A model generated the notes under the pieces. The model did not search any database and had not been told where the DNA came from. It saw only the letters and a program-made list of their open reading frames with translations. The position numbers were made by a program, and so were the translations under genes. This document shows, in pieces, positions 1-64,000 of a DNA stretch of 64,000 bases; the first letter of the stretch is position 1; every line of letters starts with the position of its first letter. Origin of the DNA: Mesostigma viride (taxonomy: Eukaryota > Streptophyta > Mesostigmatophyceae > Mesostigmatales > Mesostigmataceae); the NCBI GenBank assembly GCA_009746045.1, contig RPFO01000188.1:2408874-2472873 (forward strand). The letters run 5' to 3'.

Positions 1-918
1 AGGGAGAAAACTTTGACCGTCGCTTCCTCCCTAATCTAACCTGACGTCCACGCTTGCGGCAACGCAGCGCTGTCAATGTTAGTACTACAATTACTAAATA
101 ACTGTTAGAACTAACTAATAGATTAAAACCATGGCGTCTTTGGCGGTAACAAGATTCGCCACTGGGGCACTGATGACTGATAGTCCTGAGTCCACACTGC
201 GCGCACGTTTCTCGAGAGACCTTTTCGTAGGTTGCGGCATGAAATCTCGAATACCGAAATCGCTCGAATACACGAAGTCCGGATTCCGGAACTACGAACC
301 TTGAAAGTACGAGCTCGAAGCTTGCGTAGACTTCATCACGTGGGTACTAATAAAGGAAGCTTCAACCCCCTGTATGTTACGACTCAGCCCTCTACCTCCG
401 CCTCTACCTCTAACTGGTCTAATGCTACCTAAACTAGTGAGGCCGCCTCTAGTCAAACCCCTAGCGAAAGACGAACGAGACGATCCAGATCTCAGTGCAT
501 TTACATTAGTATTACTGTAATACGCCATAAGCCATTTACACAAACCCCGTTCATTCCAGGAATAGAGGAAGGAAACACTACTACACTGCCATGACCCTAG
601 CTAATATGTGTTAATTCATTAACACACGCCGAGTGCCAACACGAGGGGTAGAACGTGCATAAATGATCACCAACGATCCAGCATGCTCGGGCCGACATGG
701 CCCTCGCCTACAAATGCACAGATGCACGCTGGTCCACTACATTCTACCCAAAGGATAAGGACTACTACTAAAGTACGCGGCGCGACGTCAAAAGCAATGC
801 ACCACGGTACTTGGACAGCAGTGTCCACCAGTACAAACTACACGTAAACCTGGGGACGACTGAGGCAAAGGACCTAATTTACGTCCGTAACTGCGACATA
901 TTGTTACGCGACGTAACA
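1..918 (-). mobile_element. 3' LTR (partial) of chromovirus G2
   Basis: The right edge ends in GACGTAACA at 918 and is followed at once by a C-rich stretch, which on the minus strand is a purine tract. This is the same arrangement as the 3' LTR of the complete chromovirus G1 at 18105. No TGTTACG start is visible, so the LTR runs out of the window to the left. No credible ORF lies in this stretch. The assignment rests on the shared LTR end, the purine tract and the adjacent ORF3 homologue; the second LTR is not in view. Confidence 0.6.
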
Positions 919-929
919 CCTCCCCCCCC
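919..929 (-). other. Polypurine tract of G2
   Basis: On the minus strand this reads as a run of G with one A, directly before the LTR end TGTTACG. It matches the purine tract of G1 at 18106-18118. Such tracts prime plus-strand DNA synthesis in LTR retrotransposons. The following 930-1293 holds no gene and corresponds to the short ORF3-to-PPT spacer of G1. Confidence 0.6.
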
Positions 930-1293
930 ACAAAGGTAGGGAGCCCTCTCCCTACGCACAGGGAGGAAACCAAGGGGTAGGAATATCCTAACGCACCCAA
1001 CACAAATCCAACACAATCGACAGGCCATCCAAGGTACAAAGCACCAACATGTTAACTCGGTTCCACCCCGAGTGGTGTAGGGTTAACCAGCACCAAGCCT
1101 GGTGGGAGGTTCCCCTAACTGCCTGGCACGGAGGCCTTGCCGGGAGGGACGGCACTGGGCAGGACACACAGAGTGAACAATGTCAACACCAGGGACCAAG
1201 AACGACCAACCAACTGGCCAGAATATGAGGGCGACTCTATATACCGGAGGGACAACACCCTCAGGTCGGGCCTATTCTATAAAGGCCCTCTAA

Positions 1294-3655
1294 CTAGTTG
1301 CCGTCCGATTGGTAAGTACCACGCGAGGCCAGGAGGACATCCAAATAGGCATGGTAGTAATGGGCCACATCATCCGCGTTATCATGTCTATCTACAGTGA
1401 GGAAAACATCGGCCCACACTCCATCAGGAAAAAGGCCCAGGAAGGCCCAGTAGTACCTATGCTGAGTTAGGACCACCTGGCCCCGAGCCCAGTCCAAGAA
1501 GCCACAGGCAAAGAGCCGAAGGAAAGGCTCTACCGCGATCAAACAGAGAGCCCGAAGGAGTAGGCGCTGATACCGGATCCGGTGACGCAGGCCCGTCGGG
1601 AAGAACAGATCTAGCAGAGGCTCCACACTAGCCGGCCACAATCTGATGTGCCGGATCTCACGAGAACGCCACCGACGCGCACACTGTCGCGACCCAAATG
1701 TCTCTAGATACTCACTAGCCCGAAGGGGAGGGTGACCACGGGAGTCCAGGCCCTGGCCCGGAAGAGGCACTGGGCGGCGGGCATCCCACTCCAGGATGGG
1801 CTGCAGGTGCACCGCACCATACGTAGCACCGGGCGCGGCAGGGTACTCGACCGTAAGGGCATCCGAAGCCATGATGCCCAGAGGCGGAGGGTAAGCCCAC
1901 TGGTAACCACCGTAGGTGTCCAAGTCGTTATGACGCCTCGATCGCCCAGCGGTAGAGGACGCGACGAACCAGGATCTCACCCTGGAACACGGGATCAGCT
2001 ACAATAACCATGTCAAAAGGAGGCCGATCAGTATCAATGGGTAGGTTACGGTCCCGTGGCGCCCGACACACCTGGGAAAACCCATAGGACATGGGTGAAA
2101 TAGACAGCTCCGGAGCGACGCGCGGGAGGTCACACTGACGGCACGCAAGCGCTGACATACCATATCCGGGAACAGCCGAATCTCGCGACTCCGGCGTAAG
2201 ATGTACCACGGAAGGGGCACGTTCCCGGTCGCCCTGAGACAACTCCCGTAGGGAGTCAGCAGCGCGGAGAGCGCGCTGGTCAACACCCCTGGCCCTAACA
2301 ACCGTAGCCAGCGAGCGAGTGGCCGAAGGGGCAGGAACCGAAACAGGGGTAGGATCCTGCACAGGCGCAGAGGGAGCCGGCACCGCAGGAGGCCGCGACG
2401 GACCTGCAACCGCGGATGACGACATGGCCTCCGCTGGAGGCGCACCCTCGGGCCACATGTTGAAAATTGGGCCCGTAGGGACAGGCACCTTACCATAAAA
2501 CTGGCTGCCGTCAAGACTCCAGTCCGGCACTGGAATCCTCTGAGGGGGACCCCCCTCCCAGAGCCTGGGCGGCCCACTCGTGTCGCCAAAGAAGCCCCGC
2601 AACGGCTGCGACGGGGCCTGGGGAGGCCCGGAAGCAGCGACGGCGGGCGAAATTACCGCGGCAGGAGGCTCACGCGGAGGAACAGGCAAGGCAACCGCAG
2701 GCACGGAGGCAGCAGGAGGCATAGGAGCCGTAGCACTAGACGAAACCGCAGCGACCGAGGGCGCAGGCGAAGCCGCAGTCACTGGGGCAGCAGGAGGGGT
2801 AGGCGAGGCAGCAACAACAGCGGCCGGCACCACGCTATAGGCGCGACGGCAGAGGGACCCATGCCAGAGGACGACTGTGCCGCCATGAACGTCCCGAATG
2901 CCGAAACCAAGGACTGAATCTGTGCCTGCATGGCAGACACGGTGACCGCCAAGTTAGCAGTCGCCGGGTCCGCACCCTGAGGGGTAGGATCCAGCCCGAC
3001 TGACCCGTGCCGTGACGAAAGGACCGACGCAGGAGAAGAAGGGACCAGGGACGGGGCCGGCAGACCCTCAGACTCCGAGGAGGCGGCAACGGAGGGAGGA
3101 TACGCCGGGGTGTAGTGCACATCCAGAGGCGCGCAAACCGAGGAGGCGCCGGCGTAGGGGGAGGACTCCGAAGACTGATCCGCTATCTCCATAATCTCGA
3201 CGGCCCGAAGGATCGAGGTCGCAGGGGTTGTCATCTAACTCTGCATCACCCTCGACCGGGAGCCACTGGAAAATCTCCCTGAGGCAAGAGCGCCCCACAG
3301 GGGTAGAAAGGTAGGAGAAGACCCTGGGGCACTGGAGTACAGCATCTATCTGTCCGATGGCGGGGCAGCGGGGCCCACACCCAAGGACGCAGTGCCCAGC
3401 ATCGTCGAAGCTGTGGACGACCAACTGCTGGCCCTGTGGGTCCGGACCAAACCAGGAGACCCCGAAAAGAGCTGCCCGAACTAGAGCTGCACGGTCCGCC
3501 TGCAGGGCAGAGTGAATACGGCCACCAGGGTAGCTGGCCCTGGAGACCCAACGACCCGGAAGGACCTCATAATACAGCTCGGGATCAGGAGCCGTCGGCA
3601 GGGACTCCAACGAAGGGGTAGGTTCCGACATGACGGCTGCGGAAGGGGGGGGGGA
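1294..3655 (-). pseudogene. G2 ORF3: unknown protein downstream of chromovirus pol
   Basis: Function not recognised. The minus-strand reading runs through overlapping frames (about 3655-3080, 3234-2779, 2833-1928, 1980-1294), so it carries several frameshifts. Its true start is ATG at 12079-12081; C1 inserted a few codons after it, and removing C1 and one CAACC joins the reading. The N-terminal part has a paired-cysteine motif (CVLGCGPRC) and a hydrophobic stretch near VFSYLSTPVGRSCLREIF. The middle is Pro/Ala-rich and low in complexity. The C-terminal part has aromatic segments such as QHRYYWAFLGLFPDGVW. Each block has a counterpart in the same order in G1 ORF3 (20920-18331), so this is a conserved accessory ORF and not random reading frame. 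An env-like or nucleic-acid-binding role cannot be chosen from sequence alone. Confidence 0.6.
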
Positions 3656-3660
3656 CAACC

Positions 3661-4313
3661 ATTTGCGCAGCAACTCGTCAGCAGAGCTTGTGAGCTCCTG
3701 GTCCTTGCCGGCTGGAATGACCCTAGGCTGCTGGCTAGCAACCTTTATCCTCACACCAGGCCTACGACCCTCGATAGGCTCGCCACTCGTCGTGACGACC
3801 AAGGTTCGTGTGTGAAGACGCTCGTTGCCTCGTTGAGCCTCGAGCTATATGCAACCTCGTTCCATCCTTGTTCCTCGGTTATGAGCACCGCTGGGCAACG
3901 CTACATTGCCAGAGCCTCGTATCGCTGCCCTGCATCCTCGTTGCAGGCAGCATACAGGAATCTCTGGCTATCCTGTGTCTAGGACAGCACAGGACCTGCC
4001 ACAGTCCTGCAAGGACTTACATCCTTGCAGATCTACTGGCTGGCTACTGGCTTCTACTAGCCACAGTACCGTTGAGCCCTCAGTACACTGTGTCCCAGTC
4101 ACGTGAGAGTCAGGCTAAGCCTGTGCAGGCACGGCCTGCCACGTGTCCTGTCCACTATGCCCTGAGTGTGCACCGCCCTCGCCCACCGGTCGGCAGTACT
4201 TCGGGACTTGATAACTTTCTAGTCCCTTGTCTGTTCTAGGCGGTTGACACGGCGTTGGAAAGGTCTCCTCAACCTGCATCCATCTAGCACATTGGTGCCC
4301 CAATATGCTAACT
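3661..4313 (-). repeat. C1 3' LTR
   Basis: This is a near-identical copy of 11401-12053. On the minus strand it starts AGTTAGCATATTGGGG and ends GCTGCGCAAAT. The start matches the LTR start of C2 (AGTTAGCATTTTGGG), but the 3' end differs from the CTAACT end of C2, so the two belong to related subfamilies. Visible differences from the 5' LTR include changes near 3881-3890, 4031-4046 and 4165-4215. Confidence 0.93.
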
Positions 4314-5249
4314 CCAACCCTTTCTTGTTTTGGAGCTTGGACCAGCCTGAGAACCTATCAGCCACTGTCCCCACAAGCCTTCAGACATCTGATCCCTCCC
4401 AGAGACCAGACCTGCCTTTTCTTTTGGAACCTGAGGTGCCTCCAAATATTAGCTAGGCCTGCTCATTGGTTCAAAGGTTGCCCTCTGACCCACATGACAT
4501 CCCAACCCTTTCTTTGGGAACCTGGTGTAGATTAAAGTTAGGTCTTCACTTAGTCAGAGGAGTTTGGATAGAGGAGTCCATGAACGTACTATTGTGAGTT
4601 CCTGGTCATCCAGTTATCACAGGCGCCCGTTCATATGGCGCCCGCCACGGAGCCTCCTTTATCTTTTAAATCCTTCCAAAGACTGAGAGAGCCCTGACAA
4701 ATGTTAGCCAACACATGGGGAGCCCATGTCCTCACTGAGGGATAAACTCAGGATTCATACATGCCAGGCTGAGGTCAGCTGGGGAATCGAACCCCACCCC
4801 ATATCCTCCAGGTTTGGATCAGCTCCTGGAACTGAGCATCACAAACAACAAGACATGACAATAACAAGATTATGTTTTATTATAAAGAGTATAACCCATA
4901 GTGAGGCCCCTGGCAACCACGTCCAACATGGTCACACAACCAGGGATTTTATTAGCATGCAACAGGTTGGTTACAGAGAATATATACAAATGTACAGCAA
5001 CCTGTTAGAGCCAACACTTGGGCTGCCCTTGCAGGGTCCATTCCATGAAGACCCAAGGCCCATTACAAAGTCCTTAAGACTCTTCTGCAGCTCCATGACA
5101 GAGCCAGGCGAAATTCTCAGCCAGGGGAGTGACTCCACCCTGACCCCTGTCCAGCAGAGTGTGTCTGAACTCTGAAGGACCTGCTGTCAGCCACCACGTG
5201 GCTGCCCAGCCCACTGGGATGCCTCCCACCTAGAGCAAGGCTGTTTGGT
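4314..5249 (-). other. C1 3' non-coding internal region with tRNA T-arm-like hairpin
   Basis: There is no ORF here. Next to the LTR the minus strand reads GAAAGGGTTGG, a tract shared with C2 before its 3' LTR. Position 4780-4796 forms a perfect 5-bp stem with a 7-nt TTCGATT loop, exactly like a tRNA T-arm and containing a B-box match. C2 keeps the same stem at 29643-29659. A GGGCGCC inverted pair near 4625-4650 is also shared with C2 (29790-29812). Conservation of these pieces without coding sequence points to cis-acting RNA or DNA signals. Confidence 0.6.
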
Positions 5250-7612
5250 CTACTCTGGCCCTCCCCCCTTGGAGGCCATGAGCCCACGAAGCAAAGGGTA
5301 TTGCAGCTCAGCCTTCTCCTCCAGCTTGGTGAGAGCATCTGCAGGGTTGTCCACGCCAGCCACATGTTCAATGTTAGCTAAGCAAGACATTTCCTTGAGC
5401 AACAAATAATCAAGGTCCCTGCTCCTGGCCAGCTGCCTGTGCACAAACTGCACCATGCCCATGCTGTCAGTTCTTACCAGTGTGTGCATCTGCAACCGAC
5501 AGGAAGCCACTTGACATAGCTGGTAAAATAGCTCCCTCAAGTAAAGAGCAGTATGAAGCCCTTCACAGATTGCCCTGCACTCAGCAATGTCACTGCTGGG
5601 AGTTACCCTGTTTGCAACCGACTGTACCAGCAGACCAGAGAGGACTGTTCCTGCACCAGGGATATTAATGCTGCTGCACGGCCCCTGACCTCTGTGACCT
5701 TCCTACTATCCATAGAACTGTCCACATAGAGCATCATGTCAAAAGGCCTGTACAAATCCAAAGGACCCAGCATGAGAGGGGGAGACATGCGAACAGCCTC
5801 TACCACTCTCTCAGCACCCACCTCAACCAGTTGGGAATCGGTCAACCGACTCAGTACCAACAGGTCAGGAGCACAAATGCTGGCCAGCCATGCCAACATA
5901 CCTCGTATTGTTGCACATCTGGCCTGGGTGATGGGCTCCTGCAAGGCATCTATGATCTGCTGAGGATAATCCTTACCACCCTCCAGCTGGATGGACCATG
6001 TACCCTGCTGATGGACCAAGGTCGCCTGCATTCCACAAAACACCATGGGCTCATTCTCAACCATGTACTGGATCTTACCCAGTTCAAACCGTTTCTGGAT
6101 CCTGGCCAGAGTCAACTCTTGCCAAGTGGGATGGCCCAGGAGATGCAGATCATCACCATGCAGGGAGGCAAACGCTGGCAGCCCCTCATAGCTACCCTGA
6201 AACAGACAAGGATCAACTGGAGAGACTGAGAGACCACAGACAGACCTGAGGTACTTCTCCAAGCTCTTCCTCCAGATGATGGGACTCGATCTAAGGCCTT
6301 CCACGCCTTTGAGAATCCTCAAATACCTCGTCTTCAGCTCTGCCCTCCACACTGCAGGCACCTTAACAAAGAAAGGGGGTATTGTGCGCCAAGTATCCTG
6401 TGCTTCCTGCTGATCACCCTTAAGAAAAGCCCTCTTGAAATCTACCAACACAGAGCTATAGGGTATCCCCTTCTGCAGAAAAGACAAGTAAATGCACAAC
6501 AAAATCCTCCATGTATCATGCAGCATCCCTGGTGTGTAAAGCTCCTCATCTGCTAACTGTCCAGTGCCATGGTACTCAGTCACAACTGGTCTAACATGTG
6601 GCACCTGCACGCCATCTACCTCCTTGAGCTTGAGGACAAACATCAATCTGAGCAGCTGGTGATCCTCAGGGAGGACATCCACAGGCTCTGCACAGTTGGC
6701 AACTATCCACTCATGCCCAGAAGCAACAAAGCCAAGAGTCCATGCCTTAGCCATCTTGGGGCTTTGCATCATCTCCACTAGCTTGCGCCAAGGTACAGGA
6801 CTCGTTCCTGGGATCTGGTACCTCTGCACACCCAACTCACGTGGGTCAAACGTAGTAGGGAGGATCAGCAGGTCCCCAGCAATGGGCTCCTTTGTATCAG
6901 GACCCTCTGCCTCTAGACCCCTCACAGCCCTTACAGCCACACTAAGACCCTGGGAGTAGCGATATCTCTGCAAGGGAAGGCGGCCCTGCCCTTCTAATGC
7001 TAGCTCCTCAGAGGATATCCTCACCCCTGGTAAGCACAAGAAGTTCTGACCTAGAATGGCAGGCCCCTGATACCCTTCAACCACACTGAACGTGGTGGGC
7101 ACCCCCAGGATAGGCACACTCACTTCTCCCAAGATCTTCATGGACACATTCCCAGAGAAATCAGACACAGCTAGGCAGCTAGGGGATGACCACTGCAAGC
7201 CTGCAGCATCCTCTACCCTTAGAATGGACACCTGTGAGTTGGTATCCACTTCTAGTGCTGGTGCCCCACATGACCCCCATCCCGTGAGCTTAGATACCTT
7301 GGGATCACGCTTGCTGTTCTGCAGAGCTCGAATGATGTCCGCCATAAGCAGCCCCCTGGACTGTGGTGCAGCCCTGGCCACCTCTGGCCTTGTGACAGAC
7401 GTCTCAGCAGACTCCTGCTCACCCTCATCCATCCAGGACAGACCATAATCCAAGCATGGTGGGTTAGCATCTGCTGCCTGGCTCTCATCCTGCTCATCTC
7501 CCTCCAAGGGAGGATCAGGGCCGTCTTCAGGCCAGATTGCAGTTGGCCTTCTCTCCTTGACGTGAGCCCAGGATAGCCTGTACACGTGCTTGGGATTACT
7601 CTCCAAAGCCAC
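5250..7612 (-). pseudogene. C1 pol, C-terminal part: retropepsin-like, reverse transcriptase, RNase H
   Basis: The frame 7612-5603 carries, in order, an integrase tail, a retropepsin-like domain (VDTNSQVSIL near 7250-7220, later ILGQNFL) and a copia-type reverse transcriptase. The RT shows VDFKRAFLKGD and the active site ASLHGDDLHLL, so HGDD replaces the usual YVDD; both aspartates remain. RNase H starts at LYVDSSMDSRKVTEVRGRAA and continues after a frameshift near 5600 as 5540-5250, ending with VDNPADALTKLE, typical of copia RNase H. The protease-like domain lies between integrase and RT; normal copia elements have it before integrase. The active-site Gly of DTG is Asn. Broken by frameshifts. 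Confidence 0.88.
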
Positions 7613-8835
7613 CAGACAAGAATGGTTAGCTTCTCAACATGGGTTACCTGCCCATCTTGCCACTTGCCACGCTTGCCTGGTAATGACGGTTCCTTCCACA
7701 TCCTGACCCTCAGTCCCACCTGGGGCCTCAGCATTTTCCAACCCTTGTCCTTACGCCTCAATCTGGAAAACACCCTGTCTGCCTTCTTCAGGCAGGCTGC
7801 CACCACGTCCTGTGATAGCATACCAAACTGCAATGCCAGGGGAGAGACTGCCACACCATCATAGTAATAGGTTACCCTGTGGTTAAGCTGCTCCTCAATC
7901 CCCTTACACCAAGCTGCTTTCTCTAGAGCTGATGCCACAACAGGCACACTCCTAGCTGCTAGCACCACTGTTTTTACTTCACGTATAGATCTCTCTACAG
8001 CTCCCTGCTGCCCATGGCATTCCCTAGGGACCACTACCAACTTACAAGGAAGCTGGTCAGCCAGCTTGATCAAGCAGTCAAACTGCAAGTCAGCTTGCAC
8101 CTTGGTGTACACCCCAAAGCCTGGCAACAAAGACTGGAGACCCATCAACAGCTGATGCTCCTGCATTCCAGGAAGAATGGTCAGCAACCTATATCTGCTA
8201 AACCTATCCACCCCCACCAACAGATACATGCCCCTGATGTGTTGGATGTCCACCTGGATATCCCCCCGCTCTCTAGCAGGTTCTCTGGCATGGGACTGTG
8301 GGAGGCGAACAGCATTCTCCTGACAGACACAATTCTGAGCAGCTGCACTGCAGGCCTCTAGCAAAGGCTCCTTGCCAATCTTCCAAGCAAACATCTCTGC
8401 CTGCTTAGAGTGGCCAAAGATATGGTGTAGAGTGTTTCCAGCCTGAGCATAGCTCAACCCCCTGTCAGCCTGGCTGCACAGAGAGGAACGTGACAAAGAC
8501 TGTGTGCTTGGGATAGCACGACCCACCTGCTGTTCTCTTGCTCCAGGGACCTCCTCCAAGGTAGCTCGGCTCCCAGAGCCAGCCCCGGTTCCCACAGAAG
8601 CTGCAGGTCCTTCCAGTCTGGCGGCTTGACTCCCAGAGTCAACCCCAACAACTGGAGACCCTGCACCTGCCACAGGCACAGGGAATTCCACTGCTGCAGC
8701 AGCGTTATTGCAATCATTGAGTGGAAGCACCTCATCATTCCCAACCCCTTGCTGCTGCACAAGAGGGACACCCCCATTACTATGTACAACTGTTCGTCCC
8801 ACTAGGGGTGATTGACTATTTACAGGGGACAACAT
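7590..8835 (-). pseudogene. C1 integrase region
   Basis: This is a retroviral-type integrase of the copia class. After a low-complexity leader comes a zinc-binding-like segment (LHHIFGHSK ... NCVCQ). The catalytic core has D in GDIQVDIQHIRG, D in VQADLQFD and E in HGQQGAVERSIREVK, giving a D,D,E triad. The C-terminal region GKRGKWQDGQVTHVEKL is the end of the intact frame; a frameshift near 7620 moves the reading into the next frame, where LSWAHVKERRP follows. Gag lies directly upstream and the displaced protease domain directly downstream. No retropepsin motif occurs between gag and the integrase. Confidence 0.85.
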
Positions 8836-8841
8836 CTCAAG

Positions 8842-10090
8842 TCATGGCTTACCCACCTGGCCAGAGCCTGCTCCAGCAGACTTGGCCTGGTCTGGGCAGT
8901 CACGTCGCCAATGACCCGTCCTGCCACATCCAAAGCACTTGTCATCCTTCCCAGCAGCAGCCTTCTTCAGGCCACCCTGGTTCTGGCTGCTCTGACTGGC
9001 CTGGGTGCCCTGGCCCTGGCTCTTGCCTTGCCCTTGGCCACCCTTGTTCTGCTGACCACCCTGGTGACCACCAGCCTGCTGCTGACCCTTGCCTTTGGAT
9101 CCCTGCTGCTGGCCCTTGCCACCCTGGTTACCATTCTGCCTGCGCCTGTTAGCCCTCTGACGCCTACTAGGTCTGGTTTCTCCCTGAGCACCCTGCCCAG
9201 GGGCGTCACCATGGACCTGATGAGCGGAGGCTGAAGGGGCACCAGTCACCTGGATTGCCTTGCAAGCAGCATTGTCAGATGGACGGATATTGAAAATAAC
9301 CTTTTGCAAGGCTGGCCACGTCCCATCTGTCTGATCAGCAAACATCCTAGCTGCATTTCTCCCATCCACACTCAGCCCCATGCGATCCAGGAAGTAATCT
9401 GCCACTGCTCTATCAGTCAGATTGAAGCCATGCTTGGCCCCCTTCTCCCTGATGCGTGTGAGCCGCTGCAGCTCCTCAGCTATTGTGCCCTTGATCTCAA
9501 AGGTATCATAGCTGAGCTTATAGTGATTAGTGAGGTTGAGTACCTTATCAGAGAACTCCTGACGTAGGCCCTCTAGGAACTGAGACCAAGTCAGCTTGTC
9601 CTTGACAGCTTGCCTAGCCTTGTCCCTCACACGCTCACTGAATCCCTATTAGTCGTGGATGTGTGGAATACCTGCACAAGGTTGACAGTGGGATCTACAG
9701 AGCATGAAACTAGCTCCATATCCTCCAACCACTTGTCTAGCTCTTCCTGTCCCACAGGAGGCTTGAGAGGCTTCTGGCCATTCATCACAGCCACAGCACT
9801 CATATGAGGTCTAGTCCCAGGCAAAGCACGAGGGTCACTGCCAATGACAGCAGCTCCTACAGGTGCTAATGGCGCAGGAACATAGCTGCAGGAACACCAG
9901 ACGCAGGCACACATGGTCTCTTACCAGGTGCTTGACGTTCAGCATCATTCTGGCCCTCCCCCGTCAGCACCACGCCGTCGGTTGGCCACCCTGCACGCTC
10001 CTCCCCTTGTGCCACCTCTTTCCTCTTCCGGTTGGATGCCCTCCTGCCATTGACGCCCTCTGCCGTTGGGATTGCCTGTCCCTCTGGCAC
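8842..10090 (-). pseudogene. C1 gag
   Basis: Capsid/nucleocapsid protein. The likely start is ATG at 10090 (MPEGQAIPTAEG), matching the start of C2 gag (MPRGKPGDGDKG); the reading changes frame near 9870 and again near 9640. The capsid part contains LDKWLEDMELV and a helical stretch with DYFLDRMGLSVDGRNAARMF. It is followed by a long Gln/Gly/Lys-rich basic tract and one zinc knuckle CFGCGRTGHWRRDC (CX2CX4HX4C) near 8930. Binding of genomic RNA is expected from the family. Frameshifts make it a pseudogene. Confidence 0.82.
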
Positions 10091-10239
10091 GACGTTGGCG
10101 GGGCCTCCTGTGTCTGCCCTTGCCTCACCCCGCCATCCCCCGCTCCCGCCCCGCTCCCGCTGCCGCCCCGCGCGTGTTACGAAGCATTATAGAATACACA
10201 GAAACACACGCAGATATGGCTGCTGGAACCCACTCAGGC

Positions 10240-11372
10240 TCACGCACTTACTCCAGACGAGGCCGCCTCCTGGCTTGCACTCGCCTGCCCCTCCTCACGG
10301 TCTGGACGCTGCTCAACACCCTCAGCAACCGGTGTGGCTGCTGCTGCCTCTGCGACAATCTGGAGGTCTGGGTTAAACTCTCCCAGCACGCAGGTCACAG
10401 GTCGCCCGTCTTCCTTGCGTTCGACTGGATGTTGTGTCTCACCTGGGTTGCGATGCCAAGCAAGATCGCGTACCCACCGCTTACCGCCGCCGACAAGCTC
10501 GTTCTGCTCGCCTCGGCCGTAACGATCGTACTCGTGAGTCACCTCACGAGGGATATGCAGATCAGCTCTCTGCCTCTCCTCGTAGGTCTCGGTAGTGCCG
10601 TCGCCCTCGTTTATCTGCTGGGCTGAGCGCTTGACGGAGCCCTCTGGCTTGTCAGTCCACTCAAAATGGACGTCTTCAGGCGTCTTCTCGACCCCGCGAC
10701 AATCTCCACCTCCGGACCCCACGCAGTGGTGGTTTCCGGCCTCGGTGTATCAAGCCTGGAGTACACTCCGAAAGGCTGCGTGGTAATATAGAACCTGTCT
10801 GCGTACCCTCTCGACTCTTGCAAAAGGACAGCAACAAGATTCTCAATGGTTTGGGCAAATACCTCCGCCGTGCTCCAAGGATTCACCGCCTCCCGAGCAC
10901 GCGCGTTCCGGATGATGTCGGCGTCTGGTACCCCCTCTCCTAGCACTGCTGTCGCCACCCAGTGGTTGAACAGTCTGGTGCTGCCGAGCGCTGTTGCCAC
11001 GATCTGGCTAAGCGCCTCCCTGGCTAGGTCGAGACCGGCTAGCGTGATATGGGCGCCCTGATAAGCGACCTCCACACGATTAGCAGTTTCAGCTAGCGCG
11101 TCACGAATGCGCACCAACTCTTCCACCGCCACTCGCCCCGTCTCACCTGGAGAAATCACGACGCGAGCCCGTTGTATAATCGGGTCCGCCGCCGCTGGCC
11201 TGCTGCCTCCCCCACTCACCGCCACCCACCCCTCTTCTGCCAAGTGCCTCGCTACGTAGGCCGCTTGCACGAATGTTGGAGCGTTTGCTTGGTTACGGTA
11301 GGGGAAAAACGCTTGCGCGTCTCTCTGCTCGTTCGCCTCACCAGCACCGTGGCTGCTTGACGATGAACCAGA
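10240..11372 (-). pseudogene. C1 ORF1: unknown ORF between 5' LTR and gag
   Basis: I do not recognise the product. It starts with ATG at 11372 (MSGSSSSSHGAGEANEQRD), only 29 bp inside the LTR, and changes frame once near 10690. Conserved blocks shared with C2 ORF1 are PTFVQAAYVARHL, HITLAGLDLAREALSQIVA, RLFNHWVATAVLGEGVPDAD, VLLQESRGYADR and an acidic PEDVHFEWTDKPEG block near the end. The sequence is mainly helical in character with no zinc knuckle and no visible membrane segment. Because the same ORF lies in the same place in two separate insertions it is a real component of this family. An extra structural or gag-like capsid domain is the simplest guess. Confidence 0.65.
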
Positions 11373-11385
11373 CATGAAAGCGCTT

Positions 11386-11400
11386 GGAAGCAATAGTACG
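11386..11400 (-). other. C1 putative primer-binding region
   Basis: The minus strand right after the 5' LTR reads CGTACTATTGCTTCC. C2 has CGTATTATTGTCTCC in the same place. It does not begin with TGG, so it is not complementary to a tRNA CCA end. The conservation suggests an internal tRNA fragment or another primer. Confidence 0.45.
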
Positions 11401-12053
11401 ATTTGCGCAGCAACTCGTCAGCAGAGCTTGTGAGCTCCTGGTCCTTGCCGGCTGGAATGACCCTAGGCTGCTGGCTAGCAACCTTTATCCTCACACCAGG
11501 CCTACGACCCTCGATAGGCTCGCCACTCGTCGTGACGACCAAGGTTCGTGTGTGAAGACGCTCGTTGCCTCGTTGAGCCTCGAGCTATATGCAACCTCGT
11601 TCCATCCTTGTTCCTCGGTCATGAGCAACGCTGGGCAACGCTACATTGCCAGAGCCTCGTATCGCTGCCCTGCATCCTCGTTGCAGGCAGCATACAGGAA
11701 TCTCTGGCTATCCTGTGTCTAGGACAGCACAGGACCTGCCACAGTCCTGCAAGGACTTACATCCTTGCAGACCTGCTGGCTGGTTACTGGCTTCTACTAG
11801 CCACAGTACCGTTGAGCCCTCAGTACACTGTGTCCCAGTCACGTGAGAGTCAGGCTAAGCCTGTGCAGGCACGGCCTGCCACGTGTCCTGTCCACTATGC
11901 CCTGAGAGAGCACCGCCCTCGCCCACCGGTCGGCAGTACTTCGGGACCTGATATCTTTCTAGTCCCTTGTCTGTTCTAGGCGGTTGACACGGCGTTGGAA
12001 AGGTCTCCTCAACCTGCATCCATCTAGCACATTGGTGCCCCAATATGCTAACT
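11401..12053 (-). repeat. C1 5' LTR
   Basis: This is the 5' copy of the 653-bp LTR (compare 3661-4313), bounded by the TSD CAACC at 12054-12058. The minus-strand start is AGTTAGCATATTGGGG. The element reads away from it toward lower coordinates. Confidence 0.92.
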
Positions 12054-12058
12054 CAACC

Positions 12059-12081
12059 AACCACCCGTCGACAGCAGACAT
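12059..12081 (-). pseudogene. Start of G2 ORF3, cut off by C1
   Basis: The minus strand shows TATATT followed by ATG at 12081-12079 and codons for MSAVDGW up to the C1 target duplication. Removing C1 and one CAACC continues it in frame into the PPPSAAVMSEP segment near 3650. Confidence 0.6.
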
Positions 12082-12107
12082 AATATAAGAGAGGAGAAGG
12101 TCTACGA

Positions 12108-12232
12108 CTAGAGCTTATGCAGGTTTTTGTACTCCTGCAAAAGGCGACTACATCCATCTAGTTCCCTCTCCGTATACCACACTTTATCTACCTCACTACG
12201 GGCGTACATCCATTTAAGGGGACGGTCCCGGC
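12108..12232 (-). pseudogene. G2 chromodomain end (C-terminus of integrase)
   Basis: The translated end (KWMYARSEVDKVWYTEREL, then GCSRLLQEYKNLHKL and stop) has the chromodomain pattern W...E.L..C..LL..Y. It aligns with the G1 chromodomain end (DSWRTATELAGCARLLEAYK). Chromodomains at the C-terminus of Ty3-type integrases steer insertion to particular chromatin. The reading loses similarity upstream of about 12230, where A/T-rich non-coding sequence begins. The remaining pol of G2 is absent, so G2 is truncated here. Confidence 0.6.
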
Positions 12233-13968
12233 GCGAATATTTTGGCGCCGAAAAATTCGCGGTACCCGTCCGTACCATGAAAAGGTGGTGCACGGTGCGC
12301 GCACCCCTACCGGAGCTGGCCATGGCGACGTGCTTTCAGGCAGAGTAGAAAAAGATAGCTCGCGGAATGCAGAGAAACTGAGCGAATCTCAAAGACGATG
12401 AGTACATGATACTACTTCGTAGCGGAGTTCGCGTTTTTTGCAGTGTCGATGATTTTATTGATGACCATCGCCATGCACGGGGGTCCAATCTGATGTTTTC
12501 GTCGAGAGGAATAAATTAGAATGCACGCTGGCGGCGGTGATTGTCAGGTTTTATGGGCTTTACCTAGCGTCAAGGATGCGTTTAAATTGTTATTGGTAAA
12601 GCTTTAAAAAGTTTGCTGGGTTTCGGCAAGATTTCCGTCATGATCGGTAAGACACTCTCCAGGCTCGCGGGATGCGCGTCTTATTATTCCATGGAAGGTT
12701 GTTCTTTCTTGCGCCGCTGGGCGAAGGACTATTCCGGTAATGGTACGATCGTGTGATCAACTTGACCCTATGAATGTTTCGCTTCCTTTATGGGTTATCA
12801 ACGCAAGTTTTCGGCTTCTTTCCGTGCAGTTAGCGCCAGGTATAATGCCATTCCGTGCTGCGCATCGCCAGATTCCTGGCACCTTTCAGTGGTTTTTATG
12901 TACGTTGCATGGCTGGGACGTGTCAAAGCGTAACCGTGGCATATCGTCAAGTTGTCAGGGATTTGCTGAGTGGTTTCTTGGAAGGAGATTGCTAACAGCA
13001 CTCAGTTTTGTGTGAATATTGACGCGGCCTTTCTTAGCAGAGGCTTCATTGTGGTTAGAGGCTCACAAGCTTGAGTTTGTTTCTTGGCAAACAATTGCGC
13101 TGGAAAGAAAGGTGGAAGTGGTTTTTCTGAGGGGCATACTGCATGGGTGGAACTGCACGTAGGTAAGGGTTATCGTGGTCTTGTTGGCCTTTCTCCCACT
13201 AAAATGGGAGAGCCCTAATTCATATGCTAGCAAGGCAAGGTAACCATGGTAAGAAGCCTTGGCACGCCGGGCACCATGGGCGCTGAAAAATCGAACTCTT
13301 GACCCATACTCCAACATCGCCTGTGCCTCACCACATCCCACTACAATACGGTTCGTAGGAGACGCGAAATGAGTGAGAATGTTACCCGAGCGGTAACGAG
13401 GATTCGCACCGTTGATTTTAACATATGTTTCTTTTTTTGCGCCATTTGGCGAGCATCGACTGGAGCCTGAACCTAGCGGGGGGAATCATGCGGGGGAATC
13501 TTGCGGGGGAATCTTGCGGGAAAAATTCCGAACGTGAATTTCGCGAAGTCCTACTACATTTTGCTTGGGTACACGGTACTACAGTTTCGTCACTGAAAAT
13601 TTTCTCTAGTTGCGTTGGTGTTTCGTACGTTCCGCTGAAATTTTCGTGTTCAGTGACCAGATCACAATTTGATCCGGGCGCAAAATGATTGGCTGTACGG
13701 TACGAACCAAAAACGAAATTTTAGTATCTAAGTTCCGCAGCGCTTGCTGAATTTGCCCCGGAAGCCCGAGGGCACTTTCCCCGCTGAAAAAGGTGTCCGC
13801 GGAAGCGTATTGTAGTGCCAGACCTTCCTTTATTCCATTTTTGTTTTTGTTATTATTGTTACTCTTTACTTTGTGTTCATTTATTTCTGTTCGTATTATC
13901 ACCTTTTACTTTTTCTTTTCTTTTTTCTTTCTTTCTTTCTCATTTTTCTTTTTCCCTTTGTAATGTAT
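12233..13968. other. Unassigned non-coding stretch
   Basis: No convincing ORF or known repeat was found. The left part contains an imperfect palindromic GC/AT patch (GCGCGAATATTTTGGCGCC near 12231-12250). The right end is a pyrimidine-rich T/C tract (13810-13965) immediately before the G1 insertion site. This is either host intergenic DNA or the body of another old element that truncated G2. Confidence 0.4.
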
Positions 13969-14878
13969 ACTCCTGTTACGTCCCGGCCCAGACACACCTA
14001 GCCTGAGCTACGTAGCGAAAGACTAATTGCATTACCGAAAGAGGCAACATTCGTTTCCCTTGAAAATTCAAGTACAACGGACGGCGCGCAAATTTCAGCG
14101 TACGGACTGATCCAGGACCGGATCGACCAAACCCGATCTGCCCAAATCTGCCCAAATCTTTCACTTCACGAGTCACTACCGGATCTGTACGGCACCTGCG
14201 GGCCGACTTCCTGATTCCGTGGACTCCGAGCATAGAACATTTTTTTCTGAGACGGCAGGCTTAGTCTTTAAATTAGACCAACCTCGGGCAGTGTTCGATG
14301 GCATGGAAGCTCTTGCTGTCGTTTAAACGGCGCTGTCAATTAAGTCTGTTGGTTTTTAATTTTGACAGGACTCGCCCAGCATGTTTTCCGCATGTTTTTA
14401 GCTCCAGGAATTATAACAGCTGTAATATCACCAGTGGAATGCGGGAGGGGAGGTCGGGCTTAAGGAAAACTTTCTTTCGTTGTCATGCCACCATTCAAGC
14501 TCCGTGGTTACATGCACGACAGTGTAAGGCCCCTTCAAGAGAAGTTTCTGCGATCATAGACCGATAGTGCGCCACCGGTACTGGTAGAGAAATTTCATGC
14601 GTTTCTTGGAACGCCTATAGGCTTAATGACGGCTAGGCAAACGAGCTACTATCTCGCCCCGGCTAATCTATGAAACGTAAGTGTGCCGCCTTTCCCGTGC
14701 GCTTGCAAGTGTGGGGATCTCAGCGGGTCATTCGTTGTCACGTTTACGAAGCGTCTACCCATGTGTTCCATGGCAAACGCGGTGTGCCTGGCATCCGCAA
14801 TGTGCTCTGAGCATGGGTGTGTTCGGCATTGGTCTCGGCCGCAGCTTGTCAGGCCCTGAGTCGCGATGCACGAAGCAC

Positions 14879-14879
14879 G

Positions 14880-14908
<29 letters not shown>
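14879..14908. repeat. (GT)n / (GC)n microsatellite
   Basis: GTGT repeated, grading into GCGCGC then GTGTGT. Alternating purine-pyrimidine, which can adopt Z-DNA. Confidence 0.9.
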
Positions 14909-14913
<5 letters not shown>

Positions 14914-15214
14914 ATGACTCTTTGTGTCCGTAGCCAGTGTTGCCGCTTTAGTTCTGATGTATGACTTGCATCGCAGCACTTTGATATCAACACGGCTCAC
15001 ATTACCAGATTACTAGCAACACTGGTTACATGTTGCAAACTGCATTGGTATACAGATAATATTACAAATGCAAATAATCTGTACATAATATACAAAAGAG
15101 ATGTCAATAATCTGCATTGAAGAAGATGCAGGTGTTTGACTGTGCATGGAGGCAAGAGCTGCTTGTTGATAGCAGCCACCGCCATGGGCTATGTTGTGTC
15201 GCTTTCACATATAT

Positions 15215-16215
<1,001 letters not shown>

Positions 16216-18105
16216 ATGGATTATGAAACAAATTGAAAGCACGGGCGCACAACATCAACCAATATCATAACTTATTTTACTGTACAAGGTAATGTTCATT
16301 GGTACCACATGCATTACTGGACAACTTTGGAGTTGGGTTTGATATGGCCTGCAGGCTATCTATTGTGAAAACTGCAAGGCATGCTGGTATGGCTACTAAG
16401 TGGAACACCATGAATGGAATCCCTAGGAACACCAAGCCTAGTAATGTAAATTACAGGTGGCACAACTGGCACACACCACATCGTGGCAAATATAAGCCTG
16501 GACTGCAACAGATGATGGCATTTTCCTGTTATGGCATGGTCGATCGGAGGGAATTTTCAACTTTTAATGCCGATGGACAATGTGAAAGTTATTCCACATA
16601 GGGCGGCCCGGCACTCAGCTGCTAACGTCTAGCTGACAACAAGCTTCACGGCCGAATCAGGGATGCAGCGTCCACTATTAAACCAAGGCATATGAAAAAA
16701 AATTCCTGCACAACGTCGGCTTACCGATGGTTGTGGTTAGCATGCGTGAACAAGAAGATTGTGTGGTTTGTACGCCAGTCTGATCCGGCGACATGGCAGT
16801 GGCTGCCGGCCAGCACATGCGCATGCCATTCGACATGCTGAATGGGGGGCTGTGCGTTAAAATCAAAATGAACATGACAAACATCTCATGTAAGAAATTT
16901 ATATACAGCTTTCTGTCTCAAGCCAAAAAAGGGTGTGTCGTCATGCAATATATCAGTCCTGCCAGCCATAAACCTTAACTCCTAATCTGGAATTCACAAT
17001 TGGCTTGTTTGAATCACACGCATAAACAAAGTAGTCGACACATGTCTACGGAAGCGGCATTTTGAACGTGAGATTGGATTGATTCGCCGTTTGGTTAGTA
17101 AGTTTCCCAGACTGCCATCGCTAGCAAATTTACCATGGCTAGCAGGTGCTGCGGTGCATTTTTTTGCTTAGGCAACGGGACCATTTTTCTTTAGTCTAGC
17201 GCAAAAAAGGCTAAGCATGGGCGGGTCGACATGGCGTCGCATGGGCCGTGAGGCCGGACTTGAACGGACGATAGTGTTGTACTAGTTCAGGCTGAAAATG
17301 ATTCCACCGTTTTCCTTTTCTGATTCCACCGTTTTTCCTTTCCGATTCCTTGGATGAAATCTGGCCGAATCAGACAGAATAGTTCCTGCGGTGCCAAAAG
17401 GGCGGTTACGAAAATGTGTGGCTGGAGTTTGTGCGAAGGGTAACTACTTTGACTGGTGCGCACTTGAAACTAGTCGGCATTGCTAGATGCCGCGGGGGTA
17501 CACTCCAACTTGAAAGCCGGACGTCTTGGGGGTCAAGGCCTGGCTTTCGGTAATGCAATAGTCCTCCTTGCCGGAATTAGGATTGATTCAAGGTGGCCTA
17601 ATGTAGATTGCGCTTCACGACGTGAGTCGTGAGATATCTGGCACCGCGGCGTAATGCCAAGCTAATTGTACACACTTATATTGGCTAGCAATACCAATTA
17701 CAAATGGATAATTGCCCCAGGCTCAATGTATATGTGAAGGCGTTTTCGCACTTAACATTCATCAAACCAAGAGAACGAGACTCTCGTCCTTGGACTAATT
17801 TAACCTAGGTCGGTTGCGGCGCAGATACAACGCCAATCCTTCTAGAACAATCCAAGTCAATCATTCCACGTAGGATCCGGGCCGACATCGACCCTCAACT
17901 ACAGGATCCACGCATAGAACTACAGACGAACCCAGAACTGGCGCGGCGCCACTGCACCGGCCCCTACTAAAAGGTCAACCTAGAACCAAAATAACTAGTC
18001 CAATTCACACAATAACCAAAATCCATACAAAGTATTACAAAAGGCCAATTTGCCTTGGTAATTTATTCCATTGTTACGTCCGTCCAAAAGGGCCGGGACG
18101 TAACA

Positions 18106-18118
18106 CTCCTCCCCCCCC
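18106..18118 (-). other. G1 polypurine tract
   Basis: On the minus strand a run of G ending GGAGGAG lies directly against the 3' LTR start TGTTACG. The position and purine content are those expected for the plus-strand primer. The following 18119-18330 is a short spacer with no gene. Confidence 0.85.
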
Positions 18119-18330
18119 ACGGGGGTCGGTAGTCCCTACCGTACAAAAGATAGAAAGGAAACAAGTAAGATACGCTACTATAAGAGTACTATGTCCCAAC
18201 CCCGGTTCACCCGCGAGTTAGTAATACCAGTTCCTCTAGAGGTCGATACACAGGACCAACCCTGACGTAGTAGCATGGAATCGGGTGACCGGATCATTCC
18301 GCTATCCGTCACAAAGCTTTCACAACCACC

Positions 18331-20920
18331 TTAGCGTCCGCCGCTGGTGGCACGCCGCTGCTGCAGGGCCGCAGTAAGGGCCTGACGCCCCATGGGAGTC
18401 ATTTGCTGGATCATAACCCCGGGGTGCGAGCGCAGATCACACTCAAAGGCCACCTGGTAAGGGGACGCCTTCTGCCGGCCCATCCTGGAGAGCTCCACCC
18501 ACGTACCCGGGGGCCACATGGCCAGAAAACCGGCGAAATACTGGGGGTGGGTGAAGATTAGAGTCAATGCCGACCGATCCACCACCCCACAGCGGTGCAC
18601 GCTAAAGAATTTCACCCCCATCAGAAAAACCTCCGTGCGCACGTGATCATCATCTATCGTCGTCTTCGGAGCCCCCGCGAAGTCGGGCACCGTTCTGTCC
18701 AGAAAGGAGCGCCCCTCCGTTGGGGCCACCTTGGGAGGCACCACCACGTGTCCCACCCCATCCACGTGATATCTCCAATCCCACCAATCTTCTGAACCAA
18801 ACCGCACAGTGTGCCCTGCCACGAGAGGAAGATGAGGGACGGCTGGTAATTGCGGTAGTGGCAGCGGCATCTGAGGGAAGAAGGTTATTTCCACTTGCTC
18901 CCAATAGGCTCCGCGATCCACCGCACACCAAGGACCCGCGTGAAATACCAGAGGATCAGGCAGATACGTGCCAGGAGGGGCCTGGAGAGACAAAGGTCCC
19001 TCGAATAGCACACACAGCTTTTCCGTACGTGGCCCCGGCCCACCGACGTACCTCACCACCCTGCCCGGCACCGCCCGTATTGTTGAAATCCCCCACTGAC
19101 CACTCATCGTACGAAGACCCCGGAGCTCTGGATGCAGCATCGTAGCCCACGGACGTGGCGGCAGAGTGATCGCCTTGACGACCCTGCTGGACCAACAACC
19201 GCTGAAACAGGTCTTGCCCCGATTGTACCGCTGCCACGAGCGCCTCAAGGCGTACCACGGGCTCCGCCGGCACCAGAATGCCCGTCTCACTGGGGCCTTC
19301 TGCGACACGAAGTGGCGTCTCAGCCCTGGTATATGTAGGCAATGTTCCTCCGCGGAACGGTGTGAGTGTCGAGCCGACGTGGTGGGCCCGCTGGGTCCCT
19401 CCGCGGGACGTAGTAACGATGACGACCCAGCTCGGTCAGGCCGGGGGCGGGGATCCAAGGAGACAAGGAAGGTAGTCTCCTGTTGATCCACATCCGGCGG
19501 TGGACCCACGGGGGGCGCCTCAGAGAGCTCGCCCCTGGCCGGCTGTTCTGTTCTCGCCGCATGGGGTCTCCGTCGCCTCCTGCCGCTGTCGCCGTGCCGC
19601 CTCCTGCTCCAGTTCGAGCGTGGCCCCCCACGTTCGTTCCCATTGACAATCCTCCGGGCGACGAGGTGGCGGCGGAGACGCTCGGCGAGTGGGTCGTACC
19701 TCAGTCCCCAAGTCTGATCGGGAGCGTGAACGCGAGGGCGGCGAGGGCGAACGGCGGGGTGCAGGTCGTTGCGGTGCACGCCGAGGAGCTGCCTGACTCC
19801 CCCCCCCCCATCCTGTTGCTCTCGGGATAGCCCGCGACTCCCGACCGGTTTGTCGCCCCCAACCTGTCGCCGGCGGAGGCGCTTCATAACGCGCCATGGG
19901 ACGGGGTCCTGCTCCGCCCTCCAAGGAAGGGGGGCCCCGAGACGGTGGATCCCGCGGGGGAGAACGTGGGGGAGGGCATGAGGGACGGTCATCGGAATCG
20001 GAATCGTAGCCATCGCTCCCATCGTCTTGATCTTCGTCGTCCATCTTCGCGATGCGATCCAAGGCCTGCCGGAGCGAGTACTGCCCCTCCCGTAGGCACT
20101 TTTCGCCCCGCAACGCCCCCTCCGGCGGAAGGTACCGGGGAAAGTGATTCCTTAACAGGTTCCGCACCGCCGGTGGAACTATAAGGAGCAAAAGCCGTGG
20201 AAATACCAGGCCCGCATCCAGCGTGTTCACACACGTGTTACAAAGGCACTCCCTCTCGTGGGTATCCCAAGCCGTGCCTACCACCACGCCGTCGCGCTCT
20301 GCGGTGCGGGTCTCCACCTTGAACCCCACGTTCCTCCGCACGAACCATCGAAAATTCTCCAGCTGCCCGTGGGCAACACGCGCCAGAATGGAATCGGCGC
20401 GGAGATCGGAAGGCATCCGGTTATAGCGCCGACGCCGTCGTTCAAACAAGGCCTCACCCTCCCGGCCATAGTCGCGCAAGAACACGCGGGGGTTGAAGGT
20501 TTCTTCGTTCAGCTCCTTCACCAACTGCATGGCGCGCGCGTCCGGTGCTCCTGGTCTGGATGACGTCTCTTGCCGGCGTCCGCGCCCGGATGAAGGCCCC
20601 GTCTGACGGGCCCCACCCCCCGACCCTCCAGCCCCTAAGGCATCTCCTCGGACTGCAGGCTCTCCGCGAGCGGTCTGCGTCCTCGTATTCTTTTCTGGCT
20701 GAGGGACCTCGAGTTGATCCGGCATGTCCAGGTCAACCAGATCTTCTTCGATTGGCTCCCCCTCTGCTTCCCGTATTTCTGTATCTGCTGCCTCCGCGGC
20801 ACTGAAAGAAGTCGGTCCCCTGGGAAGCGCCTCCGCGGCGTCCCCCTGCATAGACCACACACAAAATACCAGGGCGTCAGTCGGCGTGTACCTAGTACCC
20901 GGCTCACACACCACCTTCAC
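18331..20920 (-). pseudogene. G1 ORF3: unknown long ORF downstream of pol
   Basis: Not recognised. The reading runs 20920-about 19650 in one frame, passes through a second (19342-18956) and finishes in a third (to 18331), so at least two frameshifts are present. Segments in order: acidic N-terminus; basic helix-rich block (LRDYGREGEALFERRRRRYN); paired cysteines (RECLCNTCVN); a hydrophobic stretch (GLVFPRLLLLIVPPAVRNLL); an Asp-rich tract; a long Pro/Arg/Ser-rich region; and a C-terminal domain with PGTYLPDPLVFHAGPW and FTHPQYFAGFLAMWPPGTW. The order and several motifs recur in G2 ORF3. It starts about 30 bp after the chromodomain stop. Proteins after pol in Ty3-type elements are often env-like, but no signal peptide or clear membrane anchor is seen. 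Confidence 0.65.
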
Positions 20921-20948
20921 CCTACACCGTTGTACCGTATGTAGCCTG

Positions 20949-22347
20949 CTAACGCAACTGGTGCGTCTTCTTGTATGCTTCTAGTAAACGGGCGCACCCA
21001 GCTAACTCAGTAGCGGTGCGCCAGGAGTCCTCAGACTCATACTGCGCGAATCGGCATCGCACCCGGTATTGTCGCTGACCCCGTTTGACATCCCGGTGTG
21101 GCCACGATCGCAGCCACCTCATCCTCCTGTTCCCCCGTGTCCGGATTGAATTCCAGCGGGGCTGGAGGATTGACTCGGCCCTGGATGGTGTTCTGGTGAT
21201 ACAACTTGAGCTGGTCACGATGGAAGCGGTTGGACGTGAGGTTCCATGACACTGGGATGTCCACCTGGAACATGACATCGTCAAACTTGGCGAGGACCTT
21301 GTAGCGACCCAGGAACATGGGACGAAGCTTAGTCTTCAGCTCCTTCTCCACCTTGTGTGAAAATCGTCCGATCTGCGGGCCCTCCACCAGGACCCAATCG
21401 CCCACCTCGATGGACGGCGTCCGTCTATCCCGCTTTCCGGCTGTCCTGTCCAGATACCGCTCTGTCGCTGCGCGGTGACCCTGGACTGCGCTGTTATGCG
21501 CCTGGTGCATCCGCTGCAACAGCCGATCGACCCCCTGAAGGGTGTCCAATTTGACCTGATCCTCTCCAAGTCCGGGGCTCAGGAGCAATTCGGGCGGCGT
21601 GAGAGGGTGTCGGCCGGAGTTGAGGAAAAAGGGAGTGAATCCATGGGCGGCCTGGGGGGCATTGTTCAGGGAGAACTCCACCAAGCCCAGAAGTTCCTCC
21701 CAATTGCTACCCACCGCGTCGGTGTAGTGACGCATGGTCTCTTGCACTGTGCGGTTCAGCCGCTCCACCAGGTGCGACGACGAGCTGTGATAGGCCGTGC
21801 CCAGCGACACCTTGGTGCCCAGCCGCTCGAAAAACTCCTGCCAGAATTTGGCCGAGAAGAGCTTATCGCGGTCAGAGATGAACTGTCGACTGAGCCCGTG
21901 GAACCGGAACACGTGAGTCAGGTATATCTTGGCACACTCTTCCGCCGTGAGGTCGGCCGGACATGGGGCCAGGTGACACATACGCGTCAGGCGGTCCACG
22001 AACACCAAGACCATACTGTTGCCACTCTTCGTCTTCTTGAAAGGGCCAATGAAGTCCATCATGATGGAATCCCACGGACCCATCGGATCAGGCAACGTCT
22101 TAGGGACGGCTTGAGAGCCCGTGTTCCTGGACTTCATGATCTGGCACGAGGGGCACTGGCGCACATACGTCTCGATATACTCCTTCATCCCTGGCCAGTA
22201 GAAATGCTTGCGGGCCCGGGGAAGGAGACGGTGACTTCCTTGATGTCCGCCTAGGAGGGAGTCATGGAGCGCGTGGAGCAAGGCGGCTCTACACAGCTCA
22301 GGGACGTACAGCCGCCATTCCTCCGGCTGGACACCTACACACAGGCG
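20949..22347 (-). pseudogene. G1 integrase with C-terminal chromodomain
   Basis: Ty3-type integrase. It shows the HHCC zinc finger (HDSLLGGHQG ... CPSCQ), then the D,D,E core: D in MDFIGPFKKT, D in FISDRDKLFSAKF and E in HLVERLNRTVQE. The C-terminal tail with VGDWVLVEGPQIGRFSHKVE and FHRDQLKLYH precedes a chromodomain that starts at DEVAAI and, after a frameshift near 21100, continues as GQRQYRVRCRFAQYESED to a stop at 20949. The reading joins upstream to the RNase H segment at 42729 once C2 and one CCCTT are removed (KFQEG, then CVGVQPEEWRLYVPEL). A single frameshift is the main damage seen. Confidence 0.92.
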
Positions 22348-22352
22348 CCCTT

Positions 22353-22996
22353 AGTTAGCATTTTGGGCAACCAATATGCTAAGTGGATACAGTTTGGAAA
22401 GACCTTTCCAACGCCGTGCTGACCGCCTGAAACAGACAAGGGACAAGAAAGATATGAAGTCCCGAAGTCCTAGCCATCCGTGGCCGACTAGGGTGCAGTC
22501 CTCTGGTATAGTGGACAGGACACGTGGCAGGACGTCCCTGCACAGGCTTAGCCTGTCTATCACGTGACTGTGGTCCACGTAGACCAGGAGGAGCAGCAGC
22601 CTGTGACTGGTGGGTACTGGAGCTGGCACAGGGCTGCAAGGATACTAGGCCTTGCAGGCTTGTGACAGGTCCTGTACTTCCTAGGTTGCAGAGTCTAGGC
22701 AAATCCAGTTCGTCCTGGCTCTGCACTGATGCCAGTGGACGTTGAGGATTTGCTTGCACGCCTGCACGTGCCTCGTCACGCCGATGGGAACGAGGAACAA
22801 CGCAAAGGATATAGCTTGGTCATGGGGGATGACCAGCTATCTCGGAAAGCACGAACCGTGGGTGCCACCTTGGTCGTGGAAGTGCCCATTGTGGTCGTGG
22901 CCTGGTGAACAGATTTAAGGTTGCTGCCTTGCAACATTGGCTAAGACGCGCTGTGAAAGACCAAGAGCTCACATACGTTGGGAGCTCTTTCTAACT
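22353..22996 (+). repeat. C2 5' LTR
   Basis: It begins AGTTAGCATTTTGGGCAACC and ends GGGAGCTCTTTCTAACT. The full copy serves as the empty-site reference for the T1 insertion in the other LTR (CACC TT GGTCG). Confidence 0.93.
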
Positions 22997-23011
22997 CGTA
23001 TTATTGTCTCC
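22997..23011 (+). other. C2 putative primer-binding region
   Basis: CGTATTATTGTCTCC directly follows the LTR and matches CGTACTATTGCTTCC at the same place in C1. It lacks the usual TGG start. Confidence 0.45.
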
Positions 23012-23021
23012 TTACATCTTC

Positions 23022-23833
23022 ATGTCCAACGTGCCGAGGGAACAGGCCATTGAGCCTTCGCAAAGCCAAAGCTCGCAGCCGCAGCTTCGGGTAGGAGCCC
23101 CGGAGCGAACACGACCTTTTCATCCCTACGCTCATCCGAGCACCGCATCAACCTTCGTCCAGGCGGCGTACCTGGCAAGGGCTGGCGAAGAAAGGTTGGG
23201 TGGCAGTTTGTGGAACTGCAGCAGGGCCGGCGGCGAGCGACCCCATTGTGATGCAGATTGAGGCTTCGACAGCTCCCGGCGAATTGTCGCGAGAGGCCGT
23301 CGAAAAGTTTGTGTCGCTAGGGACGAGCTGTCCTCGACCATTTACGGTCTGGAGGTGGCTCACCAGGGCGGGCACGTGACCGTGTCGCAGCTGGATTTGG
23401 CGCGGGAGGCACTGGGCCAGATCGTGGCCATTGGACTGGGAGCAGCGCGACTGTTCAACCATCAGGTGGCAACTTCTGTGCTGGGCGCGGGAGTTGAAGT
23501 CCCGGACGTGATCAGGCAAGCGCAGGCGCGCGAAGTCGACAACCCCTGGTCGACGGAGAGGTGGTTTCACAAACGTGCGAACACCTCGTGAACATTCTTT
23601 TGCAGGAGTCACGGGGCAACGCAGACCGGTGGGTGATAACCACACGACCATTTGGGATTTGGTCAACACTCGACACACCGCGGGCGGCGGAACCAGAAGC
23701 ACACGATCCAGTGGTCGAGGTCATCACGGGTCGGGAGGTAACGCCAGAAGACTTCCATTACCAATTCGTTGATCAGCCAGAGGGGATCATCGAACGTTCA
23801 TCTCAGCAGATAGACAAGGCGACGGTACCGTAG
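23022..23833 (+). pseudogene. C2 ORF1: unknown ORF before gag
   Basis: Homologue of C1 ORF1, about as diverged as the rest of the element. Conserved blocks are STFVQAAYLAR, LDLAREALGQIVA, RLFNHQVATSVLGAGVEV and LLQESRGNADRWVITTRPF, with PEDFHYQFVDQPEG near the end. The start is ATG at 23022 (MSNVPREQAIEPSQ), 25 bp after the LTR. At least three frameshifts (near 23200, 23340 and 23580) break it. Function unknown. The interval 23834-24249 up to gag has weak coding remnants only. Confidence 0.6.
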
Positions 23834-24249
23834 AAGGGTACGCTGCACGACGTCGTGCTGAGCTGCACGTCCCGCAAGAGCCCGAACACGACTACGGTGG
23901 TCGTGGGGCTGCAACGACAAGCGGGGTGGTGGAACGCGGTGGGTGAGAACTTGAGTGGGATCGCTCGAGTGGGAGCGAGCCCCGGATCCCAGTGGAGAAA
24001 TCTGCAGACGGGCGACCCGTTAGCAGAGTGCTGGACCCTACGCCGACGGGGAGGACGCCGCTGGCAGCGACGAGGAGCGGCCAGAGACGCCCATCGCAGC
24101 CACTGCTCAAGAGCGAGAGCTGGAGGCAGCGAACCAAGCAGGTGCTGAGTCAGTAGCTGGGACGGTGCCCACGGCATCCCAGCGACCAGTGCTTGAGTCA
24201 GTTCTTCCTTTTTCCTTCGCCTTTATTGTTGTGTCCCCACTTGTATATA

Positions 24250-25593
24250 ATGCCTCGTGGCAAACCGGGCGACGGCGACAAGGGCGAGGGCGAGGAGGCA
24301 CCGGCTGGAGGAGCCAGGAAGGGCAAGGAGCGCTGGTGGGAGAGGCGATCCCAGCCAGCGACGGCGATGGGGGAAAGCGACCAGGGAGCAAGAGGCGACA
24401 CGAAGACTCGGTGGAGGAGGCGCGCAAGGCGCGGGCGCTGGGCATCTGATGCAATAACGGTGGAATGGGCAACCAGCCGTGGAGAAGCGTAAGAGGGACC
24501 CCTCCGCTGACGGCAATGGTAAGAGGCCTCATGTGGATGTGCTCTCCCCTGTGCCTGCTGGACCAAGTGGTGCTGTTGTTGTGACACCCGCTGTGGTGGA
24601 GCCAGTGAAGGCGCTGCCAGGGTCGAGACCTCACATGAGTGCTGTCACTGTTATGAATGGACAAAAGCCTCTTAACCCACCACTAGCACAGGAAGCTTTG
24701 GACAAGTGGCTAGAGGACATGGAGCTTGTTGTGTCTCCGTGGACCCCACTGTCAACCTAGTGCAAGTGTTTCACTCGTCCACGTGCAACAGGGACTCGTC
24801 AGAGCGTGTCAGGGAGAAGGCTAGGACTGCTGTCAAGGATAAGCTAACCTGGGCACAGTTCCTGGATGGGTTGAGGGAGGAGTTCTCTGACAAGGTTCTC
24901 AACCTCACCAACTATATAAGCACAGTATGACACCTTTGAGATAGTGGGCCCTGTGGCAGAGGAATGGGCTAGGCTCAACCGTATCAGGGACAAGGGGGCC
25001 AAGTATGGCTTCCTGGTCACAGATAGGGCCTTGGCAGACTATTTCCTGGACCGTATGGGTTTGAGTGTGGATGGGAGGAACGGTGCCCGCATGTTTCTTA
25101 ACCAGACTGATGGCTCCTTGCGTGCTCTGGAGCTTGTAATCCTCAGCATAAGGAAGCCAGATCCTGCCTGCAAGGCTATCCAGTCCCATGGCAGCAATGC
25201 CACCTCCGCTGTGCAGGGCCAAGGTGATGTCCCCGGGTACCCAGCCCGTGATGGGGCAAGGCCCAACAAGCGTAAGCGCTTCAGGCGCCAGAGGCAGGGG
25301 GCTCAGGGTGGCAAGGGTGCAGGTCCCAAGGAGGGGTTGGGGGCCAGCAAGCTGGTGGTCAGCAGGGTAAGGGTGGCCAAGGGCAAGGCAAGGGCCAAGC
25401 TCAAGGCAACCAGGGCAAGCAGGGTGGGCAGCCTCAGGGAGGCCAGGGGAAGCCTGGCAAGGGTGGGGCTGGGTCTGGGAAGAAGGGTGGAGCATGCTTT
25501 GTGTGTGGCAAGGAAGGTCACTGGCGTCGTGAGTGTCCTGACAGGAAGGCCAAGCCTGCTGGGGCAGGGGCCAGTCTGGGCAGCAGTGACTAG
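24250..25593 (+). pseudogene. C2 gag
   Basis: The start is ATG at 24250 (MPRGKPGDGDKGEGEE), preceded by TATATA. The capsid region has LDKWLEDMELV, VKDKLTWAQFLDGLREEFSD and DYFLDRMGLSVDGRNGARMF. A Gly/Lys/Gln-rich stretch follows, then one zinc knuckle CFVCGKEGHWRREC near 25500-25540. Frameshifts near 24480, 24745 and 24920 break it. It corresponds segment by segment to C1 gag. Confidence 0.8.
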
Positions 25594-25637
25594 CTACATC
25601 ATCCCCTGTAAATAGTCAATCACCCCTTGGGGAAGGT

Positions 25638-26900
25638 GTGCTGGATGTACATAAGGACGGGGGTGTGCCCCTTGTGCAGCACCAAGGGTGTAAAGATGTT
25701 GTTCTTCCACTGGATTGCAATAACAATGCTGCAGCTGAATTCCCTATGCCTCATGCAGGTGGTGGGTCTCCAGCAGGTGCTGGCCTGGAGGGCCAAGGGA
25801 CCTTGCTGGAAGGGCCTGGAGCGGTCCAGGGTGCAGGGCCTGACTTGGGGCGTCAGGACGGCCTGCAGGGAAGCCCTGGAACCTCAGGAGTGGATCATGT
25901 GTCCCCACACACGGTTCAGACGTCTCGCCAGGTCAGTACTGAGAGAGTGCTGAGCTATGCTGAGGCTGGCCATAGGTTGCATCACATGTTTGGGCATTCT
26001 GGGCAGGCAGCAATGTTTGCTTGGAAGCTAGGTAGGGAGCCTTTGTGGGAGGCTTGCCAGGCTGCTGCTGAGAACTGTGGTTGCCAGGAGAATGCTGTTC
26101 ACCCACCTCAGTCCCATGCTAGGGAGCCTGCTAGGGAGCGTGGCGACATCCAGATGGATATCCAGCATATCAGGGGCTTGTATATATTGGTGGGGTGGAC
26201 AGGTTCAGCAGATACAGGCTGATAGACGTTCTGCCTGGTATGCAGGAGCACCACTTGTTGTTGGGTATGAAGGCCCTGATCCCAGGCTTTGGGGTGTGCA
26301 AGAGTGTGCAGGCAGACTTGCAGTTTGACTGTTTGCTCAAGCATCAGGACCAGCTGCCTTGTAAGCTGGTAGTAGTCCCCAGGGAGAGTCATGGGCAGCA
26401 AGGGGCTGTAGAGAGATCCATACGTGAGTGAAGACAGTGGTGCTAGCAGCAGAGTCAGTGCCACTTGTGGCATCTGCCTTAGAGAGGGCAGCCTGGTGTA
26501 AGGGGATAGAAGAGCAGCTGAACCACAGGGTTAACTATTACTTTGATGGTGTGGCTGTCTCTCCCCTGGCCCTGCAGTATAGCTTGTTGCCTGAGAACGT
26601 GGTGCAGGCCAGTCTTAGGAAGGCAGATAGGTTATTTGCCCAGCTGAGACGTAAGGACAAGAACTGGAATGTGCTGAGGCCTCAGGTGGGGCTGAAGGTC
26701 AGGATGTGGAAGGAACCATCTATTCCAGGCAAGCGGGGGAAGTGGCAGGATGGGGTTGTCACTCGTGTGGAAGAAGCTAACAGATCTTGCCTGGTGGCTT
26801 TGGAAAAGGATCCAAGGCACGTGTACAGGTTGTCCTGGGCTCATGTCAAGGAAAGAAGGCCACATGCAATCTGGCCTGCAGACGGGCCAGGCCCTCCCAG
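25638..26900 (+). pseudogene. C2 integrase region
   Basis: A copia-type integrase split over three frames (25638-26222, 26195-26431, then from 26428). The zinc-like segment LHHMFGHSG ... NCGCQ is followed by D in GDIQMDIQHIRG, D in VQADLQFDC and E in HGQQGAVERSIRE. The C-terminal part GKRGKWQDGVVTRVEE runs into LSWAHVKERRPHAIW and on to the retropepsin-like domain in the same frame. Confidence 0.85.
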
Positions 26901-28560
26901 CTGGGTTGAGGAGCCAGGCCAGAGCCAGGCAGCAGCAGCTAACAATCCTCTGGTGGTGGATGATGGTCTGTCCCTGCTGGAAGATGACGAGCAGGAGGAG
27001 GCTGCTGAAGCAACTGTCACAAGGCCAGAGGGGACGGGGCAGCCACCTAAGGCCCGGGGGCCTCTCATGGCGGACGTCATCCGAGCACTCATGCGCAGCA
27101 AACATGATCCCAAGGTATCCAAGCTCACGGGGTGGGGGTCGTGCTGGGCAGCTACAATGGAGGTAGATACCAACTCACAGGTGTCTGTCATCAGGGAAGA
27201 GGATGCTGTAGGCTTACAGATGTCCCATCCCAGTTGCCTTGCTGTGTCTGATTTCTCAGGAAAGGTGTCCATGAAGATCCTTGGGGAAGTGAGTGTGCCT
27301 ATCTTAGGGGTGCCCACCACGTTCTGTGTGGTAGAGGGCTATCAGGGGCCTGCCATTCTGGGTCAGAACTTCTTGTGCATGCCAGGGGTTACTTTGACCT
27401 CTGATGAGTTGGCACTAGAAGGCAGGGGCAGCCTCCCCCTTGAAAGATATCACTATTCCCAGGGTCTTGCAGTGGCGGTGAAGGCTGTTAGGAGTCAGCC
27501 AGCTGAGGGTCCTCAAGGTCAGGAGCCCATAGCTGAGGACCTGTTGATAATCCCAACCACCTTTGATCCACGGCAGTTAGGGGTAAACAGGTACCAGATA
27601 GCTGCTCACAGTCCTATTCCCTGGCGCCAGCTAGTCGAGATGATGCAAAGCCCCAAGATGGCTAAGGCATGGACTCTTGGCTTTGTTGCTTCTGGGCATG
27701 AGTGGATAGTTTCCAACTGTGCAGAACCTGTGGATGAGCTGCCAGAAGTTCACCAGCTGCTCAGATTGATGTTTGTCCTCAAGCTCAAGGAGGTAGATGG
27801 TGTCCAGGTGCCACATGTCAGACCAGTTGTAACCGAGTATCATGGCACTGGCCAGTTGTTAGATGAGGAGCTCTATACTCCAGGGATGCTGCATGACACG
27901 TGGAGGATTCTGCTGTGTATATTTCTGTCTTTTCTGGTTAAGGGTGTGCCCTATAGCTCTGTGCTGATTGATTTCAAGAGGGCTTTTCTCAAGGGTGACC
28001 AAGATCAGGCTAGGCAGACTTGGAGAGATATCCCTCCTTTCTTTGTGACTGTACCTGCTGTATGGAGAGCAGAGATAAAGGCCAGGTACCTGAGAATTCT
28101 GAAAGGGTTGGAAGGTCTCAGGTCCAGTCCCATTATCTGGAGAAAGAGCCTAGAGAAATTCTTGAAGAATACTTGTGGGTTTTCTGTGTCTCCAGTGGAT
28201 CCCTGTTTGTTCCAAGGGTCCCACAATGGCCTTCCTGTCTTTGCCTCACTGCATGGTGATGACCTGCATCTCATAGGTCCACCAGACTGGGTTGAGGCTG
28301 TCTTGGCTAAGATCCAGAAGCGGTTTGAGCTGGGTAAGATACAGCACATGGTGGAGAATGAGCCTATGGTCTTCTGTGGCATGCAGGCTACGTTGTTCCA
28401 AGCCAAGGGCTCGTGGTTCATCAGGATGGAGGGTGGTAAGGACTACCCACAGCAGATTGTAGATGCATTGCAGGAGCCCATCACGCAGGCTAGGTGTGCT
28501 ACCATCAGGGGCATGCTGGCATGGCTTGCAAGTATATGTGCCCCTGACTTGCTGGTTTGA
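26428..28560 (+). pseudogene. C2 pol: integrase C-terminus, retropepsin-like, reverse transcriptase
   Basis: This is the longest open frame of C2 (710 codons). Order: integrase C-terminal part; Pro/acidic linker; retropepsin-like domain with VDTNSQVSVI at about 27160-27195, VSDFSGKVSMKILGEVSVP and AILGQNFLCMPG; then copia-type RT with IDFKRAFLKGD, LYTPGMLHDTWRILLC and the active site ASLHGDDLHLI. One frame contains integrase end, protease-like and RT, so the protease position after integrase cannot be a frame artefact. The frame ends at CAPDLLV by a frameshift at 28557, where RNase H goes on. Confidence 0.9.
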
Positions 28561-29158
28561 GTCGACTTACTGATTCCCAGCTGGTTGAGGTGGGTGCTGA
28601 GAGTGTGGTGCAGGCTGTCATGATGTCTCCCCCTCTATACTGGGTCCTGTGGATTTGTACAAGCCCCTTGACATGGTTCTCTATGTGGACAGTTCTATGG
28701 ATAATAGGAAGGTCACAGAGGTCAGGGGCAGGGCAGCAGCATTAGTTACCCTGGAGCAAGATCACACCTCACTTGTTACCTGGTACAGTCGGTTGCAGAA
28801 CAGGGTTACACCCAGCAGTGATATTGCTGAGTGCAGGGCAATCTGTGAAGGGCTGCATACTGCTCTTTACTTGAGGGAGCTCTTCTACCAGCTATGTCAA
28901 GTGGCTTCCTGTAGGTTGCAGCTGCACACACTGGTGAGGACTGATAGCATGGGCATGGTGCAATTTGTGCACAGGCAGCTGGCCAGGAGCAGGGACCTTG
29001 ACTACTTGTTGCTCAAGGAGATGTCCTACCTAGCTCACATTGAACATGTGCCTGGTGTGGACAACCCTGCAGATGCCCTCACCAAGCTGGAGGAGAAGGC
29101 GGAGAGGCAGTACCCCCTGCTCCGTGGGCTCATGGACCCCTTACACGGGCGGCCATAG
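28557..29158 (+). pseudogene. C2 RNase H
   Basis: Copia-type RNase H: LYVDSSMDNRKVTEVRGRAA, WYSRLQNRVTPSSDIAECRA, LVRTDSMGMVQFVHR and VDNPADALTKLEEKAER at the end. Two frames (28557-28745 and 28649-29158) overlap because of a frameshift near 28650. The C-terminus at 29158 marks the end of coding DNA in C2. Confidence 0.85.
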
Positions 29159-30163
29159 AGACCAGGCCTTGCTTCAGCTTGGGTGTCCCCAGTGGGCTGC
29201 TTGACCAAAGTACCAAGTGGTGACTGGTGCTTACTGGTTGACAGCCGGTCCTTCAGGGTTAGGTACACCCTCCTGGACAGGAGTTGGTGTGGAATGTCAC
29301 TCCTACCAGCTGAGAATCATGCCTGGCCCTCCCCATGGGGTTCAGAAGAGTCGCCAGGACTTAAGTCGACGCCTTTGGCCTCAAACAGTTAGGCCATGCA
29401 AGGGCAACCCGAATGCTGGTTCTTACAGGTTGCTGTATATATGTTTTCTAGTGCTTGTTTCCAACCTGTTGCTAATAAAGAACCTGGTTGTGTGACCATG
29501 TGGAACATGGTTGCCAGGGAGCCACATTCTGGGTTATATAATGCTTGAATAAAACATAATCATGTCATTCTCATGTTGTTCTCATGGTTGTAATGTTTCT
29601 CTTGTGTAAGTTCCAGGTCACCTATAAACCTGGAGGTTGGGGTGGGGTTCAATTCCCCAGCAGAGCCACAGCCTGGCATGAGTGATTCCTGGGCTTAACA
29701 CCCAGTGAAGACATGGGCTCCCCAATAAGGCAGTATTTGCATGGTGCTACCTGAGTCTCTTTGAGCATAAAAGGGAAAGGCTGGCCAAGGCGGGCGCCAT
29801 AAGAACGGGCGCCTGTGATAACTGTGAAAGATCAGGAACTCACAATAATACGTTCTTGGCATCCTTTAATCCCAGCCATTGGACTAGGTAATGTGCCTTG
29901 ACTTTAATCTAGCACCAAGTTCCCAAGGAAAGGTTGGGAGCTGACCAAGGGGTCAGGGGATAACCTGGAGTGACCTCTGATTCACTGGCCAGTACACCTA
30001 GCCTGGTCCAAGGGCATATATGTTGTTACCCAAAAGGAGGCAGGACCCTGGGCCCTATCAGGTCTGATCAACCCCAAGGGACCAAGTGGTCTGTGGCTGA
30101 GTGGGCACAAGCAAGGTTAGGCTTGTTTCAAGCTGGTCCAGCTCCAAAAGAAGAAAGGGTTGG
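29159..30163 (+). other. C2 3' non-coding internal region with T-arm-like hairpin
   Basis: About 1 kb without an ORF. Position 29643-29659 is a perfect 5-bp stem with loop TTCAATT, the same stem as in C1 at 4780-4796. A GGGCGCC pair at 29790-29812 is shared with C1. AATAAA-like signals occur near 29476 and 29551. The stretch ends in GAAGAAAGGGTTGG, which abuts the 3' LTR and probably acts as the purine tract. Confidence 0.6.
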
Positions 30164-30683
30164 AGTTAGCATTTTGGGCAACCAATATGCTAAGTGGATA
30201 CAGTTTGGAAAGACCTTTCCAACGCCGTGCTGACCGCCTGAAACAGACAAGGGACAAGAAAGATATGAAGTCCCGAAGTCCTAGCCATCCGTGGCCGACT
30301 AGGGTGCAGTCCTCTGGTATAGTGGACAGGACACGTGGCAGGCCGTGCCTGCACAGGCTTAGCCTGTCTATCACGTGACTGTGGTCCACGTAGACCAGGA
30401 GGAGCAGCAGCCTGTGACTGGTGGGGTACTGGAACTGGCACAGGGCTGCAAGGATACTAGGCCTTGCAGGCCTGTGACAGGTCCTGTACTTCCTAGGTTG
30501 CAGAGTCTAGGCAAATCCAGTTCGTCCTGGCTCTGCACTGATGCCAGTGGACGTTGAGGATTTGCTTGCACGCCTGCACGTGCCTCGTCACGCCGATGGG
30601 AACGAGGAACAACACAAAGGATATAGCTTGGTCATGGGGGATGACCAGCTATCTCGGCAAGCACGAACCGTGGGTGCCACCTT
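30164..30683 (+). repeat. C2 3' LTR, left part
   Basis: Matches 22353-22872 and stops at the TT target duplication of T1. The rest of the LTR resumes at 42604. Confidence 0.93.
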
Positions 30684-30959
30684 CACAACGGTATGAAAGT
30701 GCCAAAAAATGCCCTTATAAGCCCTGCATGGAGCAAATTGAGTCCAAACATGCTAGATACTGGTAGGCAGCATGTCCAGGACACCAGTAGAAGGAATTTG
30801 ACTTTCCAGAATTTTCCGACATCGGTTGGTCTATTTTTGGCATGTCTATTTTTAGCAACTTTCCAGATTTTAATATAAACAAATACCATTTAGTATGCAA
30901 ATAAAGAGCTCCTGGCCTGGCTATTTGCAGGTAGGCTAATGCTCATGTCTACCAACTGT

Positions 30960-31500
30960 GCACCAGGTGCCATGGTCATCTGACCTCATTTGGTGACAAA
31001 CTGCCGCCAAATGCTAGCAAAAATGCACTGCTTCACCACATCTCCTTGCAGTTTCCATAGAAGATGTGTTCAGTCGAGGCTGGAAATTTGCAATCACATT
31101 GCACATCATAAATGTAGACATGGCACAAAAACTCAGGTCCATCGTACTGTATTTGGTAACAAAATGCCACCAAATGCTAGCACAAATGTGCGTTTTTCGC
31201 GTTTTTTTCACACATTTCATGACAGTTTTCATACAAGATGTGCTCAGTTGGGGCTGGAAACTTGCAAGCATATTAAATATCATCATTGTAGACATTGCAC
31301 AAAAATCCAGGTCTGTTGTACTTCATTCATTGACAGCTCGCTACCAAATGTGAGCAAAAATGTGCGTTTTTTGCATTTCCGCCACATTTCTTGCAGTTTC
31401 CCATGCCAGATGTGCTCAGTTGAGGCTGAAAACAAGCGCGCATGTTAATCATCATCATTTCAGACATTGCACAAAACTTCAGGTCCATCAAGTGTCATTG
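30960..31500 (+). repeat. Diverged tandem repeat, about 180 bp x 3
   Basis: Three copies share AAATG.TAGCA.AAATG.GC, TTGCAGTTT.CAT, GATGTG.TCAGT.GAGGCTG and GTAGACAT.GCACAAAA..CAGGTC. Copies start near 30990, 31165 and 31335. No ORF is preserved across copies. Located in the subterminal region of T1. Confidence 0.8.
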
Positions 31501-33060
31501 GGTTCACTGGTCCATGCAACACCTGCCAGTTTCCAGCTAATCACTCAACCTTGGATGCAAAGTTCTTTTGTAACGGTATGGCCAACTCCCACCAACTGTG
31601 TTGCTAACTGTTCAGACCTTGCACAGATAATACAACACAACTTTGTGACACATAGACAAAGATATATGAATATGAACAGTGGCTAGACATGGCTGTATAT
31701 ATGTGCATATGGCCATGCTCAGGCAATTTTCAAGTAGGGGCTTGTTAGACATAAGAACTGCCAGCTGTCACGTTCGCTAGCATGATCAGTTCAAACCCAC
31801 AGCATGCACGGTAGTCGCAAACTCAGCTTGGCAATGTAATAATCTAATCATGCCAGGCATCTTGGCCGTCGGCATGGCTGCGATGTGTTTTGTGCGCCTT
31901 GATTCGGTAGCAGCACATCCCTTGGCAACCGGCCCGCCTGACTAAGGTTGCCACACATGGTCCTCTGCATCACCATGGATGTCCCCATGTCCCTGTCTCT
32001 GTTATAGGGGTTCACGTTGCTGGCAATGCAGCTTCCAAGTTGGACTAGATCTCCTCAGCCAGCGCTGTGGTGCATAACCAGACAGCTCATACACTGCTCA
32101 GTTGCTACCTCGAGGTTGCCGACTTGAAATGTGCCACCAAAGGGCTGCACTTGGCCGCCATCATACCTAGCATGAAGAAGCCACTGCACAACCCCGGTGA
32201 GCCGCTTGGCCACCATACCGCAGTTGTCTTCAACAGATAGTGCAAGGCCAATGGCCTCTTCACAGGGACGTGCCTTGTGCTCATGCTCTTGCTCTGGCCC
32301 TTGTCAGCATGAGATGCATGCCCTTGCATGCTTCACCATGTTTCTCCAAGCCATCCGTGACTACTTGCTTCAGAAATGTCATTCAACTCCTGCACGTCCT
32401 CAGCCAGACTGTCAAACTAGCTGGTGCCCCATCCCTCACTGTGGTGAGGACTGCGATTCTGGCTAGCAACTTAGCGATCGTGCGTGGTTGTGCCCGAGTT
32501 TCTGGGTGAGTGGCAGTGGCGTTGGAGCAAGAGGTGTTGAGCATGTGCGTGTGTCTATCCTCTTGACAAACAACCCCTCGCACCGCTGACATTGAGGAGT
32601 TTGGCCATGTGCCAGGTTGCCAGAATTCCGCAAACATGCATCATAGGGAAATAAAGGATGGCTGGTTGTGCACACGACATGAGAAAACAAAACACACATA
32701 CCTATCAGGAGGGCAGGCTTGGGTTGCTTCATTGGCACTGGTTGCAGCGTGCGTAATAATAGCCCGCCATTGGCTCATCCACCCGTGCCCTTGGCAAGCA
32801 CGCACAGCCTGAACTGCATGAACTGCATGGATGCGGCCGTCCAGGATGCCCTCTGCTCATCATTCAGGGGTGTGAAGGCAGCTTGGGTGCTGGCGTGTAG
32901 GGCAGCTTGGGTGCTGCATGGCGTGCAAGGCAGCTTGTGCATCAGTGTTTGCCGCCCGGCCGTGTGGCAGCACAGGTAGCAGTTAGTCTCCATGCTTTGC
33001 TGTAGACTAAGTCTCAAAGGCATTGTGAATACAACGTATGAATAAGCCTTGTAAACCTAC
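31501..33060. other. T1 interior, no identified gene
   Basis: Short open frames only. A segment around 32085-32240 translates on the plus strand to a smooth peptide (LEVADLKCATKGLHLAAI), which might be an old coding fragment, but no family is recognised. 32880-32950 contains short GCAGCTTGGGTGCTG repeats. Confidence 0.35.
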
Positions 33061-33472
33061 GTTGGTATGTGAATATAAATACCACGTGGGCTATGCAGAT
33101 AGGAATGCTAGTCGAGTCGCATACGTTTCCCTAGATAGGTACTTTGGGTACTGAGGTACGTGACAGATGTCAGTACCCAGTATACGTAGTGTCCTGTCAT
33201 TGGACGGTACTAGAGTATCCTAGATAGGGACCGTACTGCAGCGTGCATTGATCTGTGATCGCACGATGCAGTGACTAGACGGCTACCTGTCATCGTGTGG
33301 CCTCGGGCCAACGGTCTGCACCCAACGGTCACTGGCGGCGCAGCCAGTGAGAGGAACGTTGATAAAGGGTAAACCTATTTTCTAATGAACCAAGCATTCA
33401 CTGCTCATTGCATTCACTGTGTCTTCAAGCAATATATCCCGTCGCAATCTAACTTGAATTTTATTTGCTACC
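33061..33472 (+). promoter_or_regulatory. C3 leader / possible LTR remnant
   Basis: A TATA-like ATATAAATAC at about 33072 lies roughly 400 bp upstream of the C3 gag ATG. No second copy of this stretch exists downstream of C3, so LTR status cannot be shown. Confidence 0.35.
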
Positions 33473-36035
33473 ATGGCTATCACGAACAAGAATGTCGCTA
33501 AGAAGCTTACCTACAACGAGGATGATGATGGGCAGGATCGGCGGATGCCCAAAGACAACAACCAGAAGCCGGCTGGCGATGCGGCCATTTCCAAGAAAAA
33601 GAAAAAGAACAAAAAGACTCACAATGTTTGCCAGGACGAGGGGACGGCGGCTGCAAAGCCGACCGACCTACCCCCCTCCCCTGAGAAGCCGGAGGCCGAG
33701 ACGGCTCCCCCCCGGGGGACCGGCTTACCCTCGACTCCGGCGGCTGCCCCAGCCGCAACCACGGCTGGCGCGGCCATGGCTGCGGAGCCCTCGGTGGTAA
33801 ACCCCACTGAGGCTCCCCAGTTCGGCCCACAGTTGCCAACTATTCGGGAGCTTCTGCCCCGTCAGACGGCTTCGGTGGCACCGGACGGGACGATTACCTT
33901 TCGTCCCGCCACATCTGATATTCGTGCTCCCTTCGCTCAGGGACACAACCACTTTGAGCTAACGTTTGGACGACCTCTGCTTCCCTTCTTCGCAAGAAGA
34001 AGGACATGGAAAGCATTAAGCTCGCACGGGTGGTGCGTAAACCCGTGGAGCCCATCGGCGGACAACCAATGTCCGACGATGAGGTTTCCGACACTGCCAG
34101 TCTCCCCGATGGGGAGACTGCATGAGATCAATCTTACCCCAGCGCTCCTGGCGGTCGAGCAGGCCGCGCTGGTGGCTAATGAAGAACGCCGAGCGAGGCA
34201 GCGGACCGGAGGTCCGCCGAGAGGCGGCTTTTCGGCTCGCCGCTAAGCGGCAAGAATATGAGGAGGAGGCCGCCCGTCGCCTGGCCACCCACCAGGCGAT
34301 GGCGGAGGCGTACCGCGAGGCCACTCAGCGGCTACGTGACCTCCTCAAAAATGCTGACTATCCCATGGACTATGCGGATGGTCAAGACCTGGCCGAGCTT
34401 GCTCGGTCAGCACATTTTAAAACCATGTCCTCCATAACCCAAGCCAGGGTCACGGAGGCCATCTTGGCCAAACATGGGGTGGTAGCTGAAGAAGCCCCCC
34501 CGCTGGAAACCACCAGCAAGAAACCCTCTCCCCCCAACCCTGCAGTACAAGGAGGGACTGCTGGCCCTGGGCCGAGGAAGGGCAAAGAGGCGGACTGTCC
34601 AGTCCGGCCTGCTATGATCATGGGAGACCCACTCCCTGACATACCCGAGGATGAGGCTGCCTTTCAGGCAGCCCTCCGGGAGCATGAGGTACGCAAGGAG
34701 ATGAAGCGTCTCATGGGAGGAGGCCAGGAGGAGAGCGGCGGCAGACACCCCTGCCCGCCCCTCCACCGATGGGGCTGGACCCAGTGGGGTTACCCGGACA
34801 CCCCCGGGCTCCCCCGGGCCACCACGGCCCCCCTCCCCCTCCCCCACCACCCCAGGTTCGCCCTGTGGGTTGGGGCCCCCTCCCCAACCAGGGGGGTGGC
34901 CAGGACCCCAGGAGGCCCTGGGGGGAGGTGCAGAGGTGCCCAGGCACCCAACCTGCTGAGGCCCCCCCAAGGAGCGGGGATGTCCTGGAACAGCTCGCCA
35001 TTCTCCAGGCTCAGCTGGCCTCGTTGCAAGACCAGCAGTTAACAGCTAACCAGCTGCAAACTGTCGAGGGCCTGCGCGCCCTGATGTCGCGGTATGAGCG
35101 GGGGACCATCAACCTGGACCCCACCCGCCTGCAACAAGCAACCGACGCTTCTTGAGGGCCAACCCCCCTCTCACAGGTGTGTTTAACCCTCATAAAAAGG
35201 AATCCAAAATCAATATTGCTGGCTTGCCTGAGGGTCACACTGTTGAACAAGCTAAGCAATTTGTCTTTGCTCTGGAGTATGGGATGGAAGGTCTTAACCT
35301 TAGACATCAGTTTAAGGCTCTCAGGGCCTCCTCCACATTCCATCAATCATCTCCTGCAATTAGAGCATTGATTCAAACCTATCAGGAACGCACCCTGACA
35401 CCTGAAGCAGCCATTGAACAGTGGCCTACCTTTATCACTGATCTGAAACAGCTAGTGCTTACCAATAACCACATGGAAGCAGTAGAACGTTTCAACTGGC
35501 TTGCTGCATATAAGGTGAACAAGAATAACCTCTCTGGGGATGCAAAAACATACAGGGTAATGATTGAGAAAGACCTTGAGCTTCTCAAGCTCCAACCAAG
35601 GTATCTCATCCACACCTGGCTAACAAAAGCTAATTTGCAACCTTCTGTCCTGGCTACCCTGCTTACAGGCCTCAAGTCCCTCTGGGACAACTTCAGAGCT
35701 GCCATGCTCTATATCGAGGAGGCAGTGGACCCCCTGGGTACTGGCAACCCAGGCCCAGGACCCCAAGGTCCAGGGTGTCCAAGGCCACAAACGCAAGGGG
35801 CAGGCCAGCCAGGGGGGGCACCCAAGACCCACAAGTCCTCCCACCAAGGGGGCAGTGGCTCTCAGGGGCGTGGCAACACGTGGCACCGTGTGCCCCTGCA
35901 TGGCAACCCCAACAACAACAACAACAACAATAACAACAACAGGTCCCAGCAGGGCAATAACAACAACAGGTCCCAACAGGGCCAAAACAACAACAACAAC
36001 AGGTCCCAGCAGGGCCAGAACCGGTCCCAGCAGGG

Positions 36036-36072
<37 letters not shown>

Positions 36073-36249
36073 CCAACCTGGAAACCCTGGCCACGGTGCC
36101 TGAGGTGCTTCCAGAGGGGCATACGGGACAACTGCCCCAACAACGACTCCCTGCCAACGTGGATCTCTGCCCGGGTTGCTGGCACGCACGTCATCCCCTG
36201 GGACCTCCTGGCAGCCGTGCAACAGGACTCGCTACCAAAAACAATGTGA
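33473..36249 (+). pseudogene. C3 gag
   Basis: The start is ATG at 33473 (MAITNKNVAKKLTYNEDDDG). A Lys-rich N-terminus is followed by Pro/Ala-rich sequence and a helical charged region (AAKRQEYEEEAARRLATHQ), all broken by frameshifts near 33960, 34120 and 35040. The part from 35152 is better preserved and has capsid-like sequence (PEGHTVEQAKQFVFALEYG, ERFNWLAAYKVNKNNLSGD). AAC/CAA microsatellites at 35915-36075 encode Asn and Gln runs between RSQQG repeats. It ends with a cysteine pair (CLRCFQRGIRDNC) resembling a degenerate zinc knuckle that lacks the His. It is much longer than C1/C2 gag and only distantly related. Confidence 0.7.
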
Positions 36250-37468
36250 GTTCTCTCACCTTGCTTACTCTGAGGATGATGATCTCATTACCATTGGGGA
36301 TGGCAGCCAGGGCATAATTGATTTTGAGGCAGCAACCTTACTGTCCTCCCAGCACCCTGTACTGGAACCTTACATAAAAGCACTAACCCCTACTGTTGAC
36401 AACTCCATAGATATCAAGGAGCTTGCTCATCAGCTGCACCTAGCCATGGGTCATGAAACAGTGGCTGAGGAACTGGCCAGACGGCTGGGGGGTAGTAGCA
36501 TGGGAAAACAACTCAGGAATGCAGTAAAACTGGCTAGACAACACTGTCAAGAATGTCAGTTCAATAGCCCCAAACCTCAAAAATGGCATACTGCAACTCC
36601 TTCCACCAATAGGGGCATGATAGTGGGGGATGTGATGCACATCAACAAAGATGTCCAACCCTACCTGATCCTAAAAGACTCATGGTCCAGGTTCACAGTA
36701 ATGGAACCCCTACCTGGCATGTCTGCAGGGCAGCTACGTGTTGCACTCATGATTGCTTTACCCAGATTCTACCCAGTTGACAGAATTTTGCTTGATCAAC
36801 AATTTTCTTGTCTGACTGACCTGGAAGGGTGTGAAGCAATAGAGATTGCTGGGCTGGAAGATCATGAGGGTCAGGGGGTCATTGAAAGAACCATCAGATC
36901 TGTCAAAACCCTACTAGCCAAAAATCCTTCCAAGGATGCTACTTCAGGGGTCTATTGTGACAGGGCACTCTGGTGTCATGAAATGTGCACAACCCTAAAC
37001 ATGAGACCTGTCTTGCATGCCACGTGGGGTGAAGTAATCCCAGCAGGCCTGCAGGCAGGTGTATATCCCCCAGAGGTGATAGCACTGTACAACACTGCAC
37101 GTGCACAAACCTCAGCAAAACTGGCAGAAAAAGATAAAACCCATTCCAGGCCAGTATTCCAAAAAGGTGATCAAGTTCTCTATTACAAGGAAAACAGCTT
37201 TGGTAAGGTTGGAACTTGGCTAGGTCCAGTTACCATCCGTGGATTTACCAAAAACAGCAAGACCGTGGAGGTCAAGCACAATATCAATGGGAAGCGTCAC
37301 AGGGTGAGCTGTCATAGAATTAAGAAGTATTATTCTCCCATGGCAGACGTGCCTGGGGAAGAGTCTTTAAGCATGGACTCACTACTTCTATCTGGCAACT
37401 CCAGCATGCCCAGCAGTAGCCTGAGCCACCAATTACTGCTGTTGACAGCACCACAGCACCCTCTGTGA
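36176..37468 (+). CDS. C3 integrase
   Basis: An open frame of 430 codons overlapping the end of gag in another phase. It has HQLHLAMGHE ... HCQEC as zinc-binding segment, then catalytic D in GDVMHINKDVQPY, D in ILLDQQFSCL and E in DHEGQGVIERTIRSVK. The C-terminal part has FQKGDQVLYYKENSFGKVGTW and RHRVSCHRIKKYY, like the integrase tails of other LTR elements. It is intact in this stretch. It overlaps the next ORF by 4 bp (37465), suggesting termination-reinitiation or a former fusion. Confidence 0.85.
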   Translation: MLARTSSPGTSWQPCNRTRYQKQCEFSHLAYSEDDDLITIGDGSQGIIDFEAATLLSSQHPVLEPYIKALTPTVDNSIDIKELAHQLHLAMGHETVAEELARRLGGSSMGKQLRNAVKLARQHCQECQFNSPKPQKWHTATPSTNRGMIVGDVMHINKDVQPYLILKDSWSRFTVMEPLPGMSAGQLRVALMIALPRFYPVDRILLDQQFSCLTDLEGCEAIEIAGLEDHEGQGVIERTIRSVKTLLAKNPSKDATSGVYCDRALWCHEMCTTLNMRPVLHATWGEVIPAGLQAGVYPPEVIALYNTARAQTSAKLAEKDKTHSRPVFQKGDQVLYYKENSFGKVGTWLGPVTIRGFTKNSKTVEVKHNINGKRHRVSCHRIKKYYSPMADVPGEESLSMDSLLLSGNSSMPSSSLSHQLLLLTAPQHPL

Positions 37469-39115
37469 ACCCTTCCACCCTCAGTGAAGCCAGGCCCACT
37501 TCACAACCTGGGGATTGCTTAACCAGGCACGAGGTAGCTGGGTTGGAAGCATTAGCTCAGCCCCAAGGCACCAAATTGTCTGCCAACCCTCCCGCTCTGA
37601 GGTCAAGATTGGCAGTCGCCTTGCAAGCATTACACAGGTCACATAAGCAACAAGCTGCTGTGGCCGCAGGGTTGGCAAAAGTCTCAGCTGTGTGCACTAG
37701 TCAGGACCCCTGGACCCTGGCAATAGACACTCAGGCACAGGTCAGTGTGATCAGTGCACAAGCCATCCCTGGTCTTGAGATTGCACCTTCATTTTGGGCA
37801 CGGGTGCAGGATTTCTCAGGCCAAAGCTCACTGGATGTAGTGGGACAAGTGATGCTCCCTATACTTGGTATTCAGACACCCTTCCAGGTGGTGGAGGGGT
37901 ACTCTGGTAACACCTTGTTGGGGGAACCTTTTGTATCCTATCCTGGGGTGCTTATCTCAGCTAATGAGCTCAGTGTCACAGGGGTGGGTGCAGTTCCTCT
38001 GGACCACTTTAAAATCCCTCTCTCCAGTATTGTCCCTGGTATGGATGCTGTCATCAAGGCAGTCAACACTCAGTATGCACCAGGGGAGATCCCTGATCTG
38101 GACAAGTTAGTGCACAGCCAGTTCCTCCATCCCTCAGCCTTTGGGCTGGGTAAGTGGGACATAGCCATGCACTCACCCCACCAAATCTCCCACGTCATAC
38201 AAGAATGCAAAACACAAAAAGGGTTTACCAAGTGGCTGATGGCCATTGTCCACCAAGCCAGGCAGGAATGGGTCCTGCCCAACCCCAAAAACCCTCAATA
38301 TAAACCGCCTGTCACCCCTTCATGGGAAGTGCCAGAGGGAGCCAAAAAGCTCAGATTAAAATTTGTTCTCAAACAAAAACCACAAAAAGTGGGCTCCCCA
38401 ATCTTCCATGCCAGACCATGTGTCACAGAATTAAAGGGGACATCCACACTACCAAAAGGGGAAACCTACACACCTGGGCTGCAACAAACCTCACTCAGGA
38501 TCATGCTCTCCCTATTCCTCCACAACCTTAATGCAGGCCAAGACTATGTCTGCAAAGCCACTGACATTAAACGGGCCTTCCTCAGGGGGGACCCAGAAAA
38601 GGCTGAATCTGTGTGGAAAGGGAAGGTGTACGTGGTAGACACCCCAGCTGTGTGGAAGCCTTACATTGATGAGCCCCACCTTATCATCAACATTGGGGTG
38701 GAAGGGCTTGTCAGTGCCCCAAAAATTTTCAGAGACTCAGCAGAGGAAGTATTCAAAAAGCTTAAGGCCACGTATGATGACCTGGACCCATGCTTTTTTG
38801 TTGTACCCACCCCCTCTGGACTGCTGCTCTTTGTATGGCATGGAGATGACCAACTCATTTGTGGGCCTAGAGCTGAGGTGGAAACCTTTATTCAGCAGGT
38901 CCAGGAGTCATATGAGATTGGCAAACAGGTGGAATTGAGCACAACCCCCATCCAGTTCTGTGGCATCATGTTGCAGCTGCATAGGCAGCCAGATCAGTGG
39001 GTCTGCTCTCTCTCCCCTCCTGCAGAATACATCCAAGATTGTCTAGATCTGCTGCAGGATAACTACCTCCCCTTACACATGTGTGCCACTGTTCAGGGCA
39101 AACTGGGGTGGTGGT
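37465..39115 (+). pseudogene. C3 retropepsin-like domain and reverse transcriptase
   Basis: It begins with ATG at 37465, overlapping the integrase stop. The first domain is retropepsin-like: AIDTQAQVSVISAQ near 37725, VQDFSGQSSLDVVGQVMLPI, and TLLGEPFVSYPG. The RT follows with FVLKQKPQKV, DIKRAFLRGD and the active site FVWHGDDQLICG (HGDD). Coding similarity stops at 39115, where the 39116-40890 insertion begins. As in C1 and C2, the protease-like domain follows the integrase, and the DTG glycine is replaced, here by Gln. Confidence 0.87.
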
Positions 39116-40890
39116 TTGTTAATCATCCCACGGTCCTAAATTTAGGACTTTGTCCTAAATGGTCCTAGTGGTCACTATAACCGAGGTACCGGGGGGGGGG
39201 GGTCACTATATGGACCGTACCCCATGTGGACCGTACCCGGCATGATGTACCCGACCCGTGGTACCGGCACATGGTACCCGGATTCCGTACCCGGGTACCG
39301 GGTATAATGGCGGGAAAGTAGGTACCTCGACCAAAAATATAACCGATTTTGGAGCGAAAAAGTGGGTGCGGGAATGAAGTGAGGTGGATATGGCGACCTG
39401 ACAATCGTGGCCGGCGTTTTCACGTGCGTTTATCATTTCGGGCGCCCAGTAGCAAAAACGAAAGGTTGTTAGTTATGCTTAAAGGCTGTGAATATTTTCT
39501 GCGCAAGTTTTTATGTGTAGCGCTGTATCACAGCGGCACAACACAAATGGGTCGCAGATCGCCTGCTCGCGGAGGGTCGATTTTGGCACAAACATGTTAG
39601 TGTATTAGCAATGGTGCTGCGAATCAAGCCAGGAAATTTTTGTGGACGATTTTTATTATAGTCTGGAGTTTAGAAACGGAGTATTTGACATGGGAGCGCC
39701 TGGGCCGTGATATTCTTGCCCGATTTCCATTGTCGACCATGTTTTAGGGACGTTCAGGCTGGGCAGCGAGCGCACCTTATAGGTCTTCACTTTCGGTATT
39801 TCTTGGACCTAGAACGCAGCACAAGCGTGGTTTATATCATTGTCGAACCGGTTGGCCAGCTTTGGTGCGCTCAGCTCTCGGAAAGCTGACCTCGCTGCGG
39901 ATTTCAGCGACTTTTTTGCAACCATCTGGAATGAGGCGACGTAAGTAGCAGGTAAGTGCCGGGTTGTCCTAGATCATGAGTGTAACTGGCAACGCTGTCG
40001 TGGTGTTTTGAGTCAGCCAGCTATGCCTAAAAAGAGGGGACGCTCTCTGTGCACATAACTGTCACACATAGTTGGTTTACGTCATACAATTTTTTACGTC
40101 TCTATCTTCGTCGTCCGCTGCAGCTAAAACACACATGCGTAAGAGCAGTTTTACTCATGTGTATGTTATAAACCATGGTCCTATGGCCTGCAGTCGTTCA
40201 GGGTGTTCTCAGACAGTATATACAGTATGGTTTACGTGTTACATGCACCCTGAATTCGCTCACAAAGCGTTGCATGTTAGCACAACGTTGTTTTGTAACT
40301 TGATTTGGCTGCATTCATGCGTTAGTTGCAATGCAAATGCAATGTTTTTTCATCGCTGGGTGGTGGCCAGCATGTCCGTGATGTCAAAGAAGGTTTGGCA
40401 TATGCTTAGAGAAAGTTTATCGCAAGGGGTGGGCCATGTTCAAGCCGGGCAACCTCAGCAACCATGCAACCCTATATTGCATTACCTGCACCATCTGTGA
40501 CACCGTTAATCACGCGTATATATAGAGGCAGCCACAGCAGGGTATGGCCTTGTTATACGCTGCCCCGCCATCCCAAGGCCTCGTAGGGTCCCCTAGCGCT
40601 TGTAAGATGCTCAAGGGACCGTGTGGATAGCATGGTCATGCGTCGACAATAATTGGTCCTAATGGTCCTAAAACCCACATTTTGGCCAAATTCGCGCTTT
40701 GAGGTCTGGCAGGTGGCAGGGCCCACTCATGCACTAAATGTAATTATTTGACCCCAGGTTTTTTATAGAAACTAAAAAAGTGTGTTATCTGTCATGGGCA
40801 CGAATGCCAGGGTCAAATTTTAATGTTTGCATATATATTTTTTAATTCCACTTGGTCCTAAATTTAGGACTTTTACTGGGAAGATGGACA
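39116..40890. mobile_element. 1.8-kb insertion in C3 with 108-bp flanking duplication
   Basis: The 108-bp coding segment 39008-39115 is repeated without visible change at 40891-40998, and C3 reading resumes after the second copy. Near both ends lies the palindrome GGTCCTAAATTTAGGAC (about 39132 and 40854). The left part has a cluster of GGTAC/GTACC motifs (39184-39305). There is no ORF of note. The long duplication is far beyond ordinary target duplications, so origin by break repair or replication slippage is possible. Confidence 0.75.
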
Positions 40891-41411
40891 CTCTCTCCCC
40901 TCCTGCAGAATACATCCAAGATTGTCTAGATCTGCTGCAGGATAACTACCTCCCCTTACACATGTGTGCCACTGTTCAGGGCAAACTGGGGTGGTGGTCA
41001 GCCATCTGTGGGGCTCCCTTAGCTGTCATCAGCAGGGTCACCCATGATGTTCTAGTCAAGCTAAAATGCAGTCACATCAGGAAGTTGATCAATGACTGTC
41101 CCCCCCTCATCCTCCATGGCCTGAATCTGATGGAAGACATCCACATTCAATGTGTCATGGACAGCTCCATGGAGAGCAGAACAATCAATCAGATGGGGGC
41201 ACGGGAATCAGGGCTGTTTTTTCTCACCAACAGGTCTAGCCCGGCCACTGTCCTCTCTCCGCTCTCACGCAATATGCCACCCTCTCCACAAACCATGACA
41301 GTTCTCATGTGCATGCATGTCTTAAGATGCTTGTTGAAGGCAGATGCTTTCAGCTTAGAGATGGTGGGCACGTATGCAGTGGGTGTTACGGACTCACAAG
41401 CATGTACGTGA
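40891..41411 (+). pseudogene. C3 RT end and RNase H remnant
   Basis: After the duplicated 108 bp, the reading continues from LGWW into SAICGAPLAVISRVTHDVLV and the RNase H start (CVMDSSMESRTINQMGARES). This parallels LYVDSSMD.RKVTEVRGRAA of C1/C2. Later residues VGTYAVGVTDSQA resemble the VRTDSMG motif. The C-terminus and any 3' LTR are missing, so C3 is truncated near 41410. Confidence 0.65.
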
Positions 41412-41429
41412 AGCCATCAAGCATCCAAG

Positions 41430-42590
41430 AAAGCCACCACTTGCTTCTGGGTTTTCCATCAATCTTCGTGGTCAACCATGTCATGCAACATTACTTGCCG
41501 TGAGCACAATGCCAATAAATTGCAGCATGTACAACTAGAGCGAAGCAACAGCTTGGTGATCCATAGCCCTGCCTGCAAATCATTGCCATCGGCGGCAATA
41601 GCGCTGCAAGGCTGCCAGCCAGCCCGTAATATCTTGCCCGCAATCCATCATGCAACCTTCCTAATATCCGTGTGAAGAATTCCTTGACATCCGTAGCCTC
41701 TAAGGTAACCTGTACGTCGCTGATGTGAAGAAAAGGCACGCCATGAAACCGTAGCTCGCTATACGATTCATGACGCACTTCCCGTAAGATAAGAAGATGA
41801 CCAAAAGAGAAACTCCGGAGATGGGGAACTGGTAACATATTCATCCGTAACAAGGTCAGGGCTTCAACAAGGAGTGAATTCGCCCATAGATATGAGTATG
41901 GGAACATACCGCTCGGAGGTATCCATGTCTGCCTTGCGCTTGATGTCTGTTTCGCACACCCTGCCGCAGAAAGTCGTTCCGGCATTCACCTGCTGACCGC
42001 AGTTTGTGCATGTCCAGAGGCTGATAAAAGCCCCAACATCGTGGGCGTCTTTAGAGTCCACAAAGCCTGCATTAAACATGAAGTTCGGGCAAACGCAGAT
42101 ATATACGAAGAATGGGTCTGCCAAGCCTGACGCAGCCTTGAAATTGGTCGGAAATATGCGGTAGCTCAGGAAAAAAAAATTGCAGCGGTAATGAAGAAAG
42201 TCGTTCGGTCAAAATCTTTAGAGTTAAAAAATGCGTCGTTTGTGATGGAAACCCCGATCTTAGGGCGCACTTCATCGGGAAAATTTTTTGCTGCGGTCAG
42301 GTGGGGTCGAGAGAAAATCTGCGACCATTCAGGCACCCACCTATAAATGACGCAACATGCTGTTCGATTTCTCAAATTTTATGGCGAAAAAAAAACAGTG
42401 GTGGATCGAAAAACACCCTAGGAGGATAATCGTAAAATTTCAGCCTTGATAGTGCCTTTATACACGCTCAGCATGGCCTGCCAGACCGCCATGCCTGTCG
42501 CCCGGACACTTTCGTGCATGCGCACACCAAAAATCGCATTTGGCGCCACTTTTCGGGTACCGCTTACGAGGGCAGATTTTGGCGCGGCTC
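41430..42590 (-). other. T1 right end with cysteine-rich minus-strand frame
   Basis: On the minus strand 42124-41864 encodes a segment with WTCTNCGQQVNAG and FCGRVCETDIKRK, a possible zinc ribbon (CX2C...CX3C). 41985-41491 continues as plausible protein (HLLILREVRHESYSELRFHG) after a frame change. This could be the remains of a T1 transposase C-terminus, but no family is recognised. The region also contains short A- and T-rich runs. Confidence 0.35.
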
Positions 42591-42603
42591 GTACCGTTGT
42601 GTT

Positions 42604-42728
42604 GGTCGTGGAAGTGCCCACCGTGGTTGTGGCCTGGTGCACAGATTTAAGGTTGCTGCCTTGCAACATTGGCTAAGCCGTGCTGTGAAAGACCAAGAGC
42701 TCACATCCGTTGGGAGCTCTTTCTAACT
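42604..42728 (+). repeat. C2 3' LTR, right part
   Basis: Matches the last 125 bp of the 5' LTR (22872-22996), ending TTTCTAACT, followed by the TSD CCCTT. Confidence 0.93.
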
Positions 42729-44065
42729 CCCTTCCTGGAACTTGCAAGGGAAAGCGCCCATCTGCTGGGGATGTGCCCTGATGGCCTCGAGCGCCGCTTC
42801 TTCCGTGACCGTGAAACGACTGATCATCGTCTCTAGGTCCGACGTAACTGTGAACGCGTCCTCGGCCGAGTCCTCCGCATCCGTCCTCGCCTGGTTGACG
42901 AATTCTGAGAAGACTGTGGGGGGGCCGAGCGGCTGAAGCTGAAAAATTCCCTGGGGCGGCACCACATGACTGAGGGGCACGCGCGTATGCGACCCCTCCC
43001 CCTCCCCGGGGGTGTCCACGTCCTCGTGGGCGCTCTGCCGAGCCGGTTCATCCAGGAGGGGTGACAAGTCATCCATGGTTGTGTGCCCGAGATGATGAAA
43101 CAGGTGGCGGGCTCGGGGGGATCGTGGCTCCGCGCCATAGGCGGTCCCCGGGGCGGCCACTGGTACACAAGTGGTATGAAGCACGTCCATGTCCTCGTAG
43201 AACCAATAGTCCGCCCGTCGCGAGAGGGCGTCTGGCACCACATTGTCCGCACCCTTGACATATTGGATCTTGAACGGGGCAAATTGCGACAAGTACTCCA
43301 TCCACCGCGCTTGGCGGGGCGTCAGATTGCAGGGCTGCACCAGGAGGTGGGTGAGGGGCCGGTGGTCGGTGTGGATCACCAGGCGGTGGGGGTCGAGATC
43401 CCCCTGCTCGCTAATGGCCACCGAAAACTGGGCCCCCAAAAGATGATGACGCCACTCGTGTGGCAGCTGTAAACTACTGCCAGGAGTTCCTGTTGATGCA
43501 CTGGATAGTTCCGCTCAGCCGGAATCATCGTGCGTGAGATGTACTCAATGGGCTGAAGGCCCTTGCCTTGATCCTGCAGGAGAACGCCCCCAATGGCCAC
43601 CTTGCTGGCGTCGGTAGCCACGACAAAAGGAAGGAAGGGACGGGTCCGGCAGGACGAGGACAGGCGCTGTGGTGAGGTGGCGCTTAAGTGCCTCGAAGGC
43701 CTGCTGGCACTGCTCAGCCCACAGGAACTGGGTACCCTTCTTGAGAAGAGCGTTGATCGGGGCGGCAATGGTGGCAAACCTCGGAATGAACCGTCGGTAG
43801 TAGGATGCCAACCCCAGAAAACTTCGCACCCCCTTCACGTCCGTGGGAACCGGCCATTGCTGGACGGACTCGATCTTCTCCGGGTCGGTCGCGATGCCGT
43901 CCGCGGACAGGGTGTGGCCCAGAAAGGGCACGCAGCGACCGGCGCGCACCTTAGCCTTCCGCGCCGACAGGTGCTCGTCTTCCATAATCTGCAGCACCGC
44001 GTCAACATCCTCCAAGTGCTCCTCGAACGTCCGGGAGTACACCAGAATGTCGTCCAGGTACGCCA
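42729..44065 (-). pseudogene. G1 reverse transcriptase C-part and RNase H
   Basis: Starts at the RT active site AYLDDILVYSRTFEEHLEDV, then the connection FLGLASYYRRFIPRFATIAA, then RNase H with VVATDASKVAIGGVL, QELLAVVYS and VIHTDHRPLTHLLVQ. It ends with YVKGADNVVPDALSRR and a linker cut by the C2 insertion. Frameshifts near 43620 and 43440 break it. Removing T2 joins ...CAL to AYLDD in frame. Confidence 0.9.
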
Positions 44066-44079
44066 CACTAGGAACTCGG

Positions 44080-44400
44080 CTTTGAGAATGGGTGAGAAAT
44101 GGTGAGATAAAGGGTGAGAAAGGTGAGAAAAAGGGTGAGAAATGGGTGAGAATGGGTGAGAAAGGTGAGAAAACAGGGTGAGAAATGGGTGAGAATGGGT
44201 GAGAAAACACGTTTCTCACCCGGGTGAGATTGCCCCAAAAAGGTGAAAAAAGGGGAAAAACGTGAGAAAAATCTCAAAAAACAGGACGTGAGATAAGTGA
44301 GAAAAACGGGAGGTGTGAAACGTGAGAAAAGTGAGAAAATCAGGACGTGAGAAAAGTGAGAAAAACAGGACGTGAGAAAAGTGAGAAAAGTGAGAAAACA
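44080..44400. repeat. T2 left subterminal GTGAGAAA array
   Basis: More than twenty variants of GGTGAGAAA and CGTGAGAAAA. The matching array in opposite orientation occupies 49795-50095. Probable transposase-binding repeats. Confidence 0.8.
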
Positions 44401-45797
44401 CAGCGCTGAGAAACACACCCATAATGCAATATGCTGGCAGCCACATGCAGGCAGTGCCAGTAACAACCGCACTGTTCAAAATAGCACGAACAGTCAAAAT
44501 CTTTTCATTAAAATGTTGAAATAATAAATGTTTATAGCCGTCAAGAACCCATTTATTCATACTAGCCATTCAGCGGCGGTTCTGAAATTGTAACCATTGA
44601 TCATTTAATGAATCATCTATACAACACTGTTATGGCTTTATGACAACTCCGTCATTGCCTTTCATCAAATACGATGACAGCTGGTTAACAAATCTGGTCG
44701 CCTGCTAGGGCATCATGCTGACCGCTCCCATTTCATTCTCGTGGTGCCTGCATGAATCCAAGCAAACCGCGACACAATATGCAAGAGAAAAAAAAGATAT
44801 CAGATCCTTGACATAGACATCACCATTCTACAAGGAAGAGCTCACCAGCACCTAACGGTCCATGCAGCAAATGTGTAGAACACGATTTATGACCCAACAC
44901 TCACTCTTATGGCAAAGCAGCCCATACACATGAATCACACCATGCGCCAGATGTCACACGAGCAAGCCACAACGTTGTCGTCGGATCAGAAAGCAACAAA
45001 CGTGAAAACGCTAGCAGCCCAAATCTGAGATTCCGCGGAACACAGAAAATAAGAAAGCTCAGAAGCTACCAGCAAGGGATCGAACATAGGACCTTTGGCA
45101 TGATTTCGCGGCTGTGTGAGTCTCCTGATCCGAAGGCATCTCACTTAGTTAATGTTTCGAAACAGCCAAACTGCGAAAAATCTCTTACCGGAGAGAGTTG
45201 CCAATATCAAGGAGACAACCAGCGCAGGCCAGAAATCGGGAGAATCCGAACCATGGTAGCTCGAGCCTGCCGCCAGTTATCTTGTCCGCATTTTCGAGTC
45301 GTGCAGGATTATGAATATGAATGGAGATGGAAATGTGTAGCCTTGTGCATTGAAATTATGGCTGGCTGACGTGAAGAGCGACTACATGACCTAGACGGTG
45401 GGGCCGCAAACGGCTTGCTTGATTGTGTTTCATCGTGGGCAACGAGTCCAACGACTACTTTCTAAGGGCGGCAAACTGCGGCAAATTGAACGCAAACCTC
45501 ATCATGAAATCGTGACCGTCGAAATGTAACAATCCGACGACTTATGCAGTATGCCGCGTAATTTTCTGTTGCGGGAGAGCCGTTGGGCCGGTTCCCGACG
45601 CGGGCGACCAGTGGTTTGCATTAAGTTAACTTACCTGAAGTTCTCCAACAGAAGTGACCCAAGCCGCATGATGGCACTCATCGACGGCCTCAGTCTATTG
45701 ACGCGTCGGCCCGATTTTGGCGGCACCCAATTTGACCCCAATGGCACCTACCGACAAAGGGCATACGTACGTTTGACGCGCACCACGACCTTCGAGC

Positions 45798-45900
45798 TCT
45801 GCTATGGCGGTGGTGCCGTGGGGCCCGCATCAGACTGCGGGCCCTTATCTGCTATGGCGGTGCTGCCGTTGGGCCCGCATCAGAATTCAGGCCCTTTATG
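45798..45900. repeat. Tandem duplication, about 51 bp x 2
   Basis: CTGCTATGGCGGTG(G/C)TGCCGT followed by GGGCCCGCATCAGA occurs twice, just left of the piggyBac end. Confidence 0.8.
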
Positions 45901-45915
45901 CAGGCGGGCCCTTAA

Positions 45916-48775
45916 CCCCTCAACCGTCTTTGACTCGTGACTAAAATGAGTCACGAGTTGCACAGTATGCCACAGGTGCCCCCATTCAGCCTAATTATTT
46001 TTTCTAGACCATACTAGGAACCAAGCATAACCATATTAGGGCCCACCTGGGGGTATAGTGGGTGGTCCCAGTGCTAGCCCCCCCTGCTCTATAAATAGCC
46101 CCCCCCTCAGGGGGGTACGGTGAGTGTGCGCGGTGACACCCTTATAATGGATGATAGACCCCTTTCCTCAATGAGTTGACCCTGGGGTTGGTTTTGTAGA
46201 TAGATTTTTTAGTTAGGATGGGATACAAACACTAAAAATTGTAACTCCCCCAGGGACCCATCAGCTGGTGCTAAAAATAACTGGTGACTATTTCGAGTCG
46301 CGAGTTTTTGGGGGGCTAAAATAGGCATCCTAGTGCAGTTTTGAACATGGAAACGATATGCAAGCATGGAGTATGGGCAAACATGCATGCTAACACTTAT
46401 TCCAACCTGTGTGCCACCAATACCTGCCATAACCACTACAGGTCCCTGCCGGATATGATTGGAGACGACTACGCGCGGGCCGCGAGTACGGGGTTCACAA
46501 CCTTATCATACATGATGGAGCACGTATACCTTGGATTTCACCCTAGTATTTCAGGGGGGACTGCAACTGTACCCAAGCACTACATCCAAACACTTACATG
46601 TCTTGTTTCACCCAGGGACCCACAAGATAATGCTAAAAATAGCTGGTGACTATTCTGAGTGACCAGTTTGGGGGGGGCTAGAATAAACATCCTAGTGCAG
46701 TTTTGAACATGGAAATGATAGGTAAGCATGAAACATGCATGATTATGTTTATTCCAGCTCCTATGTGGCACAAATATATGCCACAATAAGCGTAAATGCT
46801 TGCAGACCCGCTGATACTGTGGTACTTATTTTTACATGCATGATGGACCTTGCACACAAAGTCAAAACATCCCAGCACTCCTAGATAAATTAGTGACCAA
46901 GGGACCATGCATGCAGTAACACTGAAAATTGCCAACTAGAAATAGGTGGCACTGTGACCATCACGGAGCAGATTTTCAAACTGCACAAGTTATGCATAAA
47001 CATGAAAGCTAATAAGACATGACCATGAAACAATAACCCATGCAGGCTAACAACATGAAACCAAATAACACATGCACAGGTGGGTCCATGAAACAATAAC
47101 ACACACTTCAAACCATGCCGGCCCATGGTGATACACGGCGCGCATGAGCGCGGGCAGGAAAGGCCAAACGCCATGCCACGTAGGCAACAAATGCTAGCAT
47201 TCTTAGTCAGCCTCCGTAGGACTATATCCCAGGCGGACATGCTCCGCCCTGAGATGGCGGCGCCGCGCCACCCCCTTGAGCTTCCGGGTGGTGGCTGCTG
47301 ACCCCTCGTGGTAGTGGCGCCCTTGAAATTCTTGGCGCATTCGCCACGCTGGGAGAGGCGCTGCCATACCCGCTGCTTCGTCACGTTGAAGTCCAGCCCC
47401 TCCACCTGCCCGGAGTGGAAGAGGCCGAAGCAGTTCCGCTCGCTGTTGCTGCAGAACGCCATGTCACAGTGCTCGCACATGACCGAGGTCTTGTGCTTCC
47501 TGCCTTGCGCGCAGCACAGTTGGCACAGCACCTGCTCCACCCAGAAATTTGCCCATCTCATGCATTGTTAAGGGGTGCCACTCACGCTCACCTGGCTTGC
47601 CCGCCCCCTTGAGCTCAGCATAGTCGTTGGTCTCCTTGACAATCTTGGCCACGACATCACGTTGGGACCAGAAAAGGGAGAACAGCCCGAGGGGCCCAAA
47701 CTCGAGCTGGGCAGGGGAAAGGTTTTGATAGCAGGCGGTACCCGTCATCGGCGACAGCACCGGAGTATCGGGAAAAGGAAACACACCTGGCTTGCCGAAA
47801 CCAGATTTCCAGACAGTCTCGGCTGGCTCCTCAGTGGCAGGAGTGTCGTTAGGAAAAACGAATCATCGAGCTCAGCCTCACCGCTCGGCACCGGACCCTC
47901 CGCACCCTTCTGGTAAACAAAGTCGTCATCGGAAGCGTCCGAGACAACGCTCTCGCTGGCCGCCGCCTTGGTCTGACGGCGCCTTTTCGGGGCGTGGCTG
48001 ATGGCTGGGTTCTTCTTCGGGTTGCCGACAGCGCGCTTCCCCGGCTCGCGTCGCTTGACCGGTGTGGGCAGCTCGATATCCTCGGATTTGTCGTCGTCGT
48101 CCTCGCCGGCGTCAGAATCGCTATCCTGGCCCTGCTCGCTATCATCGTCACTGCTACCTGCCGTTGGGACCTTCCTGGCGGCGCATTCTTTCACTAGAGC
48201 TTCGTACTCATCTGAGCTGCACGAATATATGAAAATCTGCTCACGGGTGAATGGGTACGTGAGCTTGTCGTCCGGGAAATAGCACCGTGCACCATCTCCG
48301 GACCTGTTCACTGTCACTACCTTGCCCGGCAAACGTACCTCGCTTTGTTTTTCCCCATACTGCTCTATCGCCCAGTCTCGTCCGAATTTTTCCACAGGCA
48401 CTGCCATGAAAATGCCCTTCTTTACCTTGAAAGTCCGTATATCTGCCTGCATTTCGTCCGCCATGTCTACGTCCGCGCTCCCCCCTTTTTTCGCATCCTT
48501 CGTTTTCGTACGTTTTTGTCAATTTTTTTTACCGCCCAAACCTGCATGCACCAGGGTACCCTGTTGACTTTGACCAGGGTTTCCACCCTGATACGGTGGT
48601 CAAATACGGTCAGACAAGTGTCCTACGGATAGAGTGAATCTAGATCTTTTCGGTGGTCTAGTTGGTTCCCGCCAAAACCCTCCCGCCAAATCCCTACAGG
48701 GCGCACAAACTCATGCCGAATGTGAGGCATGAGAAAAACTCGCAGTCGAAAATCGGCACGAGGACGGTTTAGGGG
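45916..48775 (-). mobile_element. Internally deleted piggyBac element
   Basis: TTAA lies at 45912-45915 and 48776-48779, with ends CCCCTCAACCGTC and GACGGTTTAGGGG (one mismatch in 13 as inverted repeats). TTAA target sites are diagnostic for piggyBac. The 2860-bp copy carries the transposase N- and C-terminal parts on the minus strand but no catalytic core. A second, diverged direct duplication lies inside (about 46245-46385 and 46610-46750). It cannot supply active transposase but keeps both ends, so it could be moved in trans. Confidence 0.93.
46890..48464 (-). pseudogene. piggyBac transposase remnant without catalytic core
   Basis: ATG at 48464 opens a basic/acidic N-terminal region with GGS-free Ser/Asp tracts and a nuclear-localisation-like PKRRRQTK. 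After a 1-nt frameshift near 47865, the piggyBac domain begins: LGLFSLFWSQRDVVAKIVKE, then YAEL...EWHPLTMHEMGKFL. There the sequence jumps directly (about 47560) to the C-terminal cysteine-rich domain VLCQLCC...KTSVMCEHCDMAFCSNSE and NCFGLFHSG. The intervening DDE/D catalytic region, several hundred residues in family members, is missing. The C-terminal frame runs on to 46890 but is probably not real beyond about 47200. Confidence 0.85.
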
Positions 48776-50108
48776 TTAATGCATGTTACTTTTTTATTCT
48801 TCTGCATACAAATATGAAGCAATGAGGTCGTGTCCTCCGGATTTTTGCATTTGCACCGTGTGCAGTTCTTGGACGTTTGGAAACATGCATGATGGCATGT
48901 GGCTAATGTAATGACTGACTAGCTAGACCGTTTCAGTGGTTTTTCATTTGCGGGTATTTCCTCGTAAATGGTGGGAAAGCGATCGCAGCAATGGTTCTCA
49001 CCACTAGACACTCCCGGCCAGTGAAGCTCGAAAAACACGCCCTGATCAAGCAAGCTGTTTCCGGCCCCACTGTATAGGTCATCTTACAGTCGCTCTTTGC
49101 GTAAGCCAGCCATAATTTCAATGAACAAGGCTACACATTTGCATACTCTTTTCTTGGTTATCGGTGTGCCTTTGTTTGGATGCAGGGGGGATCGCTGTGC
49201 TGACACAACGCGTTCAACGTGCTGGGCATCAACAATCCTGACGTCCCAAGGTGTACTGGAGGGGCGGGGACCTGATGATCAACCACAAGATGTGGACGCC
49301 CCCTGCGGGCTAGAATAGCCCTAGCTTGTAATCATTGGTAGTCTCTGCCGCCATGGCAGCCATGCCTAGAATGTTTGCCTAGCTGAGCCATTATACCTAG
49401 TCACGTGCACCGCTAACACACGGTACACAACCAGCCATAGCCTTAGCTTAGTCCTTGTACAACCATGCTACGTCATGGCTTTGCTCAGATTACTTGCCCA
49501 CGCACCTGTTATGATATGCTCACATGGGTCTTATTGCACCCACAGATTGCCGGATCGTTTATCGGGTCCAATAGCAGCTGCGACATGCCTTTGGCATGAA
49601 GGAGAAAGGGGGTCTGTGCCCTTCCTGTTGTGCACACACAGGGATTAAAAGCACTTCGGTGCTCCGTGACCCAACGGGAGCACGAGTTTAATTAATCATG
49701 TAATTAATTTATTAGTGGTGCTGAGTTTATTTTCACATAAATGACTTAATGAAATAAAGCTCGTGATTTTTCTCGTGTTATACTCTTGGTGAGAAATTTC
49801 TCACCAATTTGACTCGTGATTTTTCTTGTGTTATACTCTTGTGAGAAATTTCTCAAATTTCTCACTTTTTCTCACTTTTTCTCACTTTTTCTCACCCATT
49901 CTCACCTTTTTTCTCACTTTAGGGTTTTTTCTCACCCCAATCTCACCAAAACCCCCTTTTTCTCACCAAAATCTCACCCTGGTGAGATTTTTTTGCTAGT
50001 GTTTGCGGAAAAAAATTGAGATTTTTCTCACTTTTCTCACCAAAATTCTCAAAGGGGTGAGAAAATTGAGGGTTTTTGAGAATTTTCTCAGAAACTGAGT
50101 TCCTAGTG

Positions 50109-51411
50109 CAGCGCGCACGTGCGCTTGTAGGTCCATGGTGGGCGCGCCCCCTTCTGCGGGTCCGTCAGGTCCTTGGAGACCTGCGGCAGGTGGGCCGTGC
50201 CCATCACCGGACGGAGGATGTCGTTCATCAGCATCTGGAAAGACGCAGGCGAATTACACAGGCCCATTGCCGCCACCCGAAACTGGTAGTGGCCGAAGGG
50301 CGTGGCGAACGCGGTCTTGTGGCAGTCCTCCGGCGCGATGCGCAGCTGCCAAAACCCGTCCGCACAGTCGATGACGGTGAAGCACGTAGCCCCTTGGACA
50401 CGGTTGAAGATGTCGTCGATCCTCGGTAGGGGGTATCGGGACTTGACAGTGATGGCGTTCAGCTTCCGGTAGTCAGTCACCAAACGCCACTTGCCCCCAG
50501 GCTTGGGAACGAGCAGCACGCCTGCTGAGAAAGGGCTGTTGCTTGGCTCAATGAGCCCGGCGTCGAGCAGCGAAATGAGGATCTTCTTGAGCTCCACCAG
50601 CTCGACTGGACCCATGCGGTACATGGGGGACGCTGTCGGCCCGGAACCCTCCTGTATACCTGGATACGGTGTAGCACCGAGCGATGGGGAGGGAACTGGG
50701 GCGTGCGGTCCGCGAAGAGAGTAGCGCGCTTCTCCAAGACGGCGTTGAACCGCGCCAGCTCGTCCGGAGTGAAGCCGACGCCGATCTCGTTGAGCATGGC
50801 CTGAGTGCTATCCAGGTCTATACGGTACATCGCATACTCCTTGCCCTTCCGAAGCTGGCGTGCCAGCGTCTTGCTACTCATCAGGATCTGGGACGCTGGT
50901 CGAGGCTCGTCCGCCGAGCGCTCGTGTGTAATGTTATGTACCTCGGCGGCCTGTGCCCTGTACTCACTGTCGGGGCACCAAAAGGATCCATCCGGAAACC
51001 AAACTACTCGTCGGCGTACACTGATGTCTACATCCTGCTTGTCCAACCAGTCCACCCCAATGATGATGTCTGCAGCGCCCAGCGGCGCAATGGTCGCCGC
51101 CAAGTCCACCGGTGTGCCTTGCAGCACGCCCTTGATGTCTGCCAGGCCTGGCGATTGGTGTCGCCGGCCATCCGAATAGGTCACATGCACTGTCGTGTTG
51201 TGCGGTCGTGGGGTCAGACCCAGCCGGCGCACCAGGGCCTCGTTGATGAAGGACGTGGAGGCGCCGGTGTGGAGTCACCAAAAACTTCACGTCCATGACC
51301 GTTTTCTCCTTCAAATACGGATCAAGGACGGTGGGAGGAACCAATAACCCTCCACTGAAAAGAAACAAATGTCGCGAACCTCCTTGAGATACGCGCGCCG
51401 GTTGGGTGGCC
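50109..51411 (-). pseudogene. G1 protease and reverse transcriptase N-part
   Basis: The aspartic protease region includes ASTSFINEALVRRLGLTPRP and AADIIIGVDWLDKQDV. The expected D-T/S-G motif near 51268 is disrupted: the DNA reads as GACTCC in one frame and HTG in another, pointing to a small indel. RT follows with VELKKILISLLDAGLIEPSN, VPKPGGKWRLVTDYRKLNAI and TPFGHYQFRVAAMGLCNSPA. Between the last motif and YLDD lies an unusual insert of about 30 residues (GTAHLPQVSKDLTDPQKG...). A frameshift near 50640 separates protease and RT. Cut by T2 at 50108 and by the palindrome array at 51411. Confidence 0.88.
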
Positions 51412-53517
51412 AGTTAGGTTAAATAGTGCCGGAACCTTTTGCCGCCTGAGGCAAATCGGTCCGTAACACTATTTTGCCCGGAATAACCACTTCCGAGCAC
51501 CCAAGTTAATTCGGCCGAATTAACTTGGGTGCTCGGAAGTGGTTACTCCGGGCAAAATAGTGTTACGGACCGATTTGCCTCAGGCGGCAAAAGGTTCCGG
51601 CACTATTTAACCTAACTAAAACCTGGCCTCGTGGAGGGTGGGTTGAATATGAGACATCCGCCTAGGCCACTGAGCACGCACCACTAAATGCGCCGGAGCT
51701 GTCCGGATTCGAACCCCTGACCTCCAAGGTGCACAGGTTTTAGTTAGGTTAAATAGTGCCGGAACCTTTTGCCGCCTGAGGCAAATCGGTCCGTAACACT
51801 ATTTTGCCCGGAATAACCACTTCCGAGCACCCAAGTTAATTCGGCCGAATTAACTTGGGTGCTCGGATTCAAGTGGTTATTCCGGGCAAAATAGTGTTAC
51901 GGACCGATTTGCCTCAGGCGGCAAAAGGTTCCGGCACTATTTAACCTAACTAAAACCTGTGCACCTTGGAGGTCAGGGAGTTACGTTAAATAGTGCCGGA
52001 ACCTTTTGCCCACTGAGGCAAATCGGTCCGTCACACTATTTTGCCCGGAATAACCACTTCCGAGCACCCAAGTTAATTCGGCCGAATTAACTTGGGTGCT
52101 CGGAAGTGGTTATTCCGGGCAAAATAGTGTGACGGACCGATTTGCCTCAGTGGGCAAAAGGTTCCGGCACTATTTAACGTAACTAAAACCTGGCCTCGTG
52201 GAGGGTGGGTTGAATATGAGACATCCGCCTAGGCCACTGAGCACGCACCACTAAATGCGCCGGAGCTGTCCGGATTCGAACCCCTGACCTCCAAGGTGCA
52301 CAGGTTTTAGTTACGTTAAATAGTGCCGGAACCTTTTGCCGCCTGAGGCAAATCGGTCCGTCACACTATTTTGCCCGGAATAACCACTTCCGAGCACCCA
52401 AGTTAATTCGGCCGAATTAACTTGGGTGCTCGGAAGTGGTTATTCCGGGCAAAATAGTGTGACGGACCGATTTGCCTCAGTGGGCAAAAGGTTCCGGCAC
52501 TATTTAACGTAACTAAAACCTGGCCTCGTGGAGGGTGGGTTGAATATGAGACATCCGCCTAGGCCGCTGAGCACGCACCACTAAATGCGCCGGAGCTGTC
52601 CGGATTCGAACCCCTGACCTCCAAGGTGCACAGGTTTTAGTTACGTTAAATAGTGTCGGAACCTTTTGCCGCCTGAGGCAAATCGGTCCGTAACACTATT
52701 TTGCCCGGAATAACCACTTCCGAGCACCCAAGTTAATTCGGCCGAATTAACTTGGGTGCTCGGAAGTGGTTATTCCGGGCAAGGCCGAATTAACTTGGGT
52801 GCTCGGAAGTGGTTATTCCGGGCAAAATAGTGTTACGGACCGATTTGCCTCAGGCGGCAAAAGGTTCCGACACTATTTAACGTAACTAAAACCTGTGCAA
52901 CTTGGAGGTCAGGGGTTCGAATCCTCACTGAGGCAGCTCCGGCGCATTTAGTGGTGCGTGCTCAGCGGCCTAGGCGGATGTCTCGGGCTCTTCGTCCCCC
53001 CTCCACGAGGCCAGGTTTTAGTTACGTTAAATAGTGTCGGAACCTTTTGCCGCCTGAGGCAAATCGGTCCGTAACACTATTTTGCCCGGAATAACCACTT
53101 CCGAGCACCCAAGTTAATTCGGCCGAATTAACTTGGGTGCTCGGAAGTGGTTATTCCGGGCAAAATAGTGTTACGGACCGATTTGCCTCAGGCGGCAAAA
53201 GGTTCCGACACTATTTAACGTAACTCAGGGGTTCGAATCCGGGCAGCCGATCCGGCGCATTTACATTTGCGTGCTCAGTGGCCTAGGCGGATGTCTCATA
53301 TTCAACCCACCCTCCACGAGGCCAGGTTTTAGTTGGGTTAAATAGTGCCGGAACCTTTTGCCGCCTGAGGCAAATCGGTCCGTCACACTATTTTGCCCGG
53401 AATAACCACTTCGGCCGAATTAACTTGGGTGCTCGGAAGTGGTTATTCCGGGCAAAATAGTGTGACGGACCGATTTGCCTCAGGCGGCAAAAGGTTCCGG
53501 CACTATTTAACCCAACT
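51412..53517. mobile_element. Composite array of seven perfect palindromes with tRNA-like spacers
   Basis: Seven palindromes of about 206 bp lie at 51412-51617, 51742-51951, 51979-52184, 52309-52514, 52639-52887, 53020-53225 and 53331-53517. All are centred on TTCGGCCGAA except for rearrangement in the last. They are separated by spacers of up to about 130 bp that also start AAAACC and end GGTTTT. The whole block has a TGGCC duplication at 51407-51411 and 53518-53522. Each palindrome begins AGTT and ends AACT. Spacers 1, 3 and 4 are in one orientation; spacers 5, 6 and the short spacer 2 are in the other. No ORF. It sits between gag and protease of G1. Confidence 0.93.
51618..51741. repeat. 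tRNA-like spacer (type unit)
   Basis: On the minus strand the spacer has GGGGTTCGAATCC, an exact match to the pol III B-box consensus GGTTCGANTCC, preceded by TTGGAGGTCA as in tRNA T-arm regions. Some 50 nt further on is TGGCCTAGGCGG, one mismatch from an A-box consensus. The boxes are therefore in the order B then A within a spacer. Similar units: 52185-52308, 52515-52638 (same orientation), 52888-53019 and 53226-53330 (reverse). Confidence 0.7.
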
Positions 53518-55497
53518 TGGCCGCGTCTGAGCCGGAAGCCACGTGATTGACGTCTACCTCTAATCTAATTGACTCCGCGTCAGGGCTACCATCTGATTTC
53601 TCTACCCTACCATCTACCCCGGAGCCCAATCCCACGGGTAAGGCTACTCCCGAGGAGCGGTGGGACGGGAGGCCGCCTCGCCCGACCGCCCGCCCTCTTC
53701 CCCCCCCTCCTCCTCTTCGTCAGGCTGCCTCCTCCTCGTCTTCATACTCATAGCCCGCCACGGCGTGCGTCGGACCGGAAGAGGAGGACTGTCGCCGCGC
53801 CTCAATCTCGTTAACCGCACGCAACACGCCCTTGGTGGAGCTGGTCGCGGGCGGTCGCGGCTGCTGGTACTGGGTCGGAACTTGTCTGGCATGCTGCAGG
53901 CGAGCCGCCCGCTCGCCCGCGTTGCGGGGTCTGTCCCGGGGACCGGAGGAGTCGGGGCGGCTGCCGAATGCTGGGCCAGAGAAGCGAACACTGGGCTCAG
54001 TCTCCCCTGCACCGCGACCGGCGTGCTTGCCCCGGAGCTTGGGGCAGTCACGCTTGAGGTGCCCCACCTCGCTGCACATGAAGCACCGCGCCTTGCTAGC
54101 GTCAATCGCATTGATACCCTGGTCAGTGTAGCCATCATCAGGGTCGTCGAGGTAGTCGTCCTCCTCCTCGCCGGCGAACTCAGTGGAGTACATTTGATTC
54201 ACCCGCCGCGGGGGAGCTGGCCTGAAGAAACGGCGCACTGAGGGTGCGCGCCCGCGAGTCACCACATCGGCCACCTGCAGCAGATATCTCTGGATGTTCA
54301 AGATGTCCCACTCCTCCCAAGGAACCTCAGCGTAGTGCTTCAGTGCCTCGTCCTGCAGCTCGGGACTGAGTGCCTCGATGAATCTGATCTTGTACTCGTA
54401 CCAGGTCATGTCGGTCAGGTAAGCGGCGCTGGACTCAAACTTGGACAGAAACTCGCGATACGGAGTGGTCCCCTGGCGCAGCTTGCCGAAGGCGAGTCGC
54501 TCGTGGATTACCGCGTCTGGGGGTACCAACTTGCGGCGCACCCGGTCCATCAACTCCTCCACGGTTTGCGGGTACGACTGGGATGCGATGCTCTCACAGT
54601 TCAAGATGCTCACCACCGAGGGGTTGCAGGTGTTGACCACATGCGGGATCAGATCACAGGTGGCCAGTTCCCAGCTGTCGTGATTGCACCAGACGGTATA
54701 CTGCTGTTGCCACATGCCGGACCCCATTCGTCGACCTCTCGCGGTTTCATGTCTGCGTGCAGCTTGGGAACATTCTTGAAGGTAGGCATCGGTGGGGCCT
54801 TTACCGTGTTGATCTTAGGGCCACCGACCTCTCTGTAGGAGATGGAGCCGAATGCTGGGGGCTGCGACCGGGGGAGAGATCCGGATCTGGCCGGCGTACC
54901 GTGCGTCCGCCGCACCTGTACCGCCGATGAGGGGTGTTCATACCCCGGGTCATCCAATGCCACCCTGCTGAAATTCAGATTGCTGACGGTCGCGGGCGAA
55001 GGGACCACGCTGCTGTCATACGCTCGTGGACGCTGCGGTTGGGGTACAGGGCGCTGGACGGGCGTATGAGTCTCCTCGTCTTGGGCGGTGGCGCTACTTC
55101 TGTCATCCCCTAGCCGGGCCCGTGGTCTATGGGTACCAGCGGGCGGACCCTGTGTCCCTGGCTCCTCGTCATCCTCACCGGTCCCTTCCAGATCGTCGAA
55201 CTCGCCATCTGCCCCTGGAATCTCACCGTCATCATCCAAATTCCATAGCGCCGTGGGTAACAGGGAAGTACTGCCGAAGGACACTCTACGTCTGCCCCGG
55301 TGGGTGGAGACCGGCGGAGGTCCCTGGGGACGCCCCCGCCCCGCCCAGGGATGCAATGGCCGCCCTGTGGCGGGCTGCTGATAACGGTAGTGCAGGGTGT
55401 CATCATTCTCGTCTCCATGCTGCTCAGGGTACTGTGGTAGCCATTGTGGTCTCGTCTGAGGTTGTTGTTGCTGCGGCCGGAGCTGCTGTTGTTGCCG

Positions 55498-55525
55498 TTG
55501 CTGCTGCGGTGACTGCTGCTGCTGT

Positions 55526-55590
<65 letters not shown>

Positions 55591-55630
55591 TCGCTGCTGC
55601 TGCTGCTGCTGCTGCCGCTGCTGCTGCGAG
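55498..55630. repeat. CTG/CAG microsatellite in gag
   Basis: Imperfect CTG units with TTG interruptions; Gln-coding on the minus strand. Confidence 0.95.
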
Positions 55631-55974
55631 TCCCCTTGGAGTCTCTCTCGGTCACGCCTGTCATCATCTTGTTCTATTATGGAGTCTAGATTGTCCTCAT
55701 CTGCTGGACTCCTAAGGTTCTGGTCTCTGGATCGTGGGGAGCCTTCCGCAGGTCTCTCCATGACCTCACCTGTACCTGTCCCTACTTGGACGTGCGGTGG
55801 TACCTCTACCACCTCTATACCTTGCTCGTGGTTGTCTACCTGTTCTACCTCTCTATTCTCTGAGTCCCTTTCTCTGGTCTCGTCTTCTGTCTCTCGGGCA
55901 TTCCTTGTTTGCAACCGTGTTGGCAACTTGGCATGGTGCTCGTACCAGTACCTTACACTGCAGGCAACACCTCC

Positions 55975-55975
<1 letters not shown>

Positions 55976-56070
<95 letters not shown>
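55976..56070. repeat. (GA)n microsatellite
   Basis: About 47 GA units between ORF0 and gag of G1. The flanking non-repeat sequence has no ORF. Confidence 0.97.
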
Positions 56071-56071
<1 letters not shown>

Positions 56072-56137
56072 AACCACGTACTAGCTATCTATAGGTATAG
56101 TACCTAGTAGTATGAAGCACTCTAGTAGTAATCCCCT

Positions 56138-56518
56138 CTATTGTCTGCTAGGACCAATGGTCAGCTGAGAGAAGGTGACTGTAACTGCCGTCCCCATCCC
56201 CTGACTGCTATCTGCCTTACTAGGCGTGGGTGTCAGAGAACAATCACGAGTGGTGTGCAGTCCCTCAGGCAAAGACATATGCTCCTTAACAAACCTATCA
56301 GCTTCTATGAGGTCATCAAAACCCTTCCACTTAGCACTAGAGCCCTTGGACAATATCTTATCCTTGATGTGTTCTTCACATGCCTTCCAACTATAAAATA
56401 TGGCTGGTCTACCCTCGCCCCCATCATGGGCCACGGCATAGTAAGGAAATCCAGATTGACCACCGTTATTTATTCTTCGTCTGGGCATGTTACATAGTAG
56501 GCTAGCCGAAGCTTGCAA
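56138..56518 (-). CDS. G1 ORF0: viroplasmin / RNase H1 N-terminal-like protein
   Basis: A 126-codon frame upstream of gag. Residues about 26-82 (YYAVAHDGGEGRPAIFYSWK, CEEHIKDKI, KWKGFDDLIEADRFVKEHM) match the pattern of the caulimovirus viroplasmin / RNase H1 hybrid-binding domain: YAV, G-I-Y/F-x-S-W, C, K-x-F, E/A-A-x-x-F. That domain binds RNA/DNA hybrids. A second Met 10 codons on (MPRRRINN) is a likely alternative start. It lies after a leader of about 700 bp and before gag, so it could act as an accessory protein in reverse transcription. Intact in this copy, unlike its neighbours. Confidence 0.75.
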   Translation of the reverse strand: MQASASLLCNMPRRRINNGGQSGFPYYAVAHDGGEGRPAIFYSWKACEEHIKDKILSKGSSAKWKGFDDLIEADRFVKEHMSLPEGLHTTRDCSLTPTPSKADSSQGMGTAVTVTFSQLTIGPSRQ

Positions 56519-57226
56519 GCAGGAGAAAAGGAGTTCCCAGGGCTACCTCTAGGTGCAGTGACCTTTACCAAAACAAACGAGGAAGAAGCACAGAGTCTAA
56601 CACAGCACACGCCCGAGTCTTCAGCAGCACGGGCACATTACGATAGGCACACGGAGGTAAACACCGTCAACATAGTCGGCAACAGCCAGACGGTATCCAC
56701 CCCCCGGACCCTTGCATGTCAAACAACGATGTCCGTCTCCGCGACGTCCATTGGCACAAACGACATTTAAACACCTATAGAGGGTACAACGTTTAACATA
56801 AACCCCCTACGCGTGCGGTCCCGGAGAGAAGGCGAGCTCGCAAGCTAGCCTTCCGCAGGCATAGCTTATAAAGGAATAAATCTAACTAGGGGACGTACCA
56901 TCGTCAATGACGTTACTCACCCCTGAGCTGGCCGCCACCTGGTGTCGTTGAAGGCAAGCCCTGGCCGCCACTAGGTGTCGTTGAAAACAGGAGAAATGGA
57001 CGCTATCGTTGACAGCACCTCACCACAGGACCATGACTGGCCCCGCCGAGTATCCCAGACTAATCACTTGCTTTCTAGATCGTCGTTGACTCCCTTACGG
57101 GCTGGCCGCCGACCTGTCGGCAATAGATGAATCCGAAACCTCTATCTACGCCAAGCTCCGCCTTGGTATCCTGATTGGCCTCCCTAACCCTCTCCGCGAG
57201 AGTTAGATGACCTCTCCAGCACATTT
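56519..57226 (-). other. G1 5' leader
   Basis: Non-coding leader between the primer site and ORF0, with a duplicated GGTGTCGTTGAA motif (56940-56990). No gene seen. Confidence 0.6.
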
Positions 57227-57238
57227 CCTCCGATACCA
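57227..57238 (-). other. G1 primer-binding site
   Basis: The minus strand reads TGGTATCGGAGG, one base after the LTR end. It closely resembles the initiator-tRNA-Met site TGGTATCAGAGC common in plant LTR elements. Confidence 0.85.
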
Positions 57239-57239
57239 G

Positions 57240-57829
57240 TGTTACGTCCCGGCCCAGACACACCTAGCCTGAGCTACGTAGCGAAAGATCCTCCTTGCCG
57301 GAATTAGGATTGATTCAAGGTGGCCTAATGTAGATTGTGCTTCACGACGTGAGTCGTGAGATATCTGGCACCGCGGCGTAATGCCAAGCTAATTGTACAC
57401 ACTTATATTGGCTAGCAATACCAATTACAAATGGATAATTGCCCCAGGCTCAATGTATATGTGAAGGCGTTTTCGTACTTAACATTCATCAAACCAAGAG
57501 GACGAGACTCTCGTCCTTGGACTAATTTAACCTAGGTCGGTTGCGGCGCAGATACAACGCCAATCCTTCTAGAACAATCCAAGTCAATCATTCCACGTAG
57601 GATCCGGGCCGACATCGACCCTCAACTACAGGATCCACGCATAGAACTACAGACGAACCCAGAACTGGCGCGGCGCCACTGCACCGGCCCCTAAAAGGTC
57701 AACCTAGGACCAAAATAACTAGTCCAATTCACACAATAACCAAAATCCATACAAACTATTACAACAGGCCAAACTGCCTTGGTAATTTATTCCATTGTTA
57801 CGTCCGTCCAAAAGGGCCGGGACGTAACA
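57240..57829 (-). repeat. G1 5' LTR (intact, 590 bp)
   Basis: TGTTACGTCCCGGCCC at one end and GGGCCGGGACGTAACA at the other. Gives the uninterrupted reference for the split LTR at 13974-18105. Flanked by ACTCC at 57830-57834. Confidence 0.96.
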
Positions 57830-57834
57830 ACTCC

Positions 57835-59248
57835 TTACTTATTCTTTTAGCCCCTTCGTGTATGTGTGTATGTGTTCCCTCTTTTCTTTCTTAGTTTTGG
57901 TTGTTTGTGTTGGTCGTGGTGGTGGTGGTGGTGGTGTTGTGTGTGTGTGTGTGTGTGTATGTGTGTTTTCCCTATCAACCTTTCTTGTACGTTACCCTCT
58001 GTCTCCCTCCATGCAGGTCTACCAAGAGATAGCCACGCGGCTCCCGCGGCCTTCGCATCTTTCCTCTCAGACAACTACCCTAGTCCTTCCACTGCGTTGG
58101 ATCGCCATGCATCCAGGCATAGTTGTCTCACTTCATAAGCCGAAGCAAACTTCGCGGTCCCGTGCGAGTCGGAATTGATTTGTGTTGAATTCGGTCTAGT
58201 GGTAGCCAGCTGCCAAGCAGTTTGTTTCATCCTCTTATACGGATTAGGCTGATATGGTAGACGTCCCGAATAGGAAATTACAGGAATGCGGGATTCCAAA
58301 AAGCGATAAATATACTACAACCACTCAAAATCTTGATGATTATAAAGCTCACCAAGAAGCTCACATATGCATATCCACTATCTTTCTATATCTCGTATGT
58401 TTGTTATCTCTATTCACCCTCCCAAAAATGTCAACATGCAAGCAATTGACCAGCTCATTTTAGATGAGTGCCCTGCCACATCCCCACTGGTCCGATGATA
58501 TCGCACAAGGATGTGACAACTCTGCCAGCATCAGCTTCATCCACCTCAATGGTAGGCATCCACATAAACGGCGGGAACCCTCAATGCATAACGTGCATCT
58601 GCTCGCCCGCCTGCTTGCTTAGGCGTTTGTCTGCTTTGAAGCAGCCGCATATAGAGAAAGATAATTTGTGCCTTAGGACGCGCCCTGCCAGATTTCCAGT
58701 TGCACAACCCCGGAGAAGAGGTACGCAACACTAGATAATGGAATCAGCAAACACATACCACAAAGCATCTTACCAACCCCCTGGGGTTAGGCATGGCATT
58801 TTGCTCTTGTGCCAGGAAATACTACTAATATACATGTTCAGGTCTAGGTTCAAGTTCAGTGCGTGGGCAAGCGGTGCCCTGGGTCCACCCACATCTCCCT
58901 ACCTGGGCAGGTGCACCAGACCTTACTCCAGTGGGTTTATCTATGTGAACCAGACCTTACTCCAGTGGGTTTATCTATGTGCACCAGACCTTACTCCAGT
59001 GGGTTTATCTATGTGCACCAGACCTTACTCCAGTGGGTTTATCGATGTGTAAGCAGGAAGCGGCAAGAATGAATTGGGTATACCGTGTCGCCCCTATATA
59101 GTAATACGACACACCCATGAGGAAACGAGCACATGCCTGGAGTCTGCACTATCCGGACCATGCACATGCTAATTACCCCGCCCGTTGCGTGTACTGCCGT
59201 CAAGTTGCCTTGAGTTGCCATCCGATTGACTTGCTGTCTCCAAAAACA
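57835..59248. other. Host intergenic DNA
   Basis: No credible gene. Contains (GGT)n/(GT)n at about 57915-57962 and the 34-bp repeat at 58916-59050. It presumably holds the 3' UTR of the DUF4795 gene next to 59249. Confidence 0.5.
58916..59050. repeat. 34-bp tandem repeat x 4
   Basis: Unit CAGACCTTACTCCAGTGGGT plus TTATCTATGTG(C/A)AC, four near-identical copies; the last diverges at its end. Confidence 0.92.
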
Positions 59249-62200
59249 TTACGCTTCCTCAAAGGTGTGCGGCCCCGCACTGGGCGGCCGCTCCTTTGCC
59301 AATAGACTGCTGCGTATGCCTTGACTGGACTGGGGGCGGGGGATCTCATGTGCCAAAGGCGACCCACCCCCACCCCCGCCAACTTTGCCCGACCGCCCCC
59401 CCGCAATCGTAGGTGACTGCGGGTACGCCGACTGCGGCCGGCGGCTCCTCGACCCCATCGTAGACATGGGGGACCCTGGGCTGGGGCTACCGGCCCCTTT
59501 GGTGGGCGACCGGTTCCCCCCGTTGCTGTTGCTGTTGGACGTGCCCACGAGGTCCTTTTGGCTGATGTTGCGGCGGGTGGCTGTGTCGCGGTCGGTCAGC
59601 CCACCGGTCACGGACATGGGGCTGGTGCTGCCACCCGGCTGGTATTGCATCTGGAGGGGCATCGCCGAGGGCATGAAGGACTGCATCTCGGGGAGGAGCC
59701 CGCGGCGGGAGGGCAGGATGCCCAGCGGCTTGGGCCGCTTGTTCTCCACCTGGGGCAGGGGTGTAGATCAATAGCAAAGTAGCATAATAGCAGTGGACGA
59801 ATAGCAAAATAGAAGATTTTCATGCACAATGATGTGTTATGTAACGTGAACCGCTTCACGTCGGGGCAGGCGGGTACCACCAGATAGCAATCACGAAAGG
59901 GAAGGCACGTGAGATACACGGAGATCTGTGGGATGTCCAAAGTTTGTACGTCTCTTACACCCACAGGCCAGGGATTGTGCGCAGCCGGGCTTTCCAAATT
60001 TTGCCTTCCTTTCCAAAATTGTAGGGCGGGGCTCGAGACACCATGGCAAATATAGGTGTACTAAAGGGTAAATAAATCATAGGTATACTACAGGACAAAT
60101 CATAGGTATTCTAAAGGGCAGAAGGGCCAACAAGGCAGGCCGCCAAGGGACTGGAACTGGGGATGTTGTCAAGGAAAATCCTACCAAGTTGTGAAGTGGT
60201 TGAAGCGGGCGCTTGGTTAGATTGCGGGGCGACGGCGCGGCATGGATGCGCAGTTCCATGGATATTGGTTATTGGAACGCAGCACCGGCCAACAGCCCGG
60301 TCATCATTGGTTATTGGAACGCAGCACCGGCCAACAGCCCAGTCATCATTGGTTATTGGAACGCAGCACCGGCCAACAGCCCAGTCATCATTGGTTATTG
60401 GAACGCAGCACCGGCCAACAGCCCAGGTATCAATACGTAGCCGCGCCCACCCCCCGTCACCATGCAATCCCACGATCGGCACTGGCCCACGGCCTAACCT
60501 GAAAGGGGTTGGCTCCCCCTCACTATGGCTAACAGTAGTTGCTGTTGCTTATGGCAGTAGCCTCGCAGTAACCAGCCGCTGTCTGGCAACCCCCCTCACT
60601 AAACGGTCGCAGGACAGGCACTGGAAGCCCTCGAATAGCTACTATTTCACCCACCACTAGCTACCAGCACCCGTCCACCTGGCAACCCCCCTCACTATAC
60701 AGACTCAGGGCAGGAACTGGAAGCCCTCGAATAGCTCCTATTCCACCCACCACTAGCTACCATCACCCGTCCACCTGGCAAAGCCCCTCACCATGCGGTC
60801 GCAGGACAGGCACTGGAAGCGCACGGCGCGCGCGCCGGTCCCGTCGTCACTTTCGTCCAGCTCGCGCATCGCCTGGATGGCCTCCAGCGCGCTGTTGACC
60901 GCGCTGTTGTGCCACTCGATCATCGCTGACTGGTCCACCTTCATCGCCACGTCCAGGCCCAACACGTCCAGCTGGCGAGGGGAAAAGGGATGGAAAAAAG
61001 TTAAGGGGGGGGAGAGGAGGGGAGGGGGACGGGGGGCGAAAGAGGCAGGACACGCACGGGGGGGAGAGGAAAAAGGGGGGCAAGAGGCGGGGGGGGGAAT
61101 AGGGGGGGGTTGGGACGGGGAGGAAGAGGCAGGTTGAGAGGAACACGCAGGGGGAAACACCAAGAGCAGGGGGTGGAAGCCGGTTTGAGGCGGTGGTGGG
61201 GAAGAAAGGGGGTGAGGGCAGCGGGGGAGAAAGGGTGAGAGACAGGGGGAAAGGGGGGAGGAAGAAACGGGCGCGGGAGGTAAAAAGGGGGGAGGGGGAG
61301 GGAAGGAGAGAGGGAGCAGAAGCAGGGATGGCAGGGATCGTATGAGAGAGGGGAAGCGTGGAAAGAACGGACCACTCGTGTGACAGACACATAGAAAAAG
61401 CGTGGGATTCCACCCTGCACAGCATATGCGTGCGTGCACGCGGTAGGCCAATCGAGTGCGCATGTTGCGGAAGGTGAGGAGGAGGGGAGTCGACTTTGAG
61501 CCCTGTAGCCTTGAAGGCAGCTTCTCTTGTTCTCCCCGCGTGGAAGTCGCTGGCCTGTGTCCCCGCACCGCCCGGTTACTACTATACGCTGTCCATGACC
61601 ATTGCAGGAACCAGCAAACAGTGTTGCGAAGCAGCCACACCATCTTGGAACTTGCATGACACCATCTTGGAACGTGCATGAGGCACCACGGATCACCGAG
61701 CCTCTGCCGTCCTTGATATTCACAAACAGCAGTAGGAATCACAGGAGGATAGGCCTCTGCTGTTCTTGCAATTTAAAAAATGGGAATCACAGGAGGATAT
61801 AGGCATTAGGCCGCCCGGTGGTCCGATACTAGCAGAGGTAGCCGGCACCAGCCTGCTTTGCTGCCTGATCACGCGAATGAGTTCACGCCAGCACCCACCT
61901 GGTGCTGTGTATGGTATGATAGCATATGATAGCACCCACTTCGGCCTTTCTTCCTTGGGCGGCTACCGCATGCCTTTTGGCGCAGCCCCCGTATGCCAGC
62001 AACGATCTGGCGATGTATCATATGCCAGCAGAACATGTGCAACCTGGTGATAAACACCCATCACCTGCAAGCGTATGCCAGCAGCAGCACACGTACCTCG
62101 GCCTTGGATGCATACTGAACGTCATCCTCAATGGGCCGCCCTCGCTTGATGCCTGACAGCTCATTTGCCACCCTGGCCATGCGGACGCCATGTCAATGCC

Positions 62201-63007
62201 ATGCCATGCCATACCATTTCCATGCCAGCAAGCCCCAAAGAGGACACGCCCCATGAACCAGCGCGCGGACGCAGGCACGGACGCACGGCACGCCACGCCA
62301 CGCCAAGCATGAAAACGTGTCAGACACACTTGGATAAACATGCAATCCTATGCAACTGGGTTATCACATTACAGGTACCCTTCCATAATGGGCATATGCA
62401 ACACCTCACCCGGTGGCAGCACTTAAAAACAATCCAGAGGCAGGTGCAGAAATGCCATCCAGCGACGTAGGCTATAAACATTAATTGAAAATGAAAACGA
62501 TGAGCTATATATAAAGCCCAAGTACAGCGTATACATATGTGCGATGGCGCCAGTATGCCTTGGGATGTCTCACTAAAATCACACTTCATATCTTACGTGG
62601 TCTCACTTACTATTCACGAGCTTCTCGCTTACTATTCACGAGCTTCTCGCTTACTATTCACGAGCTTCTTGTCACCTCAGCGGACGCAAGGCTTCCATTA
62701 AAATGGCCATCGACCTAAAATCCTTGAAATAGAGATAACAGTCTTAATAATCAATCAATCAATCAATCATAGTCACAAGCTAATGTAACTGTCACATCTG
62801 GAACTGCCCCCAGCCCTGAAGGGGTCAGTGGTCACTCAGCCCTCACCGATTGATGTGGTCACCCAGCCCTCACCGATTGATGTGGTCACCCAACCCCTTG
62901 ACGTTCTTCACAAACGTCTGCTGCGCCGACTTCATGGCCGTCACGTCCTCGGGCAGACCCCGCAGTGCGTCGATGACTTCTTGCATCTGCTCCAGCGCGC
63001 GCCGCAC
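59249..63007 (-). CDS. DUF4795 (QRICH2-like) protein, 3' four exons
   Basis: Host gene assembled from splice signals. Exon 63007-62874 (after CGCAG, before GTGAGG), exon 62172-62097 (after CCAG, before GTACGT), exon 60971-60792 (after CCAG, before GTGAGG), final exon 59749-59249 (after CCCAG, stop TAA). The phases agree at all three junctions. The joined protein of about 295 residues has a helical region (QMQEVIDALRGLPEDVTAMK), then VANELSGIKRGRPIEDD and KAELDVLGLDVAMKVD, then the family mark VRFQCLSCDRM. A Ser/Pro/Gly-rich tail with RSRRPQSAYPQSP follows. Alternating helical segments ending in F-x-C-x-S-C-D-R are characteristic of DUF4795 proteins such as QRICH2 and C16orf96, known from sperm flagella; an axonemal role in the alga is inferred. 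The 5' end is outside or undetected. Confidence 0.85.
60264..60431. repeat. 42-bp tandem repeat x 4 in last intron
   Basis: Unit ATTGGTTATTGGAACGCAGC + ACCGGCCAACAGCCCAGTCA + TC, four copies almost identical. Confidence 0.95.
60560..60835 (-). repeat. 96-bp tandem copies of an exon end and splice donor
   Basis: The end of exon 60971-60792 (GCTTCCAGTGCCTGTCC, then TGCGACCGCATG and GTGAGG) recurs 96 bp and 192 bp downstream in the intron. The nearest copy is degraded; the farther one keeps the CLSCDR codons and a GTGAGG donor. Confidence 0.85.
60975..61330. repeat. G-rich polypurine tract in intron
   Basis: Plus strand is a dense series of G runs with A (on the transcribed strand, C/T). G-quadruplex and triplex potential. 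No gene. Confidence 0.8.
62605..62675. repeat. 22-bp tandem repeat x 3
   Basis: CTTACTATTCACGAGCTTCT + CG repeated three times in the first recognised intron. Confidence 0.93.
62829..62892 (-). repeat. 27-bp tandem repeat over a splice donor
   Basis: GTGGTCACCCAGCCCTCACC + GATTGAT in two full copies plus a partial one. On the minus strand each full copy contains ATCG/GTGAGG. Only the copy ending at 62874 keeps the reading frame; using the second would read through a TGA. Confidence 0.85.
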
Positions 63008-63039
63008 CTGCGCATACGGGCCAAGAGAGGGGTGCGGGT

Positions 63040-63460
63040 TGAGGGGATGGGGGGCCATGGTCAAAGGGAGAAGGAGGCTACCACTTTGACAGGCGTCCCT
63101 ATTTGTGGTCGGATTCCGCTTTACAGTGACAAAGGGGGATTTGAAGCTGACATCAAGAGAAGATAAAGCAAGAAAAGGGAAAGGAGAAAACAGAAAACAG
63201 AAAAGAGAAAGCGTGGGAGGGGGAACTGGGGGATGCGGTCGAGAGAAAGGGTGTGGGGGGGGGATTGGGAGCTGCCGTCAAGAGAAAACAAAGGAAGAAT
63301 AGGGAAAGAAGAAATGAGAAAAGAGAAAGTGTGTGTGGGGGGCATTGGGGAATGCGGTCAACACGAGGGTTGGGAGGGGGATTTGGGGGCAGGGGGATTT
63401 ACGGGTGCGATCAGCAAAAAGGTGGGGAGAGAGAGAAGGGGCTGACAGGTTTACTCAGCC
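63040..63460. repeat. Polypurine-rich tract in intron
   Basis: GAAAA and GGGGG runs with few pyrimidines on the plus strand, including three related GGGGGATTTGGGGG-like segments. No gene. Confidence 0.7.
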
Positions 63461-63464
63461 ATCG

Positions 63465-63670
63465 CATAAGAGGGTGTAGCGTATGTAACATACAAAGGTA
63501 TTAGAGGGTGTAGCGTATTTAACTGAAGGTGTAGCGTATCACCAGAGGGTGTAGCGTATGCAACATACAAAGGTCTACAAGTAGCGTATTAGTGGGGTGG
63601 GGATAGGAAGCAGCGTATGTAACATACAAACGTGTAGCGTATTAGAGGCTATAGCGTATGTGACATCGTA
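63465..63670. repeat. Interspersed GTGTAGCGTAT repeat cluster
   Basis: GTAGCGTAT occurs about six times, several followed by GYAACATACAAAGGT. Irregular spacing of 30-45 bp. Confidence 0.85.
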
Positions 63671-63900
63671 CAAAGCTGACACACTGGACATGCAGACAGA
63701 GGCCACAAGATCCCCACACAGACAGGGAGACAGGCATTGGCCACACTCAACCTGGTCCATGGGTAAGCAAACAAACATCAGGTTGTCTCATCCAAAGATA
63801 AGGGAATCCTACCAGAAATCATTACTCCATGTAAATTTGCCTTGGCACTATGTAACAGCCCACTATCCAAAACTGTTCAAAGTGAAAGAAAAGGGCTTAC

Positions 63901-63936
63901 ACGTTTGGGGGCGTCGACGAGGGCCGTCGATGAGCT
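63901..63936 (-). CDS. Possible upstream exon of the DUF4795 gene
   Basis: A short GC-rich segment after ACACCAG, with coding SSSTALVDAPKR before a GTAAGC donor in phase 0, as the next exon requires. Based only on splice-like signals and base composition. Confidence 0.3.
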
Positions 63937-64000
63937 AGCTGGTGTACCTTTGCAGTGTCCCACCACCTACCGTCGCATGAACTAGTCAGCAAGCAAAACA

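Follow-up and report, generated by a model that had tools for sequence, protein, structure and literature searches.

The palindrome block at positions 51412-53517 of the window (the whole 64,000-nucleotide stretch of Mesostigma viride DNA analysed here) consists of two nested insertions of one element family. We consider it very likely that this element is a high-copy, non-autonomous DNA transposon of the foldback type, with long terminal inverted repeats, and that its usual mobile copy is p-S-p-S'-p, in which three palindromes (p) are separated by a spacer (S) and an inverted spacer (S'). Its copies have 5-bp target-site duplications (TSDs) and empty sites, its three-palindrome layout occurs in two families with one dominant polarity, and the window holds a nested pair.

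The block contains seven palindromes with spacers between them. Each palindrome is built from an arm, A, of 103 bp followed by its reverse complement, with AGTT at the outer end and CGG meeting CCG at the centre. A first-pass annotation had described seven perfect palindromes of about 206 bp; the number is correct, but "perfect" is too strong, because p2, p5 and p7 are altered near their centres. Only p3 (51979-52184) and p6 (53020-53225) are 2 x 103 bp without any mismatch. The arms of p1 (51412-51617) differ by one mismatch and those of p4 (52309-52514) by two, and the inverted match around p4 reaches outward to 52301-52522. Four additional bases are present near the centre of p2 (51742-51951), a duplication of 43 bp begins at the centre of p5 (52639-52887), and about 19 bases are gone near the centre of p7 (53331-53517). 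Complete spacers are 124 or 132 bp long and fold as imperfect hairpins, and two of the six gaps between palindromes hold mere pieces of one spacer.

These two pieces reveal the nesting. The outer element starts with p1, a type 1 spacer of 124 bp (51618-51741, minus strand, with a B-box-like motif on that strand) and p2. Its right spacer, on the plus strand, is broken after CAGGG (51974-51978) and resumes with CAGGG (53226-53230), so that the left piece (51952-51978) corresponds to positions 1-27 and the right piece (53226-53330) to positions 22-124 of the type 1 spacer, with p3 to p6 in between. Because the spacer is split and CAGGG lies on both sides of p3-p6, we resolved the block into an outer element, p1-S-p2-S'-p7, and an inner element with the TSD CAGGG, p3-S-p4-S-p5-S'-p6, which sits in the right spacer of the outer one. 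The inner spacers are two of type 1 (52185-52308 and 52515-52638, both minus) and an inverted one of type 2, 132 bp long (52888-53019, plus). The outer element is flanked by TGGCC at 51407-51411 and 53518-53522, the duplication already reported around the block. Its host is a retroelement, with a gag-like zinc-knuckle frame (53720-54814, minus) on one side of the insertion and an aspartyl-protease frame (50477-51274, minus) on the other. We fetched the four best other matches for this host retroelement (L074-L077), and all four show an uninterrupted site with one TGGCC, their flanks being identical to the window at 50, 50, 50 and 48 of 50 positions on the left and 50, 50, 49 and 49 of 50 on the right. 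The earlier view of a mobile sequence with a 5-bp TSD is borne out by these single-TGGCC sites and by solo palindromes elsewhere in the genome, which carry 5-bp TSDs of their own, as a check proposed with the first-pass annotation had sought.

The genome from which the window comes comprises 439.9 Mb in 2,243 contigs. For a 24-base motif from the outer end of the palindrome, it contains 1,166 exact matches in forward and 1,182 in reverse orientation (2,348 together), and the reversed control has none in either direction, which excludes chance. Since each intact palindrome contributes one forward and one reverse end, there are about 1,170 family-1 palindromes, a lower bound for family members because it counts exact matches. 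From the genome we fetched 27 loci by family matches (L006-L032), 14 by spacer matches (L033-L046) and nine short pieces (L047-L055), and left out L010, L029 and L044, whose flanks are the same or nearly the same as those of L007, L026 and L040. The three genome searches scored the best 40 of 467, 1,140 and 638 candidates; the fetched copies are mainly best-scoring matches, so that young, intact copies are over-represented in the tallies below. Neither a transposase nor an autonomous copy turned up among the copies fetched, three lone end motifs traced in search of an autonomous partner (L053-L055) proved to be ordinary or older copies, and viral contigs have no exact match to a 21-mer of the arm. 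One of the traced copies (L055:9-584, contig G000:C58) belongs to a more diverged subfamily; its two spacers are alike, and its middle palindrome is without one arm, lost at the centre.

Every fetched copy with both ends readable, solo palindromes included, has a 5-bp duplication. A script found it in 27 of 28 listed elements (a list without L006, L010, L026 and L029, of which three are incomplete and one is a duplicate), and the 28th, the solo palindrome of L014 (420-535), has CAGGC on both sides; two 5-mers match by chance with a probability of 0.0011. TSDs are also present in L034, L035, L037, L039, L040, L041, L043 and L046, and likewise in the dropped L044; in this second set L033, L036 and L045 are incomplete and L038 runs off the fetched piece. 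Among the short pieces, L050 and L051 have TSDs, and L047 has CCCCC within a C run, which is uninformative. In the second family described below, seven of nine copies have a TSD (one of the seven being CCCCC in a C run), and the other two have one end outside the fetched piece. We also compared the flanks of 26 other insertions with all fetched loci and the window. A clean paralogue with a single TSD exists for seven of these (both insertions in L008 and in L031, L012, L028 and the L014 solo palindrome), four have tandem-repeat matches only (the L014 dimer, L016, L023 and L025), three match poorly at the junction (L011, L018 and L020), and 12 have no paralogous match in the fetched loci or the window. 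The element thus has a TSD of fixed length, precise empty sites and terminal inverted repeats, the marks of a Class II TIR transposon. The window itself holds two uninterrupted counterparts of occupied sites, at 26511-26621 for the solo palindrome of L028 and at 29078-29192 for the dimer of L012.

The usual copy measures 866-882 bp and is, as a whole, one long inverted repeat: two inverted halves of about 433-441 bp are joined at the centre of the middle palindrome, and a 206-bp palindrome stands at each outer end. Long inverted repeats thus make up most of the element, as in foldback-type transposons. Shorter forms are solo palindromes (L028, L047, L050, L051 and the damaged solo of L014) and p-S-p (L013, L017 and L025), and longer forms than the usual one occur in L018, L021, L022, L031, L034, L038, L040 and L043. 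With the two spacer orientations written s and S, those family-1 blocks in which two spacers were scored (some blocks are incomplete) comprise 23 s...S, one SS (L041) and no S...s. Blocks with more spacers are ssS (four), sSS (two), sSsS (one) and ssSsS (one, cut off). In blocks with at least two spacers the outer palindromes adjoin the CCTGGCC end of the spacer, L041 being the exception. Within 12 intact dimers the halves differ by 0-17 changes, with a mean of 7.6 against 11.8 to other loci, and four (L007, L015, L019 and L022b) have unlike halves with 14-17 differences, so that one half is often not a copy of the other. Given this mixed result across the 12 dimers, we dropped half-to-half identity as proof of self-copying.

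A second family has a different spacer, of about 240 bp, in the same layout, and its arms can be aligned to A with many changes. Among the matches listed, 40 loci of this family, grouped by hand, comprise 33 with the spacers "+ then -" (one of them with an extra -), one "- - -", six singles and no "- then +". The singles are a chimera (L042), three monomer-like copies (L078, L081 and L082) and two that break off at the palindrome centre (L079 and L080). In L083, too, a second-family arm stops at its centre, beyond which the sequence is unrelated. At G000:C2133:2628323-2629648, three second-family units stand in a row in one orientation, as against the usual inverted pair. In the chimera, the left half (palindrome, spacer and arm) is of the second family and the right half of family 1; the halves meet at the centre, each retaining a few bases beyond its own centre, and GGAGG, read by eye, lies on both sides. 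A 22-mer across the junction has one match in the genome, so the chimera has not multiplied. Its matching TSD suggests that the union of inverted halves can precede integration; alternatively, a conversion tract may have spanned the whole right half once the element was in place.

As a rule, long perfect palindromes are unstable and end up broken or lost, whereas this genome contains about a thousand. Among the fetched copies, the 68 terminal palindromes show 0.38 differences on average between their arms and the 40 internal ones 1.25 (Mann-Whitney P = 2e-4), with p3 and p6 of the window scored as internal by the script. When 253 outer ends were traced inward, the script called the palindrome lost in 54, of which about 21 are, by our own reading, point variants or small indels, some rows being two views of one event. 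Fourteen of the losses fall within seven central positions of the 206 (P = 2.5e-9, calculated against all 54); a cruder version of the count put 14 of 86 losses in ten positions (P = 7e-5). At L032:4132-4888 (G000:C36), 183 bases of the left host flank are repeated without a mismatch, in inverted orientation, behind a p-S-p element; the terminal 29 bases or so of an arm come next, with the TSD GAGGG after them, and we infer that the inverted flank is a record of snap-back copying. Because losses cluster at the centre, two families are joined in the chimera and a flank was apparently copied by snap-back, hairpin processing probably reshapes the arrays. With about 1,170 family-1 palindromes, and fetched copies that range from perfect to broken, the family lends itself, as a natural experiment, to the study of how stable palindromes are, how hairpin tips break and how snap-back copying proceeds.

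The following mechanism could account for these observations. A putative transposase, supplied in trans, would recognise the ends 5'-AGTTASGTTAAATAGTG... and insert the element with a 5-bp stagger. Every palindrome presents a pair of outward-facing AGTT ends, so any segment that runs between palindrome ends could move, and copies with one, two, three or five palindromes would follow from this. Extruded hairpins might be cut at the tip and rejoined, or might prime snap-back copying, and this would explain the central losses, the inverted flank of L032 and the chimera L042. Through such breakage, rejoining and copying, halves would come to have mixed origins, units would be added and arms lost, while the terminal palindromes would stay symmetric. 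More tentatively, the family may copy itself, or be assembled, by way of hairpins: the opened hairpin tips of two halves, even of different families, would be joined before integration, and the transposase would then insert the inverted dimer with its 5-bp stagger. A DNA transposon of this sort would pass through a hairpin-dimer intermediate, and that would explain the persistence of about a thousand long perfect palindromes.

Somewhat less probable still, in our estimate, is that the copies are rolling-hairpin products, replicated outside the chromosome through terminal hairpins and then integrated as a p-S-p monomer, an inverted dimer or a tetramer. Parvovirus-type genomes have terminal palindromes and form inverted dimers, in which inverted units share one palindrome. 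Terminal palindromes and inverted concatemers are likewise seen here, as are inverted units with one palindrome in common; the terminal palindromes are symmetric, the length series includes the monomers of L013, L017 and L025, the 23 sS dimers and the alternating tetramer of L022, both spacers of L009 have a private base in common, and the chimeric dimer L042 has a matching TSD. However, the same length series is expected from unequal recombination between palindromes, dimers with unlike halves occur, and the four ssS and two sSS blocks, like the inner element of the window, are not directly predicted. Unlike parvovirus-type replication, the system studied here makes a 5-bp TSD on insertion, has three-unit and mixed blocks, and has yielded no replication gene or coding copy among the copies fetched; its clean 5-bp TSDs point to a transposase.

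It is very improbable that the seven palindromes moved together as one array, although TGGCC does match at the outer ends of the block. The CAGGG duplication, which brackets p3-p6 and splits a spacer, led us to reject this reading; in addition, the inner arms (p3-p6) start with AGTTACG and the outer ones with AGTTAGG (p1 and p2) or AGTTGGG (p7), and no completely fetched block has seven palindromes, L038 leaving its piece after five. The proposal of the first-pass annotation that the whole block inserted as a unit, or grew from one inserted copy, thus gives way to a separate insertion of p3-p6 with its own TSD. At the fetched loci, copies most often consist of three palindromes and two inverted spacers, not of a seven-palindrome array.

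We give almost no credence to an origin as a tRNA-derived SINE or SINE-like retroelement, a reading suggested by the spacers, which carry, as read by eye, the B-box-like GGTTCGAATCC and a D-arm-like GCTCAGTGG. ARAGORN found no tRNA in the window and, when relaxed, gave unspecific matches only; Rfam returned nothing at the gathering score, and at a lax threshold the sole tRNA-related match was a partial tmRNA (E 0.7). Rfam miRNA matches were set aside, being below the gathering score and reflecting the hairpins. No tRNA-related head could thus be detected; furthermore, both ends are the same AGTT...AACT palindrome with no simple or A-rich 3' tail, the TSD is fixed at 5 bp, and none of the fetched copies combines a simple terminal tail with TSDs that are long and variable. 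An assembly artefact or in-place satellite expansion is just as improbable: palindromes and tandem repeats are indeed prone to assembly errors, but dozens of loci share this anatomy while their flanks and TSDs differ, paralogous empty sites are precise, and contigs reach 14 Mb, many of the loci lying in contigs of several Mb.

As a probable foldback-type DNA transposon, the element resembles several known systems. To our knowledge, no transposon family has ends that match AGTTASGTTAAATAG. Like the element studied here, snap-back MITEs are short, non-coding and present in high copy, with near-perfect inverted arms; their form fits the solo 206-bp palindrome, whereas the usual copy here is an assembly of three. 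Galileo, a member of the P superfamily in D. mojavensis, is described as having long TIRs with repeats inside them and 12 chimeric copies whose 7-bp flanks do not match (PMC3573991), and Tetris, from Drosophila, as having repeats of about 220 bp within the TIRs and no known autonomous copy (PMC4079207). Our element has in common with both the long TIRs, the internal repeats of varying number and the mostly non-autonomous copies, with Galileo the chimeric copies, and with Tetris the failure to find an autonomous copy (PMC3573991, PMC4079207). It works like these foldback-type elements, by likeness rather than by assignment to either. Its TSD is 5 bp as against the 7 bp of Galileo and the P superfamily, and its chimera L042 has matching 5-bp flanks, in contrast to the non-matching flanks of the Galileo chimeras (PMC3573991). 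It also differs from both in that a 206-bp palindrome forms each of its ends and no middle separates the halves. At the level of titles and abstract openings, the literature searched holds no description of this layout, which is no proof of its absence from print.

The window also contains other repeats. Ty3-like pieces lie at 18331-22350, 42723-44273 and 50103-54814; the first includes an integrase with H2C2 and rve domains (21037-22350), the frames of the second resemble reverse transcriptase/RNase H by eye only, and the third provides the protease and gag frames around the palindrome block. A further frame, at 47748-48518, matches no Pfam family. Three copia-like (RVT_2) elements, two on the plus strand and one on the minus, were placed approximately from reading frames at 5603-9645, 24905-28560 and 33458-39168, with RVT_2 matches below the Pfam cut-off. 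A 174-bp tandem repeat is present in 2.6 copies at 31047-31489, and at 15467-15904 a (TC)n run gives way to about 340 bases of (CCAC)n.
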